Shown piece after piece: positions 1 to 64,000 of a stretch of DNA of 64,000 nt. The notes under the pieces were generated by a model. It did not search any database and was not told the DNA's origin. It saw only the letters and a list, made by a program, of their open reading frames with translations. Source of the DNA: Owenia fusiformis (taxonomy: Eukaryota; Annelida; Polychaeta; Sabellida; Oweniidae); assembly GCA_903813345.2 (NCBI GenBank), contig CAIIXF020000005.1:36027375-36091374 (forward strand), written 5' to 3'. The stretch's first letter is position 1; each line of letters begins with the position of its first letter. The position numbers were made by a program, and so were the translations under genes.

Positions 1-2875
1 TTTTATTGCCTTATGCACCTTTCTGATACTTACTAGAAGTTCCTATGTCATAGCTGAAAACACTAATTGTCCTTATATATAGTTTAGGTGGGGCTTTAGG
101 GCATTCTTCTTACCAATCCATATGTGAAACAGTACACAAATATGAAAATGCAACATCCTAAATATATTTGAATGTAGCGATAATGAATTGTCCAGAGTTG
201 TCCACTTAGCAGCCTTTGAATAATCAATTGACTCAATTACTCTAAGTCCTAATATGGCCTAAAAGCAATCACCTTAGGATGGATCAATCAAATTACAACA
301 TCATCAGTAGAAATCAAAGAAACCTTGTTTTCCTGTAAAATACTGATTAACTTATCAGTTTAAGGACATAATTTGTAACATTAACTCATTGACCTTATCG
401 TGCTAACAAAATCTAAATAATTGACTCTAGCGATTCGGTTTTAAAAATTTGAAGAGTAAAATTAATGTACGTTGTAAATAATATATAATTTAAGGTAGTA
501 TGCTTGCGTAAATGTTACCACAGACTTGTAAAATATTGGAGCATTTCTCCCAGGAGTTTTGTCAAGTGGGTGCTAAAGTCTCACTTTTCCGTTAATTTCG
601 AGTGGGTGCAAATTAATGTAGATATAAGACTATTAGACTACTTTCATAATCCTATATAGGTGCATCACCTTCTTACCCAAATGCCAGGGGAATTACTATT
701 ATTATATACAATTATTATGTTTTTCTGATTAATAAAGTACAAGCTGCTTAATATTATTATTAAATCAACATGTATCTCATTTGCTGAAATTAACAAGCAT
801 TGCTTCTATTAGTTGTACTTACACAATGATTTTTATTATTAAATTGTGTAAGTTCTATCTAGAGGCATTTTAAATCTAAGCACACTACACTGAATATAAC
901 CACAATGCCTTTAACAAAAATGATGATTGCAAATGTTTGTTAATATGTCGATGTTGATTTTTATTACGTATTCCTAGAAGCTTTCAGTTTATATTGAGCT
1001 TGTATTCTTTCCTCATTGTTGCTTGCATCAGTTCCCATTTGCTTAAATTATCATGATGTAGCGTGGTATTTTTAGCTCACAGGGGTGCTATTGTTACATC
1101 TTCTTTGCATTGGAGAAGATTCTCTAATGCAAGATAGAAGATGTTATTAGTATCAAAATTCCAAAACCTTTATGCCACAGACTAGTGTTGTTGAAGTGGA
1201 ATACTTGATCTAATGGAATATGTGTCAAAACATACTAAAATAAAACCTCTCTAATCTGAACTCTTACTAGGATTGGTATTACAAAACATGGTATTTCAGA
1301 ACATATCAACATATAGAAATGAAATCATTTAGTTGTTAAAACAGCTTGGAACAAATATTAGCTTGTAATTAAGAGACTCTCATTTATGAGGTTTCAGTCA
1401 TTTAAAGCATGTAGGATGGATAGATACGAGCTGAGAGTAAAAGTTGTCACAATTTTTCAATATTTTTTGCTCTCATTATTCCATGTCAGTAAACCATTGA
1501 AAAGTTCAACAGTTCTGAGTTGACTTTATATCAGGATAAGCCTTCTATTTCAAGGTTATCTCTTGCGTCTTAATACCTTCTATATTTTATGAGATATCTT
1601 GATTTTTTTTTTCCGAAATGATATTGGGATTTTAAAAGAAACATTGGTATGCTTTTTGAAAATATCACTTCTTGCATTTTACACTCTCCAGGGTTCTCAC
1701 AAGGAAACATTTGGGGTATTGTAGAAACATTTTCAGTATAACAACTAAGTACAATTCAAAAATATATATTTACTTCATTCCTTTTACAATATACTTTAAA
1801 TTAATGGGTATTTAGTCAAGTTCAGACTGTGGCAACAAACATGGCGTGGTGAATATATTGTGGTTGGAACTTAATAGACTGTGGTGCTGCTCCACAGTCT
1901 AAAAGCTTAGTGAGAGTCTTGCTCTCTGTCACTTCTACTACTAAATTTTATCAATATAGTAATATTACAGTATCTCAGGGATGTTAACAACACAATTATT
2001 TTACTTGTGTGTTCCTGACAAGGTTAACATGTTAGGGCCACCATGATTGACAAGTTCAACCCAAAAGAGTATGTTAACTTGACGTAATCTATGCCAAAAC
2101 CTGAACATCTTTTTAATTTGCCAGTTCCGTATCCGGATGTTGATAAAGTATGGACTTGCTAACTAAACTGCTTATTAAGCAACTGACATCTCAAGTTGCA
2201 AAACATATTTTTTGTTCTGTTATTATTTACCAGAACCTTATAGGCATTTAATTCATTATCTTAAGTAAGATTCTCAGTTTCTCAAGAAAGTTAATTATAT
2301 TTTGAAAGAGGAGTAAAAAATGTCATTCATTTATATAATATTGCATATTCATATACTATTACAATGTATCGTCTATGCTTGGTCTTCACTGCGACCAATA
2401 GGAGCCGAGTGAACAAAGATGCTGAAGTATTTTAGGTTTTATTTTAGCTAAATTACTTTAATTATTCACAACTGTGATATTCCTAAACATCTTTAAACTT
2501 GAATAAATTATTTTATGATAAGAGATAAGATACTTTGCACTTCAGTATTTGCTCATACCTCACATAATAGTATATTCCTTACAAAAATGTTTATTTTCAA
2601 CATGATATCACTTTTAGACTATATATGTCTCTGAGATTAACCTGAGTTTTGCTCTGAGATTAACCTGAGTTTTGCTCTAAAATAAACTAAGAAATAGAGA
2701 TTTAGTGTAATGAGATCATTTATTTTTGAGGGAGGGAAAGGTAGTCCTGTTTTAATCCCCTATGTTACAACCTATCCGCCTTTACTACATACACCTTCTA
2801 AATTGGAGATATTTTCCAGTGACTTAGAGTAAGACACAGTTTCATAACCATAGATATTTGCATTATTTGTTTCAG
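1..2875. other. Intron or upstream sequence of the attractin gene
   Basis: No exon was recognised. The first exon in the window starts in mid-domain (CUB) with a partial codon, so this stretch is the preceding intron. It is AT-rich and without open frames of note. A 23-bp direct duplication (GAGATTAACCTGAGTTTTGC plus 3 bp) sits at about 2632-2679. Confidence 0.7.
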
Positions 2876-3076
2876 ATTAACTGCAAAAAGTGGGTTTATA
2901 AGCGATGGGTACGGTAATTATTCGCTGGACACGAAGTGCACCTGGCTTGTAGACAGCGGAGAGGCAAATACCAAGATTCACCTTCAGATGTTGCAGTTTG
3001 CGACAGAATGTAGCTGGGATCATGTATATATCTATGACGGAGACTCTGTGTTCTCTTCACTTAGAGCTGTATTAAG
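2876..3076 (+). CDS. ATRN: Attractin exon: CUB domain, first part
   Basis: Acceptor TTTGTTTCAG before 2876, donor AG|GTTTGT after 3076. It enters with one base completing a codon and leaves with two bases. It encodes most of the CUB domain, including the GxGNY turn, the CTW strand and FATECSWDHVYIYDGDS, where the Asp/Tyr-Asp positions typical of calcium-binding CUB domains are kept. Confidence 0.93.
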
Positions 3077-6000
3077 GTTTGTTTCATTTTGTTTTTTTTC
3101 TGTATTATACAATTATTCAGTGGTCTCCCCAGCATTTAAGCAAGTGGGCGCAGCACCCACCTGAGAATTTAAAAGACATGCACCCATCTGAGATTTCTTT
3201 TACACCCAATTGAAGATGAGAAAAATCATGTAAAATGGCATATTTTGACCAATTTTGGACGTAAGTGTGAAAATGAGAATTTTGCAGCCACTTGAGAAAA
3301 AATCCTAGGGAGAACACGGTTATTATTATGTATGTATATTGGTAAATAGTTTATGCAAAATAATATTCAACAATATGCCCACTGCTTTGAAGATTGTTGG
3401 AATTTTCCATGAAAATCGAATTTTCCATTTCTTACCAAAGTGGCTGCCTAATGTTGAGATTTCCCAATAATTTCCCGATCTCTTCAAAGAAGGGCTGTAC
3501 TACACTCAAATTGAAGAAATTTTAAATAGATCACAATTATGGTATTGTTTTTCTGATTGTGCCTCAGAAAATTCAGTGGCTGCCAAAAGTAGGAATTGCT
3601 AGAATTTAGAAATCTTTTCAAAGTTGGGTTTCATTTAGTTATATAATTAGGTCGAAAATGTTGTATTGTCTTTATGATTTGTGCCTTTGATACACCCAAA
3701 TGCTTTAATTTGAGGAAATTCTGATATATTTTGTTTTATTGTGCTAAAAAGAATTTTTGTCCATAAATTTTACAAGTAGGTCACTTTGACCTGTATATAT
3801 ATTTATCAAAATCATTTTCCTGAATGATTACAAATTAAATTTGAGTATTGTTACAAAACGTTAATTCTGTTTCTGAGAACAATTCAAGTTGAAGATCATC
3901 CACATCAGTCAATCTAAAAATAACTTTTACAGTTCATGATTTTGATTGACAGCTCTATATTTGGAACATGAAATTGATGTCCTGTGTTAAAACTCCAAGG
4001 TCAAGCTGATCTGGTCACTCTCTAAGACAATTTAAAATCAGATTTTCAGAAAAATTGATCAATTCTATCTTTATATTTCTCAGTCAAAACATATTTATAG
4101 AAAAATTGACCTTCCAAACCATTCTTGTCTATCTTATATGAGTTAAAGTAAGTGGTTTTAATTATGATTGTTTTTGTCTGAAAAGGAGTTTTGCAGTGTT
4201 TTGTTGGACTGTTTTGTCAAAGAATTTCTCATAGAAAGCACAATTCCCCAAATATTTTCAGTTCAGCTGGGGTTCTATTTAACTTTTTTGTGTGATGTAA
4301 TAACCAGTTATACCAAATGAAGATGGCACTGATTCAATCTTTATATAATTCTCATGAGGCGAAGGACCTCTGCTCAACAAGGAATTTTAAATATAGCCAC
4401 TCAATTCAAATAAAGCCGCCATTTTTTGTAAACGATGTAATCTTTGATAACTCAAATTTCAGTTGCTGGATTTGATTCATGTTTTATATGCTGATACGTC
4501 AGAGGCATAGTAATCTTGTCAAGAATCCAAGATGATTGCTGAATTCAAAATAACCGCTTTGTTTCAAAAAAATTTATTTCAATAACTCAAATACTAATTG
4601 ACAGATTTGGTTCATATTCTATATGCCAATGTCTACTTGGCACAAGAAGGAATGCTAGATTCAATTGAAAATGCCCACCATTTATGATTTCTTCTGATAG
4701 TACAAATATCAGTCATGAGTGTAGACTTTGTCAACAGAGACAAAACTGCTACTTGAAGTTCAAAATAAGGAGTGATGCATTAAATTGATTTGTTTGGTGG
4801 GATTTGCTACTCCATGGAATTGCTGTTTTTCTAGTTATCCCTGTATCAATATCACTTTGTTTGACTTGAACAGGAGGTGTACACATCTTCACTTCTCAGG
4901 TGTCTCAGGCAGTTGAAAATGAGCAAGTGAATATGAGATAGACAGATAGGTATTTGTACAAATCTCACTCCTCAAAATAATCAGATGTTTTCTCCCGCAG
5001 AATGTTGAGACTGTTTCTGATGAGATGAACGGTTTTCTTGGCAGAGACTAACTGCAGATCAATGCTACATCACTAAATCTGGAGATGAAATCGCATCAAT
5101 ACTATTTACTCTCTTTAATGTTTATTTCATGTCAGATTGAGCAGCAGATTTTCTACCATTTATATCTCGTACATAATATGTAATGTTTCTATCTTTGTGT
5201 CGCTGTATACCATTTCTTGCTTTTATTCTCCCCTTTTCTCTATTTTCTTCATTTCAAAACATATTGGTTTCATTCCTTGGCAATGGTTAAAGATTGTTCT
5301 GCTTGGATACATTGATTTCTCCCATTAAGATATCAAAACATCAATGAAACGTGAAGATCAATATAATGGTGAATACTTGCAAATGTACCTTTCATGTTTT
5401 TATACAAAATAGAGAAAATTGATATGTAATTGAAAAATCAAGAATGAATGTTCACACTTTCAGTTATGTTGATGTGCTACTAAAGAGCACTTAGTGTTTT
5501 ATTGACCATTGATGGACAGGTATGATTACAGTTACACCTAGCTGTCTATTTAAACACCACTGGATTGGCAAGTGTTCACATTTCAATGGTTTCAACATGG
5601 TTAATTGTTGCAGATTAAAAATTTGACTAAAAAGTGTTCACATTGAGAGGTTTACATATTATCGTGGTTCTATGGTGTTTGGACATGGTTTTACTGTACA
5701 GTAAAACATGTCTAAGTGGAACACCTTTGGTACCTCTAATAAGTGTTCTACTTGGGATCTATTCTACTTATAGAGGTTCATTTAAGATTAAGTCTTTTGA
5801 TCTTGGGACTGAAAAGTATTCCACTGACAGAAGTGTTCCACTTCAAGAGGTGTTCCACTTCTAGAGTGGTTCCATTTTACAGGTTTCACTGTATATTGTA
5901 GTTTTCGAGATCTCTAAAATAAACTAGCCTCTTAGTGCTAGAACTGCCTGTCATATTATAAACATTTGCTCTGTTAGGTCTTAGACCATTATACCAGAAG

Positions 6001-9000
6001 ATCAAGCGGAATTCATCTTGTGGATATGTTTACAATTCTAGCTTGTTTGTGATTGGATTGATGTGTCTGTCAAAGGGAATCAATGCTATTGTTTATTCCA
6101 GTTTGCATAATAGGCAACATTAAGCGATTCTTAGTTCATTACTCTTAATCAAATTGATCCTGTAGTCTTTAACCTTATGGGGAAATCAATAGTACAAGAG
6201 GAGGAAAAGCAAGAAATGAAAACTGTGGCAAGAAGTGTTGAAATTGAATTTTTTGCTTGGTGACCCCTCCATCTTTGAAATGAGTAAGAAATATATTACC
6301 AGTACATTCTAACATACAAAAATCAACTTATTAGTCTTTATCCTTGGCCTTTTGTGGATACATATTTATTAATTGATGCTCTATTATGCTCTAAGAAAAC
6401 TGATTCCATATTCTAACTGTCCTCTTGCAAAGGGTTTCTGTGACGTCTTATTACACTGCCAAATAACTGTTCTACTCAAAATAGAAAAAATCTGATTCTT
6501 CCAGATACTCTGAACAGGAATCTGTTTGAAATATACATATCTCTTCAGTGTTATAATTCTAAACTAGTTTTTATTGCACTCATAGGTGCTATATTGCGAT
6601 CAGTTTTATAGTTTGAATTCCAAAGTATGTACTAGAGAGACACTTGACTAATGAAAAGGGTTTTAGTTTGTATAAACCCTTGTCATGGCAAACACTTGGG
6701 AATATACGAAATACTTAATTATGGAGATGAGCCAGTGATTGAAGATCATCTTTGCTGAAAGGTTTCCCAGTCCTATGGTCTTAGCATTAACACTATATAT
6801 TGTGTGCTCTATATTTATTAAAGATTAGTAAAATTTTAGTAAAACTTAATCTGGTGTTTCAGCATGGAAGTTCATGGCATATTAAAAAATGGGGCTGAAG
6901 AACCATTCACATTGAGGTGTTCAGATTGGATAGGTATTCTGATATACGAGTATACAGGTTTTCTGTAATTTTTATATATAATATGTGTGTCCTTTACATT
7001 TCAGTGGTTTAATCTTAAAACAGAATGCAGCAAATTCATCCAGTCTCCCTGCAATCACACTTAACACAGGGAAGGCGTACTTTCATTTCTACAGCGATGC
7101 TGCATATAATATGAGTGGCTTCAATATATCATACACGTGAGTAGCGCTGTTTGTAACAATGTCGTGCTTGTGAGATTAAATCATAAGATATTTATTATTA
7201 TCCTACACTTAGTGTACTAAATGTATAATAACATGAAAAAATAAATTTGATATTTATTGGCAAAATGAATATCCGGAGGATATCGTAACGATATACTCCG
7301 GGCGGAGGATATCGTGACGATATACTCCGGAAAACCCAATATGCGGAGGATATTGTGACGATATACTCCGCTTGTTGATTTCCCGCCAAATTGACTCTAT
7401 TTGGCATGGAATTAATTTTACAATGATATACATTCAGTACACTCCTTGTAAGTGTAGGATAATAAGAACATCCTATGATTTTTTTCAGAATATCATTTTA
7501 ATCTACTCGGTGATATTGATATATGCACTCGTTCGCTTCGCTCTCTCGTGCAGATATCAATATCACCTCGTAGATAAAAATGATATTCCTCAAAATCATA
7601 GGATATCCTATAAATACACTCTTTAGCTAGATTTTACAGAAACATGTTTTGGGATTTAGCTGTTATATATAAGTTGGTGTAGATGTATAGCGTGATCTTG
7701 ATATCTATCAAGTGAAGTACAAATTTTTTCACAGACTCACATGTTTCTGATACATGAGACAGGAATGGCTAGGCACTCATTTCATTTTCTTTCCTAGAAT
7801 TTTGTTTCTGAATGACTCTAGTAATAAGAAATTTGAAACACATGCCCTAACAACCATTTGTTATTGTCGGCAGATTTAATGGAAACCTCATTATAGTATT
7901 CACCTATATCTGCATATCATTTTATTGGATTGTAGAATGTATTAAAGAGATATTGATAGTATCTAATTTTGTGATTTTATTCATATTTTTTATTTGTCAA
8001 TAGTAAATGTATATCAGTGATTTATAACAAGTCCTTACATGATCCTGTTGTAATAAAAACCAGACAGGATGCCTAGCAACTAGTCTTGTTACTGAGGAGA
8101 CAAGGATAGATATATTTATAGCTTATATTATTATTAATCGTGATATTGAAAACAAAAAAGTTAGCTATTTTTTATCATAACGTATTGAAAAACAATATTG
8201 TGTTAATTAGAAAATAGCTACAGTAAAAAGAAACCCATTACCATAATGTGATAGCACAAGGGGAACATTTAAAAACAGAATAACACTAATTCAGAATGAC
8301 TAATGTGAACACATATTAAATAATGTTAAATAATATTTAAAAATCAGTCATGCTAACATTCATGTAATTTCTCATTAATATTAAGAATAATATAGCTGAC
8401 CCATTTCTTGGGGATTTGCATTAGACTGACTAAGAATACAAGAATATAATCATTCTTATACTCATATCATCTTTCTGTTTCACCTCAGGGCTGAGAAGAT
8501 TTGAGATGTCATGGTTTATCATGATGGAATATAATAGGTATACTGCCCATTAATGCAAGAATAAGGATATTTCCATACATCTAAATCAGCTGTTGGGCTC
8601 AGTTTGGACATACTGAGTTCAAGATGATGTATGATTTAACCGATGTCTCGTTTTCTATTGTTTCAGCATTGCTGGATGCCCCAAAGACTGTTCTGGCCAA
8701 GGGACGTGTAATATATCTGTGTGTATTTGCGATAGCAAGTGGATGGGGGATGCCTGTGACATTCCTAAGTGTCCCAAAGGATGCATCAATGGCACTTGCG
8801 ATACACAGAAAAATATGTGTGTATGTGAACCTGGTTTCAGAGGTATGAGAAAAAATGAAGAAATATCCCTGTACATGAAGTTTCATTTCTGTGATCAGAA
8901 AACAGCATGATAAATATCTAATACCATAGGCTAGTCATTCTGCTTCTGCTTTTTTATCATAATCAATTGAAGAATATATAGAAGAATATATATATAAAGT

Positions 9001-12000
9001 CTTGAAAATCAGGTTTGAATACAATTTGAGATTGAAATTGAGAAATCAAAGGACATGTAACCTGCATAACAAAAAATAACATATGGTAGATACAAGCAAA
9101 CTTAAAAGTAATATGATATAAATGATAATGATAAATAATGATAACTCATAACTGCATATTATATGATCCAGGTATCGACTGCAGTACACCAGACCGCAAG
9201 GGCGTATGGATGCCAGAGATTAGCACAAACACTATAGGAGGCAGGGCCTCACATAAAAGTGTCATATATGGTGCTGATATCTATGTTCTCAGTGGAGACA
9301 ACTTTGGGAATACACCATTTGAAAATATTGTAAAGTAAGTGTAAATGGAAAGTATATAGCTATTATATAATTTTATAAGGGATGATTCATTTTATGTATC
9401 ATGATTGATTTATCAATTGTGTGTAATTAAGATATTTGTGGTATCTGTCATCTCAAATCATTATTGAAAATGGAGCATTTTGAGTACTTTCGCTATTAAA
9501 TGAGAACTTCCTTTGAAAAGAAGTAGAGACCGTTCGTCAAATGAGAAATCTTTTGATGTTACAAGTACAGTTCTTGATGGGTCAGTCAATTTATTTTGAA
9601 CCGTTTTATTTTTTAAATAAATTGTCAAGAAATGGGTTCTGATTGAAAACAGTGCCTCCTTTCATTGCCAATTTCAGTAAACCTTAGCTCTGCTTTTGCC
9701 AGTTGAGATACTTGATGATAGGTCAGTCCGCTAAGTTTGCCAAGAAAGGAGTACTGAATATAAAACAGTGCCTCCTTTCATTGCCAATTTCAGTAAACCT
9801 GAAATTTGCTGTTTTCTAGTTGAAATTCTTGATGATGGGTCAGTTCACTAAGTTTGCCAAGAAAAGGGTACTGAATATAAAACAGTGCCTCCTTTCATTG
9901 CCAATATCAGTAAACCGTAGCTTTGTCTTTTGCCAGTTGAGATACTTGATGATAGGTTAGTCCACTAAGTTTGCCAAGAAAGGGGTACTGAATATAAAAC
10001 AGTGTCTTCTTTCATTGCCAATTTCAGTAAACTGTAGCTTTGTCTTTTGCCAGTTGAGATACTTGATGATACGTTAATCCACTAAGTTTGCCAAGAAAGG
10101 GGTACTGAATATAAAACAGTGTCTCCTTTCATTGCCAATTTCAGTAAACTGTAGCTTTGTCTTTTGCCAGTTGAGATACTTGATGATAGGTTAGTCCACT
10201 AAGTTTGCCAAGAAAGTGGTACTGAATATAAAACAGTGCCTCCTTTCATTGCCAATTTCAGTAAACCTGAACTTTGCTGTTTACTAGTTGAAATTCTTGA
10301 TGATAGCTCAGTCCATTAAGTTTGCCAAGAAAGTGGTACTGAATATAAAACAGTGTCTCCTTTCATTGCCAATTTCAGTAAACCTGATATTTGGTGTTTG
10401 CTAGTTGACATTCTTGATGATGGGTCAGTCCACTAAGTTTGCCAAGAAAGGGGTACTGAATATAAAACAGTGTCTCCTATCATTGCCAATTTCAGTAAAC
10501 CTGATATTTGCTGTTTGCTGGTTGACATTCTTGATGATGGGTCAGTCCACTAAGTTTGCCAAGAAAGGGGTACTGAATATAAAACAGTGCCTCCTTTAAT
10601 TGCCAATTTCAGTAAACCTTATATTTGCTGTTTGCTAGTTGACATTCTTGATGATGGGTCAGTCCACTAAGTTTGCCAAGAAAGGGGTCCTGAATATAAA
10701 ACAGTGCCTGCTTTCATTGCCAATTTCAGTAAATCTGAACTTTGTTGTTTGTTAGTTGAGGTGCTTGATGATAGATCAGTCATTGCCAATTTCAGTAAAT
10801 CTGAACTTTGTTGTTTGCTAGTTGACATTCTTGATGATGGGTCAGTCCACTAAGTTTGCCAAGAAAGGGGTACTGAATATAAAACAGTGTCTCCTATCAT
10901 TGCCAATTTCAGTAAACCTGATATTTGCTGTTTGCTGGTTGACATTCTTGATGATGGGTCAGTCCACTAAGTTTGCCAAGAAAGGGGTCCTGAATATAAA
11001 ACAGTGCCTCCTTTAATTGCCAATTTCAGTAAACCCGATATTTGCTGTTTGCTAGTTGACATTCTTGATGATACGTCAGTCTACTAAGTTTGCCAAGAAA
11101 GGGATACTGAATATAAAACAGTGCCTCCTTCCATTGCCAATTTCAGTAAACCCGATATTTGCTGTTTGCTAGTTGACATTCTTGATGATACGTCAGTCTA
11201 CTAAATTTGCCAATAAAGGGATACTGAATATAAAACAGTGCCTCCTTTAATTGCCAATTTCAGTAAACCTGATCTTTGCTGTTTACTAGTTGAGATACTT
11301 GATGATAGGTCAGCCCACTAAGTTTGCCTCCTTTCATTGCCAATTTCAGTAAACCCAATATTTGCTGTTTGCTAGTTGACATTCTTGATGATACGTCAGT
11401 CTACTAAATTTGCCAATAAAGGGATACTGAATATAAAACAGTGCCTCCTTTAATTGCCAATTTCAGTAAACCTGATATTTGCTGTTTACTAGTTGAGATA
11501 CTTGGTGATAGGTCAGTCCACTAAGTTTGCCAAGAAAGGGGTACTGAATATAAAACAGTGCCTCCTTTCATTGCCAATTTCAGTAAACCTGAACTTTGCT
11601 GTTTACTAGTTGAGATATTGATGATAGGACAGTCCACTAAGTTTGCCAAGAAAGGGGTACTGAATATAAAACAGTGCCTCCTTTCATTGCCAATTTCAGT
11701 AAACCTGATATTTGCTGTTTACTAGTTGAGATGCTTGGTGAAAGGTCAGTCCACTAAGTTTGCCAAGAAAGGGGTACTGAATATAAAACAGTGCCTCCTT
11801 TCATTGCCAATTTTAGTAAACCGTAGCTTTGTCTTTTGCCAGTTGAGATACTTGATGATAGGTCAGTCCACTGAGTTTGCCAAGAAAGGGATACTGAATA
11901 TAAAACAGTGTCTCCTTTCATTGCCAATTTCAGTAAACCTGAACTTTGCTATTTGCTTGTTGAAATTCTTGATGATAGGTCAGTTCACTAAGTTTGCCAA

Positions 12001-15000
12001 GAAAGGGGTACTGGATATAAAACAGTGTTTCCTTTCATTGCCAATTTCAGTAAATCTGAACGTTGTTGTTTGTTAGTTGAGATGCTTGCTAATAGGTCAG
12101 TCCACTGAGTTTGCCAAGAAAGGGATACTGAATATAAAACAGTGCCTCCTTTCATTGCCAATTTCAGTAAACCTTAGCTTTGTCTTTTGCCAGTTGAGAT
12201 ATTTGATGATAGGTTAGTCCACTAAGTTTGCCAAGAAAGGGGTACTGAATTTAAAACAGTGCCTCCTTTCATTGCCAATTTAAGTAAACCTTAGCTTTGT
12301 CTTTTGCCAGTTTAGATACTTGATGATAGGTTAGTCCACTAAGTTTGCCAAGAAAAGGATACTGAATATGAAATAGTGCCTCCTTTCATTACCAATTTCA
12401 GTAAACCTTAGCTTTGTCTTTTGCCAATTGAGATGATTGATGATAGGTCAGTCCACTAAGTTTGCCAAGAAAGGGGTTCTGAATATAAAACAGTGCCGCC
12501 TTTCATTGCCAATTTCAGTAAACCTGAACTTTGCTGTTTACTAGTTGAGATACTTGGTGATAGGACAGTCCACTAAGTTTGCCAAGAAAAGGATACTGAA
12601 TATGAAATAGTGCCTCCTTTCATTACCAATTTCAGTAAACCTTAGCTTTGTCTTTTGCCAATTGAGATGATTGATGATAGGTCAGTCCACTAAGTTTGCC
12701 AAGAAAGGGGTTCTGAATATAAAACAGTGCCGCCTTTCATTGCCAATTTCAGTAAACCTGAACTTTGTTGTTTGTTAGTTGAAATTCTTGATGATACGTC
12801 AGTCCACTAAGTTTGCCAAGAAAGAGGTACTGAATGTAAAACAGTGCCTCCTTTCATTGCCAATTTCAGTAAACCTGAACTTTGCTGTTTACTAGTTGAG
12901 ATACTTGATGATAGGACAGTCCACTAAGTTTGCCAAGAAAGGGGTACTGAATATGAAACAGTGCCTCCTTTCATTGCCAATTTCAGTAAACCTGATATTT
13001 GTTGTTTGCTTGTTGAGATACTTGATGATAGGTTAGTCCACTAAGTTTGCCAAGAAGGGGGTACTGAATATAAAACAGTGCCTCCTTTCATTGCCAATTT
13101 CAGTAAACCTGATATTTGTTGTTTGCTTGTTGAAATTCTTGATGATAGGTCAGTTCACTAAGTTTGCCAAGAAAGGGATACTGAATATGAAACAGTGCCT
13201 CCTTTCATTGCCAATTTCAGTAAACCTGAACTTTCCTGTTTGCCAGTTCAGATGATTGATGATAGGTCAGTCCACTAAGTTTGCCAAGAAAAGGGTACTG
13301 AATATAAAACAGTGCCTCCTTTCATTGCCAATTTTAGTAAACCTGAACTTTGCTGTTTGCTTGTTGAAATTCTTGATGATAGGTCAGTTCACTAAGTTTG
13401 CCAAGAAAGGGATACTGAATATGAAACAGTGCCTCCTTTCATTGCCAATTTCAGTAAACCTGATATTTGTTGTTTGCTTGTTGAGATACTTGATGATAGG
13501 TTAGTCCACTAAGTTTGCCAAGAAAGGGATACTGAATATGAAACAGTGCCTCCTTTCATTGCCAATTTCAGTAAACCTGAACTTTGCTGTTTGCCAGTTG
13601 AGATACTTGATGATAGGTTAGTCCACTAAGTTTGCCAAGAAAGGGATACTGAATATGAAACAGTGCCTCCTTTCATTGCCAATTTCAGTAAACCTGAACT
13701 TTGCTGTTTGCCAGTTGAGATACTTGATGATAGGTCAGTTCACTACGTTTGCCAAGAAAGGGGTACTGAATATGAAACAGTGCCTCCTTTCATTGCCAAT
13801 TTCAGTAAACCTGATATTTGCTGTTTGCAAGTTCAGATACTTGATGATAGGTCAGTCCACTAAGTTTGCCAAGAAATGGGTACTGAATATAAAACAGTGC
13901 CTCCTTTCATTGCCAATTTCAGTAAACCTGAACTTTGCTGTTTACTAGTTGAGATACTTGATGATAGGTCAGCCCACTAAGTTTGCCAAGAAAGTGGTAC
14001 TGAATATGAAACAGTGCCTGCTTTCATTGCCAATTTCAGTAAACCTGATATTTGCTGTTTGCAAGTTCAGATACTTGATGATAGGTCAGTCCACTAAGTT
14101 TGCCAAGAAATGGGTACTGAATATAAAACAGTGCCTCCTTTCATTGCCAATTTCAGTAAACCTGAACTTTGCTGTTTACTAGTTGAGATACTTGGTGATA
14201 GGACAGTCCACTAAGTTTGCCAAGAAAGTGGTACTGAATATGAAACAGTGCCTCCTTTCATTGCCAATTTCAGTAAACCTGATCTTTGCTGTTTGCTTGT
14301 TGAAATTCTTGATGATAGGTCAGTCCACTAAGTTTGCCAAGAAAGTGGTACTGAATATGAAACAGTGCCTCCTATCTTTGCCAATTTCAGTAAACCTGAT
14401 ATTTGCTGTTTGCAAGTTCAGATACTTGATGATAGGTCAGTCCACTAAGTTTGCCAAGAAATGGGTACTGAATATAAAACAGTGCCTCCTTTCATTGCCA
14501 ATTTCAGTAAACCTGAACTTTGCTGTTTACTAGTTGAGATACTTGGTGATAGGACAGTCCACTAAGTTTGCCAAGAAAGTGGTACTGAATATGAAACAGT
14601 GCCTCCTTTCATTGCCAATTTCAGTAAACCTGATATTTGTTGTTTACTAGTTGAGATACTTGATGATAGGACAGTCCACTAAGTTTGCCAAGAAAGGGGT
14701 ACTGAATATGAAACAGTGCCTCCTTTCATTGCCAATTTCAGTAAACCTGATATTTGTTGTTTGCTTGTTGAGATACTTGATGATAGGTTAGTCCACTAAG
14801 TTTGCCAAGAAGGGGGTACTGAATATAAAACAGTGCCTCCTTTCATTGCCAATTTCAGTAAACCTGATATTTGTTGTTTGCTTGTTGAAATTCTTGATGA
14901 TAGGTCAGTTCACTAAGTTTGCCAAGAAAGGGATACTGAATATGAAACAGTGCCTCCTTTCATTGCCAATTTCAGTAAACCTGAACTTTGCTGTTTACTA

Positions 15001-18000
15001 GTTGAGATACTTGGTGATAGGACAGTCCACTAAGTTTGCCAAGAAAAGGGTACTGAATATAAAACAGTGCCTCCTTTCATTGCCAATTTTAGTAAACCTG
15101 AACTTTGCTGTTTGCTTGTTGAAATTCTTGATGATAGGTCAGTTCACTAAGTTTGCCAAGAAAGGGATACTGAATATGAAACAGTGCCTCCTTTCATTGC
15201 CAATTTCAGTAAACCTGATATTTGTTGTTTGCTTGTTGAGATACTTGATGATAGGTTAGTCCACTAAGTTTGCCAAGAAAGGGATACTGAATATGAAACA
15301 GTGCCTCCTTTCATTGCCAATTTCAGTAAACCTGAACTTTGCTGTTTGCCAGTTGAGATACTTGATGATAGGTTAGTCCACTAAGTTTGCCAAGAAAGGG
15401 ATACTGAATATGAAACAGTGCCTCCTTTCATTGCCAATTTCAGTAAACCTGAACTTTCCTGTTTGCCAGTTCAGATGATTGATGATAGGTCAGTCCACTA
15501 AGTTTGCCAAGAAAAGGGTACTGAATAAAAAACAGTGCCTCCTTTCATTGCCAATTTTAGTAAACCTGAACTTTGCTGTTTGCTTGTTGAAATTCTTGAT
15601 GATAGGTCAGTTCACTAAGTTTGCCAAGAAAGGGATACTGAATATGAAACAGTGCCTCCTTTCATTGCCAATTTCAGTAAACCTGATATTTGTTGTTTGC
15701 TTGTTGAGATACTTGATGATAGGTTAGTCCACTAAGTTTGCCAAGAAAGGGATACTGAATATGAAACAGTGCCTCCTTTCATTGCCAATTTCAGTAAACC
15801 TGAACTTTGCTGTTTGCCAGTTGAGATACTTGATGATAGGTTAGTCCACTAAGTTTGCCAAGAAAGGGATACTGAATATGAAACAGTGCCTCCTTTCATT
15901 GCCAATTTCAGTAAACCTGAACTTTGCTGTTTGCCAGTTGAGATACTTGATGATAGGTCAGTTCACTACGTTTGCCAAGAAAGGGGTACTGAATATGAAA
16001 CAGTGCCTCCTTTCATTGCCAATTTCAGTAAACCTGATATTTGCTGTTTGCAAGTTCAGATACTTGATGATAGGTCAGTCCACTAAGTTTGCCAAGAAAT
16101 GGGTACTGAATATAAAACAGTGCCTCCTTTCATTGCCAATTTCAGTAAACCTGAACTTTGCTGTTTACTAGTTGAGATACTTGGTGATAGGACAGTCCAC
16201 TAAGTTTGCCAAGAAAGTGGTACTGAATATGAAACAGTGCCTGCTTTCATTGCCAATTTCAGTAAACCTGATATTTGCTGTTTGCAAGTTCAGATACTTG
16301 ATGATAGGTCAGTCCACTAAGTTTGCCAAGAAATGGGTACTGAATATAAAACAGTGCCTCCTTTCATTGCCAATTTCAGTAAACCTGAACTTTGCTGCTT
16401 GCTAGTTGAAATTCTTGATGATAGGTTTGTCCACTAAGTTTGCCAAGAAAGGGGTACTGAATACAAAACAGCGCCTCCTTTCATTGCCAATTTCAGTAAA
16501 CCTGAACTTTGCTGCTTGCTAGTTGAAATTCTTGATGATAGGTCAGTCCACTAAGTTTGCCAAGAAAGGGGTACTGAATACAAAACAGCGCCTCCTTTCA
16601 TTGCCAATTTCAGTAAACCTGAACTTTGCTGCTTGCTAGTTGAAATTCTTGATGATAGGTCAGTCCACTAAGTTTGCCAAGAAAGGGGTACTGAATATAA
16701 AACAGTGCCTCCTTTCATTGCCAATTTCAGTAAACCTGAACTTTGCTGCTTGCTAGTTGAAATTCTTGATGATAGGTCAGTCCACTAAGTTTGCCAAGAA
16801 AGGGGTACTGAAGACAAAACAGTGCCTCCTTTCATTGCCAATTTCAGTAAACCTGAACTTTGCTGCTTGCTAGTTGAAATTCTTGATGAAAGGTCAGTCC
16901 ACTAAGTTTGCCAAGAAAGGGATACTGAATATAAAACAGTGCCTCCTTTCATTGCCAATTTCAGTAAACCTGATATTTGCTCTTTGCAAGTTCAGATACT
17001 TGATGATGAGTCAGTCCACTAAGTTTGCCAAGAAAAGGGTACTGAATACAAAACAGTGCCTCCTTTCATTGCCAATTTCAGTAAACCTGAACTTTGCTGC
17101 TTGCTAGTTGAAATTCTTGATGAAAGGTCAGTCCACTAAGTTTGCCAAGAAAGAGGTACTGAATACAAAACAGTGCCTCCTTTCATTGCCAATTTCAGTA
17201 AACCTGAACTTTGCTGTTTGCTAGTTGACATTCTTGATGATAGGTCAGTCCACTAAGTTTGCCAAAAAAGGGGTACTGAATATAAAACAGTGCCTCCTTT
17301 CATTGCCAATTTCAGTAAACCTGAACTTTGCTGTTTGCTAGTTGACATTCTTGATGATGGGTCAGTCCACTAAGTTTGCCAAGAAAGGGGTACTGAAGAC
17401 AAAACAGTGTCTCCTTTCATTGCCAATTTTAGTAAACCGTAGCTTTGTCTTTTGCCAGTGCCTCATTCTATTGCCAATGTCTGTAAATTAAAATACTGGA
17501 ACAATCACATATAACTTATGAAAACCAAATGATGATAAATTATTCACAAAGTTTGGCAAGAAGGATGCACTGAATTTAATAGAACAGTGCCTCATTCTAT
17601 TGCCAATGTCTGTAAATGATAATACTGGAACAATCACATATAACTTATGAAAACCAAATGATGATAAATTATTCACAAAGTTTGGCAAGAAGGATGCACT
17701 GAATTTAATAGAACAGTGCCTCATTCTATTGCCAATGTCTGTAAATGATAATACTGGAACAATCACATATAACTTATGAAAACCAAATGATGATAAATTA
17801 TTCACAAAGTTTGGCAAGAAGGATGCACTGAATTTAATAGAACAGTGCCTCATTCTATTGCCAATGTCTGTAAATGATAATACTGGAACAATCACATATA
17901 ACTTGTGAAAATCAAATGATGATAAATAATTCACAAAGTTTGGCAAGAAAGTTGCACTGAATTTCATAGAACAGTGCCTCATTCTATTGCCAATGTCAGT

Positions 18001-21000
18001 GAATTAAAATACTGGAATATTTCTTGGGAAAACCAAATGAAGATAAATAATTCACAAAGTTTGGCAAGAAGGATGCACTGAATTTAATAGAACAGTGCCT
18101 CATTCTATTGCCAATGTCTGTAAATGATAATACTGGAACAATCACATATAACTTGTGAAAATCAAATGATGATAAATTATTCACAAAGTTTGGCAAGAAG
18201 GATGCACTGAATTTAATAGAACAGTGCCTCATTCTATTGCCAATGTCTGTAAATGATAATACTGGAACAATCACATATAACTTATGAAAACCAAATGATG
18301 ATAAATTATTCACAAAGTTTGGCAAGAAGGATGCACTGAATTTATTAGAACAGTGCCTCATTCTATTGCCAATGTCAGTGAATTAAAATACTGAACAATC
18401 GCATATAACTTGTGAAAATCAAATGATGATAAATAATTCACAAAGTTTGACAAGAAAGTTGCACTGAATTTAATAGAACAGTGCCTCATTCTATTGCCAA
18501 TGTCTGTAAATTAAAATACTGGAACAATCACGTTTAACTTGTGAAAACCAAATGATGATAAATAATTCACAAAGTTTGGCAAGAAGGATGCACTGAATTT
18601 AATAGAACAGTGCCTCATTCTATTGCCAATGTCAGTGAATTAAAATACTTGAACAATCGCATATAACTTGTGAAAATCAAATGATGATAAATAATTCACA
18701 AAGTTTGGCAAGAAAGTTGCACTGAATTTAATAGAACAGTGCCTCATTCTATTGCCAATGTCTGTAAATGATAATACTCGAACAATCACATATAACTTAT
18801 GAAAACCAAATGATGATAAATAATTCACCAAGTTTGACAAGAAATTTGCACTGAATTTAATAGGACAGTGCCTCATTCTATTGCCAATGTCCGTGAATTA
18901 AAATACTGAACAATTGCATATTACTTGTGAAAACCAAATGAAGATAAATTATTCACAAAGTTTGACAAGAGAGATGCACTGAATTTAATAGAACAGTGCC
19001 TCATTCTATTGCCAATGTCTGTAAATTAAAAATACTGTAACAATTGCATATAACTTGTGAAAATCAAATGATGATAAATAATTCACAAAGTTTGGCAAGA
19101 AAGTTGCACTGAATTTAATAGAACAGTGACTCATTCTATTGCCAATGTCTGTAAATTAAAATACTGGAAGAATTGCATATTACTTGTGAAAACCAAATGA
19201 AGATAAATAATTCACAAAGTTTGGCAAGAAAGTTGCACTGAATTTAATAGAACAGTGCCTCATTCTATTGCCAATGTCTGTAAATTAAAATACTGGAACA
19301 ATCACATATAACTTGTGAAAATCAAATGATGATAAATAAATCACCAAGTTTGGCAAGAAAATTGCACTGAATTTAATAGAACAGTGCCTCATTCTATTGC
19401 CAATGTCTGTAAATTAAAATACTCGAACAATCGCATATTACTTTTGAAAATCAAATGATGATAAATAACTCACAAAGTTTGACAAGAAAGTTGCACTGAA
19501 TTTAATAGAACAGTGCCTCATTCTATTGCCAATGTCTGTCAATTAAAATACTGAACAAATGCATATTACTTGAGAAAACTGGATGATGGTAAATAATTTA
19601 CAAAGTTTGACAAGAAAGTTGCACTGAATTTAATAGAACAGTGCCTCATTCTATTGCCAATGTCTGTAAATTAAAATACTCGAACAATGGCATATTACTT
19701 ATGAAAATCAAATGATGATAAATAACTCACAAAGTTTGACAAGAAAGTTGCACTGAATTTAATAGAACAGTGCCTCATTCTATTGCCAATGTCTGTAAAT
19801 TAAAATACTCGAACAATGGCATATTACTTATGAAAATCAAATGATGATAAATAACTCACAAAGTTTGACAAGAAAGTTGCACTGAATTTAATAGAACAGT
19901 GCCTCATTCTATTGCCAATGTCTGTAAATTAAAATACTCGAACAATGGCATATTACTTATGAAAATCAAATGATGATAAATAACTCACAAAGTTTGACAA
20001 GAGAGATGCACTGAATTTAATAGAACAGTGCCTCATTCTATTGCCAATGTCTGTAAATTAAAATACCGGATCAATTTCATATTACTTGAGAAAACTGAAT
20101 GAAGATAAATAATCCACAAAGTTTGCCAAGAAAGTTGCACTGAATTTAATAGAACAGTGCCTCATTCTATTGCCAATGTCTGTAAATTAAAATACCGGAT
20201 CAATTTCATATTACTTGAGAAAACTGAATGAAGATAAATAATTCACAAAGTTTGGCAAGAAAGTTGCACTGAGTTTAATAGAACAGTGACTCATTCTGTT
20301 GCCAATGTCTGTGAATTAAGATACTGGAACAAACGCATATTACTTTTGAAAACTGAATGAAGATAAATTATTCACAAAGTTTGGCAAGAAAGTTGCACTG
20401 AGTTAAATAGAACAGTGCCTCATTCAATTGCCAATGTCTGTAAATAAAAAATATTGGAACAAACGCATATTGCTTATGAAAACTGAATGAAGATAAATAA
20501 TTCACAAAGTTTGACAAGAAAGTTGCACTGAATTTATTAGAACAGTGCCTCATTCTATTGCCAATGTCTGTGAATTAAAATACTGAACAAATGCATATTT
20601 CTTGGGAAAACCAAATGAAGATAAATAATTCACAAAGTTTGACAAGAAAGTTGCACTGAATTTATTAGAACAGTGCCTCATTCTATTGCCAATGTCTGTG
20701 AATTAAAATACTGAACAAATGCATATTTCTTGGGAAAACCAAATGAAGATAAATAATTCACAAAGTTTGACAAGAAAGTTGCACTGAATTTAATAGAACA
20801 GTGCCTCATTCAATTGCCAATGTCCGTGAATTAAAAATACTGGAACAATGGCATATAACTTGTGAAAATCAAATAAAGATAAATAATTCACAAAGTTTGG
20901 CAAGAAAGTTGCACTGAACTTAATAGAACAGTGCCTCATTCTATTGCCAATGTCTGTGAATTAAAATACTGAACAAATGCATATTTCTTGGGAAAACCAA

Positions 21001-24000
21001 ATGAAGATAGATAATTCACAAAGTTTGACAAGAAAGTTGCACTGAGTTTAATAAAACAGTGCCTCATTCTATTGCCAATGTATGTTAATTTATTTTATTT
21101 TTTTTATTAAGATAAATTTATTTTATTTAATAGAACAGTGCCTCATTCTATTGCCAATGTCTGTCAATTAAAATACTGGAACAATCGCATATAAGTTGTG
21201 AAAATCAAATGATGATAAATAATTCACAAAGTTTGGCAAGAAAGTTGCACTGAATTTATTAGAACAGTGCCTCATTCTATTGCCAATGTCTGTAAATTAA
21301 AATACTCGAACAATCGCATATTACTTGAGAAAACTGGATGATGATAAATAATTCACAAAGTTTGACAAGAAAGTTGCACTGAATTTAATAGAACAGTGCC
21401 TCATTCTATTGCCAATGTCTGTAAATTATAATACTGGAACAATTGCATATTACTTGTCAAAACCAAATGAAGATAAATAATTCACAAAGTTTGACAAGAA
21501 AGATGCACTGAATTTAATAGAACAGTGCCTCATTCTATTGCCAATGTCAGTGAATTAAAATACTGGAACAATCACATATAACTTATGAAAACCGAATGAA
21601 GATGAATAATTCACCAAGTTTGACAAGAAAGTTGCACTGAATTTAATAGAACAGTGCCTCATTCTATTGCCAATGTCTGTAAATTAAAATACTCAAACAA
21701 TTGCATATAACTTGTGAAAATCAAATGATGATAAATAACTCACAAAGTTTGGCAAGAAGGTTGCACTGAATTTATTAGAACAGTGCCTCATTCTATTGCC
21801 AATGTCTGTGAATTAAAATACTGGAACAATGGCATATTGCTTGAGAAAATCGTATGATGATAAATAATTCACAAAGTTTGACAAGAAAGTTGCACTGAAT
21901 TTAATAGAACAGTGCCTCATTCTATTGCCAATGTCTGTGAATTAAAATACTGGAACAATGGCATATTGCTTGAGAAAATCGTATGATGATAAATAATTCA
22001 CAAAGTTTGACAAGAAAGTTGCACTGAATTTAATAGAACAGTGCCTCATTCTATTGCCAATGTCCGTGAATTAAGATATTGGAACAACCACATATAACTT
22101 GTGAAAATCAAGTGAAGATAAATAATTCACAAAGTTTGACAAGAAAGTTGCACTGAATTTAATAGAACAGTGCCTCATTCAATTGCCAATGTCTGTAAAT
22201 TAAAATACTGGAACAATCACATATTACTTGTGAAAATCAAATGAAGATAAATAATTCACAAAGTTTGACAAGAAAGTTGCACTGAATTTAATAGAACAGT
22301 GCCTCATTCTATTGCCAATGTCTGTAAATTAAAATACTTGAACAATCGCATATAACTTGTGAAAACAGAATGATGATAAATAATTCACAAAGTTTGACAA
22401 GAAAGTTGCACTGAGTTTAATAGAACAGTGCCTCATTCTATTGCCAATGTCTGTAAACTAAAATACTTGAACAATCACATATAACTTGAGAAAACTGAAT
22501 GATGATAAATAATTCACAGAGTTTGACATGAAAGTTGCACTGAGTTTATTAGAACAGTGCCTCATTCAATTGCCAATGTCCGTGAATTAAAATACTGGAA
22601 CAATCACATATAAGTTGTGAAAACCAAATGAAGATAAATAATTCACAAAGTTTGACAAGAAAGTTGCACTGAATTTAATAGAACAGTGCCTCATTCAATT
22701 GCCAATGTCCGTGAATTAAAATACTGGAACAATCACATATAAGTTGTGAAAACCAAATGAAGATAAATAATTCACAAAGTTTGGCAAGAAAGTTGCACTG
22801 AATTTAATAGAACAGTGCCTCATTCAATTGCCAATGTCTGTAAATTAAATATATTGGAACAAACGCATATTACTTTTGAAAACTGAATGAAGATAAATAA
22901 TTCACAAAGTTTGGCAAGAAAGTTGCACTGAGTTTAATAGAACAGTGCCTCATTCTATTGCCAATGTCTGTAAATTAAAATACTGGAACAATCACATATT
23001 ACTTGTGAAAATCAAATGATGATAAATAATTCACAAAGTTTGGCAAGAAAGTTGCACTGAATTTAATAGAACAGTGCCTCTTTCTATTGCCAATGTCTGT
23101 AAATTAAAATACTTGAACAATCGCATATTACTTTTGAAAACTGAATGAAGATAAATAATTCACAAAGTTTGACAAGAAAGATGCACTGAATTTAATAGAA
23201 CAGTGCCTCATTCTATTGCCAATGTCTGTAAACTAAAATACTTGAACAATCACATATAACTTGAGAAAACAGAATGATGATAAATAATTCACAAAGTTTG
23301 ACAAGAAAGTTGCACTGAGTTTAATAGAACAGTGCCTCATTCTATTGCCAATGTCTGTAAACTAAAATACTTGAACAATCACATATAACTTGAGAAAACT
23401 GAATGATGATAAATAATTCACAGAGTTTGACATGAAAGTTGCACTGAGTTTATTAGAACAGTGCCTCATTCAATTGCCAATGTCTGTGAATTAAAATACT
23501 GGAACAATCACATATTACTTGTGAAAATCAAATGATGATAAATAATTCACAAAGTTTGGCAAGAAAGTTGCACTGAATTTAATAGAACAGTGCCTCATTC
23601 TATTGCCAATGTCTGTCAATTAAAATACTTGAACAATCACATATTACTTGAAAAAGCCAAATGAAGATAAATAATTCACAAAGTTTGGCAAGAAAGTTGC
23701 ACTGAATTTAATAGAACAGTGCCTCTTTCTATTGCCAATGTCTGTCAATTAAAATACTGGAACAATCACATATTACTTGAAAAAGCCAAATGAAGATAAA
23801 TAATTCACAAAGTTTGACAAGAAAGTTGCACTGAATTTAATAGAACAGTGCCTCATTCTATTGCCAATGTCTGTCAATTAAAATACTTGAACAATCACAT
23901 ATTACTTGAAAAAGCCAAATGAAGATAAATAATTCACAAAGTTTGACAAGAAAGTTGCACTGAATTTAATAGAACAGTGCCTCATTCAATTGCCAATGTC

Positions 24001-27000
24001 TGTAAATTAAAATACTGGAACAATCACATATTACTTGTGAAAATCAAATGATGATAAATAATTCACAAAGTTTGGCAAGAAAGTTGCACTGAATTTAATA
24101 GAACAGTGCCTCTTTCTATTGCCAATGTCTGTAAATTAAAATACTTGAACAATCGCATATTACTTTTGAAAACTGAATGAAGATAAATAATTCACAAAGT
24201 TTGACAAGAAAGATGCACTGAATTTAATAGAACAGTGCCTCATTCAATTGCCAATGTCCGTGAATTAAAAATACTGGAACAATGGCATATAACTTGTGAA
24301 AATCAAATGATGATAAATAATTCACAAAGTTTGGCAAGAAAGTTGCACTGAATTTAATAGAACAGTGCCTCATTCTATTGCCAATGTCTGTAAACTAAAA
24401 TACTTGAACAATCACATATAACTTGAGAAAACTGAATGATGATAAATAATTCACAGAGTTTGACATGAAAGTTGCACTGAGTTTAATAGAACAGTGCCTC
24501 ATTCTATTGCCAATGTCTGTAAATTAAATATATTGGAACAAACGCATATTACTTTTGAAAACTGAATGAAGATAAATAATTCACAAAGTTTGGCAAGAAA
24601 GTTGCACTGAATTTAATAGAACAGTGCATCATTCTATTGCCAATGTCTGTAAATTAAAATACTGGAACAACACATATAAATAGTGAAAAACAAATGATGA
24701 TAAATAATTCACAAAGTTTGACAAGAAAGTTGCACTGAATTTAATAGAACAGTGCCTCATTCTATTGCCAATGTCTGTGAATTAAAATACTGGAACAATT
24801 GCATATTGCTTGAGAAAATCGTATGATGATAAATAATTCACAAAGTTTGACAAGAAAGTTGCACTGAATTTAATAGAACAGTGCCTCATTCTATTGCCAA
24901 TGTCTGTGAATTAAAATACTGGATCGAACAATCGCATTTTACTGGAGAAAACTGAATGAAGATAAATAATTCACAAAGTTTGACAAGAAAGTTGCACTGA
25001 ATTTAATAGAACAGTGCCTCATTCTATTGCCAATGTCTGTGAATTAAAATACTGGATCGAACAATCGCATTTTACTGGAGAAAACTGAATGAAGATAAAT
25101 AATTCACAAAGTTTGACAAGAAAGTTGCACTGAATTTAATAGAACAGTGCCTCATTCTATTGCCAATGTCTGTCAATTAAAATACTTGAACAATCACATA
25201 TTACTTGAAAAAGCCAAATGAAGATAAATAATTCACAAAGTTTGACAAGAAAGTTGCACTGAATTTAATAGAACAGTGCCTCATTCTATTGCCAATGTCA
25301 GTGAATTAAAATACTGGAACAATGGCATATTGCTTGAGAAAATCGTATGATGATAAATAATTCACAAAGTTTGACAAGAAAGTTGCACTGAATTTAATAA
25401 AACAGTGCCTCATTCTATTGCCAATGTCTGTAAATTAAAATACTCGAACAATCGCATATTACTTGAGAAAACTGAATGAAGATAAATAATTCACAAAGTT
25501 TGACAAGAAAGTTGCACTGAATTTAATAGAACAGTGCCTCATTCTATTGCCAATGTCTGTGAATTAAAATACTGGATCGAACAATCGCATTTTACTGGAG
25601 AAAACTGAATGAAGATAAATAATTCACAAAGTTTGACAAGAAAGTTGCACTGAATTTAATAGAACAGTGCCTCATTCTATTGCCAATGTCTGTGAATTAA
25701 AATACTGGATCGAACAATCGCATTTTACTGGAGAAAACTGAATGAAGATAAATAATTCACAAAGTTTGACAAGAAAGTTGCACTGACTTTAATAGAACAG
25801 TGCCTCATTCTATTGCCAATGTCTGTGAATTAAAATACTGGATCGAACAATCGCATTTTACTGGAGAAAACTGAATGAAGATAAATAATTCACAAAGTTT
25901 GACAAGAAAGTTGCACTGAATTTAATAGAACAGTGCCTCATTCTATTGCCAATGTCAGTGAATTAAAATACTGGAACAATCACATATAACTTGTGAAAAT
26001 TGAATGAAGATAAATAATTCACAAAGTTTGACAAGAAAGTTGCACTGAATTTAATAGAACAGTGCCTCTTTCTATTGCCAATGTCTGGAAATTAAAATAC
26101 TGGAACAATCGCATTTTACTCGAGAAAACTGAATGAAGATTAATAATTCACCAAGTTTGGCAAGAACGTTGCACTGAGTTTAATAGAACAGTGCCTCTTT
26201 CTATTGCCAATGTCTGGAAATTAAAATACTGGAACAATCGCATTTTACTCGAGAAAACTGAATGAAGATAAATAATTCACAAAGTTTGACAAGAAAGTTG
26301 CACTGAATTTAATAGAACAGTGCCTCATTCTATTGCCAATGTCTGTGAATTAAAATACTGGAACAATGGCATATTGCTTGAGAAATCGGATGATGATAAA
26401 TAATTCACAAAGTTTGACAAGAAAGTTGCACTGAATTTAATAGAACAGTGCCTCATTCTATTGCCAATGTCTGTAAATTAAAAATACTGGAACAATGGCG
26501 TATTACTTGAGAAAATCGTATGATGATAAATAATTCAAAGTTTGACAAGAAAGTTGCACTGAATTTAATAGAACAGTGCCTCATTCTATTGCCAATGTCT
26601 GTAAATTAAAAATACTGGAACAATGGCATATTGCTTGAGAAATTGGATGATGATAAATAATTCACAAAGTTTGACAAGAAAGTTGCACTGAATTTAATAG
26701 AACAGTGCCTCATTCTATTGCCAATGTCTGTAAACTAAAATACTTGAACAATCACATATAACTTGAGAAAACTGAATGATGATAAATAATTCACAGAGTT
26801 TGACATGAAAGTTGCACTGAGTTTATTAGAACAGTGCCTCATTCAATTGCCAATGTCTGTGAATTAAAATACTGGAACAATCACATATTACTTGTGAAAA
26901 TCAAATGATGATAAATAATTCACAAAGTTTGACAAGAAAGTTGCACTGAATTTAATAGAACAGTGCATCATTCTATTGCCAATGTCTGTAAATTAAAATA

Positions 27001-30000
27001 CTGGAACAACACATATAAATAGTGAAAAACAAATGATGATAAATAATTCACAAAGTTTGACAAGAAAGTTGCACTGACTTTAATAGAACAGTGCCTCATT
27101 CTATTGCCAATGTCTGTGAATTAAAATACTGGAACAATGGCATATTGCTTGAGAAAATTGTATGGTGATAAATAATTCACAAAGTTTGACAACAAAGTTG
27201 CACTGAATTTAATAGAACAGTGCCTCATTCTATTGCCAATGTCTGTAAATTAAAAATACTGGAACAATGGCATATTGCTTGAGAAATTGGATGATGATAA
27301 ATAATTCACAAAGTTTGACAAGAAAGTTGCACTGAACTTAATAGAACAGTGCCTCATTCTATTGCCAATGTCTGTCAATTAAAATACTTGAACAATCACA
27401 TATTACTTGAAAAAGCCAAATGAAGATAAATAATTCACAAAGTTTGACAAGAAAGTTGCACTGAATTTAATAGAACAGTGCCTCATTCTATTGCCAATGT
27501 CAGTGAATTAAAATACTGGAACTATCACAAATGTAAAAATCAACTGATGATAAATAATTCACAAAGGTTGGCAAGAAAGACCCACTGAATATTAAGGACC
27601 AGTGTATCTTTCTATTGCCAATGTCTGTAAACCAATCTTTCTGAAAATCCTTAACAAAAAGTTGATGAATTATTTACATATTTACCTGTCCTGCTTTCTT
27701 GATGTGTGACTCTCTTAGTCCTGAAGAATCCTGAATATGTCACTGTCTGCTCAATATCTGAGTATTTATACCCCTTCTTTCTAATCCATGTCAGTTTGTG
27801 TCATCTATACCTCCAAACTTCACAGTTTAATCCATGGTTTTATCAATTTGGCATTCGTTTGACAGCTCATTGTTTTAATCTGCTGTTTTTGTTTTTGTTA
27901 TTATCACTTGTTCATTAAGCTTATTAAGGATTTGTATTTTGACATGTGTTTTTTGAGTTTTATGTTTGGCAGTTTGCAGTATTGTCTAATTAGTTTAATT
28001 GAAGAATTGTTTTTCATTGTTTTTGTGTTGTCTTGATTGGATTTTAATGAAATAAATAATAAACTTATGATCATGAATTATAAATTAATTCAATCAATGT
28101 GAATTTTGTTTTTTAAAGAAACTTGTGATTTATTTTAAATATATCTTAATTTTTCATTTTAACCTTTTTCAAAATTGCAGATTTAGATAAAAATTAAGCT
28201 GGTAAAAATTTAGAAATATATGAGGATAAAATAATCCTATAATGGACTCATTTTGACAAACAGTGACCCAGTTTCTTCAGTATTAGGGATTATGAAATGC
28301 CATCAAATAAATGAGTTGAATGAATCAAAGAATGTTAATAGGAATCTTCCTGTGAATCAGTTATGTTTCTTTGAGCATATTTTCTAGTGACATATTTTAT
28401 TCCAAGATTTCATCCTTAAAATGTGTATTGATAAATGCATAAGATCAGAAGATACATTTCAATATAAAATTTCTCATTTAGAGATTTAGGGTTATAAAAA
28501 GGTATCTTGTTTAAGTTTTCTTTCTATCTTAGCTTAAAAGTAGAATTTAAGAATATTAGAAAATACAAATCTGGCAGAGGTGTTATTTTCATAGAATAAA
28601 CACAGAAGTTTGTCTGTGGGGTTAATAACTGACACCTACTGACAACGTAATGTTTTTATAGACAAGCAATCAGGACATCATTCCAAAGATTATATTTTTA
28701 ATACCTTCAACATTCTAAATTTTAAAAAGTAGAAATCAACAAAGTCAGATAATGACTTTTTATTTATTTACATTTCTTTATATTTGAAATGTGTCAAGGT
28801 TTCAATAATACCATAGTAGCATTTTGAGGAGCATTTCCTCAGATAATCAGGTTTAAGAGATTTGAGAAGATTGAATCAAAGAGTTTAATCCTGATTGCAA
28901 AAAAGTCATGCTTCTTTGAGCATTGTTAATAATACAGCAGTAGCATATTTTCTGGCAAGATTTTTTAATTGACAATGTTTATAGATATTTTCAAATTCTA
29001 TAGAGTTTAGAACTGGTGGTTTTAAAGATAAGTGTCTCATTCTATTGTTACTTTGTATTTTGATAGAGTAGAATGAAGATTAAAGAATGGATTGAAAAAT
29101 AAATTCCTTGCAGAGGTATTATGATTATAAAATAAACAAAGAAGTTTGTCTCTAAGGGATTAATAACTGACACATACTGACAACATAATGTTTTCATAGA
29201 CAAACAATCAAGACATCATTCCAAAACATATATTTTAGAATATAAAAATTACCAATTGATCAAAAGTTAAATACTTAAAATGTATTCTATACTATTGTTC
29301 TTGAATTAATTGAAATTTCTGTTCTTCAGAATTCTGAGCTCATGCCGGAACATTTTTTCTTTGTTTATACCCCTTTCTTAATACCTTATTAATCTGATTT
29401 ATATATTGAACTTAAGTTTAGGGAAATGAAAAATTTAACGTCAATTTTATTGAAATAGTGCAATATTATTGATATTTTCTCCTGTGTTTATTTTCAGATA
29501 TAATATACCAACTAAAACCTGGGAGACCATTGAACCTTTAACAGAGGGACCTGCCCAGCGTTACGGGCATAGTTTAATCTTACATGATGGTGCTATTTAC
29601 CTATACGGAGGTCTTATATATAATACTATCTCCAACGAACTCTGGAAATATACAATCAATGAGAATACATGGGAATTGCTGAACCCAAAAATGAATTCTT
29701 CGATTCCGTTATATGCAGTCGTAGGCCACACTGCACATATTATTGGGGATGTGATGTATGTTATATTTGGACATTCACCAACCTATGGCTATCTTAACAC
29801 AGTTTTGGAGTTCAATCTTAGTAAGTACAATTTGTTGATGTTTTGATTTTCACAATTAATCAATTGTAATATCTATTTTTGATATTGATGCAAAAAGATT
29901 TGATATGTATTGTACCCCAGTGTAAATCTTAAATGTAATTTTATTAATTATTCTACATCTCCTAATCTAAATTAGATGCATCATTTTATACAAAAGTATA

Positions 30001-33000
30001 ACCTCTCAACCCCTGAAAATCGTTGATGGTCCTGTCTGCATTCAAGTCTCAGATAACCTCCCCCTCCCTACCAAAACCTGTTAGAGTCAAGAAACAGAGT
30101 TTTTGGGTTTACAGCCCATAATATTAATTCTTTAAATATTAAAGTCATTGAATTAATGTATATTTCTATTCCAGAGGGTAATCTAACATGGAAGGTTGCG
30201 GAGACTACAGGTGCTATAGTGAAAGGGGGATACGGACATTCAAGTGTGTACGATTCTGAATCCAAGCTTATATATATTCATGGAGGCTACCATTCACATT
30301 CTGCGACTAAATATGTATTAGCTGATGACCTGTATGCTTACGATCCTGCAAAGAGAACATGGTGAGTCATATAGTGCTTGATATTAAAAAGTTGTTTTTG
30401 TATTTTTTTTAGCTTTAGTGGGAAGCAATAAGATCTTGTATTTCTAATACCTTATTACTTCATGTAATTTTTGGGGGAGGGGTAGGTTATGGGTAGGCTA
30501 TTCTAACGGATTCTAGAGTTTGTGGATTCTTGCAATTTTGAGTTAACCATCTGTTTATTTCATTGATACATTTATTTGCTCTATTTTACATTGAAACACT
30601 TAAGAGCTTCGTGATATTTAGTATCTAGCAAATGAAAAATAGTATTATTATTTTTTTTCTGTAGTGATAATCAGCATGTGATTGGTCAGTCTTGTACCAT
30701 GTGACTAAAAATAAATCCATAAACAGATAGCTCTTGTTTTAGTCTTTGTTTTTCAGTGAATATACTTTAATTCCAGGACATTTCTACGAAGCAGTGATCG
30801 TTTCCGCTACCTCCACTCAGCGTCTATTATAGATGGCGTAATGCTTATATATGGCGGGAATACACATAACGACACGTCTGCCAGTTCTGGTGCTAAATGT
30901 TACAGCAATGAATTCCTGGCTTACAATATAAGTAAGTTATTTTCAATAACTAGAGAACATTTTTAAGAATAAAAATGTAATGTTAACTTCTTAACTACCT
31001 AGAGTGACAAGATTTCTTGTCACCTAAGAATTGACCTTGAAACCTCGAGTGACAAGATAATCTGTGACAAAATTTTTCACTAAACTTGCTCTAATTTGAA
31101 CAATGTTCATCCAGTTTACAATAAAAATATTTTAAAATGTCTAAAAATGATCTCTCCGGACTAAATTTACTAAATTGAGCACCACCTATTGTATATGTAT
31201 GTATTAGAATGTCAAAAGCTGGCAAATAGAAAACTTCTGTGGTTCTAAACAGATTTTAAAGCCTGGGATTCAATTGTGTAGATTAAGATTTTATTCTATG
31301 ATCATTTCTTTTTAGAATGTGGAAGTTGGTACAGTTTAGAGGGACCAAAACTTGTGGATGACATCTCTAGATTCGGACACACATCCAACGTACATGAAGG
31401 GTAAGCACATTGAAAGAATATCTTTCTGATAAAAATTGTATATATATTTACAATGTTCTATGCCATATTGTATGGTTAAATTGGTACATTATTATGTGAC
31501 AATACTATGCGTTAAATGTGCCTAATGTTTACCATATTTCAGATTGTACAATATGACATATTTTACAATGCTATTATGCAATATTCCATATGATACCATA
31601 TTGTTACATATATATTTTCATACAGAGCGATGTATATATTCGGTGGATTTAATGGACTAATGGAGAACAGCATGTACAAGTTCCTTCCTGGCATGTGCAG
31701 CAAATACACCCGCAAGCTGACATGTCTGAACGCAATGGAGGGTAAGAAGTGTGTCTATGTCGAAGGTATCGGCTGTAAAGATAAGTCTGATGTGACAACA
31801 TTGCTGAATGATAAGGTCATATCAACGTTGGATCAGGCGATAACACATGATGAAGCTACATGTCCCACTCCTGAACCAGGTATAGTGTTTAATATTACTA
31901 AGTATTCATTGTGTTCTGAATTTTTGAGACCGGTGGTCAGCATTCATTGGTTGATTTGCAATGTCTGTATTTGTTAACACCATTTTCAATAACTTACCAG
32001 GTGTTAACATCTTGTCATGTTAACACTTTGCTGTTATTACTATTTATTTTATTATTTCGTATGATTACAAAGTAACATGCTTGGTAGCTGATCTTTTACA
32101 TAGGCTTGCTCAGTATGTGATGTCATTATTTGAACCACAATGGTTCAAGTTAAAAAGCCAGATTTTCACCTTGCATTGGCAACCTTACAATACAATCTGC
32201 ATTATCATACATAACATTTAAAAAATATATATTCAAATGATTTCTTTATATTTATTTATAGATGAATCACAAAGACACTGTAATCGCTATGACACATGTC
32301 CATCGTGTCTCTTGAATCCGTATGAGTGTACCTGGTGTGATGGGAAATGTACAGCCAGTAAATGTGACAATCCACAAATGCCCATGTTACAGGTAAGACG
32401 TAACCTGAGGAATAGAACACCTCTTTCTGTAAGGAAAAAACACCTGTTGTATGTGTAAGGAACCAAATCCCATTGACTCTTTGATATAAAACCCTTTCAC
32501 TAAGGAATACCTGTCTAGAAGAAACAATATTGGCTAGTACAGATTAATACACAGATTTCATCATGTAATTGAAGTCCTATTTAGTCATGCAAAATACCAG
32601 TGCATTTTGAAGCTATGTCTTAGACTGTGTATAGAAAATATATGCTTAAAGTTTCACTCAACTAAACATATTTCCTTTGTTCCCTAAGTTGAATAATGAA
32701 AACAAAAAAGAAATGCAAAAATACCTGAATAGGATATATTTATGTAATGGAGATATGTGTGATAAGAGGGATTCTCATTATAAAACACCTTGTAAGTTTA
32801 ACATTCTCTATTACAGTCAGTACGTAGTGTGGATCAGTGTCCAGCCAAGGACAGCTCTAAGTGTTATACCTTACATAACTGTCATGCGTGTAGTTCGGAC
32901 AGCAACTGTACATGGATTGGCCACGAGAAGATATGTCAGTATTCAGGACCAGAGGCGACACAGTCTAACCTAAGTATGTATATTTAGGTGCTATCATAGG

Positions 33001-36000
33001 GGATATTGTCCCTGGGTTATTTCATTTAGAAATGCGGGGAGGGGTTGTACCGAATATTTCAAAAAGTAAATCGGAGGGGGAAATATTGAAAGTAAGGCCA
33101 GTTGAGTTGACTTTGCAGTTAGCACATAAAGTATTTATACAGATTATTCCCTTGATTATAATTTATTGAAGTATGCTATTTTGCTAGTGTGCTATTACAG
33201 ACTTCTTGTCACTCACTATACATTACTTTTTTTGGAGATGTTCATTCAAAATGACATAATAGATGTTAAATCTCTTTATTCACTTCAGAATCCATCACTT
33301 GCAGTGGTATTGTTTCAATTGCATCATCTGTGACAGGGTCTGTTTCACCATTTACTACAAATTCAGAGTCCACAGCTTGGAAGGGATCATTTTCCCTTGT
33401 ATTATTACATCTGTTTTTAAAACAATCATGATCCTGTTCTAGCATCTTTGATTCATCTAGCTGTGTGTAATGAGATGTATAGGTGGAAGCTTCAGAAGCT
33501 CTTCTGGATGAACAACTTTGGGAGTACATAGAAAACTCCCCTGAAATTGTCCTAGATCTCGCTTGTCTCTTTCTGAACCTTTTTCTTAGTACATATACCA
33601 ATATTAAAGTTAATAATCCCAAGAACATTGCTGTTGTTAGTATCATGGCAAGTGTTTTAAAATCCAGGTTTTGTGATTTGATTGGCCCAGTTTGGTCAGT
33701 GACAGAACTGTTAGTATCATGTGTGGTAGCTTCATATTCAATATTTGTTGATGTATCAGTTAATTGACTTGTTGATGTTGTCGCTATGTTAGCTGTTACC
33801 TGTATATTTTCTAAAGGAAATTCATCAAGTCCTATCTTAGACAAGCTGTATTTGGCTGACAATCTTACTTTAGTTGTTGACATGTCATAGTAATAAAACC
33901 TTTTGCAACTATGCATTATTCTGCATGTTCTATTTTCTTCAAAGTATTCTAAACCATCGGCATTCTCAGCACATGCAATTGTTAAACAGGAATGGAGATC
34001 ATTCGTTGCCATATTTGTCACATTGGAACAATGTTCCTCATTGAAAATATAAGTATTGGAAGCTTTCCGTATAAAGTATGAGTTTCCACATTTTGGTGTT
34101 GAAGGATGGGGTAAAGCGTAGGCAGATGTGACATGTCTATGCTCAATCTTACTCTCCTGCCATCTATAATCCCAGTCGGTTCCTGCTTCATTGGACTCAC
34201 ATTTGTACATAGTGCAAGAATGCTTATAAAGGTTATAGAGTACCACATTGCTAGTATTAGTTATACATGCTGACATGAGGCATTCTTCAAAATTATTATG
34301 TTGCCAAAATATTCCAATTTCTATACAGGCAGAAGTGAACTCAAAGTCATACCTCACTTCAAGGTATTTAACTTTGTAACAGTCATCTGAAATTGAAAAA
34401 AATCAATTTATATTTCATGCTTTTTGAAGTGGTCTAGTATGCTTTTGTATTTTCAAATATACATGTGCGACATATATTCAAATATATAGAAAATGACGGA
34501 CATTTTGAATATCTTGAAGTTAAGAATTTTTTAAAAGTTAATGTTAAATTACCTATGTCCTTCAATGCAGTGTACTGGTTGAAGTATACAAATGCAACAA
34601 ATGTAATCCTTGAAATACAGGAATGCATTCTCATAAAATTTTCTCTCTTATGTCAAAACAGTTGAATATGAATGTACAAAACAATTGTTGTTGTGCCTTG
34701 TTTGTTTTTATTACGTTCTTTTTGATGTCATTTTCATTGATTTGTTATTATCATAAGAGACACTTAAGATTTTTTTCTATTGTCTTTGTACATATTTATA
34801 TAGTTAATCATTGATAGCTTCTTATCAGTGAAGATTTATTAAGTTTATTTTTAAAGGGCAAAGAAATTTCATTTTAGTTCTATATATACCAGTTTGTGCA
34901 ATAAGTTCACGGAAAAATGCTCTCATATTCAAAGGCTTTAATTTATTTTCATGAAATTTTCACAAAGTATTCAAAGAATATATGGCTTTTGATTTATAAA
35001 ATTTCAGCATCTGTTATTTAATTGGTCAAAAATTAAGGTTACCATGGTAACTTGACTTTTTACATCATACTGTTCCTTAGAAAACAGCAGAAAAGTAGGC
35101 TGATTAAATCACTTCATTTCCTCTTGAGGTGTTTCTAAGTACTCTTTCTTGTGTCTAATGCAGTCGCTGGTGTTCAACTCATTGGTGATACTGTGCTCTG
35201 ATGCCTTTATAATATAGAAACTTGTTCAAAAGGCTATCCGGACTGCAGTTGAAAGTTCAAACTCCCGTGCAGTGATATATCACTGCGGCGGGCAGGTATC
35301 TCACTGTAAGCATGTTAACGTCGTAATAAACAACTGACGTGATTGGTTCTAGTCCCATGCTCAGGTCGCGTGATTGTAAAATTTAGACAATTTCATTGGT
35401 TGAATTGCGCGTATTAACTTATAAACAACATGTGCGGTAAACTATTATCAACACAACTTTAACTCAGAATTCCTTCCGCAGTGATTTCTTCTCATATTTC
35501 AATAATTTTGAGATATTTTGACAAAATAATGATTGGGGAACATTCATGAATACATATTTTATAAGTTGTGTGAAAATTGACCACATATACGATTAAAAGG
35601 GGAAGTATTTTCACCAAATTTTGGGGATTTTCTTCATCTGCCCGCGGCAGTGTCAATAGAGAGACACTGCATGGGAGTTTGTTGAAACTTCTTTTAAGCA
35701 AATCAAGGATTCCCTCATCATAGCATCTTTACCATACACTCCAAATCTGATACATCGTTTCATGTTTGGTCTGCTCTCTAGGACACAGTTGTTCTACATA
35801 ACCTTTGTTTTAAATGGGTATGCATGTGTAATAAAGTTCATAAATCTAAATCTAACCATTTATTAATAAGGTAAAAATATAGTAGGGAAATAAGCCTTCA
35901 TTTGTAAGCATAACTTCATTTCTGTAATATAGCCATTATATATATATATAGCCATTATTTTTGACCAATCATATAAAATATGCTGATATTTTACAAATCA

Positions 36001-39000
36001 ATAACTAGATATTTTTGGGATATTATTTGAAAATATCATGAAAAAATATTAAAAAAACATGTCCTCTGTTGAACAAAATGGCAATTTTTTGTTAAAATTC
36101 ATTTATGGCTATAACTATAAATGTAATAAATGTTTATTCTGTTACAGAAAGCATCTCCAATCCACTTAAATGTCCGGCAGCTTGTTATACACATGGCAGT
36201 TGCGAGAACTGCACTAAGACAGGCTGCATGTGGTGCAGCAATCAGCGGAGATGTGTTGAGTCAAACTCTTATGTGGCCTCATTCCCATATGGTCAGTGTA
36301 TGGAGTGGACAACACACCCTGAAAAATGCCCAGGTAAAAGAACATCTTTATTTTGATTCTTTCTGATATTATACACTTCGACTGTATTTTGTGAATATTT
36401 GGTCTTTCTTAATTATTTCTACTGGCATCATAGAGTTTATTATCCCACCGAACGAAGTTCGAGGGGGATATAGAAAAGCCGTCCGTCCGTTCGTCCGTCC
36501 GTTCGTCCGTCCGTCCGTTCGTCCGTCCGTCCGTTCGTGTGTCCGGGCAATAACTCAAATACCGGTTGACGGATTTCATTCAAATTTTATAGGCTTATGC
36601 CTTATGGGTGTAGGACCTCTGCTCGAGAAGGAATTTTCAATATGGCTGCTTAATTCAAAATGGCGGCCATTTTTCGGAAAAAATACAATCTTTAATAACT
36701 CAAATATTAGTGGATGGATTCGGTTTAAATTTTATATGCTGTTGCCTTGGTACAAAGGAGCCTTGCTCAAGAAGACATTTTCAAGATGGCCACCAAATTT
36801 CAAAATGGCGGCCATTTTTCGTAAAAAAATGTTATCTTTGATAACTCAAAGACCATTGAATGGATTTGGTTCAAATTTTAGATGCTGATGCCTAGGGACA
36901 TAGAAGCTCTGCTTGAGAAAGGATTTTCAAGATGGCAGCTAAATTTCAAAATGGCGGCCATTTTTCGTAAAAAAAAACGTTATCTTTGATAACTCAAATA
37001 CCATTGAATGGATCTGGTTTAAATTTTAGATGCTAATGCCTAGGGACATAGGAGCTCTGCTCAAGAAGGGATTTTCAAGGTGGTAACTAAATTTCAAAAT
37101 GGCCGCCATTTTTCATAAAAGAACGTAACCTTTGATAACTCAAATACCAGTTGACGGATTTGGTTCAAATTCTATATGCTGATGCCTAGAGACAAAGAAG
37201 TTCTGCTCAAAAATGAATTTTCAAGATGGCCACTGAATTTCAAAATGGCCGCCATTTTTCGTAAAAAAAACGTAATTAATGATAACTCAAATACTAGTGG
37301 ATGGATTTGGTTCCAATTTTATTATATGCTGATGTTTAGGGAAAAAGGAGATCTGCTTCAGAAGAAATTTCAAAGGCGATAGCTGAATTTCGAAATGGCT
37401 GCCATTTTTCATTAAAAAAGTAATCTTTGATAACCCAGATACCATTGGACGGACATTCTCTGCTAAAGAAGAAATCTAAAGATGACAGCTGAATTTCAAA
37501 ATGGCAACCATGTTTCATTAAGACATAATCTTTGATAATTCAAATACCAGTGGATGAATTTGGGTCAATTTTTTTATCAAAACATGTTTTGTTCGGTGGG
37601 ATTTGCTACTCCGTGGAGTTGCTGTTTTTCTAGTTGAAAGTTAAAATACGACTTGTATTGATCATCACATCAAAAGCAATTTTATTTGCATACCTGTTTA
37701 CCTTGAAGGAAGATTCAGTTGAGAGTTGTCTTGATATTGATATTGAATTATTGAGATTTGTTAACATGTAATTGAATTCTAATTCATAACCACTACAAGT
37801 TGGCTAATTATTGACCATTCCCTCCCCCATTTACTAATTTTCTGCTTTATTTATATAGCCACACGGTGCACTGATCTGAAGACATGTTCAGACTGCCAGA
37901 ACAACCCCAGATGTGGATGGTGTGATGATGGGACAAACACAGGGCTGGGATCCTGTATGGAGGGTGGCGACACTGGGCCTGTATGGAGCAATAACACACA
38001 TGTGGAAGAGGATCGGGATAAATGTCCTGCACCTAGATGGTTCTTCACTGAATGCCCTGGTGAGCAAATTCTAAGCAAGAATCTCAGATACACAGCATTA
38101 AAAATGAATCTTTATGTCGTTAATGTATTACTTCTCCCAATATAAATGTAGATGCTTCTTAGACTTCCGCTGCTAGAATTAAGATGATTTATTCTTGAAG
38201 AAATCCAATACTGCATATTAGACTAGTGTACATGTTATGGGTCATTCTTATACAAGCAGTGGCCTTCCAAGAATGAACCATCCTATAATTTTTTCAGATT
38301 GTAATTGTTGATGTTTCTCAATAGTGATATTGATTCTTACAATATAAAGATGCATTCCCTAAGCTAAATCTTGCGTATAACTTCCAGTGTGTCAGTGTAA
38401 TGGACACAGTACATGTATCCCTGGTACAGACACATGCCAGGCCTGTGGGAACAACACTGAGGGAGACCAGTGTCAACATTGCGTGGATGGTTACTATGGC
38501 AACCCCAGGTATGGGGGCAATTGCACGGAATGTATGTGTAACGACCAGGCTGACACTTGTGATAGGGAGTCTGGGAAATGTTACTGCTTTACTAGGGGCG
38601 TCATAGGAGATCAGTGTGATAGGTATGTAGCAGAAATCTGTTCAATGTTAAGGAAAACGTTTAATTGAAGGTTTATCCTGTGTGTGCACATTTAGTGCTC
38701 ATAAATGAATTAAAAAGTACAGCTTATAGTTCTAAATGTTGAATATTCATGATTCAAAGAATATATCTTTAGAAATGGACTAAGGATTGTTTTATGTGCA
38801 GACTAAATTTTCTATGATCTGAATATTTTACAAATTATCATTTTCAGATGTGATGAGTCTAATCGTTACTATGGCAACCCTCGTGGAGGCGGCACATGTT
38901 ATTGTAAGTACATGTACAATAAATGTTATCTCACATTCATGCTTAAAATTATCTCAGAGTTTATCGTCATAGAAGACTGAGATTAGGTCGTCACTGCAAT

Positions 39001-42000
39001 AAACAAGGCATCTTTCATATGGCCGTGATGTTATCTAATTTGTACATTGTCACAGTTTCCTGGATCAGAATTTGTGAATTATCAATATTTTGTGTTTGTT
39101 TAAAGTTGATTCATTCAACTTTGAATTTGCCATTGTTTGAACTAGATTTGGATATGATAGAGGAATATAAAAAACATTGTTTATAAATAAAGTGTGATGT
39201 TATGTTTATTGAGATACTTTTTATAATTAAGTAAACTGTCTCTTTTATTTGTTATCTAGTTTTGCATTTTTGTGCTCAAAAGAACTCAAGATCTTATTGA
39301 GGTCCAATTTTGTTTTAGAAGATTAATTATGACTTTTGCAGATCTAGATCTAATTTTCTTTCAACTGCTTAAACATTCAAAGTCTCCTAGTTGCAGTATT
39401 TTGGGTGGTTACACTTTTTGCGTCTAACTTTGTCTCATTACTGTAAATATTTTGAAACAATATGATTACAATTTCATCTCGCTGAAAATTCTGTCAAAAT
39501 TTGGGTATATGCTGTGCTAGGAGCTTCTGGATTGGAGCATTGGAAGTAAATGTAAAATCTATATGCATCTTCTTCAGAACTTAAATTTAACGTGTTCTTT
39601 TCTTGTTACAGACAATCTTACAACAGATTTTCAGTTCACATTCAGTCTGTCTAAGCGTGACGACAAATACTATCAACAAATCAATTTTGTCAATATTCCC
39701 AAAAGGGTAAGGAATGATGACGTCATGACGCATGCTGAATTTGGATCCTTTTGATTGGTTGTGGAAATTGTTTTTGCCCATTTTAACTTTCTCATGAAAA
39801 AATCATTGTTTTGCATTTTCAAATAAAAGAAATTTTGAACAAGCTTAAATTTCATGTAAAAAGATTGAAATGATTATTTCATGCCAAAGTTAGAATTGGG
39901 CTATATACATAGTACTATGTTATAAAGCTTAAAGCATCATGTTGAATTGTTATTCTCCAAGAGGCAATAATTTGGCCATTTCATTCTCAAGTTCGACAAA
40001 ATAATTGTATTTATACATTGGAAATAGATATCTCTTTAGTTCAATAGATGTCAAATGACCTTGATAGTTGAAATGAATGATATCACTGTGGTCTAATTTT
40101 GTTTTGGATGACGTTGACCAATATTAAATACGAGAACATTGTAATATAAGCCCTTTTAGATAAAACACGAGATGTGGCCAAATTATTATCGTCTGATTTT
40201 TTCGTTTTTTCAGATGGTTTGATTTTGTTATGTTAGGTTATATTTAGTACATTTTATTTGATGGTATTTGTTACTTTGATTTCAGGTGTTTAGGTTTGAT
40301 TGACTTTGTGAATAGCGATTATAGCTGATTGTAATATATGTCCCTGGACTTGTGTGATATTGTATTATTATATTGTTGCATTTTCTGTGCATTTGTGAAT
40401 GCAATCTGTTACAAAACATTTCTCAAGTAATACCTTTATTCCAACCTCTATACTTTTAGATCAGTTGAATACCAATTACATGTTTACATTCAATCTGTCT
40501 AAGAAAGAAGATAAACATGTAGAAGTCATAAACTTTTTGAACACTCCAAGATTAGTAAGTCGCATGAAGTATTTTAGTTTTGATTTAAATAACAATACTA
40601 GAAGTTGCATCTTTAACTTTAGTCTGTAAAAAAAACACAGAAATCATTCCAGTTGTATGGTTTCGCATTTGTGGTTTTATAACCATGTATTGTAGTCTAA
40701 ACCGTAGTTTGAAATTCCTGGAAGCTGTCATGAATTGATGCTTATATATTTCTGCCAATATCTATTACCATGGCAACAAAATATCATTTTCATTTGAAAT
40801 AGGTCAAGAAAAAATAGTGTATTGTCAACTTATATAGACATTTCTTCCATACTGTAACTTAAGAATGCATAGTCACATTGACTTGAAATGTTACCATGGC
40901 AACAAATAAGTGAACTTTTAACATTTTTAACCATTTGCAATTATACTTTACCATGTGGTGAAATTGTTTCATGTTATAATTTATTATGTCACCACCAAAA
41001 GTGGTGACATATTGTTATGGTCTCCGTTTTTTTGCGACGGCGGTTGGCGTCCGGCGTCCGGCGGTTGGTGGTTGGCGTCCGGCGGTTGGCGTCTGTAACA
41101 ATTTCTTACAACTTCCTATAACTTAACAAATACTGTTTAGACTGACTTCAATTTTTTTCTAAATTATCTACATGTTCTCAGAAGTTCAAATCTGACTTTA
41201 GATTTGACATTTGACCTTCAATGACCTTCTCAAGGTCAAAAAGGTCTTTTTTCAACTTGCTTCACATTGACTAAATTTTTTTTCAAAATCATCTACATGT
41301 TCTCAGAAATTCAAATCTGACTTTAGATTTGACATTTGACCTTCAAATCTGACTTTAGATTTGACATTTGACCTTCAATGACCTTCTCAAGGTCAAAAAA
41401 GGTCAAAAAGGTCTGTTTTCAACTTGCTTCAAATTGACTAAATTTTTTTTTCAAAATCATCTACGTGTTCTCAGAAATTCAAATCTGACTTTAGATTTGA
41501 CTTTAGATTTGACATTTGACCTTCAATGACCTTCTCAAAGTCAAAACAGGTCAAAAAGGTCTGTTTTCAACTTGCTTCAAATTGACTAAATTTTTTTTTC
41601 AAAATCATCTACGTGTTCTCAGAAATTCAAATCTGACTTTAGATTTGACATTTGACCTTCAATGACCTTCTCAAAGTCAAAAAAGGTCAAAAAGGTCTTT
41701 TTTCAACTTGCTTCAAATTGACTAAATTTTTTTTTCAAAATCTTCTACATGTTCTCAGAAATTCAAATCTGACTTTAGATTTGACATTTGACCTTCAATG
41801 ACCTTCTCAAGGTCAAAAAAGGTCAAAAAGGTCTGTTTTCAACTTGCTTCAAATTGACTAAAATTTTTTTTAAAAATCATCTACGTGTTCTCAGAAATTC
41901 AAATCTGACTTTAGATTTGACTCAAGATTTGACATTTGACCTTCAATGACCTTCTCAAAGTCAAAAAAGGTCAAAAAGGTCTTTTTTCAACTTGCTTCAA

Positions 42001-45000
42001 ATTGACTAATTTTTTTTTCAAAATCATCTACATGTTCTCAGAAATTCAAATCTGACTTAAGATTTGACATTTGACCTTCAATGACCTTCTCAATGTCAAA
42101 AAAGGTCAAAAAGGTCTTTTTTCATCTTGCTTCAAATTAACTAAATTTTTTTTCAAAATCATCTACATGTTCTCAGAAATTCAAATATGACTTTAGATTT
42201 GACTTTAGATTTGACATTTGACCTTCAATGACCTTCTCAAGGTCAAAAAAGGTCAAAAAGGTATTTTTTCAACTTGCTTCAAATTGACTAATTTTTTTTT
42301 CAAAATCATCTACATGTTCTCAGAAATTCAAATCTGACTTTAGATTTGACATTTGACCTTTAATGACCTTCTCAAGGTCAAAAAAGGTCAAAAAGGTCTG
42401 ATTTTTACTTGCTTTAAATTGACCAAATTTTTTTTTCAAAATCATCTACATCTTTTCAGAAGTTCAAATTTGACTTTTACAAGTTCTCAGAAGTTCAAAT
42501 CTGACTTTAGATTTGACCTTTGACCTTCAATGACCTTCTCAAGGTCAAAAAGGTCTTTTTTCAACTTGCTTCAAATTGACTAATTTTTTTTTCAAAATCA
42601 TCTACATGTTCTCAGAAGTTCAAATCTGACTTTAGATTTGACATTTGACCTTCAATGACCTTTTCAAGGTCAAAAAGGTATTTTTTCAACTGGCTTCAAA
42701 TTGACGAATTTTTTTTTCAAAATCATCTTCATGTTCTAAGAAGTTCAAATCAAACCTTCTTAAGGTCAAAAGGTATTTTCCAACTTGCTTTAAATTGACC
42801 AAATTGTTTTAGGTGGTGACATTTTGTCATGTTAATGCCTTGTTAACCATGTTGTCGCATCAATAAAAGCCTTCACTTGAAGTATTTTGCTCGATCCATT
42901 TACATAACCAATCATCACGTGGTCGTGTTTTCCTATGGACTGATCACTTAACTTAATATATCGGATTCTCGCTCCTGTTTTGTACGACTACCTAAAAAGA
43001 CCATACAATTGGAATTATTTTTGTGTTTTGCTTTACTATTCACATGTTTGTTTTTTACTAACATTTTGTGTAGTTTATATACTGTAGATGTTGATCCTTC
43101 GTAGAATGCATCACTATTAACATCTTGTTTCACTTTCTTGTATTTTAGAAGTCTTTAACACTAGGCATGTGGGTGTAGTATTTTGGTGTACATTTCCAAT
43201 AATCTGGATATTGAAATGCTCTATTGCTTTATCTGTATTGTTATCTATTATAGTAGCAATTCTAAACATTTTTCAAATTTCATAGGGCATATGTCATGTA
43301 GATACAGTACATATGCTTTAAATCTTAAAAATTAGCACCAGATATATAGATTTGAATGAAAATTTTGAGATTTTCCCTTTATTATATAGAATTTTGTGTG
43401 TTTCTGTCAACATTTTTAAAATTGACCTCAATTTAAACATGCAATATTCTTAGTAAGTCTATAGGATGGCAGGGGCAGTGTTTCAGTGTCTAAATTATTG
43501 GCAGTGTATGTTAAAACAGTAATGTTTATTTGCATGTTATAATGTAAAATGGTTATATGCAGTATATGTACAGCAGTATGTGTACAGCAGTATATGTACA
43601 GCAGTATATGTACAGCAGTATGTGTACAGCAGTATATGTACAGCAGTATGTGTACAGCAGTATATGTACAGCAGAACATTTCAAATTCAAGTATTTTGGA
43701 CCTGAAGTAATTGTTTTAATTTATTTAAATTTTATTTTGGATTTTTTGTGCTTTGCAGATGAGTTACCAATGAATCACATTGTAACATTCAATTTGTTTC
43801 AATACCGTGACACCAATGTTACAAATGTAAATGTTGTTGGGATACCACTTTATGTACGTCTTCAACAAAACTAATATCTTTTTAGTATATGACTTTATTT
43901 TCCATTTGAGGGATACTGGGATTCCCCTAGATATTTTCAATATATGACCTTATTTTGCATAGTTTTATGGGTTCCCCTATATATTTTCAATCCATTGTGC
44001 TGAGCAATAGCTATTAGCGTTATAATTCTATGTTTTGCAGATGAATTGCCCATTAATTTCTCAGTACTGTTCACAATAGCTGGTGAAAGGGACGTTAATA
44101 AGACAAACGTTAATGTAGTCACGATACCCACTTTTGTATGTCCATTTTTACATTATGTTCTATAGGCTGCACTTATTGACCCTGTCCTGGATAAGAGCTT
44201 TGTATTGATGTCACAGGGAAATTATATCAATTTTATTGCTATAGGAATAATTAATGACTAGTGATATTGCATCGAAACTGTTTCAGTTTGAGAATATATG
44301 AGTATTTAGATATGTGGGGATTATATATAAGCTACGTTCGGTGAATTCAGTGGTGTTATGGATAAGGGACCCTGGTGCAATTTTGGAAGTTATCCCTTTT
44401 TTATGCAACACTAATGCTTTGATGTGGCTTTGTCCAAGTTTACTGCTTTGCTCCAAATACATATTTCAGTTTAGTTGTTCCCCTGTCCATATATGGTCAT
44501 CACATCCATATAAGGAATGAACATATACACACAAAGATAGAATGAACAATTTTTCATTTTTACAGATGAGTTTCCAATGAATCATTCAGTCAATTTCACA
44601 TTGTTCCAAGCTAAAGATGTCAACCTTACTATGGCAAATACAAGAATACAGATATATTTTGTATGAACTTTATTTTTCTTAAATAAGCTTTCTTCATCAG
44701 GATGAGCAAGTGCTGAAATACTACTAATCAATTGCTTACCCCTCTTTTGTCAGGATAAACAAGCACTGAAATATTACCAATCAAAAGCTTGACCTTAAAT
44801 AATCAATACAGCATGAGTATAAGAAAGTCAGAAAATCCATTTCTGAAAATTTACCAATCCAGAACGGAAATCTTGCATTGTCCTAATCTAGAATTCTTAA
44901 ATGTGAGACATACACATACATGACCAGATTGCTCTATCTGCTATTTTCAGACCAACTCGCTGTTAACTACCTCTTTACATTCGACATTTCACGCCCAGAT

Positions 45001-48000
45001 GATGATGTCATCAAAAATATTAATTTCTTTGGAATGCCACGCTATGTATGTCTAAATTCTGCATTGTACTCGTAAAAACCCTTTAGCTTATAAGAGAGGC
45101 TCTATCCCATGTGCCCTCGGTGAACCAAAGATTTTCATCAATGAGGAATGGCTCCCTTGATTCATTACTATTGTTTTATTCAGCGGACATTTTATTTTGG
45201 TCATTTCAGTTAAAACTAAAGTAAAACTTGTCTTAGTGAACACCTCTTCTCAGCACATATTCCACCCTACCTACCTAAAGTAAACACATTTTTGTGGCTC
45301 CATAGGTGTTCACAGTACATAGATTTTACTGTATAACAAATATTACACAAATGTGATCATTTTTTTATTGCAATGATCAACCATAAAGAAATACTGGATC
45401 ATGAACCACAATTTCCAAATTTTGTAGAAATGAGATCAGATGACATTATCATCAAGGGAGGTATTTGTCATAGATGATGAGAACATTCTTAACTTGGACG
45501 GTTTTGTAAAAAATACAACAGAAATATTCTATCTGTCAGTCCTTTTAGAGTTCTTTAGGTTCATCAAAAGAATCATGGGAAATTACCCTCTGTGAGCTTG
45601 TACTCATTTAGGTTCATCAAAGAATCATGGGAAATTACCCTCAGTGAGCTTGTGCCTCCTTTAGAATAATATCCCACTTTCATTGTAAACCCCATCTTTT
45701 ATAAGATCCTCAAATGACTTGAAATTAAGAAATCCCATTTCAATACCTTCCTCTACAAAATAAATTTACCATATAAGGATGCTCAAATAAAACCCATGGA
45801 TACCAAATTTATTCTATGGATTAATTTGAAATGCCATAATTTGTGTAATGTCCCCTCTTGTATATTTTATGCAACTGCTAAGAAATTGCTTATTACTTAA
45901 GGTTCAGCATTCTTAATTGAGCTTTGAAAACCTTAAATATTATATATCATAAGAAAAACATGTTTGCACCATTCAAAGTACAAAACCTATTGCTTGCACT
46001 GTTAAGAACTTGTAGAATCATAGATGGAATTTATGTTTACATGAAAGCATGATAGCAAGTTATTACTAGTTATATTAGTTCCAATCAGAACTAAGAAATC
46101 AAACTTCACATTCCCATCAGAGGTTTTAAGTCTTTTCATAACTTTAGGTTATGTTTCTGGAGACTCTATTCTAGTTTCTTCTGACAACACCCTTTACGTT
46201 TCTGTGGTCCATATTTGGTACAGTCGTATATCCTATTCCATGAAAACCAATGTCTAATGCCTCAATCACATTTGATCTACGGCAGCTGCAGCTTCCTAAA
46301 ATCAAGAGAATATAGGGATAAGCAGTACAATGTCGATTTTCTATATCGATTTTATGAAGTTACAGCCGTCGCAGGCTTGCCATAGAGCAAATGTGACGGA
46401 GGCTTAAGTGGGATATGATGATGGGAATTATGACAGGTCAAAAATGGACTCCTTGAACCACTTTTAACATGCTAAAACATTTTCTTATCTTACATGCTAT
46501 TCTCCTGGCTTCTAGTTATTCAGTATCATATTATTGTCAAATTTTTCATTTTGTAATTTTACTTCAAGAGCAAGTTTTTGATAACATTCCAGTTATCATT
46601 ATAAGTACAAATCTTAATAATCAGATTATATTTTCTTGTTAAATTCTGTTAAAGCATTTTCAAAAGATTTACAAATTGGTTATTTTAAACTTTATTTTAT
46701 GATTTTCAATTTGGCTTCAAAAGTTAAAATGTGCGAATCAGGAAGCAATATATTTAAAAAGGCTTCACTGAATCACTAAAATGTATAAACCATTTAGAAT
46801 AATTATTAAATATCTGAACAAACATTTTTTAAATCATAATTGAAGTTGAATTTCTATTTTTTAGTCTGATCGTGATCTGGACTTCACTATTAACTGTTCT
46901 GGACCAGCACTTATCAATGTGACATACAGCTCAGGTAAGTCATCCTTTAATCAAGGTATTATTTTAAGTTTAGATATTCGACTTTGAGGAAATGAAGACA
47001 AATCGTACTATAAATGCACCTTGTTTGATTTTAACATTGCAGTATTTTGTTTGATTCTTGAATATGGACTATATTTTGTGCCTAACATATCTGATTAAAG
47101 AGAATACATTAAATGAGGATAAATGTATCTTAAAAAAAATGAAGAGATTGTGTATTTCAAAAGACTATGATAAATTTAGTTTTAGGTAATCCTGAATAAA
47201 TCCAGGTCATCTCTGTCATTTGATTACCATATATATCTGTAAAAATATATAAGCTTATGTTACTACAACAATAGCTAGTGTGTTTCTTTCCTATATGACA
47301 TTTCTGTCTCTTTATTTTGTCTTTCTCTTGCTCTCTTGCATTGGCTGACATATGCTGTCATGGCTTCTCTAATGCAGTGAATGATTTTCATCTTCTTTAA
47401 ACTTTTCGAATTTACATATTTTTTCTCATATGTCTTAACAATATATTTCTTAAATGATTTACCAACATTTCAAAGTGGTCACTCTAATTGATAGACTTGT
47501 GAACTGATTTTACAGCTGGTTTCTTGATAGTATGATTTATTTGGAAGAACTATGGGTCATAGTTGATGTGGTACTCTCAACTCATTATGTCTTCATGAAT
47601 AATTCATGAACTGATCTGAATCCATTGGCGTTCATGAATGTTCCTCAATGTGGCTACTGTCTTTATAAAACGGTTCAAACTGGCAGGAATCATAAGAACT
47701 TGGAACTTTGACTTGGTCTTTGAACAAGGCACCTCTAACAATCCACTGTGTTTTAGCCTCTACGAATAATAGCCAACGCAACCTGATTGGCTGGCAGCAT
47801 CACCCGGCTCCTGTGAGACGTCTACTTTACATAACCTTCCGACATTCCACCTTCAATTTCAAACCTGAACACAATACAACTTTCTATGTTCATGTCTACA
47901 ACTTTACTACTCCCTTCAGAGTGGTGGTATGTATGAATTGGGAACCCTGGGGTCAAGGTTGGCTTCAAGGCAAAATGGATGATCCCATTTACCCCATATG

Positions 48001-51000
48001 ATAGCATATTGGCTGACCCATAAAATATGCTAGTATATATACAATATATATCTATATACATGCTGGTCCAAAAAATGTTACCCTTATTATATTCTTGCCT
48101 GTTCCCATCTATGGCCCCTTTATTGGATATGTTCACTGTAAATATATGGGGCTTAGGACCTCCTTGTCCAAGTGATGTTACCATGCTTTGATATTGGATT
48201 CTGATTTCCTAGGCAGGTGTTTACGTATTTTCTTTCCCTGGCCCATTTGTTTCCTCTGCTTTAACATTATCAGTGTTGTTTCCCATGCTTATACCTTATA
48301 TAGAGGATTTTTAAAATGGTCAATTCAGGATGTCCAGTTGTCATTCATTTAGCCTTTTACTTCAGGAATTAATGCTTATGCTAAAGAATCTTGGCTTACA
48401 CTTCAGAAATCTTAAGATTTCATTTTGAGAATATAAGCTTACACTTAATGAATCTTTGCTTGTACCTTAGGCTTAATTCTTCTCTTACATGCCAGAAATA
48501 TACACTTCAGTGATAATACTGATTACTTATGCTCTATCATTATTTCCTTACACTATGAAATACATGCCTATTCTTCTGAAAAACATGCTTACTCTTCTGA
48601 AATACATGCTTATTCTTCTGAAATCTCTTCTAAAATACATGCTTATTCTTCTGAAATATATGCTTATTCTTCTGAAATCTCTTCTAAAATACATGCTTAC
48701 TCTTCTGAAATATAGGTTTACTCTTCTGAAATCTCTTCTAAAATACATGCTTACTCTTCTGAAATACATGCTTATTCTTCTAAAATACATGCTGACTCTT
48801 CTAAAATACATGCTTACTCTTCTGTAATACATGCTTATTCTTCTGAAATACATGCTTATTCTTCTGAAATTCATGCTTACTCTTCTGAAATACATGCTTA
48901 TTCTTCAGAAATACATGCTTATTCTTCTGGAATACATGCTTATTCTTCTGAAATACATGCTTATTCTTCTGGAATACATGCTTATTCTTCTGGAATACAT
49001 GCTTATTCTTCTAAAATACATGCTTACTCTTCTGGAATTCATGCTTACTCTTTTGAAATACATGCTTACTCTTCTGGAATACATGCTTACTCTTCTAAAA
49101 TACATGCTTATTCTTCTAAAATACATGCTTATTCTTCTGGAAACATGCTTATTCTTCTGGAATACAGGCTTATTCGTCTAAAATACATGCTTACTCTTCT
49201 TAAAAACATGCTTACTCTTCTGAAATGCATGCTTACTCTTGTGTAATACATGCTAACTCTTCTTACTTAGGTAGAAAGCAACTTACTTTTTCACCCATTG
49301 GAATACATGTAAAATTGGCAAAGTTCAAATCATAATTTCTCAAATCCCAGCCCATCGAATCCTCACATCCATTCAGATCATGTAGTCCTATTCAAAAACT
49401 TCCCGTTCGGTTATATGGTGAAAAAAATATCCCACGAACGAAAAAAGATTTTGCTACATTTATAAGCGAGCATTGATTTCTGGGCCTGTAAAAAGCACGT
49501 AGGACCTGATTACCCCATTGATTTACTGAGACCGCCAAAAATATAATTCAATTTTTTGGTTCAAAATAATAATCTGTCAGCGGTCCCTGACACTCCTACT
49601 AGCTATTACCAAACATTAATTGCCAATACATGTACACATATACGTGCCATACATCTACAAAGTAGCGAACTAGTGTATTAAGTACTACTTTTCCTATACG
49701 ATGAGCAAAACAAATCTCAAGTAGGTTATATTGACCCTATTAGTGTCACGGTTGACTGAATATGCATTTTATTCAATATGAATTTTAAAGTTCGGGGTTT
49801 TATGAAGTGATATGTACATTTTTGCTCAAATCCCCTCAGCACTTTTGATTTTATAGGGTTCTCTTGACCCCTGGGGTCATTATATTTTGTGACAATTTAT
49901 TCCAGACTAAATGTAGTTATTTTGTCATTAAAATATCTTATTAGAGAAACGTTCAGGAAAAGTTGCACTATCCACAAGACTTCTTGTCACTGCACTGATA
50001 AATGTAGCAAAATAGGCAAAATAATTCAGCCTTGAGCATGAAAATTTTGAATTTTTGGACAAATTTTGGGCTATTTTGGGGGATTTTTGCCCATAACGAT
50101 ACTAATCTACTTAAAACAGCTGTTTAAAGTTGTACAAATTGCTTAAGTTATTTATATTCTCTCATAAGTAGGACTATTTGCTACTTTACTAAACTGAACA
50201 TCATTGATTTTTCGTTTTTCATGAACTTCTGATGGCTAGTTCAAGTAGCATTGTCTTTTGTGCAGGTTTACTGAATACGTCCCTTTAAAATTGGGTCTTT
50301 CGTGGGTTTAAAGGGTCAAAATGTTGGAACTTCGCACACTGTGGAACGTTTGGGGTGTGTTTCCTTTAATTTGGCAAGAACTGCATCAAATTACTTGATA
50401 AAAGAGCAGAAATGTAGCAATTTAGGCTGAAAAGTACTGTTTTCAATGAAAAAACGAAAATTGCTGACTCAGCAAAATTTAGATCGTCGTCTCCAGAATT
50501 TTAGGGGTTAATTTGCAAAACTTTAAATGGTTCCATAGAAAGATATGCGAAATATGGCTAAATTCGACATATTTCTCGAAATTCACTAATAAATGTGGTT
50601 GATATTAGGTAGAAAGCAACTTACTTTTTCACCCATTGGAATACATGTAAAATTGGCAAAGTTCAAATCATAATTTCTCAAATCCCAGCCCATCGAATCC
50701 TCACATCCATTCAGATCATGTAGTCCTATTCAAAAACTTCCCGTTCGGTTATATGGTGAAAAAAATATCCCACGAACGAAAAAAGATTTTGCTACATTTA
50801 TAAGCGAGCATTGATTTCTGGGCCTATAAAAAGCACGTAGGACCTGATTACCCCATTGATTTACTGAGACCGCCAAAAATATAATTCAATTTTTTGGTTC
50901 AAAATAATAATCTGTCAGCGGTCCCTGACACTCCTACTAGCTATTACCAAACATTAATTGCCAATACATGTACACATATACGTGCCATACATCTACAAAG

Positions 51001-54000
51001 TAGCGAACTAGTGTATTAAGTACTACTTTTCCTATACGATGAGCAAAACAAATCTCAAGTAGGTTATATTGACCCTTAGGTGGTTCAAAAAGTTTTGCAG
51101 TTGATGCCATAACTTCAAGGAAAATAGGACTTTTGCAATGAAACCTGGTTCACATATGTGTTATACATTTATACATGATATGTTAAAATTTGGGACCTCA
51201 ATTTTGATTGGTTCTTGAGATATTGTTGCTATGGTAACCAGAGTCGTGGGTACCATGTTCAACCCGAAATTACGTTTTTCCAAATAGTTTTCTTGCTTGA
51301 ATAAACTCTTTGTAAAGTGGCAATTAGCAGGTGTAAGTGTCTTTGGGTGGCTATTTTTCTTCAAATTCTTCAATTTTCTAATTGTCTCTATGATATCACA
51401 ATAGACAAGTGACACGATAAGTTCCTTTGTGATGTATACTGTCCAAAACCCAGTTGAAAAATTGAGATGGAAAAGTGAGGAAATTTAGAATTTTTTTTCC
51501 AAAATTTTCAAAATGGCAGATGTTTCCACACCAACCAAATTGATGAAATGGAAGCATAGAAATCTGATACAGTGCATGGTTCAAAATGGCAAGACTTTGC
51601 AGGAGACTTATGAACTGGTTCAGGGAGCATTTGGAAATGATGCCAAAACGTATCCAGAAATTGCCTAGATGCTGCAAGACGCGCTTCCTTTTGCTCCACT
51701 GTGAGGAACTTTAGAACCCACTTTGCTGCAACATACCGCTTTTTCAAGATCTTTGTGACAATTGTATGGCAGGACCCCTTAGATATATCCAGTAAATCAC
51801 TTATTTCCTCTAATGAAATATGTCTGTCCTTTGAATTTGAAGAAAAATAGCCACCCAAAGACACTTACACCTGCTAATTGCCACTTTACAAAGAGTTTAA
51901 TTAAGCAAGAAAACTATTTGGAAAAACGTAATTTCGGGTTGAACATGGTACCCACGGCTCTGGTTACCATAGCAACCATATCTCAAGAACCAATCAAAAT
52001 TGAGGTCCCAAATTTTACCATATAATATATAAATATATAACACATATGTGTACCAAGTTTCATTGTAAAAGTCCTATTTTCCTTGAAGTTATGGCATCAA
52101 CTGCAAAACTTTTTGAACCACCTAAGTAAAAACATGCTTATTCTTCTGAAATGCATGCTTACTCTTCTGTAATACATGCTTACTCTTCTAAATTATATAC
52201 AGGAATGAAACATACACCAAATATTCCCTGGTGTAATTTTCCCAGAACTAATAACTTCCCCAAAGGATATACCATAATTAAGTTGCTTCTATATCCACAT
52301 GTACCTTGCTTTGCTTCTAGCTGACACCGAGAATCACAGTTTGATTTACAAAACATTCAAATGCCGTTACTTCAAGATGAAATTCAGTCACAGGGATTAT
52401 GAATTCGGGCAGGCGAAAAATCTCACATTTTATGTGTATGTGTACAACTTTACGACGCCTTTCTGGCTACAGGTAAGGCTTATGGGTAGATAAAGGCAGA
52501 ATCAGATATTTAGGGAGTAACAAAATTACAAGCAACATCTACAGTTGACCTCTCAATATATTCCTTACAATCTCAAATACAATATCTCCCAAAAGATCTG
52601 GGATATGTTATAAATAGGTGAAGTTATTATGGAATCAAAGTGCAAAAATGGAGGGAAATGTTTAAATTCTCCCAAATAATAAAAATGGTAACCATATTTA
52701 TAGACAAATGAATGCATTATATCTTTTTTTAAATCTTAGTTTTCTTCAAATGAAGTATACACTTTTGAGATATTTAGAAAATAGTCATGACCGGGAATGA
52801 TATGAACCCAAAATATTCTAAAATTGAAACTATCATTGTCACTACTACTACTGCTTCTCTGCCAGATCTGATTCCACCTTCAATACAGGGTGTTCACTAG
52901 ATTAATAATTTGTACATGATGTTGCTTGCACCTGGACCCTTATAGTTGGTGTTGTATGATATTAAAAAATGCAAAAGCACAAAATTATTCAAACCTTGCA
53001 TTATTGAGCACCAGTAGGGGTAGCAGATTCTATGTAATAATAAAGTTATATTTTTAGCTAATATGTTTCTGGATAAAATATATTAAATTAAAATATAGAA
53101 TTTTAAAATCTTTTTTAATATTTGTGTATATTATTACATGATTTCTTTTTATTATCGCCATAGATATATGAATATTTCAGCCATTTCAGGAAAATGAACT
53201 GCATAATTCAAAAACAAATATTTCATTCTATCTTTGGGAAGTAGCCTGCAAGGCGAAAATAATAAATTCCTGCAAAATCATTAAAAATGAAATATTTGTT
53301 TTATTATTCTATATCATTGTTGGGAACTCTATATGATCAAAATCCATGAGCAGTCAATGTGTCTTATCAATTCATAAGTGGAGGGACAAGTGAAATATGC
53401 TGTAATGTATAGTAGCATTATTGAACACATGATACAATATAAACCAATCAGAACACATGATCCTAGCAATGATATATAATACATATAATTGCTGTATGAT
53501 GTATCCAAGGGAATATGCTGTAATGAATATACATTTTCTATTTTTAGATCTCCTTTTCACAGATAAATCACATACAACTCGTAAACTTTTTTGTCACTTT
53601 CTTCAGGTATGTTATACATGTTTAGGGCCATGGGTCATGCATGATGGGCCATGTAATGTGCATGAATGGATTTATGTGTTTTGTTCATATTTGTATTTTT
53701 GTAATGCCATTTTATTCAATAAATTGTGAAAAGTTTTGTAACAAAGAATTATGGGACATTTCCTTCTTTGTATCAATCAGATTTGCCCATGTTTCATTAA
53801 CATTGCAAATGAGGAAGCTACCCAGATGCCCCTTTTGGGTATTTACTGAATTAGATGGCATTACATTGGTATCATCTATAAAGCATTACTCTTTTTCACC
53901 TCTTTTGCATTAGACACCATTAATGCATAAGTAAAAAAGCATGTTGCAAATTATTTCTCACTTTAATGTTTGAATGGGTGAGCTTTTCGTATTATGTATT

Positions 54001-57000
54001 GAATTAACATAGTGAAAGACTAATGCTTTATAACAATATGCATTAGAGTACATATGGGCATTCATGGCCACGGGGCATTCTCGGCCAAGGGGCATTCCCG
54101 GACAAACCCTTGGCCTCGGGTGAAAATCTGGGGCATTGTTAGACCATTGACAATATATAACACCGTATCACGTATCACGTGTCTAATTTGAAGTTTAATT
54201 AAGAAATCATATAAAACAAAAGTTTATTGAAGATGTCTGACAATGCCCCCATGTCTGAGAATACCCCTATGTACTCTAATCACCTATCTCTGTTGGTTTC
54301 TTTTCAGTTTTTGAGCATTCTAGATGACTTTATTTACATTCCATTTATTGTTGTCATGCATTTAGTTTGTAATATGTAATTCCTGTTTTATCCAATTCAT
54401 ATTCAACATTACCTATGTTGTTCCAGATATATATAAAAATACAACATTTTGCTTCATTCTTTATAAAGGAGTCCAATCAAGTATTCATATCTGACCTGTA
54501 TTATACATAAATATACATTCTTTTATATTCACCACTATTAGCATCATTAAAATTCCAAGATTATTTTTTGTGTTGAAAAATGTATTCATATTATGTTGAA
54601 TTGAATGATATTGAATATATAATGGAATATGTCAATAAGATTGGCAGGATTTACATATTAACATATTTACTTTCTTCAAGGTGTAGCACAGGGTGGCTTT
54701 TCGTATCCTTTGGGTGATTGTACTGCTTTCTTTTTTTGTTGTGTAGTTGTTATGCTCTTGTTTACATATCGTCGCCATAGTAACCATCATCATGTAGAAG
54801 TACTCACTATAGCAACTATGGTCAAGGAATTTTTGTTTTCTAGATTGCATTCTCACAGATGCCCTATCTAGATCTGTTGACTTTTTTTGCAACGTTCTTC
54901 AGGTATGCATGTTTGTTTACCTATATCTGTTTACTGGTTCCTCAGAATGAAAAAATGTTTTTTGGAAAACCAACATAAATGTTTTTAGTTTTTTTGCAAC
55001 CAATCGTTACAATTTTGTTATTTTTTTTATTATTATTTATGTCATAGAAAACATACAAATTATGGATTGTTATTATTTGTATTACATTAAGCTTTACAAT
55101 TATTTCTTTTACTTATATTTTTTTGAAGTTTTGTAAAATTGCTTGACGTGTAAACCTGTATAAGTGAGTAACTTAATGAGTAACTTGGTATTTTAAGCTT
55201 TTTAAAGAACACTGAAATATTACTAAGCAAAAAACAAACACTAAACTGTTTCATTTACTTAATTTTGATGTGAAGATTTATCAACTACTGAATCAGTCAG
55301 TTTGCAATAAGATTTGCCAAAATAAAATATTGTTACATCTAATTACAATAGAATTGATACTGCTTTAATTGCTTAATCTTAAAATTATTCTTTATGATCT
55401 AAATCTCACTTAGAAGTATGTTGTTGATATCTCCTGCTTTGAAATTGTCACGTTGTCTATGATTATCTTCAATTTTTCTATTTGTTTCCTGTCACTGTTA
55501 CTTGGAAGTTATACAGGTGTCTATGATTATCTTCAATTTTTCCAGTTGTTTCCTGTCACTGCTACTTATCGCTGCAATTATTTGGAAAGTGAAACAACGC
55601 TATGATGCCTTTAGGAGAGGACGGGTAAGACTGTTTATCTGCTCAAACAACACATGTAGATAGGACAAATTGTTGAATTTGTGTAATATCAATATTTGAG
55701 CTTGATTGCTCAAATAAAAACAATTTTAGGTTATTCGATGTTCCTCTGTGGTATCAAGGAGGATAACATAATACATGAATGGTATGATACCACTAAAGTG
55801 AATGATATGATACCACTAAAGTGAATGATATGATACCACTACCATGAATGATATGATACCACTTGCATTTTATAGAGGATGATTGTCGAGATGGAGCAAA
55901 TGGCCAGCAGACCCTTCGCCTCCATGGCTTATGAGATTGAACAGTACAATGAAGTTGGAACTCTGCTTGGAGAGAAGAAAGAAAATAATCCCCAGCCTCC
56001 TCCTAGCAGGCATAGAAAAAAAGTAAGTGGATGCCTTAAGGTGTGACATTAGTGCCAGTCCAGAGGCCTGTAGTCAGTTAGTTTTGATCTGGGCAGGCTC
56101 TTTTTAGCATGTATGGGAAAATAACATGGCAATGTGTCCATAATTATGGGTGTCAAGTGAAAGGAATGTCACTGGTCACATTTTGAAAAATGCAAACTTT
56201 TTGTATCAAATCTTCTAAATAGATATTTGCCAAATTAAATGACACAAATGATACTGTATTAGAGAAAATGAAAAACCCATGAAAATTTTTTGAGCGAAAA
56301 AACTTATGTTACAGTTAACACTATTTTTGTGCTTTTAGCAAACTGTGGCAAAGCCTAGTCCCGTAGCTTTAGAGCCACTGAATGGTCACAAAGCTGCAGT
56401 TCTAACTGTGTTGGTGCGTTTACCTTGTGGTGATGAAGATCATACTCCCCCAGGCACAACTGGGATAGTAATGGGCTCATCTCTGGTCACTCTGGGTAAG
56501 AATCACCTCTTGTGTTTTTCTGACATTTTGCTGCAACACGTTTTTACAAAAAAAAGCCAAGCAATTAAAGGTAGAATCCAATAGAGCAATTTTCACAATT
56601 GTCTGGATTTTTGGAATCGATTTTGGTTGCCGCGGAAAAACATTGATTAACCACATCAATTGATCTTGGATCTTTTTGAAATAATGTTTGCAGTTTGTAA
56701 AAAGCAGATGGTTGTCTCTTTTTCCTATCACCACAAATATGTTTTTCACCAGTGCTCTGAGAGATTCTTCCTTTAACTGGCTAATTTAAATGAATGATGG
56801 CTGCTTCACTGAGACATACAATGTAGTCTTTTCCAAGCTTAGATTTATCCAACCGAAATTTAGGTAAAGGGGCAACAAAAGATTGAGACTGGAAATTAGG
56901 TAATTCAATTTTTAAATTGTCAAAATTACAAATATTTTTGCTTGTATCATTCCTTGTTGTGATTATTTTCAAAAAAAAATATTTCAAGTTTATCAGTTCA

Positions 57001-60000
57001 TGTTCAGACTTTATTTTGAAAAGGGTGACGTCTACATGAAATTTATTTAATTTTAATATTTTATTTAGGTTTGTGTTCTGTCACAGCACTTTGAGTGAAT
57101 AATTATCCATTAATTGCTTTCATATTTGATCGGCTGTCTCGAATTTTTTTTAGATATCATTTTTCAAAATTTGGGATTGAATTAACAAATTAGCATGTTT
57201 ATTGGAATATTCCTTATTCCATTTCACACTGTCCTTTGCAACGACATCCTGAGTCATGTTAGGTAAATCTCAGCTATACCATATAGACCGCTTTTTATTC
57301 ACAAAACTTTCATGGGCATCTCTGTTAGGCCAATCAATTAAAATTAGAAACCTCTCTTATACTTATATTGAAAGCTTCTTTAATCTGGATGTTTTAATGT
57401 TTCTAGACCCTCCTCTCCCAAGTGATTTTGCTGAACACATATAGAGATAATGATTATTAGGAGGGGTTCTCAAAAATGTTTTTCTCTAAATTCTACATGT
57501 TATCCATTGAATAACTGGTGGACCCTCTCCCTCACCCTTGTTAAAGAAACAGCCTTTTGGAATTGTGAATTCATTTTGACTCAAAAGTAATATATCTTGG
57601 ACTTTTTAGTAAACCACCCATTGTTTAAATGAAAATTTTTTCCTGTAGAATTAAATGTGAAGTACACAAGACAATACCTGAAGATCTTATGAAATTCAGA
57701 TACATGTTAGTACACAACTATTGACTTTTAGGCAAGGATCGTAAAAACTATATGCAAAGCCAGATATTGCGGGAGCACTTACGACACAGGCACAATCCCT
57801 CATCTCGTCACCACACAAATCCTGTATGCCCCTCCCACCAGCATGAGTTTTTGTGAGGTCAGACTCATTCTAGCTGTCAATCAAAGTCAGGCAGGGTAAC
57901 GCCCACTCTTTTATTAGGCATGTGCCTGTATCATTAAAACACATTTTATTTTTCTTTATTTTGTTATCATTAACAATGTTGTCTTATTTGATTTGTAGAT
58001 TATTGTTTTTCAGTTATGTTTTGTTCTGTGATGCTTTTGTTACATGCAGATCTTTCCAGTGAGTCATAAAGACCTACAGTGACCTAAAATGATGCTTATC
58101 AAAAAATATATATATTGTTTTGTATGAATGTAGTACTATATGTTGACATAGTATGCATGCATTTTGCTATACTTACTCATTAGAAGTAACTGTACTATAT
58201 GGCTCTCCCTAAGGGGTGATCTACTGGTCATTTTCAAAGTTACTTTTGAGATGGACCCAATTCCCATCAGATAATGGAAAATATTATTGCATCTTGTCCA
58301 AAATAATATTGAAGATACAATGTTTAATCCAACTAATAATGGTATTAAATTCTTAGGGGAGGCATCAAAAGATCAATGTCTGATAGAAAACTAAATAAAT
58401 CTAGTTTGGGGAGGGGGTCAAAGCTATTTCAGTTTGCTATCCGACAAATTTCAACATTTGAATTTTTTGCAATTTCGACTCGAAATGCCTTGGAATGGTT
58501 TAAAAATAAAGACTTTACCAGATGCCTTCTTCACCAAAATGCATGCAACATGGAATATTATGCCTATTGTTGTTGGCACATGTTTTAAGAATCATAAATA
58601 AGTTATAGTACTGCTCCCATGAAAGTCCAAATTGAGTCGCTAAAACATGTGAAAAGTCCACGATCAACTTTCATTGTATTTAGTTTTGAGGGTGAGGGGG
58701 GTCCAACTCAAAACTAGATTTATTTAGTTTCCTATCAGACATTGAACTTTTGATGCCTCTCCTTAGAGAGAGCAAGACTATAAGTACTACACTTATACAG
58801 TATATAGGGGTCAGGTCAGTATTTCAACATCCATTGAAATTTAATCATTGTCTTGTGACACATACCCCTACCCCACCCCACCTCTTTCGACAGACATTGG
58901 TGTTTTGATCTGGCCCCTAAAGGATTTGTATTGTGCTTGCACTAAGAATTTGTGCTTTTCCTTCCCCACTTCTCTCAACAGAAGGGCTGGAGAAAGAGAG
59001 GGGGGGTCCATATATTTGGTGTATAATATATTAATTATAATTCATGTATAATATATTAATCTTAACCGTGTAAGTGGTAATTTTGTCAAGGTGTAATTCT
59101 CTCCAAAATGATTAATTTAACATAAATCATTTCATAAGCCAACCATTTAACAAAAAAACACTTCACATGATGAAATGATATTTAACTACCTTTCACCATT
59201 CTGTAAAAGATAAAAATTATAAATTTTCCTGTTAGGTGAAATTATCTCTTACACAGTATCCAGTAGGATAGATATTCCATTTTAGTATGTGTGTGACAAA
59301 ATGGAAAATGCTTATAAATTATCCTTGTTAATTCTTGTTTTTGAGTCAAAATTAATATAGTACTATACATTGTATGTCATCATTATTACATAAATGTTTT
59401 AAACATATACTATGTGTAGGTATTGATTCAACATTAATAGATTTTGAAGTAATTTGATGTTGAAATGGTACATTCTCTGTTTGGTTCTACATGTGTATTG
59501 AAATTTAATTTACTCAGGATAGTTACTGTTGTGAAGTATTTTTTCATGATAGTTACTATAGTGAAGTATTCTTTCATGATAGTTACTATAGTGAAGTATT
59601 TTTTCATGATAGTTACAATAGTGAAGTATTTTTCATGATAGTTACTGTAGTGAAGTATTTTTTCATGATAGTTACTGTAGTGAAGTATTTTAATTTTATG
59701 AAATGAGGTGATATGAACATTACAAGGCAATTGAAAGATTCAATCAAAATTTATTGAAAATTATTATGGAAAAACAAAAAATTCAGAGAAAATTTTCCAA
59801 ATGAAATAAATGTCAAATTTAGCATGGCAACAGTATATGTATTACATAAATAATACGGTGTATACAAAATGTATTCAAGGAATTTTCCTTGTGATATTTT
59901 CAGGATCTCGTAAAGCCAGCATGGACTATACAGGCAAGATAGTAACAAAGAAAAGTGGCTCAAAAGATACTAAAGACAGCAGTAGCAGTAGTAGCAGTAA

Positions 60001-60052
60001 TAAAACCAATGTCCAAGCCACAGGGCCTACCCCTGATGAGAACTGTTTATAG
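2876..60052 (+). CDS. ATRN: Attractin-family membrane protein gene (23-exon path, 5' partial)
   Basis: Whole-gene span; exons are listed separately. Spliced conceptually, the visible part is about 1,188 residues: CUB (1-110), EGF (about 114-170), kelch repeats (about 178-495), PSI-like modules (about 500-783), laminin EGFs (784-880), stalk (880-992), membrane span (about 1004-1027) and cytoplasmic tail. The domain order and long stretches of residue-level similarity match attractin: the CUB motif TECSWDHVYIYDGDS, the kelch stretch GGNTHNDTSASSGAKC, SNSYVASFPYGQCMEW, and the tail motif MEQMASRPFASM. Attractin and MEGF8 family members are type I proteins linked in vertebrates to the E3 ligases MGRN1/RNF157 and to melanocortin and Hedgehog receptor turnover; the MASRPFA motif is the known cytoplasmic signature. 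Oddities: no C-type lectin domain, three sets of tandem alternative exons, an antisense gene in one intron, and an 18-kb satellite block in another. The start codon, signal peptide and first EGF lie upstream. Whether it is closer to ATRN or ATRNL1 cannot be decided here, because invertebrates usually carry a single pro-ortholog. Confidence 0.93.
4320..4840. mobile_element. Degraded copy of the CCCACCGAAC-ended element
   Basis: This matches the inner array and tail of the element at 36442-37602: phrases such as GGACCTCTGCTCAA, a decayed GCCGCCATTTTTTGT, TTTGATAACTCAAAT, and the tail GGTGGGATTTGCTACTCCAT followed by GAATTGCTGTTTTTCTAGTT. The TCCG-rich head and left end are missing, so it is an old fragment. 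Confidence 0.75.
5697..5893. mobile_element. MITE-like copy, family with TACTGTAAAACCTGT ends
   Basis: The left end reads TACAGTAAAACATGT and the right end ACAGGTTTCACTGTA, imperfect inverted copies of the clean 15-bp ends seen at 62011-62164. The inside carries several diverged copies of AGTGTTCCACTT. No coding capacity. Confidence 0.6.
7005..7136 (+). CDS. ATRN: Attractin exon: CUB domain, second part
   Basis: Acceptor TTACATTTCAG, donor AC|GTGAGT. The first base completes the AG left by the previous exon to give Ser, so the join reads SGLILKQ, and the exon ends in FHFYSDAAYNMSGFNISYT, the closing strands of the attractin CUB domain. It leaves with two bases. Confidence 0.93.
7196..7608. 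repeat. Double hairpin element with ATATCGT palindromes
   Basis: Two inverted-repeat structures lie side by side. The first has arms at about 7196-7230 and 7424-7466 (core TATTATCCTACACTTA against AGTGTAGGATAATA), and its loop carries three self-complementary 27-bp units (7274-7300, 7303-7329, 7344-7370) built on GATATCGTnACGATAT. The second has arms of about 60 bp (7469-7531 and 7545-7608) around a short loop TTCGCTTCGCTC. This is probably a foldback or MITE-type element. It lies in an attractin intron, and the short frames crossing it are by-products of the palindromes. Confidence 0.75.
7609..8666. other. Intron sequence without recognised features
   Basis: AT-rich intron between the CUB and EGF exons. 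I see no exon, RNA gene or clear repeat. Confidence 0.6.
8667..8842 (+). CDS. ATRN: Attractin exon: EGF-like pair
   Basis: Acceptor TGTTTCAG, donor AG|GTATGA. It encodes two cysteine-rich EGF-like units starting GCPKDCSGQGTCN and CPKGCINGTCD, ending CVCEPGFRG across the next junction. It enters needing one base and leaves one base over. Vertebrate attractin has the same two units right after CUB. Confidence 0.92.
8843..9171. other. Intron, nothing recognised
   Basis: A 329-bp AT-rich intron with a normal GTATGA donor and a short pyrimidine-poor acceptor (ATGATCCAG). No further feature seen. Confidence 0.6.
9172..9334 (+). CDS. ATRN: Attractin exon: EGF end and first kelch repeat
   Basis: Acceptor GATCCAG, donor AA|GTAAGT. 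It encodes GIDCSTPDRKGVW and then the first kelch blade (GGRASHKSVIYGADIYVLSG). It corresponds to the human segment around RASHKAVVNG. The next exon lies 20 kb downstream, beyond the satellite arrays. Confidence 0.92.
9575..17455. repeat. Satellite array A, 117-bp unit, about 67 copies
   Basis: Tandem head-to-tail units with a period of 117 bp, for example GTGCCTCCTTTCATTGCCAA, then TTTCAGTAAACC, TTGATGATAGGTCAGTCCAC and TAAGTTTGCCAAGAAAGG. The first unit at about 9575-9650 is degenerate; a truncated unit occurs at about 10740-10800 and another near 11330. Because 117 is 39 codons, runs of units stay open in one frame, but stop codons interrupt other units, so I read this as non-coding satellite. 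Larger segments are repeated at offsets of 1,755 bp and 2,223 bp (15 and 19 units). It ends abruptly where array B begins. Confidence 0.95.
17456..27640. repeat. Satellite array B, 129-bp unit, about 79 copies
   Basis: Tandem units of about 129 bp (GTGCCTCATTCTATTGCCAA, TGTCTGTAAATTAAAATACT, GATGATAAATAATTCACAAA, GTTTGGCAAGAAAGTTGCAC, TGAATTTAATAGAACA). Roughly half of the unit is alignable to the unit of array A, so the two arrays share ancestry. One unit near 21080-21130 carries a T-rich interruption; a 132-bp variant with GGATCGAACAATCGCATTTT recurs at about 24920-25050 and 25570-25860. 129 is 43 codons, which creates antisense open frames of up to 164 residues at 17488-18361 that are repeat artefacts. 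Confidence 0.95.
27641..29497. other. Intron with an internal duplicated segment
   Basis: Unique AT-rich sequence after array B. A segment at about 28577-28705 is repeated, diverged, at about 29113-29240 (shared phrases GTTAATAACTGACAC/GATTAATAACTGACAC, ACTGACAAC, AGACATCATTCCAAA); flanking text matches more weakly, so an older duplication of about 0.5 kb is likely. No exon seen. Confidence 0.65.
29498..29820 (+). CDS. ATRN: Attractin exon: kelch repeats 2 and 3
   Basis: Acceptor TTATTTTCAG, donor A|GTAAGT. The largest exon here (107 codons). It shows two kelch blades with the diagnostic RYGHSLILHDGAIYLYGG, followed by an aromatic at the expected distance (NELWKY, NTWELL), then VVGHTAHIIGDVMYVIFGH. 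It joins in phase across a 20-kb intron. Confidence 0.94.
29821..30174. other. Intron, nothing recognised
   Basis: A 354-bp intron with a consensus GTAAGT donor and CTATTCCAG acceptor. No further feature. Confidence 0.6.
30175..30361 (+). CDS. ATRN: Attractin exon: kelch repeat 4
   Basis: Acceptor CTATTCCAG, donor TG|GTGAGT. It encodes a kelch blade with GGYGHSSVYDSESKLIYIHG, then ADDLYAYDPAKRTW, close to the human attractin blade. It enters completing a Lys codon and leaves two bases of the Trp codon. Confidence 0.94.
30362..30776. other. Intron, nothing recognised
   Basis: A 415-bp intron, GTGAGT donor, TTTAATTCCAG acceptor. No exon or repeat seen. Confidence 0.6.
30777..30931 (+). CDS. 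ATRN: Attractin exon: kelch repeat 5
   Basis: Acceptor AATTCCAG, donor A|GTAAGT. It encodes SSDRFRYLHSASIIDGVMLI and YGGNTHNDTSASSGAKCYSN, which is almost the vertebrate attractin sequence at this blade. Fully phase-consistent with its neighbours. Confidence 0.95.
30932..31315. other. Intron, nothing recognised
   Basis: A 384-bp intron with GTAAGT donor and TTTCTTTTTAG acceptor. It contains a short imperfect repeat around GAGTGACAAGAT (about 31001-31070). No exon seen. Confidence 0.6.
31316..31400 (+). CDS. ATRN: Attractin exon: kelch repeat 6, first half
   Basis: Acceptor CTTTTTAG, donor GG|GTAAGC. A short exon (85 nt) encoding CGSWYSLEGPKL and the kelch strand RFGHTSNVHEG, whose Gly codon is split with the next exon. 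Confidence 0.92.
31626..31879 (+). CDS. ATRN: Attractin exon: kelch 6 end and first PSI-like module
   Basis: Acceptor TTCATACAG, donor G|GTATAG. It starts with AMYIFGGFNGLMENSMYKF, the last propeller strand, then a cysteine-rich PSI-like stretch (CSKYTRKLTCLNAMEGKKC, VYVEGIGCK). It leaves one base, joining the next exon at a Pro-Asp junction. Confidence 0.92.
31880..32261. other. Intron, nothing recognised
   Basis: A 382-bp intron; donor GTATAG is weak but the phase join and homology fix it. A small inverted match (GTTAACACC / GGTGTTAAC) lies at about 31972-32007. Confidence 0.6.
32262..32392 (+). CDS. ATRN: Attractin exon: PSI-like module 2
   Basis: Acceptor TTTATTTATAG, donor CAG|GTAAGA. 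It encodes a PSI module with the signature CNRYDTCPSCLLNPYECTWC and CDGKC. The exon ends in phase 0. Confidence 0.93.
32393..32816. other. Intron, nothing recognised
   Basis: A 424-bp intron with GTAAGA donor and CTATTACAG acceptor. No exon or repeat seen. Confidence 0.6.
32817..32973 (+). CDS. ATRN: Attractin exon: PSI-like module 3 (last before the missing lectin domain)
   Basis: Acceptor TCTATTACAG, donor A|GTATGT. It encodes DQCPAKDSSKCYTLHNCHAC, SSDSNCTWIGHEKICQYSG. In human attractin the C-type lectin domain follows directly after this module; here the next recognisable + strand exon, at 36148, is already the following PSI module, and the phases (1 and 1) fit. Confidence 0.93.
33266..34386 (-). 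CDS. Nested antisense type I membrane protein, exon 2 (two six-cysteine modules, TM, tail)
   Basis: Second coding exon of a gene inside an attractin intron. Acceptor TCAATTTCAG before 34386; with exon 1 (34634-34553) it gives a 400-residue protein. Two modules share a spacing: C30-x17-C-x14-C-x4-C-x16-C-x4-C90 and C127-x19-C-x13-C-x4-C-x15-C-x5-C188. A Ser/Thr-rich stalk follows, then a membrane span at about 272-294 (LAMILTTAMFLGLLTLILVY), a basic stop-transfer RKRFRKRQARSR, and a Ser/acidic cytoplasmic tail with no catalytic domain. The CLxxAC...C pattern recalls MANSC or PAN-type extracellular modules, but one or more expected cysteines are absent, so the family is uncertain. It is probably a glycosylated cell-surface protein; function unknown. 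The polyadenylation hexamer AATAAA overlaps the codons just before the stop. Confidence 0.85.
33275..33280 (-). terminator. Polyadenylation hexamer overlapping the nested gene's last codons
   Basis: On the minus strand the coding end reads AGTGAATAAAGAGATTTAA: AATAAA is formed by the Asn and Lys codons three codons before the stop. If used, the 3' UTR would be only about 10-20 nt. Another signal further on is possible, but I did not see a clear one within 100 nt. Confidence 0.45.
34553..34634 (-). CDS. Nested antisense type I membrane protein, exon 1 (signal peptide)
   Basis: 27 codons plus one base, starting MRMHSCISRITFVAFVYFNQ. The hydrophobic core ITFVAFVYF after a basic residue fits a signal peptide, if a weak one. 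Donor G|GTAATT; joining to the acceptor at 34386 makes GAT-GAC-TGT (Asp-Asp-Cys) and places the first module cysteine right after the likely cleavage region. The start was chosen as the first ATG upstream in the open frame. A non-coding 5' exon may exist further upstream (higher coordinates). Confidence 0.75.
35251..35690. mobile_element. MITE-like element with long inverted ends (about 440 bp)
   Basis: The left arm begins GAAAGTTCAAACTCCCGTGC and runs AGTGATATATCACTGCGGCGG; the right arm ends CAGTGTCAATAGAGAGACAC, then TGCATGGGAGTTTGTTGAAA. The arms pair over roughly 45 bp with mismatches. No open frame of note; it probably depends on a transposase in trans. No clear target duplication could be assigned. 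Confidence 0.65.
36148..36333 (+). CDS. ATRN: Attractin exon: PSI-like module 4
   Basis: Acceptor CTGTTACAG, donor G|GTAAAA. It encodes CPAACYTHGSCENCTKTGCM, WCSNQRRCVESNSYVASFPY and GQCMEW, the most attractin-specific stretch in the ectodomain; vertebrate attractin has nearly the same string right after its lectin domain. Confidence 0.96.
36442..37602. mobile_element. Non-autonomous element with TCCG head and internal 147-bp array
   Basis: Bounded by 12-bp inverted ends ATCCCACCGAAC (36442-36453) and GTTCGGTGGGAT (37591-37602). Order: end, TTCGAGGGGG, a TCCGTCCGTTCG microsatellite (about 36480-36545), then about seven diverged tandem units of about 147 bp, each with AACTCAAATACC..., a GCTCAAGAAGGATTTTCAAG box and AAAATGGCGGCCATTTTTCG, then a tail. 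No transposase. Microsatellite plus tandem core between short inverted ends resembles Helitron/Helentron-derived (HINE-like) elements known from bivalves; that placement is inference. The open frame reading VRPFVRPSVRP is microsatellite translation. Confidence 0.8.
37859..38059 (+). CDS. ATRN: Attractin exon: PSI-like module 5
   Basis: Acceptor ATTTATATAG, donor G|GTGAGC. It encodes CTDLKTCSDCQNNPRCGWCD, DGTNTGLGSCMEGG, then APRWFFTECP before the laminin EGFs. Human attractin has the same order and the GCGWC signature. Confidence 0.94.
38060..38387. other. Intron, nothing recognised
   Basis: A 328-bp intron with GTGAGC donor and AACTTCCAG acceptor. No exon or repeat seen. Confidence 0.6.
38388..38622 (+). 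CDS. ATRN: Attractin exon: laminin-type EGFs
   Basis: Acceptor CTTCCAG, donor AG|GTATGT. It encodes CQCNGHSTCIPGTDTCQACG, then CQHCVDGYYGNPRYGGNC, then CMCNDQADTCDRESGKCYC, all in the eight-cysteine laminin EGF pattern (CxCNGH...C..C..GYYGNP). It leaves two bases. Confidence 0.95.
38848..38903 (+). CDS. ATRN: Attractin exon: laminin EGF end, donor to the variable stalk
   Basis: Acceptor ATTTTCAG, donor T|GTAAGT. A short exon of 56 nt encoding CDESNRYYGNPRGGGTCY. It ends with one base (T), so each of the six downstream alternatives begins with a Tyr codon completed by AC or AT. Confidence 0.94.
38904..39611. other. Intron before the first alternative-exon set
   Basis: About 700 bp, AT-rich, no exon recognised. 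It would be the natural place for a docking element if mutually exclusive choice is controlled by RNA base pairing; I could not identify one by eye. Confidence 0.55.
39612..39706 (+). CDS. ATRN: Attractin stalk exon, alternative 1a of 6
   Basis: Acceptor TTGTTACAG, donor AGG|GTAAGG, 95 nt, enters in phase 1 and leaves in phase 0. It encodes NLTTDFQFTFSLSKRDDKYY and QQINFVNIPKR. It is closest to vertebrate attractin (DYQFTFSLSxxDDRYYxxIN), so probably the ancestral form. One N-glycosylation sequon (NLT). Confidence 0.93.
40460..40554 (+). CDS. ATRN: Attractin stalk exon, alternative 1b of 6
   Basis: Acceptor TATACTTTTAG, donor TTA|GTAAGT, 95 nt, same phases as 1a. It encodes QLNTNYMFTFNLSKKEDKHV and EVINFLNTPRL, clearly paralogous to 1a (YMFTFNLSKKEDK against FQFTFSLSKRDDK). 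One sequon (NLS). Confidence 0.93.
40987..42822. mobile_element. Non-autonomous element with TGTCACCACC ends and internal tandem array
   Basis: The left end ATGTCACCACC (about 40987) pairs with the right end GGTGGTGACAT (about 42812). After the left end comes a GC-rich GGCGTCCGGCGGTTGG block (41036-41095), then about twelve units of 125-165 bp containing TTCAACTTGCTTCAAATTGA, TCTACATGTTCTCAGAAATT, TTTGACATTTGACCTTCAAT and GACCTTCTCAAGGTC. No coding frame. The same plan as the element at 36442-37602 with unrelated sequence. It separates alternative exons 1b and 1c. Confidence 0.8.
43557..43676. repeat. 14-bp minisatellite, about eight copies
   Basis: Units of CAGCAGTATATGTA alternating with CAGCAGTATGTGTA, about 80 bp upstream of alternative exon 1c. 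Open frames on both strands here are repeat artefacts. Confidence 0.9.
43759..43853 (+). CDS. ATRN: Attractin stalk exon, alternative 1c of 6
   Basis: Acceptor GTGCTTTGCAG, donor TAT|GTACGT, 95 nt, phases 1 to 0. It encodes ELPMNHIVTFNLFQYRDTNV and TNVNVVGIPLY. It groups with 1d and 1e (shared E(L/F)PxN start). Sequon NVT. Confidence 0.92.
44041..44135 (+). CDS. ATRN: Attractin stalk exon, alternative 1d of 6
   Basis: Acceptor ATGTTTTGCAG, donor TTT|GTATGT, 95 nt, phases 1 to 0. It encodes ELPINFSVLFTIAGERDVNK and TNVNVVTIPTF. It lies only 187 bp after 1c and shares its TNVNVV core. Sequons NFS and NKT. Confidence 0.92.
44566..44660 (+). CDS. ATRN: Attractin stalk exon, alternative 1e of 6
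   Basis: Acceptor TTTTTACAG, donor TTT|GTATGA, 95 nt, phases 1 to 0. It encodes EFPMNHSVNFTLFQAKDVNL and TMANTRIQIYF. The most diverged at its end (no Pro of the I/T-P motif), yet fully open with intact splice sites. Sequons NHS, NFT and NLT. Confidence 0.88.
44951..45045 (+). CDS. ATRN: Attractin stalk exon, alternative 1f of 6
   Basis: Acceptor GCTATTTTCAG, donor TAT|GTATGT, 95 nt, phases 1 to 0. It encodes QLAVNYLFTFDISRPDDDVI and KNINFFGMPRY. It resembles 1a and 1b more than the 1c-1e subgroup. No sequon seen. Confidence 0.93.
45046..46864. other. Intron after the first alternative-exon set
   Basis: About 1.8 kb. It contains a MITE-like fragment at about 45219-45335 and a short duplication of TTAGGTTCATCAAAGAATCA near 45550-45660. 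I searched for a seventh copy of the 95-nt exon here by eye and found none. Confidence 0.6.
45219..45335. mobile_element. Short MITE-like copy, TACTGTAAAACCTGT family
   Basis: It begins AAGTAAAACTTGTCTTAGTG and ends AGATTTTACTGTA, with GAACACC and GGTGTTC as inner inverted pieces. Diverged relative of the cleaner copy at 62011-62164. Confidence 0.55.
46865..46934 (+). CDS. ATRN: Attractin exon: constant stalk segment
   Basis: Acceptor TATTTTTTAG, donor G|GTAAGT, 70 nt. It encodes SDRDLDFTINCSGPALINVT, matching the human NRDLDMFINAS region. It enters in phase 0 (accepts any 1a-1f) and leaves one base G (accepts 2a or 2b, both then starting with Ala). Confidence 0.92.
46935..47756. other. Intron before the second alternative-exon set
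   Basis: About 820 bp, AT-rich, with no exon or repeat recognised. An AG at about 47513 (TTTTACAG) opens a frame that stops after a few codons, so it is not an exon. Confidence 0.55.
47757..47926 (+). CDS. ATRN: Attractin stalk exon, alternative 2a of 2
   Basis: Acceptor TGTGTTTTAG, donor GTG|GTATGT, 170 nt, phase 1 to 0. It encodes TNNSQRNLIGWQHHPAPVRR, then FKPEHNTTFYVHVYNFTTPF. The FYVxVYNFTxP core matches vertebrate attractin FFVYVSNFTWP. Sequons NNS, NTT and NFT. Confidence 0.92.
48487..49262. repeat. 21-bp minisatellite (AAATACATGCTTATTCTTCTG)
   Basis: More than 30 units of about 21 bp, built on TACATGCTTATTCTTCTGAA. The array resumes at 52127-52190 on the far side of an insertion of about 2.86 kb. 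21 bp is seven codons, which explains long open frames on both strands; these are not genes. Confidence 0.93.
49267..51076. mobile_element. 472-bp direct-repeat pair around an 866-bp centre
   Basis: Copies at 49267-49738 and 50605-51076 (starting TTAGGTAGAAAGCAACTTAC, ending GGTTATATTGACCCT) differ by one base as far as I compared (a G/A after GGGCCT). The centre (49739-50604) has no coding frame. It looks like a terminal-repeat miniature retroelement, or 1.35 copies of a 1,338-bp tandem unit; the ends are not the usual TG...CA, so I cannot decide. It interrupts the 21-bp minisatellite. Confidence 0.75.
51513..51668 (+). pseudogene. Mariner transposase N-terminal fragment
   Basis: An open stretch of 51 residues from MADVSTPTKLMKWKHRNLIQ through NGKTLQETYELVQGAFGNDA to an early stop. 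This matches the first helix-turn-helix of mariner transposases (the segment before a YxTVKRW-type motif). It is cut off at the inversion point near 51665; no catalytic domain remains. Confidence 0.7.
51670..51840 (-). pseudogene. Mariner transposase second helix-turn-helix fragment, inverted
   Basis: The antisense frame reads RHISLEEISDLLDISKGSCH, then AAKWVLKFLTVEQKEARLAA, the second DNA-binding helix-turn-helix and the WVP-L(L/T) linker region of mariner (here L replaces P). It should follow the fragment on the opposite strand, so the element carries an internal inversion. The DDD catalytic region is absent. Confidence 0.75.
52321..52472 (+). CDS. ATRN: Attractin stalk exon, alternative 2b of 2
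   Basis: Acceptor TTTGCTTCTAG, donor CAG|GTAAGG, 152 nt, phase 1 to 0 like 2a. It encodes DTENHSLIYKTFKCRYFKMK, then FGQAKNLTFYVYVYNFTTPF and WLQ. The second half aligns closely with 2a; the first half is shorter by six codons and diverged. Sequons NHS, NLT and NFT. Confidence 0.93.
52473..53547. other. Intron between the second and third alternative sets
   Basis: About 1.1 kb, AT-rich. A small inverted pair (AAACAAATATTTCATTCT at about 53213 and AATGAAATATTTGTTT at about 53288) forms a possible hairpin. No exon seen. Confidence 0.55.
53548..53606 (+). CDS. ATRN: Attractin membrane-entry exon, alternative 3a of 2
   Basis: Acceptor TATTTTTAG, donor AG|GTATGT, 59 nt, phase 0 to 2. It encodes ISFSQINHIQLVNFFVTFF, the last ectodomain residues and the first turn of the membrane helix; vertebrate attractin has IAFSQ...DLVQFFVTFFS. 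Confidence 0.93.
53607..54843. other. Intron between membrane-entry exons 3a and 3b
   Basis: About 1.2 kb. It holds an inverted-repeat element at 54042-54280; the rest is AT-rich with no exon seen. Confidence 0.6.
54042..54280. mobile_element. MITE with ATTAGAGTACATA ends (239 bp)
   Basis: The left end ATTAGAGTACATATGGGCAT and the right end CCCCTATGTACTCTAAT pair over 22 bp with two mismatches. The inside is relatively GC-rich at the left with GGGGCATTCTCGGCC repeats. No coding frame. Family not recognised. Confidence 0.75.
54844..54902 (+). CDS. ATRN: Attractin membrane-entry exon, alternative 3b of 2
   Basis: Acceptor GTTTTCTAG, donor AG|GTATGC, 59 nt, the same phases as 3a. It encodes IAFSQMPYLDLLTFFATFF. 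IAFSQ and the DL pair make it slightly closer to vertebrate attractin than 3a, so either could be the older copy. Confidence 0.93.
55454..55504 (+). pseudogene. ATRN: Decayed duplicate of the 5' end of the membrane-span exon
   Basis: 51 bp almost identical to 55518-55568 (offset 64 bp), covering the intron end TGTCTATGATTATCTTCAAT and the exon start TTGTTTCCTGTCACTG. The acceptor has changed from TTTCCAG to TTTCTAT, so it cannot be used as the same exon; only about 20 bp of exon sequence remain before divergence. Confidence 0.8.
55546..55624 (+). CDS. ATRN: Attractin exon: membrane span
   Basis: Acceptor TTTTTCCAG, donor CGG|GTAAGA, 79 nt. It encodes CFLSLLLIAAIIWKVKQRYD and AFRRGR. CFLSLLLxAAxxWKxKQ is almost identical to vertebrate attractin. 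The basic cluster after the span marks the cytoplasmic side. Shared by 3a and 3b. Confidence 0.96.
55777..55863. repeat. 23-bp tandem repeat, about four copies
   Basis: Units of GATATGATACCACTAAAGTG with AAT, running to within about 12 bp of the acceptor of the next exon, so the array occupies the usual branch-point region. Confidence 0.85.
55876..56022 (+). CDS. ATRN: Attractin exon: juxtamembrane tail with MASRPFA motif
   Basis: Acceptor ATTTTATAG, donor AAA|GTAAGT, 147 nt, phase 0 both ends. It encodes RMIVEMEQMASRPFASMAYE, then an acidic and Pro-rich stretch PQPPPSRHRKK. MASRPFA is the attractin/MEGF8 family cytoplasmic motif reported to recruit MGRN1-type E3 ligases. Being phase 0-0 it could be skipped without a frameshift. 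Confidence 0.95.
56023..56338. other. Intron, nothing recognised
   Basis: A 316-bp intron with GTAAGT donor and GTGCTTTTAG acceptor. No further feature. Confidence 0.6.
56339..56495 (+). CDS. ATRN: Attractin exon: conserved cytoplasmic segment
   Basis: Acceptor GTGCTTTTAG, donor G|GTAAGA, 157 nt. It encodes KPSPVALEPLNGHKAAVLTV, LVRLPCGDEDHTPPGTTGIV, MGSSLVTL. Vertebrate attractin has KPKPIALEPCFGNKAAVLSV and VRLPRG at the same place. It leaves one G, compatible with both terminal exons. Confidence 0.96.
56496..57731. other. Intron, nothing recognised
   Basis: About 1.2 kb of AT-rich sequence. Short open frames on either strand show no similarity I recognise. Confidence 0.6.
57732..57856 (+). 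CDS. ATRN: Probable alternative terminal exon of attractin
   Basis: Acceptor ATTGACTTTTAG, in frame with the exon at 56339 (G completed by GC to Gly). It encodes KDRKNYMQSQILREHLRHRH, then NPSSRHHTNPVCPSHQHEFL and a TGA stop. It is basic and His-rich, unlike the usual C-terminus. A GAG|GTCAGA follows the stop by one base, so the exon might also be spliced on, leaving a premature stop (poison exon). The open frame, good acceptor and correct phase support it; no homolog is recalled. Confidence 0.55.
58356..58762. mobile_element. MITE with 52-bp inverted ends and TTA target duplication
   Basis: The left end GGGGAGGCATCAAAAGATCA and the right end (reverse) GGAGAGGCATCAAAAGTTCA stay complementary over about 52 bp with few mismatches (58356-58407 and 58711-58762). 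TTA flanks both sides (58353-58355 and 58763-58765). A 3-bp TTA/TAA-type duplication and G-rich ends fit the PIF/Harbinger superfamily. No transposase inside. Confidence 0.8.
59524..59690. repeat. 30-bp minisatellite, about six copies
   Basis: Units of GTGAAGTATTTTTTCATGAT then AGTTACTATA. Antisense open frames here are artefacts of the 30-bp (ten-codon) period. Confidence 0.9.
59904..60052 (+). CDS. ATRN: Attractin last coding exon
   Basis: Acceptor GATATTTTCAG; G plus GA makes Gly. It encodes SRKASMDYTGKIVTKKSGSK, a poly-Ser run, and a C-terminus ending PTPDENCL with stop TAG at 60050-60052. Vertebrate attractins also end in a short basic tail with a final Cys-hydrophobic pair (TCI or TCV), which supports this as the main terminal exon. 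Confidence 0.9.
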
Positions 60053-62273
60053 AAGCTTTCCACGACTAGAATAATATAGAGAAATAACTTAAATCTGTGC
60101 TTTCTTGAGAACTGTTTGAAGAGGCTTTAACAGAGAGAACTGTGACAAAAACAGAGAACTTACAGTTGTCCATGTTCTGTCGCTTTAAATTTAAGCAGAA
60201 CTGATGAAAACTGTGAATGTAATCTGGAAACCATTGGATAAAACTTAGACAAATACAGAGGAGTTTCTTTAGTCTTTGTCCTTAAGATTTGCTTAAATTT
60301 TGCAGCCTGTTTTGGCAATTAAATGACGGAATGCTTTGTTTTAAATACTTAAAGACAGAATTTAGTGCAGTTACAACACATTGAGGAATCGGATGTGGAC
60401 TTGAGTTTACACTCCGAACTGTGTCGAGATTTAAAGTAGTGACTTATTCAAATCCTGAGGGATACCACATTCATACCAGGAGAGTATTCCACAGAAACAT
60501 GTAACTGGATAACTGTATATTCAGTTAGTTTTAAATCATAATTTTACATCAAATGTGACAAGTGAAAAAAAAATTAGAAATCGCAATGTTTGTTCACAGC
60601 TATTTAATTAGATGTAATTATATCAAATCAGTTTCCGTAAAATTATTAGGTGAACTGAGTTTTTATGTCTTACACATTCCATTTCTTAGTAATATAAACT
60701 ACAGTTCAGATTATGCTTTGATATCTGTAGATGAAGCCTTGTATAATTGTTATGTTTGTTGATTTGTAAATGCTATAATGCTTTTTTAATTTGCCAAAAT
60801 TATGGAAAACATATTTGGTACAGCTAATTTTACACATATTAAGATTTAAGTGGAGATATACCAAATACCATTTGTTTATTTAATTGTATGTAATGGTTGT
60901 ATGATTCCAATTGCATTTACTGTAATATAATTTTACTGTTAAGGGTTGACAATTATGGTAGCCACAGCCCCTTTCTCTTTGATTGACAGGTTCTTTTGAT
61001 TGACAGGTAAAAGGGGGTCTTGTGAATCCGAATGAGGAATGAGGTTTTTTAAAGTGTTTGATGTGTGCCAGTTATGTTGCACAATAATTATGTACACATT
61101 TGTTCAGAGGTAAAACATTAAAATCTGTATTATGCGGATGTTGTTTTAAAGATATAGAATACGATATCCAATAACTTCATGTATTCTTCTAGTGGTACCT
61201 TATACCTTAGGAGGGCTATTTTCAATATCTGCATACTGTAAAGGTGGTTATTTTTGGTATTTTGGGTCATTTATCCAAAATTTCAACATTTGTTCATTCA
61301 TCCAAAATTCAGGTTGATGAAAATGAATTTCAACTTTGATAAATTTATTTGAACATAGAAATTTTGCTGGTATTCTATTTCCATCATTTGATTCAGGATT
61401 TAGCTCAAATTTCTTGTTTTAAAGTAACTTCTATTGTTTTAATGTTTGTCATATACATCCTGTAATTTTTACCTGTTTGATAAAATCAAAGGAAATCTTA
61501 ATTTTTATCGTTCAGAAACATCTTTGTTTTACCATTCTATTGTTTGTGCTTATTACTTTATGAGTTTAATTTACTTAATAAGTGTAATCAGCACTTCGAA
61601 AATGTATGAGGTTTCAAATGGGATGTTCCAAAAATCTTTTCTTTTGAACACCCTTATTGTAAATTTTGTACAATGTTATTTGTATAGTGATATGATATAC
61701 ATATGTAAGTTATATAGCAGTTTTGTAAAAAAACAAGTGTAAAAAAAATCCGTAATAATCTAGTCTTCATTAATGCAATCAGAATTGTCTAAAAGTTACG
61801 ACTTTTTGAACAATTGTACATGTATTGTATTTAATTGTAAATTAATAATTTATCATTGATCGTTATGATTATGAGAATAGTGTGCTTGTAGAATCATCTT
61901 TCATTGGCCTGTTTTCCTAAAAAAATAGGTAATGCAAATTGTGCATTTTTTGCATGTAACTGGGCTTTGAAATAATGCATCCCTGACTTGAATCACTTTA
62001 TATCATAAAGTACTGTAAAACCTGTCTAAATCTTAACACTGCTGGTGTTGTAGATTGAGGACCGCTCTTATAATGAGGCTCATAACTTGGGATTTGAAGT
62101 GTTTGCCTGAGAGAACTGTTCATGAACTGTTCAGGTACTGTTCATGAACACAGGTTTTACAGTATTGTAGTTACCAAGGCATTGACTTGCATCAAGTAAT
62201 TGTTATCTCTCATATTTCTGTGCTTGATACTGGACTATTTTTAGCCTTACTTAGTATGTAGATCGTTAATAAA
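60053..62273 (+). other. Attractin 3' UTR (end uncertain)
   Basis: Non-coding sequence after the stop. Candidate polyadenylation hexamers: ATTAAA at about 60318 and 61117, AATAAA at 62268-62273 and 62599-62604. Which one is used cannot be told from sequence. Confidence 0.5.
62011..62164. mobile_element. MITE with perfect 15-bp ends TACTGTAAAACCTGT (154 bp)
   Basis: The left end TACTGTAAAACCTGT (62011-62025) and the right end ACAGGTTTTACAGTA (62150-62164) are exact reverse complements; if the outer TA is a target duplication the ends are 13 bp. This is the cleanest of at least three copies in the window (others near 5697 and 45219). No coding capacity. Confidence 0.8.
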
Positions 62274-64000
62274 AAATGGCAAGTCATTTACATCAGATGA
62301 TTGATCAGTTTAGAGTAAGCAGTCTCGCTCAGTTATTGATAATCCATTTGAGATCAACTACATTTCAGGAGGGAGGGGATAAATCAATCTCATCTTGAAT
62401 TTTCATTTTGGGTTTGGTAAGATGAATCCATAATTCAATGATGGATTGACTTTCTTACACAAAACCCTCAAAGAAACTGAAATGGAAGAAACACAATCAT
62501 ATACATGTATTGAAATAATATTGTTTTAATAATATATTATAGTATGATTTAATACCCTATCTTCTAATTATATATCAAGATCTCTTGGTCTTGTTTAGAA
62601 TAAAACTGAGGAGCGTGAAATTGCCAAGAATTGTTTCCAGCTAAAAGATTTAATCCTGATATGCACATTGTATTAAAAAAGTAAGAAATCAAACTCAATT
62701 TAACAGCATGAATTGAGGTGTATTTACATGGACAGAATTATAATACTATTGTGAAGTATATTACAATACCAGAAAACTAATAACATTGTATATGTAAGCA
62801 AGTAATATCCATGACATTATCAGGTATTGCTTCAAATATTATTTTTCTCTGGCAGTCATCCTCTGTACGCAGCGATCCAAGATTTCAAAAAGAAGGAATG
62901 GATTCTGTATATTTGCCATGGAGGATGTCGATTTACTGTTTTTTGCTACAATTTTCCTCATACTTCATTGGTTAAAATCTGTCTGCAATTTTCATGATGT
63001 AATAATAGCTGAAATGAGAAGAAATGGAAATAAATATTTGTTTTAGTCAATCTAATCATGAATAGATTGTAATTCTTAGAAAGTTATTTGTTCTTCTTAT
63101 ATTGATACTTTGCAAAGGATGTTGGGTCCCATAATCCCCCAGTGATTGTGCATGTACTGTATCTAGTATCTTGGGTACCTTACCTTCATAGTTTCACCTC
63201 ATATGTTCAACTCAAACAACTGAAAAATATCATATATTCACCCCATATCTAGCAAAAATAGGAAACCTTTTTGTACAGATAACCAAGAAGATGAAATGTG
63301 ACATATTTGAGTCATCACAGAACTATGGGATATGCTAACCCTCCTTGGATTAAATGTATAATGGGATCAGGATGACCTTAATGGGAACAAGGGATTCAGT
63401 TAGTTACAGTGTGATCAACATTACCAGTCAATTACCACGCATTTGACTCTCCATTTGTAATACCCATGTCTGCACTAAAGAACATTTAATCTTATTGAAA
63501 ACAGAACAAACAAATTGAGGCGTCTTCTCTTTATATCAGTGCAAAATGAGGTATAGCAAGAAAATCATCAGAGACAGAATATTGAAACATGTAAACTATT
63601 AACTATAAAATTATGTCACCAACATAAGTGGTTACATATTTTTATGTCTCCCAACTTTTTTGTAGACGCTGGTTGGTGTTTGTCATCTGTAACAAATGGC
63701 AGGTAGTGACATTTTGCATGTTAATGTCTTGTATATGAATTCCAATCATTCTATCTTCTATCTCAAGTTCTACATTCAATTCAATTTGTTATATTTCTGT
63801 TCTTTCAGTAATTTAGTCAATTCTCAAAAACGGTGGTTAGGCTCTTATTTTTATCTTGTAAACACAATTTGCATGAACCAATTGCTTGAGCACTGTGACT
63901 CTGGTCAGGTTTGAAGCCAAATGATTGGCGGAATCTCTGTTCATTCTAAGTCTAAGTCTTGTTTTCATCCACTCTTAGATTGCATCTCCCACTTGGTGGA
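62274..64000. other. Downstream sequence, mostly unrecognised
   Basis: No exon or RNA gene recognised. A decayed copy of the TGTCACCACC-ended element lies at about 63613-63735 (ATGTCACCAACATAAGTGGT at the left, GGTAGTGACATTTTGCATGT at the right) with its tandem core deleted. Confidence 0.55.
63613..63735. mobile_element. Core-deleted copy of the TGTCACCACC element
   Basis: The ends and head of the element at 40987-42822 are recognisable (TTATGTCTCCCAACTTTTTT, GCTGGTTGGTGTTTGTCATC, then GTGACATTTTGCATGTTAAT), but the tandem array is missing, leaving about 120 bp. Confidence 0.65.

What the first reader, a model, noticed from the sequence alone, without database searches (positions are those of the whole stretch)
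39612..45045. Six tandem, mutually exclusive versions of one attractin stalk exon
Six exons (39612, 40460, 43759, 44041, 44566, 44951) are each exactly 95 nt, open, entered in phase 1 and left in phase 0, with intact acceptors and donors. All encode 32-residue variants of the same segment that vertebrate attractin has once (around YQFTFSLS). 95 is not divisible by 3, so joining two shifts the frame: exclusive choice is built into the length. N-glycosylation sequons differ between versions (none in 1f, three in 1e). I know of no report of such an array in attractin; novelty is not verified.
Basis: partly seen in the sequence, partly recalled or inferred. Interest (0 to 1): 0.93.

Follow-up and report, generated by a model that had tools for sequence, protein, structure and literature searches.

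The report
Attractin gene with swappable stem exons
In what is probably an annelid worm, the gene for the cell-surface protein attractin carries six, then two, then two interchangeable copies of the exons that build the part next to the membrane, so one gene could make up to 24 versions, varying a region that bacterial toxins are reported to grip in insects.

Summary
Six 95-nt exons (A1-A6) lie at the stated places with AG/GT borders, entered in phase 1 and left in phase 0. Each is recovered by a profile of the other five; the best other hit in the window is E 0.11. All 57 multi-inclusion joins, and skipping all six, give a stop.

The feature is wider than reported. The next variable exon exists twice (B1, B2), the one after it twice (C1, C2), again with a stop in the doubled or skipped joins tested. 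Phases allow 6 x 2 x 2 = 24 open combinations in the membrane-proximal domain (Pfam GBD_ATRN) and juxtamembrane stretch. The likely MEGF8 paralogue has this region in one undivided exon. Protein-level constraint is clear except at the end of A5.

Exclusive splicing is untested: no RNA was available. Best reading: a splice-selected coupling module on a membrane adapter for the ligase MGRN1. Bolder: A1 carries the string QFTF, the host strand that Vibrio-type exotoxins use to enter insect cells (PMC12632345, passages). Ten literature searches listed no such array.

The parts
38848..38903 (+). constant exon upstream of array A (end of laminin/attractin EGF; leaves in phase 1)
39612..39706 (+). 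A1, 95 nt, canonical version (YNLTTDFQFTFSLS...); joined domain with B2 scores 135.8 bits for GBD_ATRN
40460..40554 (+). A2, 95 nt (130.5 bits)
43759..43853 (+). A3, 95 nt (105.2 bits)
44041..44135 (+). A4, 95 nt (99.0 bits)
44566..44660 (+). A5, 95 nt, most diverged (78.8 bits, same as masked); last ten codons not demonstrably constrained, weakest donor
44951..45045 (+). A6, 95 nt, no sequon (122.5 bits)
46865..46934 (+). constant 70-nt exon inside the stem domain (phase 0 in, 1 out)
47757..47926 (+). B1, 170 nt, first version of the second variable stem exon (phase 1 in, 0 out); weak acceptor
52321..52472 (+). B2, 152 nt, second version of the same exon
53548..53606 (+). C1, 59 nt, first version of the juxtamembrane/start-of-TM exon (phase 0 in, 2 out)
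54844..54902 (+). C2, 59 nt, second version of the same exon
55546..55624 (+). constant exon with the rest of the transmembrane helix
55876..56046 (+). open frame with the cytoplasmic MASRPF motif (needed for Mgrn1 association in Drosophila by title and start of abstract of PMC8254101)

Best explanation
This is the attractin gene of what is probably an annelid. Its membrane-proximal stem is encoded by three successive sets of alternative, tandemly duplicated exons (6 x 2 x 2). Shown in the sequence: homology, identical phases, exact frame logic, splice-site dinucleotides, protein-level constraint. Inferred: each mRNA takes one exon of each set, other products being frameshifted and probably degraded; the head (CUB, EGF, propeller, PSI) and the MGRN1-binding tail stay constant. 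Most likely use: the stem and juxtamembrane stretch is the part that touches neighbouring membrane proteins, so splicing chooses which partner or cargo receptor the attractin-MGRN1 ubiquitin ligase adapter couples to, or how, in different cells.
For: Six homologous 95-nt exons; B and C pairs; 12 of 12 A x B joins open, 4 of 4 B x C joins open with A1; stops in 57 of 57 multi-A joins and all-skip (with B2), and in the B1+B2, C1+C2, no-B and no-C joins tested, all with A1. Simulated neutral products both open and as similar as observed: at most 0.0018 in 14 of 15 A pairs, 0.0168 in A1-A5, 0 of 5000 for B and for C. pN below pS in 17 of 17 pairs. No intron-intron similarity at E <= 0.01, hence old copies by inference. 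No other duplicated exon among the frames tested. GBD_ATRN matches only this gene in the genome search. Likely MEGF8 has stem region, TM and tail in one exon. MEGF8 stem contacts MOSMO; ATRN and MEGF8 are MGRN1 adapters (PMC12752501, passages).
Against: No RNA evidence that any of the ten variable exons is spliced. A5 adds nothing to the Pfam score (78.8 bits; masked 78.8; 10 permutations 78.5-86.4) and its tail is unconstrained. pN is close to pS in A1-A5 (0.65 v 0.69) and A1-A4 (0.57 v 0.67). By generic weights the A4 and A5 donors (-1.0, -2.5) and the B1 acceptor (-1.9) are weak; 28% of all GT in the window score at least as well as the weakest A donor. A3, A4 and A5 do not match GBD_ATRN on their own. 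No docking/selector RNA pairing found. No related species could be searched. The partner-choice function rests on analogy with MEGF8; ATRN did not bind MOSMO in that study.
Confidence: 0.6

Rival explanations
1. Diversification driven by bacteria: the variable A exon carries the edge strand that secreted bacterial exotoxins clamp onto by beta-strand augmentation, and alternative versions reduce or divert that docking.
For: In insect cells the toxin-binding region is the ATRN stem; changing the host QFTF strand disrupts binding and sensitivity (PMC12632345, preprint, passages). The string QFTF is at positions 8-11 of A1; the other five read MFTF, IVTF, SVLF, SVNF, LFTF. Sequon number in the exon varies 0-3.
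Against: The match is by the four-letter string and the domain; the mosquito sequence was not at hand to align. Backbone pairing may tolerate side-chain change; a mouse stem also binds (same preprint). The B and C sets lie outside this strand. pN does not exceed pS in any of 15 A pairs. Whether such toxins meet annelids is unknown.
Confidence: 0.15
2. Fossil or decaying tandem duplicates: only the canonical A1, B2 and one C are used; the rest are relics.
For: A5 tail unconstrained; weak sites of A4, A5, B1; no RNA evidence for any copy.
Against: 31 open codons without indels in 6 of 6 A exons, and amino-acid similarity above neutral simulation in nearly all pairs; AG/GT intact in all 10 variable exons; leave-one-out recovery of every A exon.
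Confidence: 0.12
3. A Dscam-like surface identity code, where isoform number matters rather than partner identity.
For: Several successive exon sets in one surface protein, combinatorial use possible.
Against: At most 24 versions from these sets; the variable part sits next to the membrane, not at the exposed tip; no evidence of homophilic binding.
Confidence: 0.05

Closest known systems
Insect Dscam1 (four tandem arrays of mutually exclusive exons)
   Same: Several successive arrays of homologous exons in one surface-receptor gene, one choice per array expected
   Different: Different protein family; 24 rather than 38,016 combinations (the latter from the start of the abstract of PMC1397879, listing); variable part is the membrane-proximal stem; no docking/selector signal found here
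Muscle myosin heavy chain clusters of mutually exclusive exons
   Same: Clusters of alternative exons within one gene across metazoa (PMC3912159, title and start of abstract in listings)
   Different: Motor protein tuned by tissue; here a membrane adapter. What that paper says on annelids was not read.
Attractin / ATRNL1 / Distracted (MGRN1 adapters)
   Same: Same domains, same MASRPF tail motif
   Different: No alternative stem exons seen for them in the listings and passages I looked at
Likely MEGF8 of the same genome (C6; named from domains, not from a database record)
   Same: Paralogue with ATRN-type propellers, TM and MASRPF tail
   Different: Stem region, TM and tail in one 401-codon open frame, no second copy at E <= 0.1 within the 70 kb examined; its stem does not match GBD_ATRN, so the counterpart of segment A cannot be pointed at

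Membership tests
Attractin family | CUB, EGF, ATRN-type beta-propeller, PSI, laminin/attractin EGF domains in order | tested here: met
   Pfam matches above cut-off in exon frames in this order; not every exon of the head was modelled
Attractin family | GBD_ATRN stem domain (PF24972) | tested here: met
   8 of 8 joined versions scanned exceed the 27-bit cut-off, 78.8-135.8 bits; but 78.8 is also the score with the A segment masked
Attractin family | single TM helix and cytoplasmic MASRPF motif | tested here: met
   hydropathy maxima 2.67 (C1) and 2.54 (C2) over 19 residues, and a MASRPF frame
Mutually exclusive exon cluster | tandem homologous exons between two constant exons | tested here: met
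   A set; B pair; C pair (C2 query finds C1 at E 5.6e-4; the C1 query did not list C2 at 0.05). B and C sets adjoin each other with no constant exon between
Mutually exclusive exon cluster | same entry and exit phase, similar length | tested here: met
   A 6 of 6 at 95 nt; C 2 of 2 at 59 nt; B 170 and 152 nt, same phases
Mutually exclusive exon cluster | joining or skipping gives no open product | tested here: met
   57 of 57 multi-A joins and all-skip have a stop; so do the B1+B2, no-B, C1+C2 and no-C joins tested, all with A1
Mutually exclusive exon cluster | exactly one exon of the cluster in mature RNA | not testable with these tools
   no RNA reads available
Dscam-type docking/selector arrays | one intronic docking site complementary to a selector near every variant | tested here: inconclusive
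   best common pairing not better than shuffled docks: 4 of 21 and 9 of 17 shuffles as good; one species, 24-nt windows, part of the long introns only

The most novel reading that the evidence does not exclude
One attractin gene makes up to 24 splice-selected stems, and the set was enlarged because the stem's edge strand is a landing site for exotoxins of marine Gram-negative bacteria: the six A exons are alternative versions of that landing strand, a receptor that varies its own vulnerable site by splicing while keeping its head and tail.
Probability: 0.12. Interest if true: 0.92.

Novelty: new member of a known kind. Interest (0 to 1): 0.72.

Why it matters
Attractin and MEGF8 recruit the ligase MGRN1 to surface receptors, and how such adapters choose their targets is open. 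A natural gene that swaps only the membrane-proximal stem, head and tail unchanged, would be a ready-made set of variants to ask which residues make that choice. It also offers a testable link between exon duplication and exploitation of a receptor strand by bacterial toxins. An annotation that keeps one exon per position would hide it.

Tried and rejected
Further A copies: none in the window by leave-one-out profiles, none elsewhere by the A3 and GBD_ATRN searches of the genome (loose first look, so not proof of absence). Block duplication of B+C: rejected, since the order is B1 B2 C1 C2, not B1 C1 B2 C2. Docking/selector RNA pairing: no signal. Rfam: 0 matches in the window at gathering scores. 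Solved structures of the stem (A1+B2): three matches, all at E >= 0.33, taken as chance. Mollusc origin, my first guess: dropped after no molluscan haemocyanin domain match (nothing rang in the controls, so not proof of absence) and three matches over cut-off to the erythrocruorin linker family (that the family is annelid is recalled), one of which hits a haemoglobin linker in PDB at E 0.0023. One search tested 23 exon frames for duplicates; one (TM) was taken in the wrong frame, and some head exons were not identified, so 'no other duplicated exon' covers 22 frames. An argument that variation inside the membrane excludes the toxin reading was weakened on recount: of 9 differences between C1 and C2, 6 lie before the hydrophobic stretch and 3 in its first nine residues (sequences). 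The four scrambles were typed by hand and only one is an exact permutation; I replaced them by 10 computed permutations. One search translated the joins out of frame; one search corrects it. Literature: 10 searches, for the species only; none of the listed titles or abstract starts shows an attractin exon array. Lists were capped (for example 30 of 178 papers and 30 of 350; none of those 30 contains attractin).
Full report
What was checked. In A1 and A6 one other frame is open as well. The upstream constant exon is 38848-38903 and ends in T; the downstream constant exon is 46865-46934. With any one of the six, followed by either B exon, the reading frame is open: 12 of 12 joins.

More than chance. 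A profile of any five finds the sixth at E between 1.7e-13 and 1.4e-5 in the six-frame translation of the whole window, and the best other hit in the six runs is E 0.11. The intron 38904-46864 holds 10 open AG..GT segments of exactly 95 nt in this phase, of which 6 have both sites at least as good as the weakest array site; with that threshold and lengths of 60-150 nt there are 9 segments, all of them the six exons or shorter or nested forms. The threshold was set from the array and the site weights are generic ones from recall.

Frame logic. Of the 57 ways to join two or more of the six, 57 contain a stop; so does the product that skips all six (joined to B2). Only single inclusion gives an open message. 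This does not show how the spliceosome is made to choose.

Two more sets. The exon after 46934 exists twice: B1 47757-47926 (170 nt) and B2 52321-52472 (152 nt). Both match the attractin stem family GBD_ATRN over overlapping positions (78-114 and 65-113 of 117) and match each other at 51.5% over 33 residues. Next come C1 53548-53606 and C2 54844-54902, each 59 nt, 10 of 19 residues identical (C2 query, E 5.6e-4; sequences). C was first recognised from recalled vertebrate attractin. Independent support is the likely MEGF8 protein of the same genome, whose continuous juxtamembrane and TM stretch aligns with C1 (7 of 16 identical) and C2 (6 of 16) followed by the constant TM exon. All four B x C joins with A1 are open to the TM exon. 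B1+B2, no B, C1+C2 and no C, each tested with A1, meet a stop. By phase, 6 x 2 x 2 = 24 combinations are open if the sets are chosen independently, which is untested; the 24 were not each built.

Identity of the gene. Exon frames along the window match CUB, EGF, the Attractin/LZTR1 propeller, PSI (three frames) and the laminin/attractin EGF domain above cut-off. A MASRPF motif lies in the cytoplasmic frame at 55876-56046. The GBD_ATRN search of the 498-Mb genome gave 6 matches, all in this gene (A1, A2, A6, the constant exon, B1, B2; 8 of 8 candidates scored). A3, A4 and A5 do not appear there on their own. A3 as a protein query finds itself, A4 and A5 only, at E <= 1. B1 finds itself, B2, and one chance-level match with two stops on C10 (E 0.51).

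Constraint. For 15 A pairs, the B pair (36 aligned codons) and the C pair, the share of changed synonymous sites is 0.64-1.00 and that of non-synonymous sites lower in 17 of 17, narrowly so in A1-A5 (0.65 against 0.69) and A1-A4 (0.57 against 0.67). In simulated neutral drift with the observed number of changes (5000 runs a pair, one direction), products both open and as similar as observed occur at 0.0018 or less in 14 of 15 A pairs, 0.0168 in A1-A5, and in none for B and C. Introns around the A exons share no similarity at E <= 0.01. I infer that the duplications are old and the copies have been kept as protein. The exception is the end of A5: codons 1-21 are constrained against A3 and A4 (0 of 5000), codons 22-31 are not (0.21 and 0.17). 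A5 also has the weakest donor.

Domain scores. With B2, the domain scores 135.8, 130.5, 105.2, 99.0, 78.8 and 122.5 bits for A1 to A6. The A segment masked gives 78.8; 10 computed permutations give 78.5-86.4. Five of six versions thus carry recognisable attractin stem sequence. A5 by itself does not, and is tied to the set by its likeness to A3 and A4.

Controls in the same genome. The likely MEGF8 on C6 (named from its propellers and tail motif) has stem region, TM and tail in one open frame of 401 codons ending in a stop, with no second copy at E <= 0.1 in the 70 kb examined and no match of the A or B queries there. Its stem has no significant Pfam match, so which part corresponds to segment A is not known. 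Within attractin, 22 exon frames were tested in the right frame for duplicates in the window at E <= 0.05; only B, C and a match between two neighbouring laminin EGF repeats appeared.

Source. Three matches over cut-off to the erythrocruorin linker family, one of them supported by a PDB haemoglobin linker (E 0.0023), point to an annelid; that the family is annelid is recalled. Size (498.26 Mb), one contig of 40.8 Mb and matches on contigs numbered up to C12 fit Owenia fusiformis (505.8 Mb, 12 chromosome-scale scaffolds; PMC9977687, passage), but this is inference.

How it most likely works. Shown: the exon sets, frames and constraint. Inferred: one exon per set in each message, the rest removed as frameshifted. 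The constant parts are the head and the MGRN1-binding tail. The variable parts are the stem and, through C, the juxtamembrane residues and a few at the start of the hydrophobic stretch. In the paralogue MEGF8 the stem contacts the membrane protein MOSMO extensively, and the failure of ATRN to bind MOSMO was put down to its different stem (PMC12752501, passages). ATRN is described as the adapter that recruits MGRN1 for turnover of melanocortin receptors (PMC12752501 and PMC13161197, passages). I therefore favour splice-selected choice of membrane partner or cargo (about 0.45 on its own; about 0.9 that the sets are real alternative exons).

The toxin link. A 2025 preprint reports that nigritoxin of Vibrio and related exotoxins enter insect cells through the ATRN stem, by a modelled beta-strand augmentation, and that changing the host QFTF strand to glycines disrupts binding and sensitivity (PMC12632345, passages). 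The string QFTF stands at positions 8-11 of A1; the other five have MFTF, IVTF, SVLF, SVNF and LFTF. The mosquito sequence was not at hand to align. This may be coincidence with a structurally exposed edge strand, and the B and C sets need another reason.

Novelty. Mutually exclusive exon arrays are a known kind (Dscam, myosin). Ten literature searches (listed in Tried and rejected) listed no attractin array; the lists were capped, the library lacks most subscription journals and no transcript database was available. I file it as a new member of a known kind, in an unexpected gene and a telling place.

Noticed in passing
window 47757-47926, 52321-52472, 53548-53606, 54844-54902: Two further pairs of alternative stem/juxtamembrane exons outside the reported span; treated in the report as part of the finding.
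   Followed up: yes
window 55455-55545: The acceptor region and start of the TM exon are partly duplicated in tandem 64 bp upstream, but the upstream copy lacks the AG at the junction: a dead or incipient extra copy.
   Followed up: partly
window 9622-27631: About 18 kb of satellite between two propeller-region frames of the gene: 117-bp units, then 129-bp units.
   Followed up: no
window 33266-34402, minus strand: A 378-aa open frame with cysteines and, by eye, a hydrophobic segment, antisense inside the attractin gene; no Pfam match above cut-off. Possible nested gene.
   Followed up: partly
window 49313-49547 and 50651-50885: Identical open frames in both places, so a direct repeat about 1.3 kb apart, inside the B1-B2 intron.
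   Followed up: no
window 48556-49263: 21-bp minisatellite between B1 and B2, open on both strands over more than 100 codons.
   Followed up: no
G000 C6, about 2918600-2928300 and 2938500-2954600 (L013-L016): The 5' part of the likely MEGF8 (EGF, propeller, PSI exons) is present twice in tandem, aligned pieces 84.6-96.6% identical: duplication or an assembly effect.
   Followed up: partly
window 43559-43674: 14-bp minisatellite (8.3 copies) shortly before the A3-A5 subgroup.
   Followed up: no
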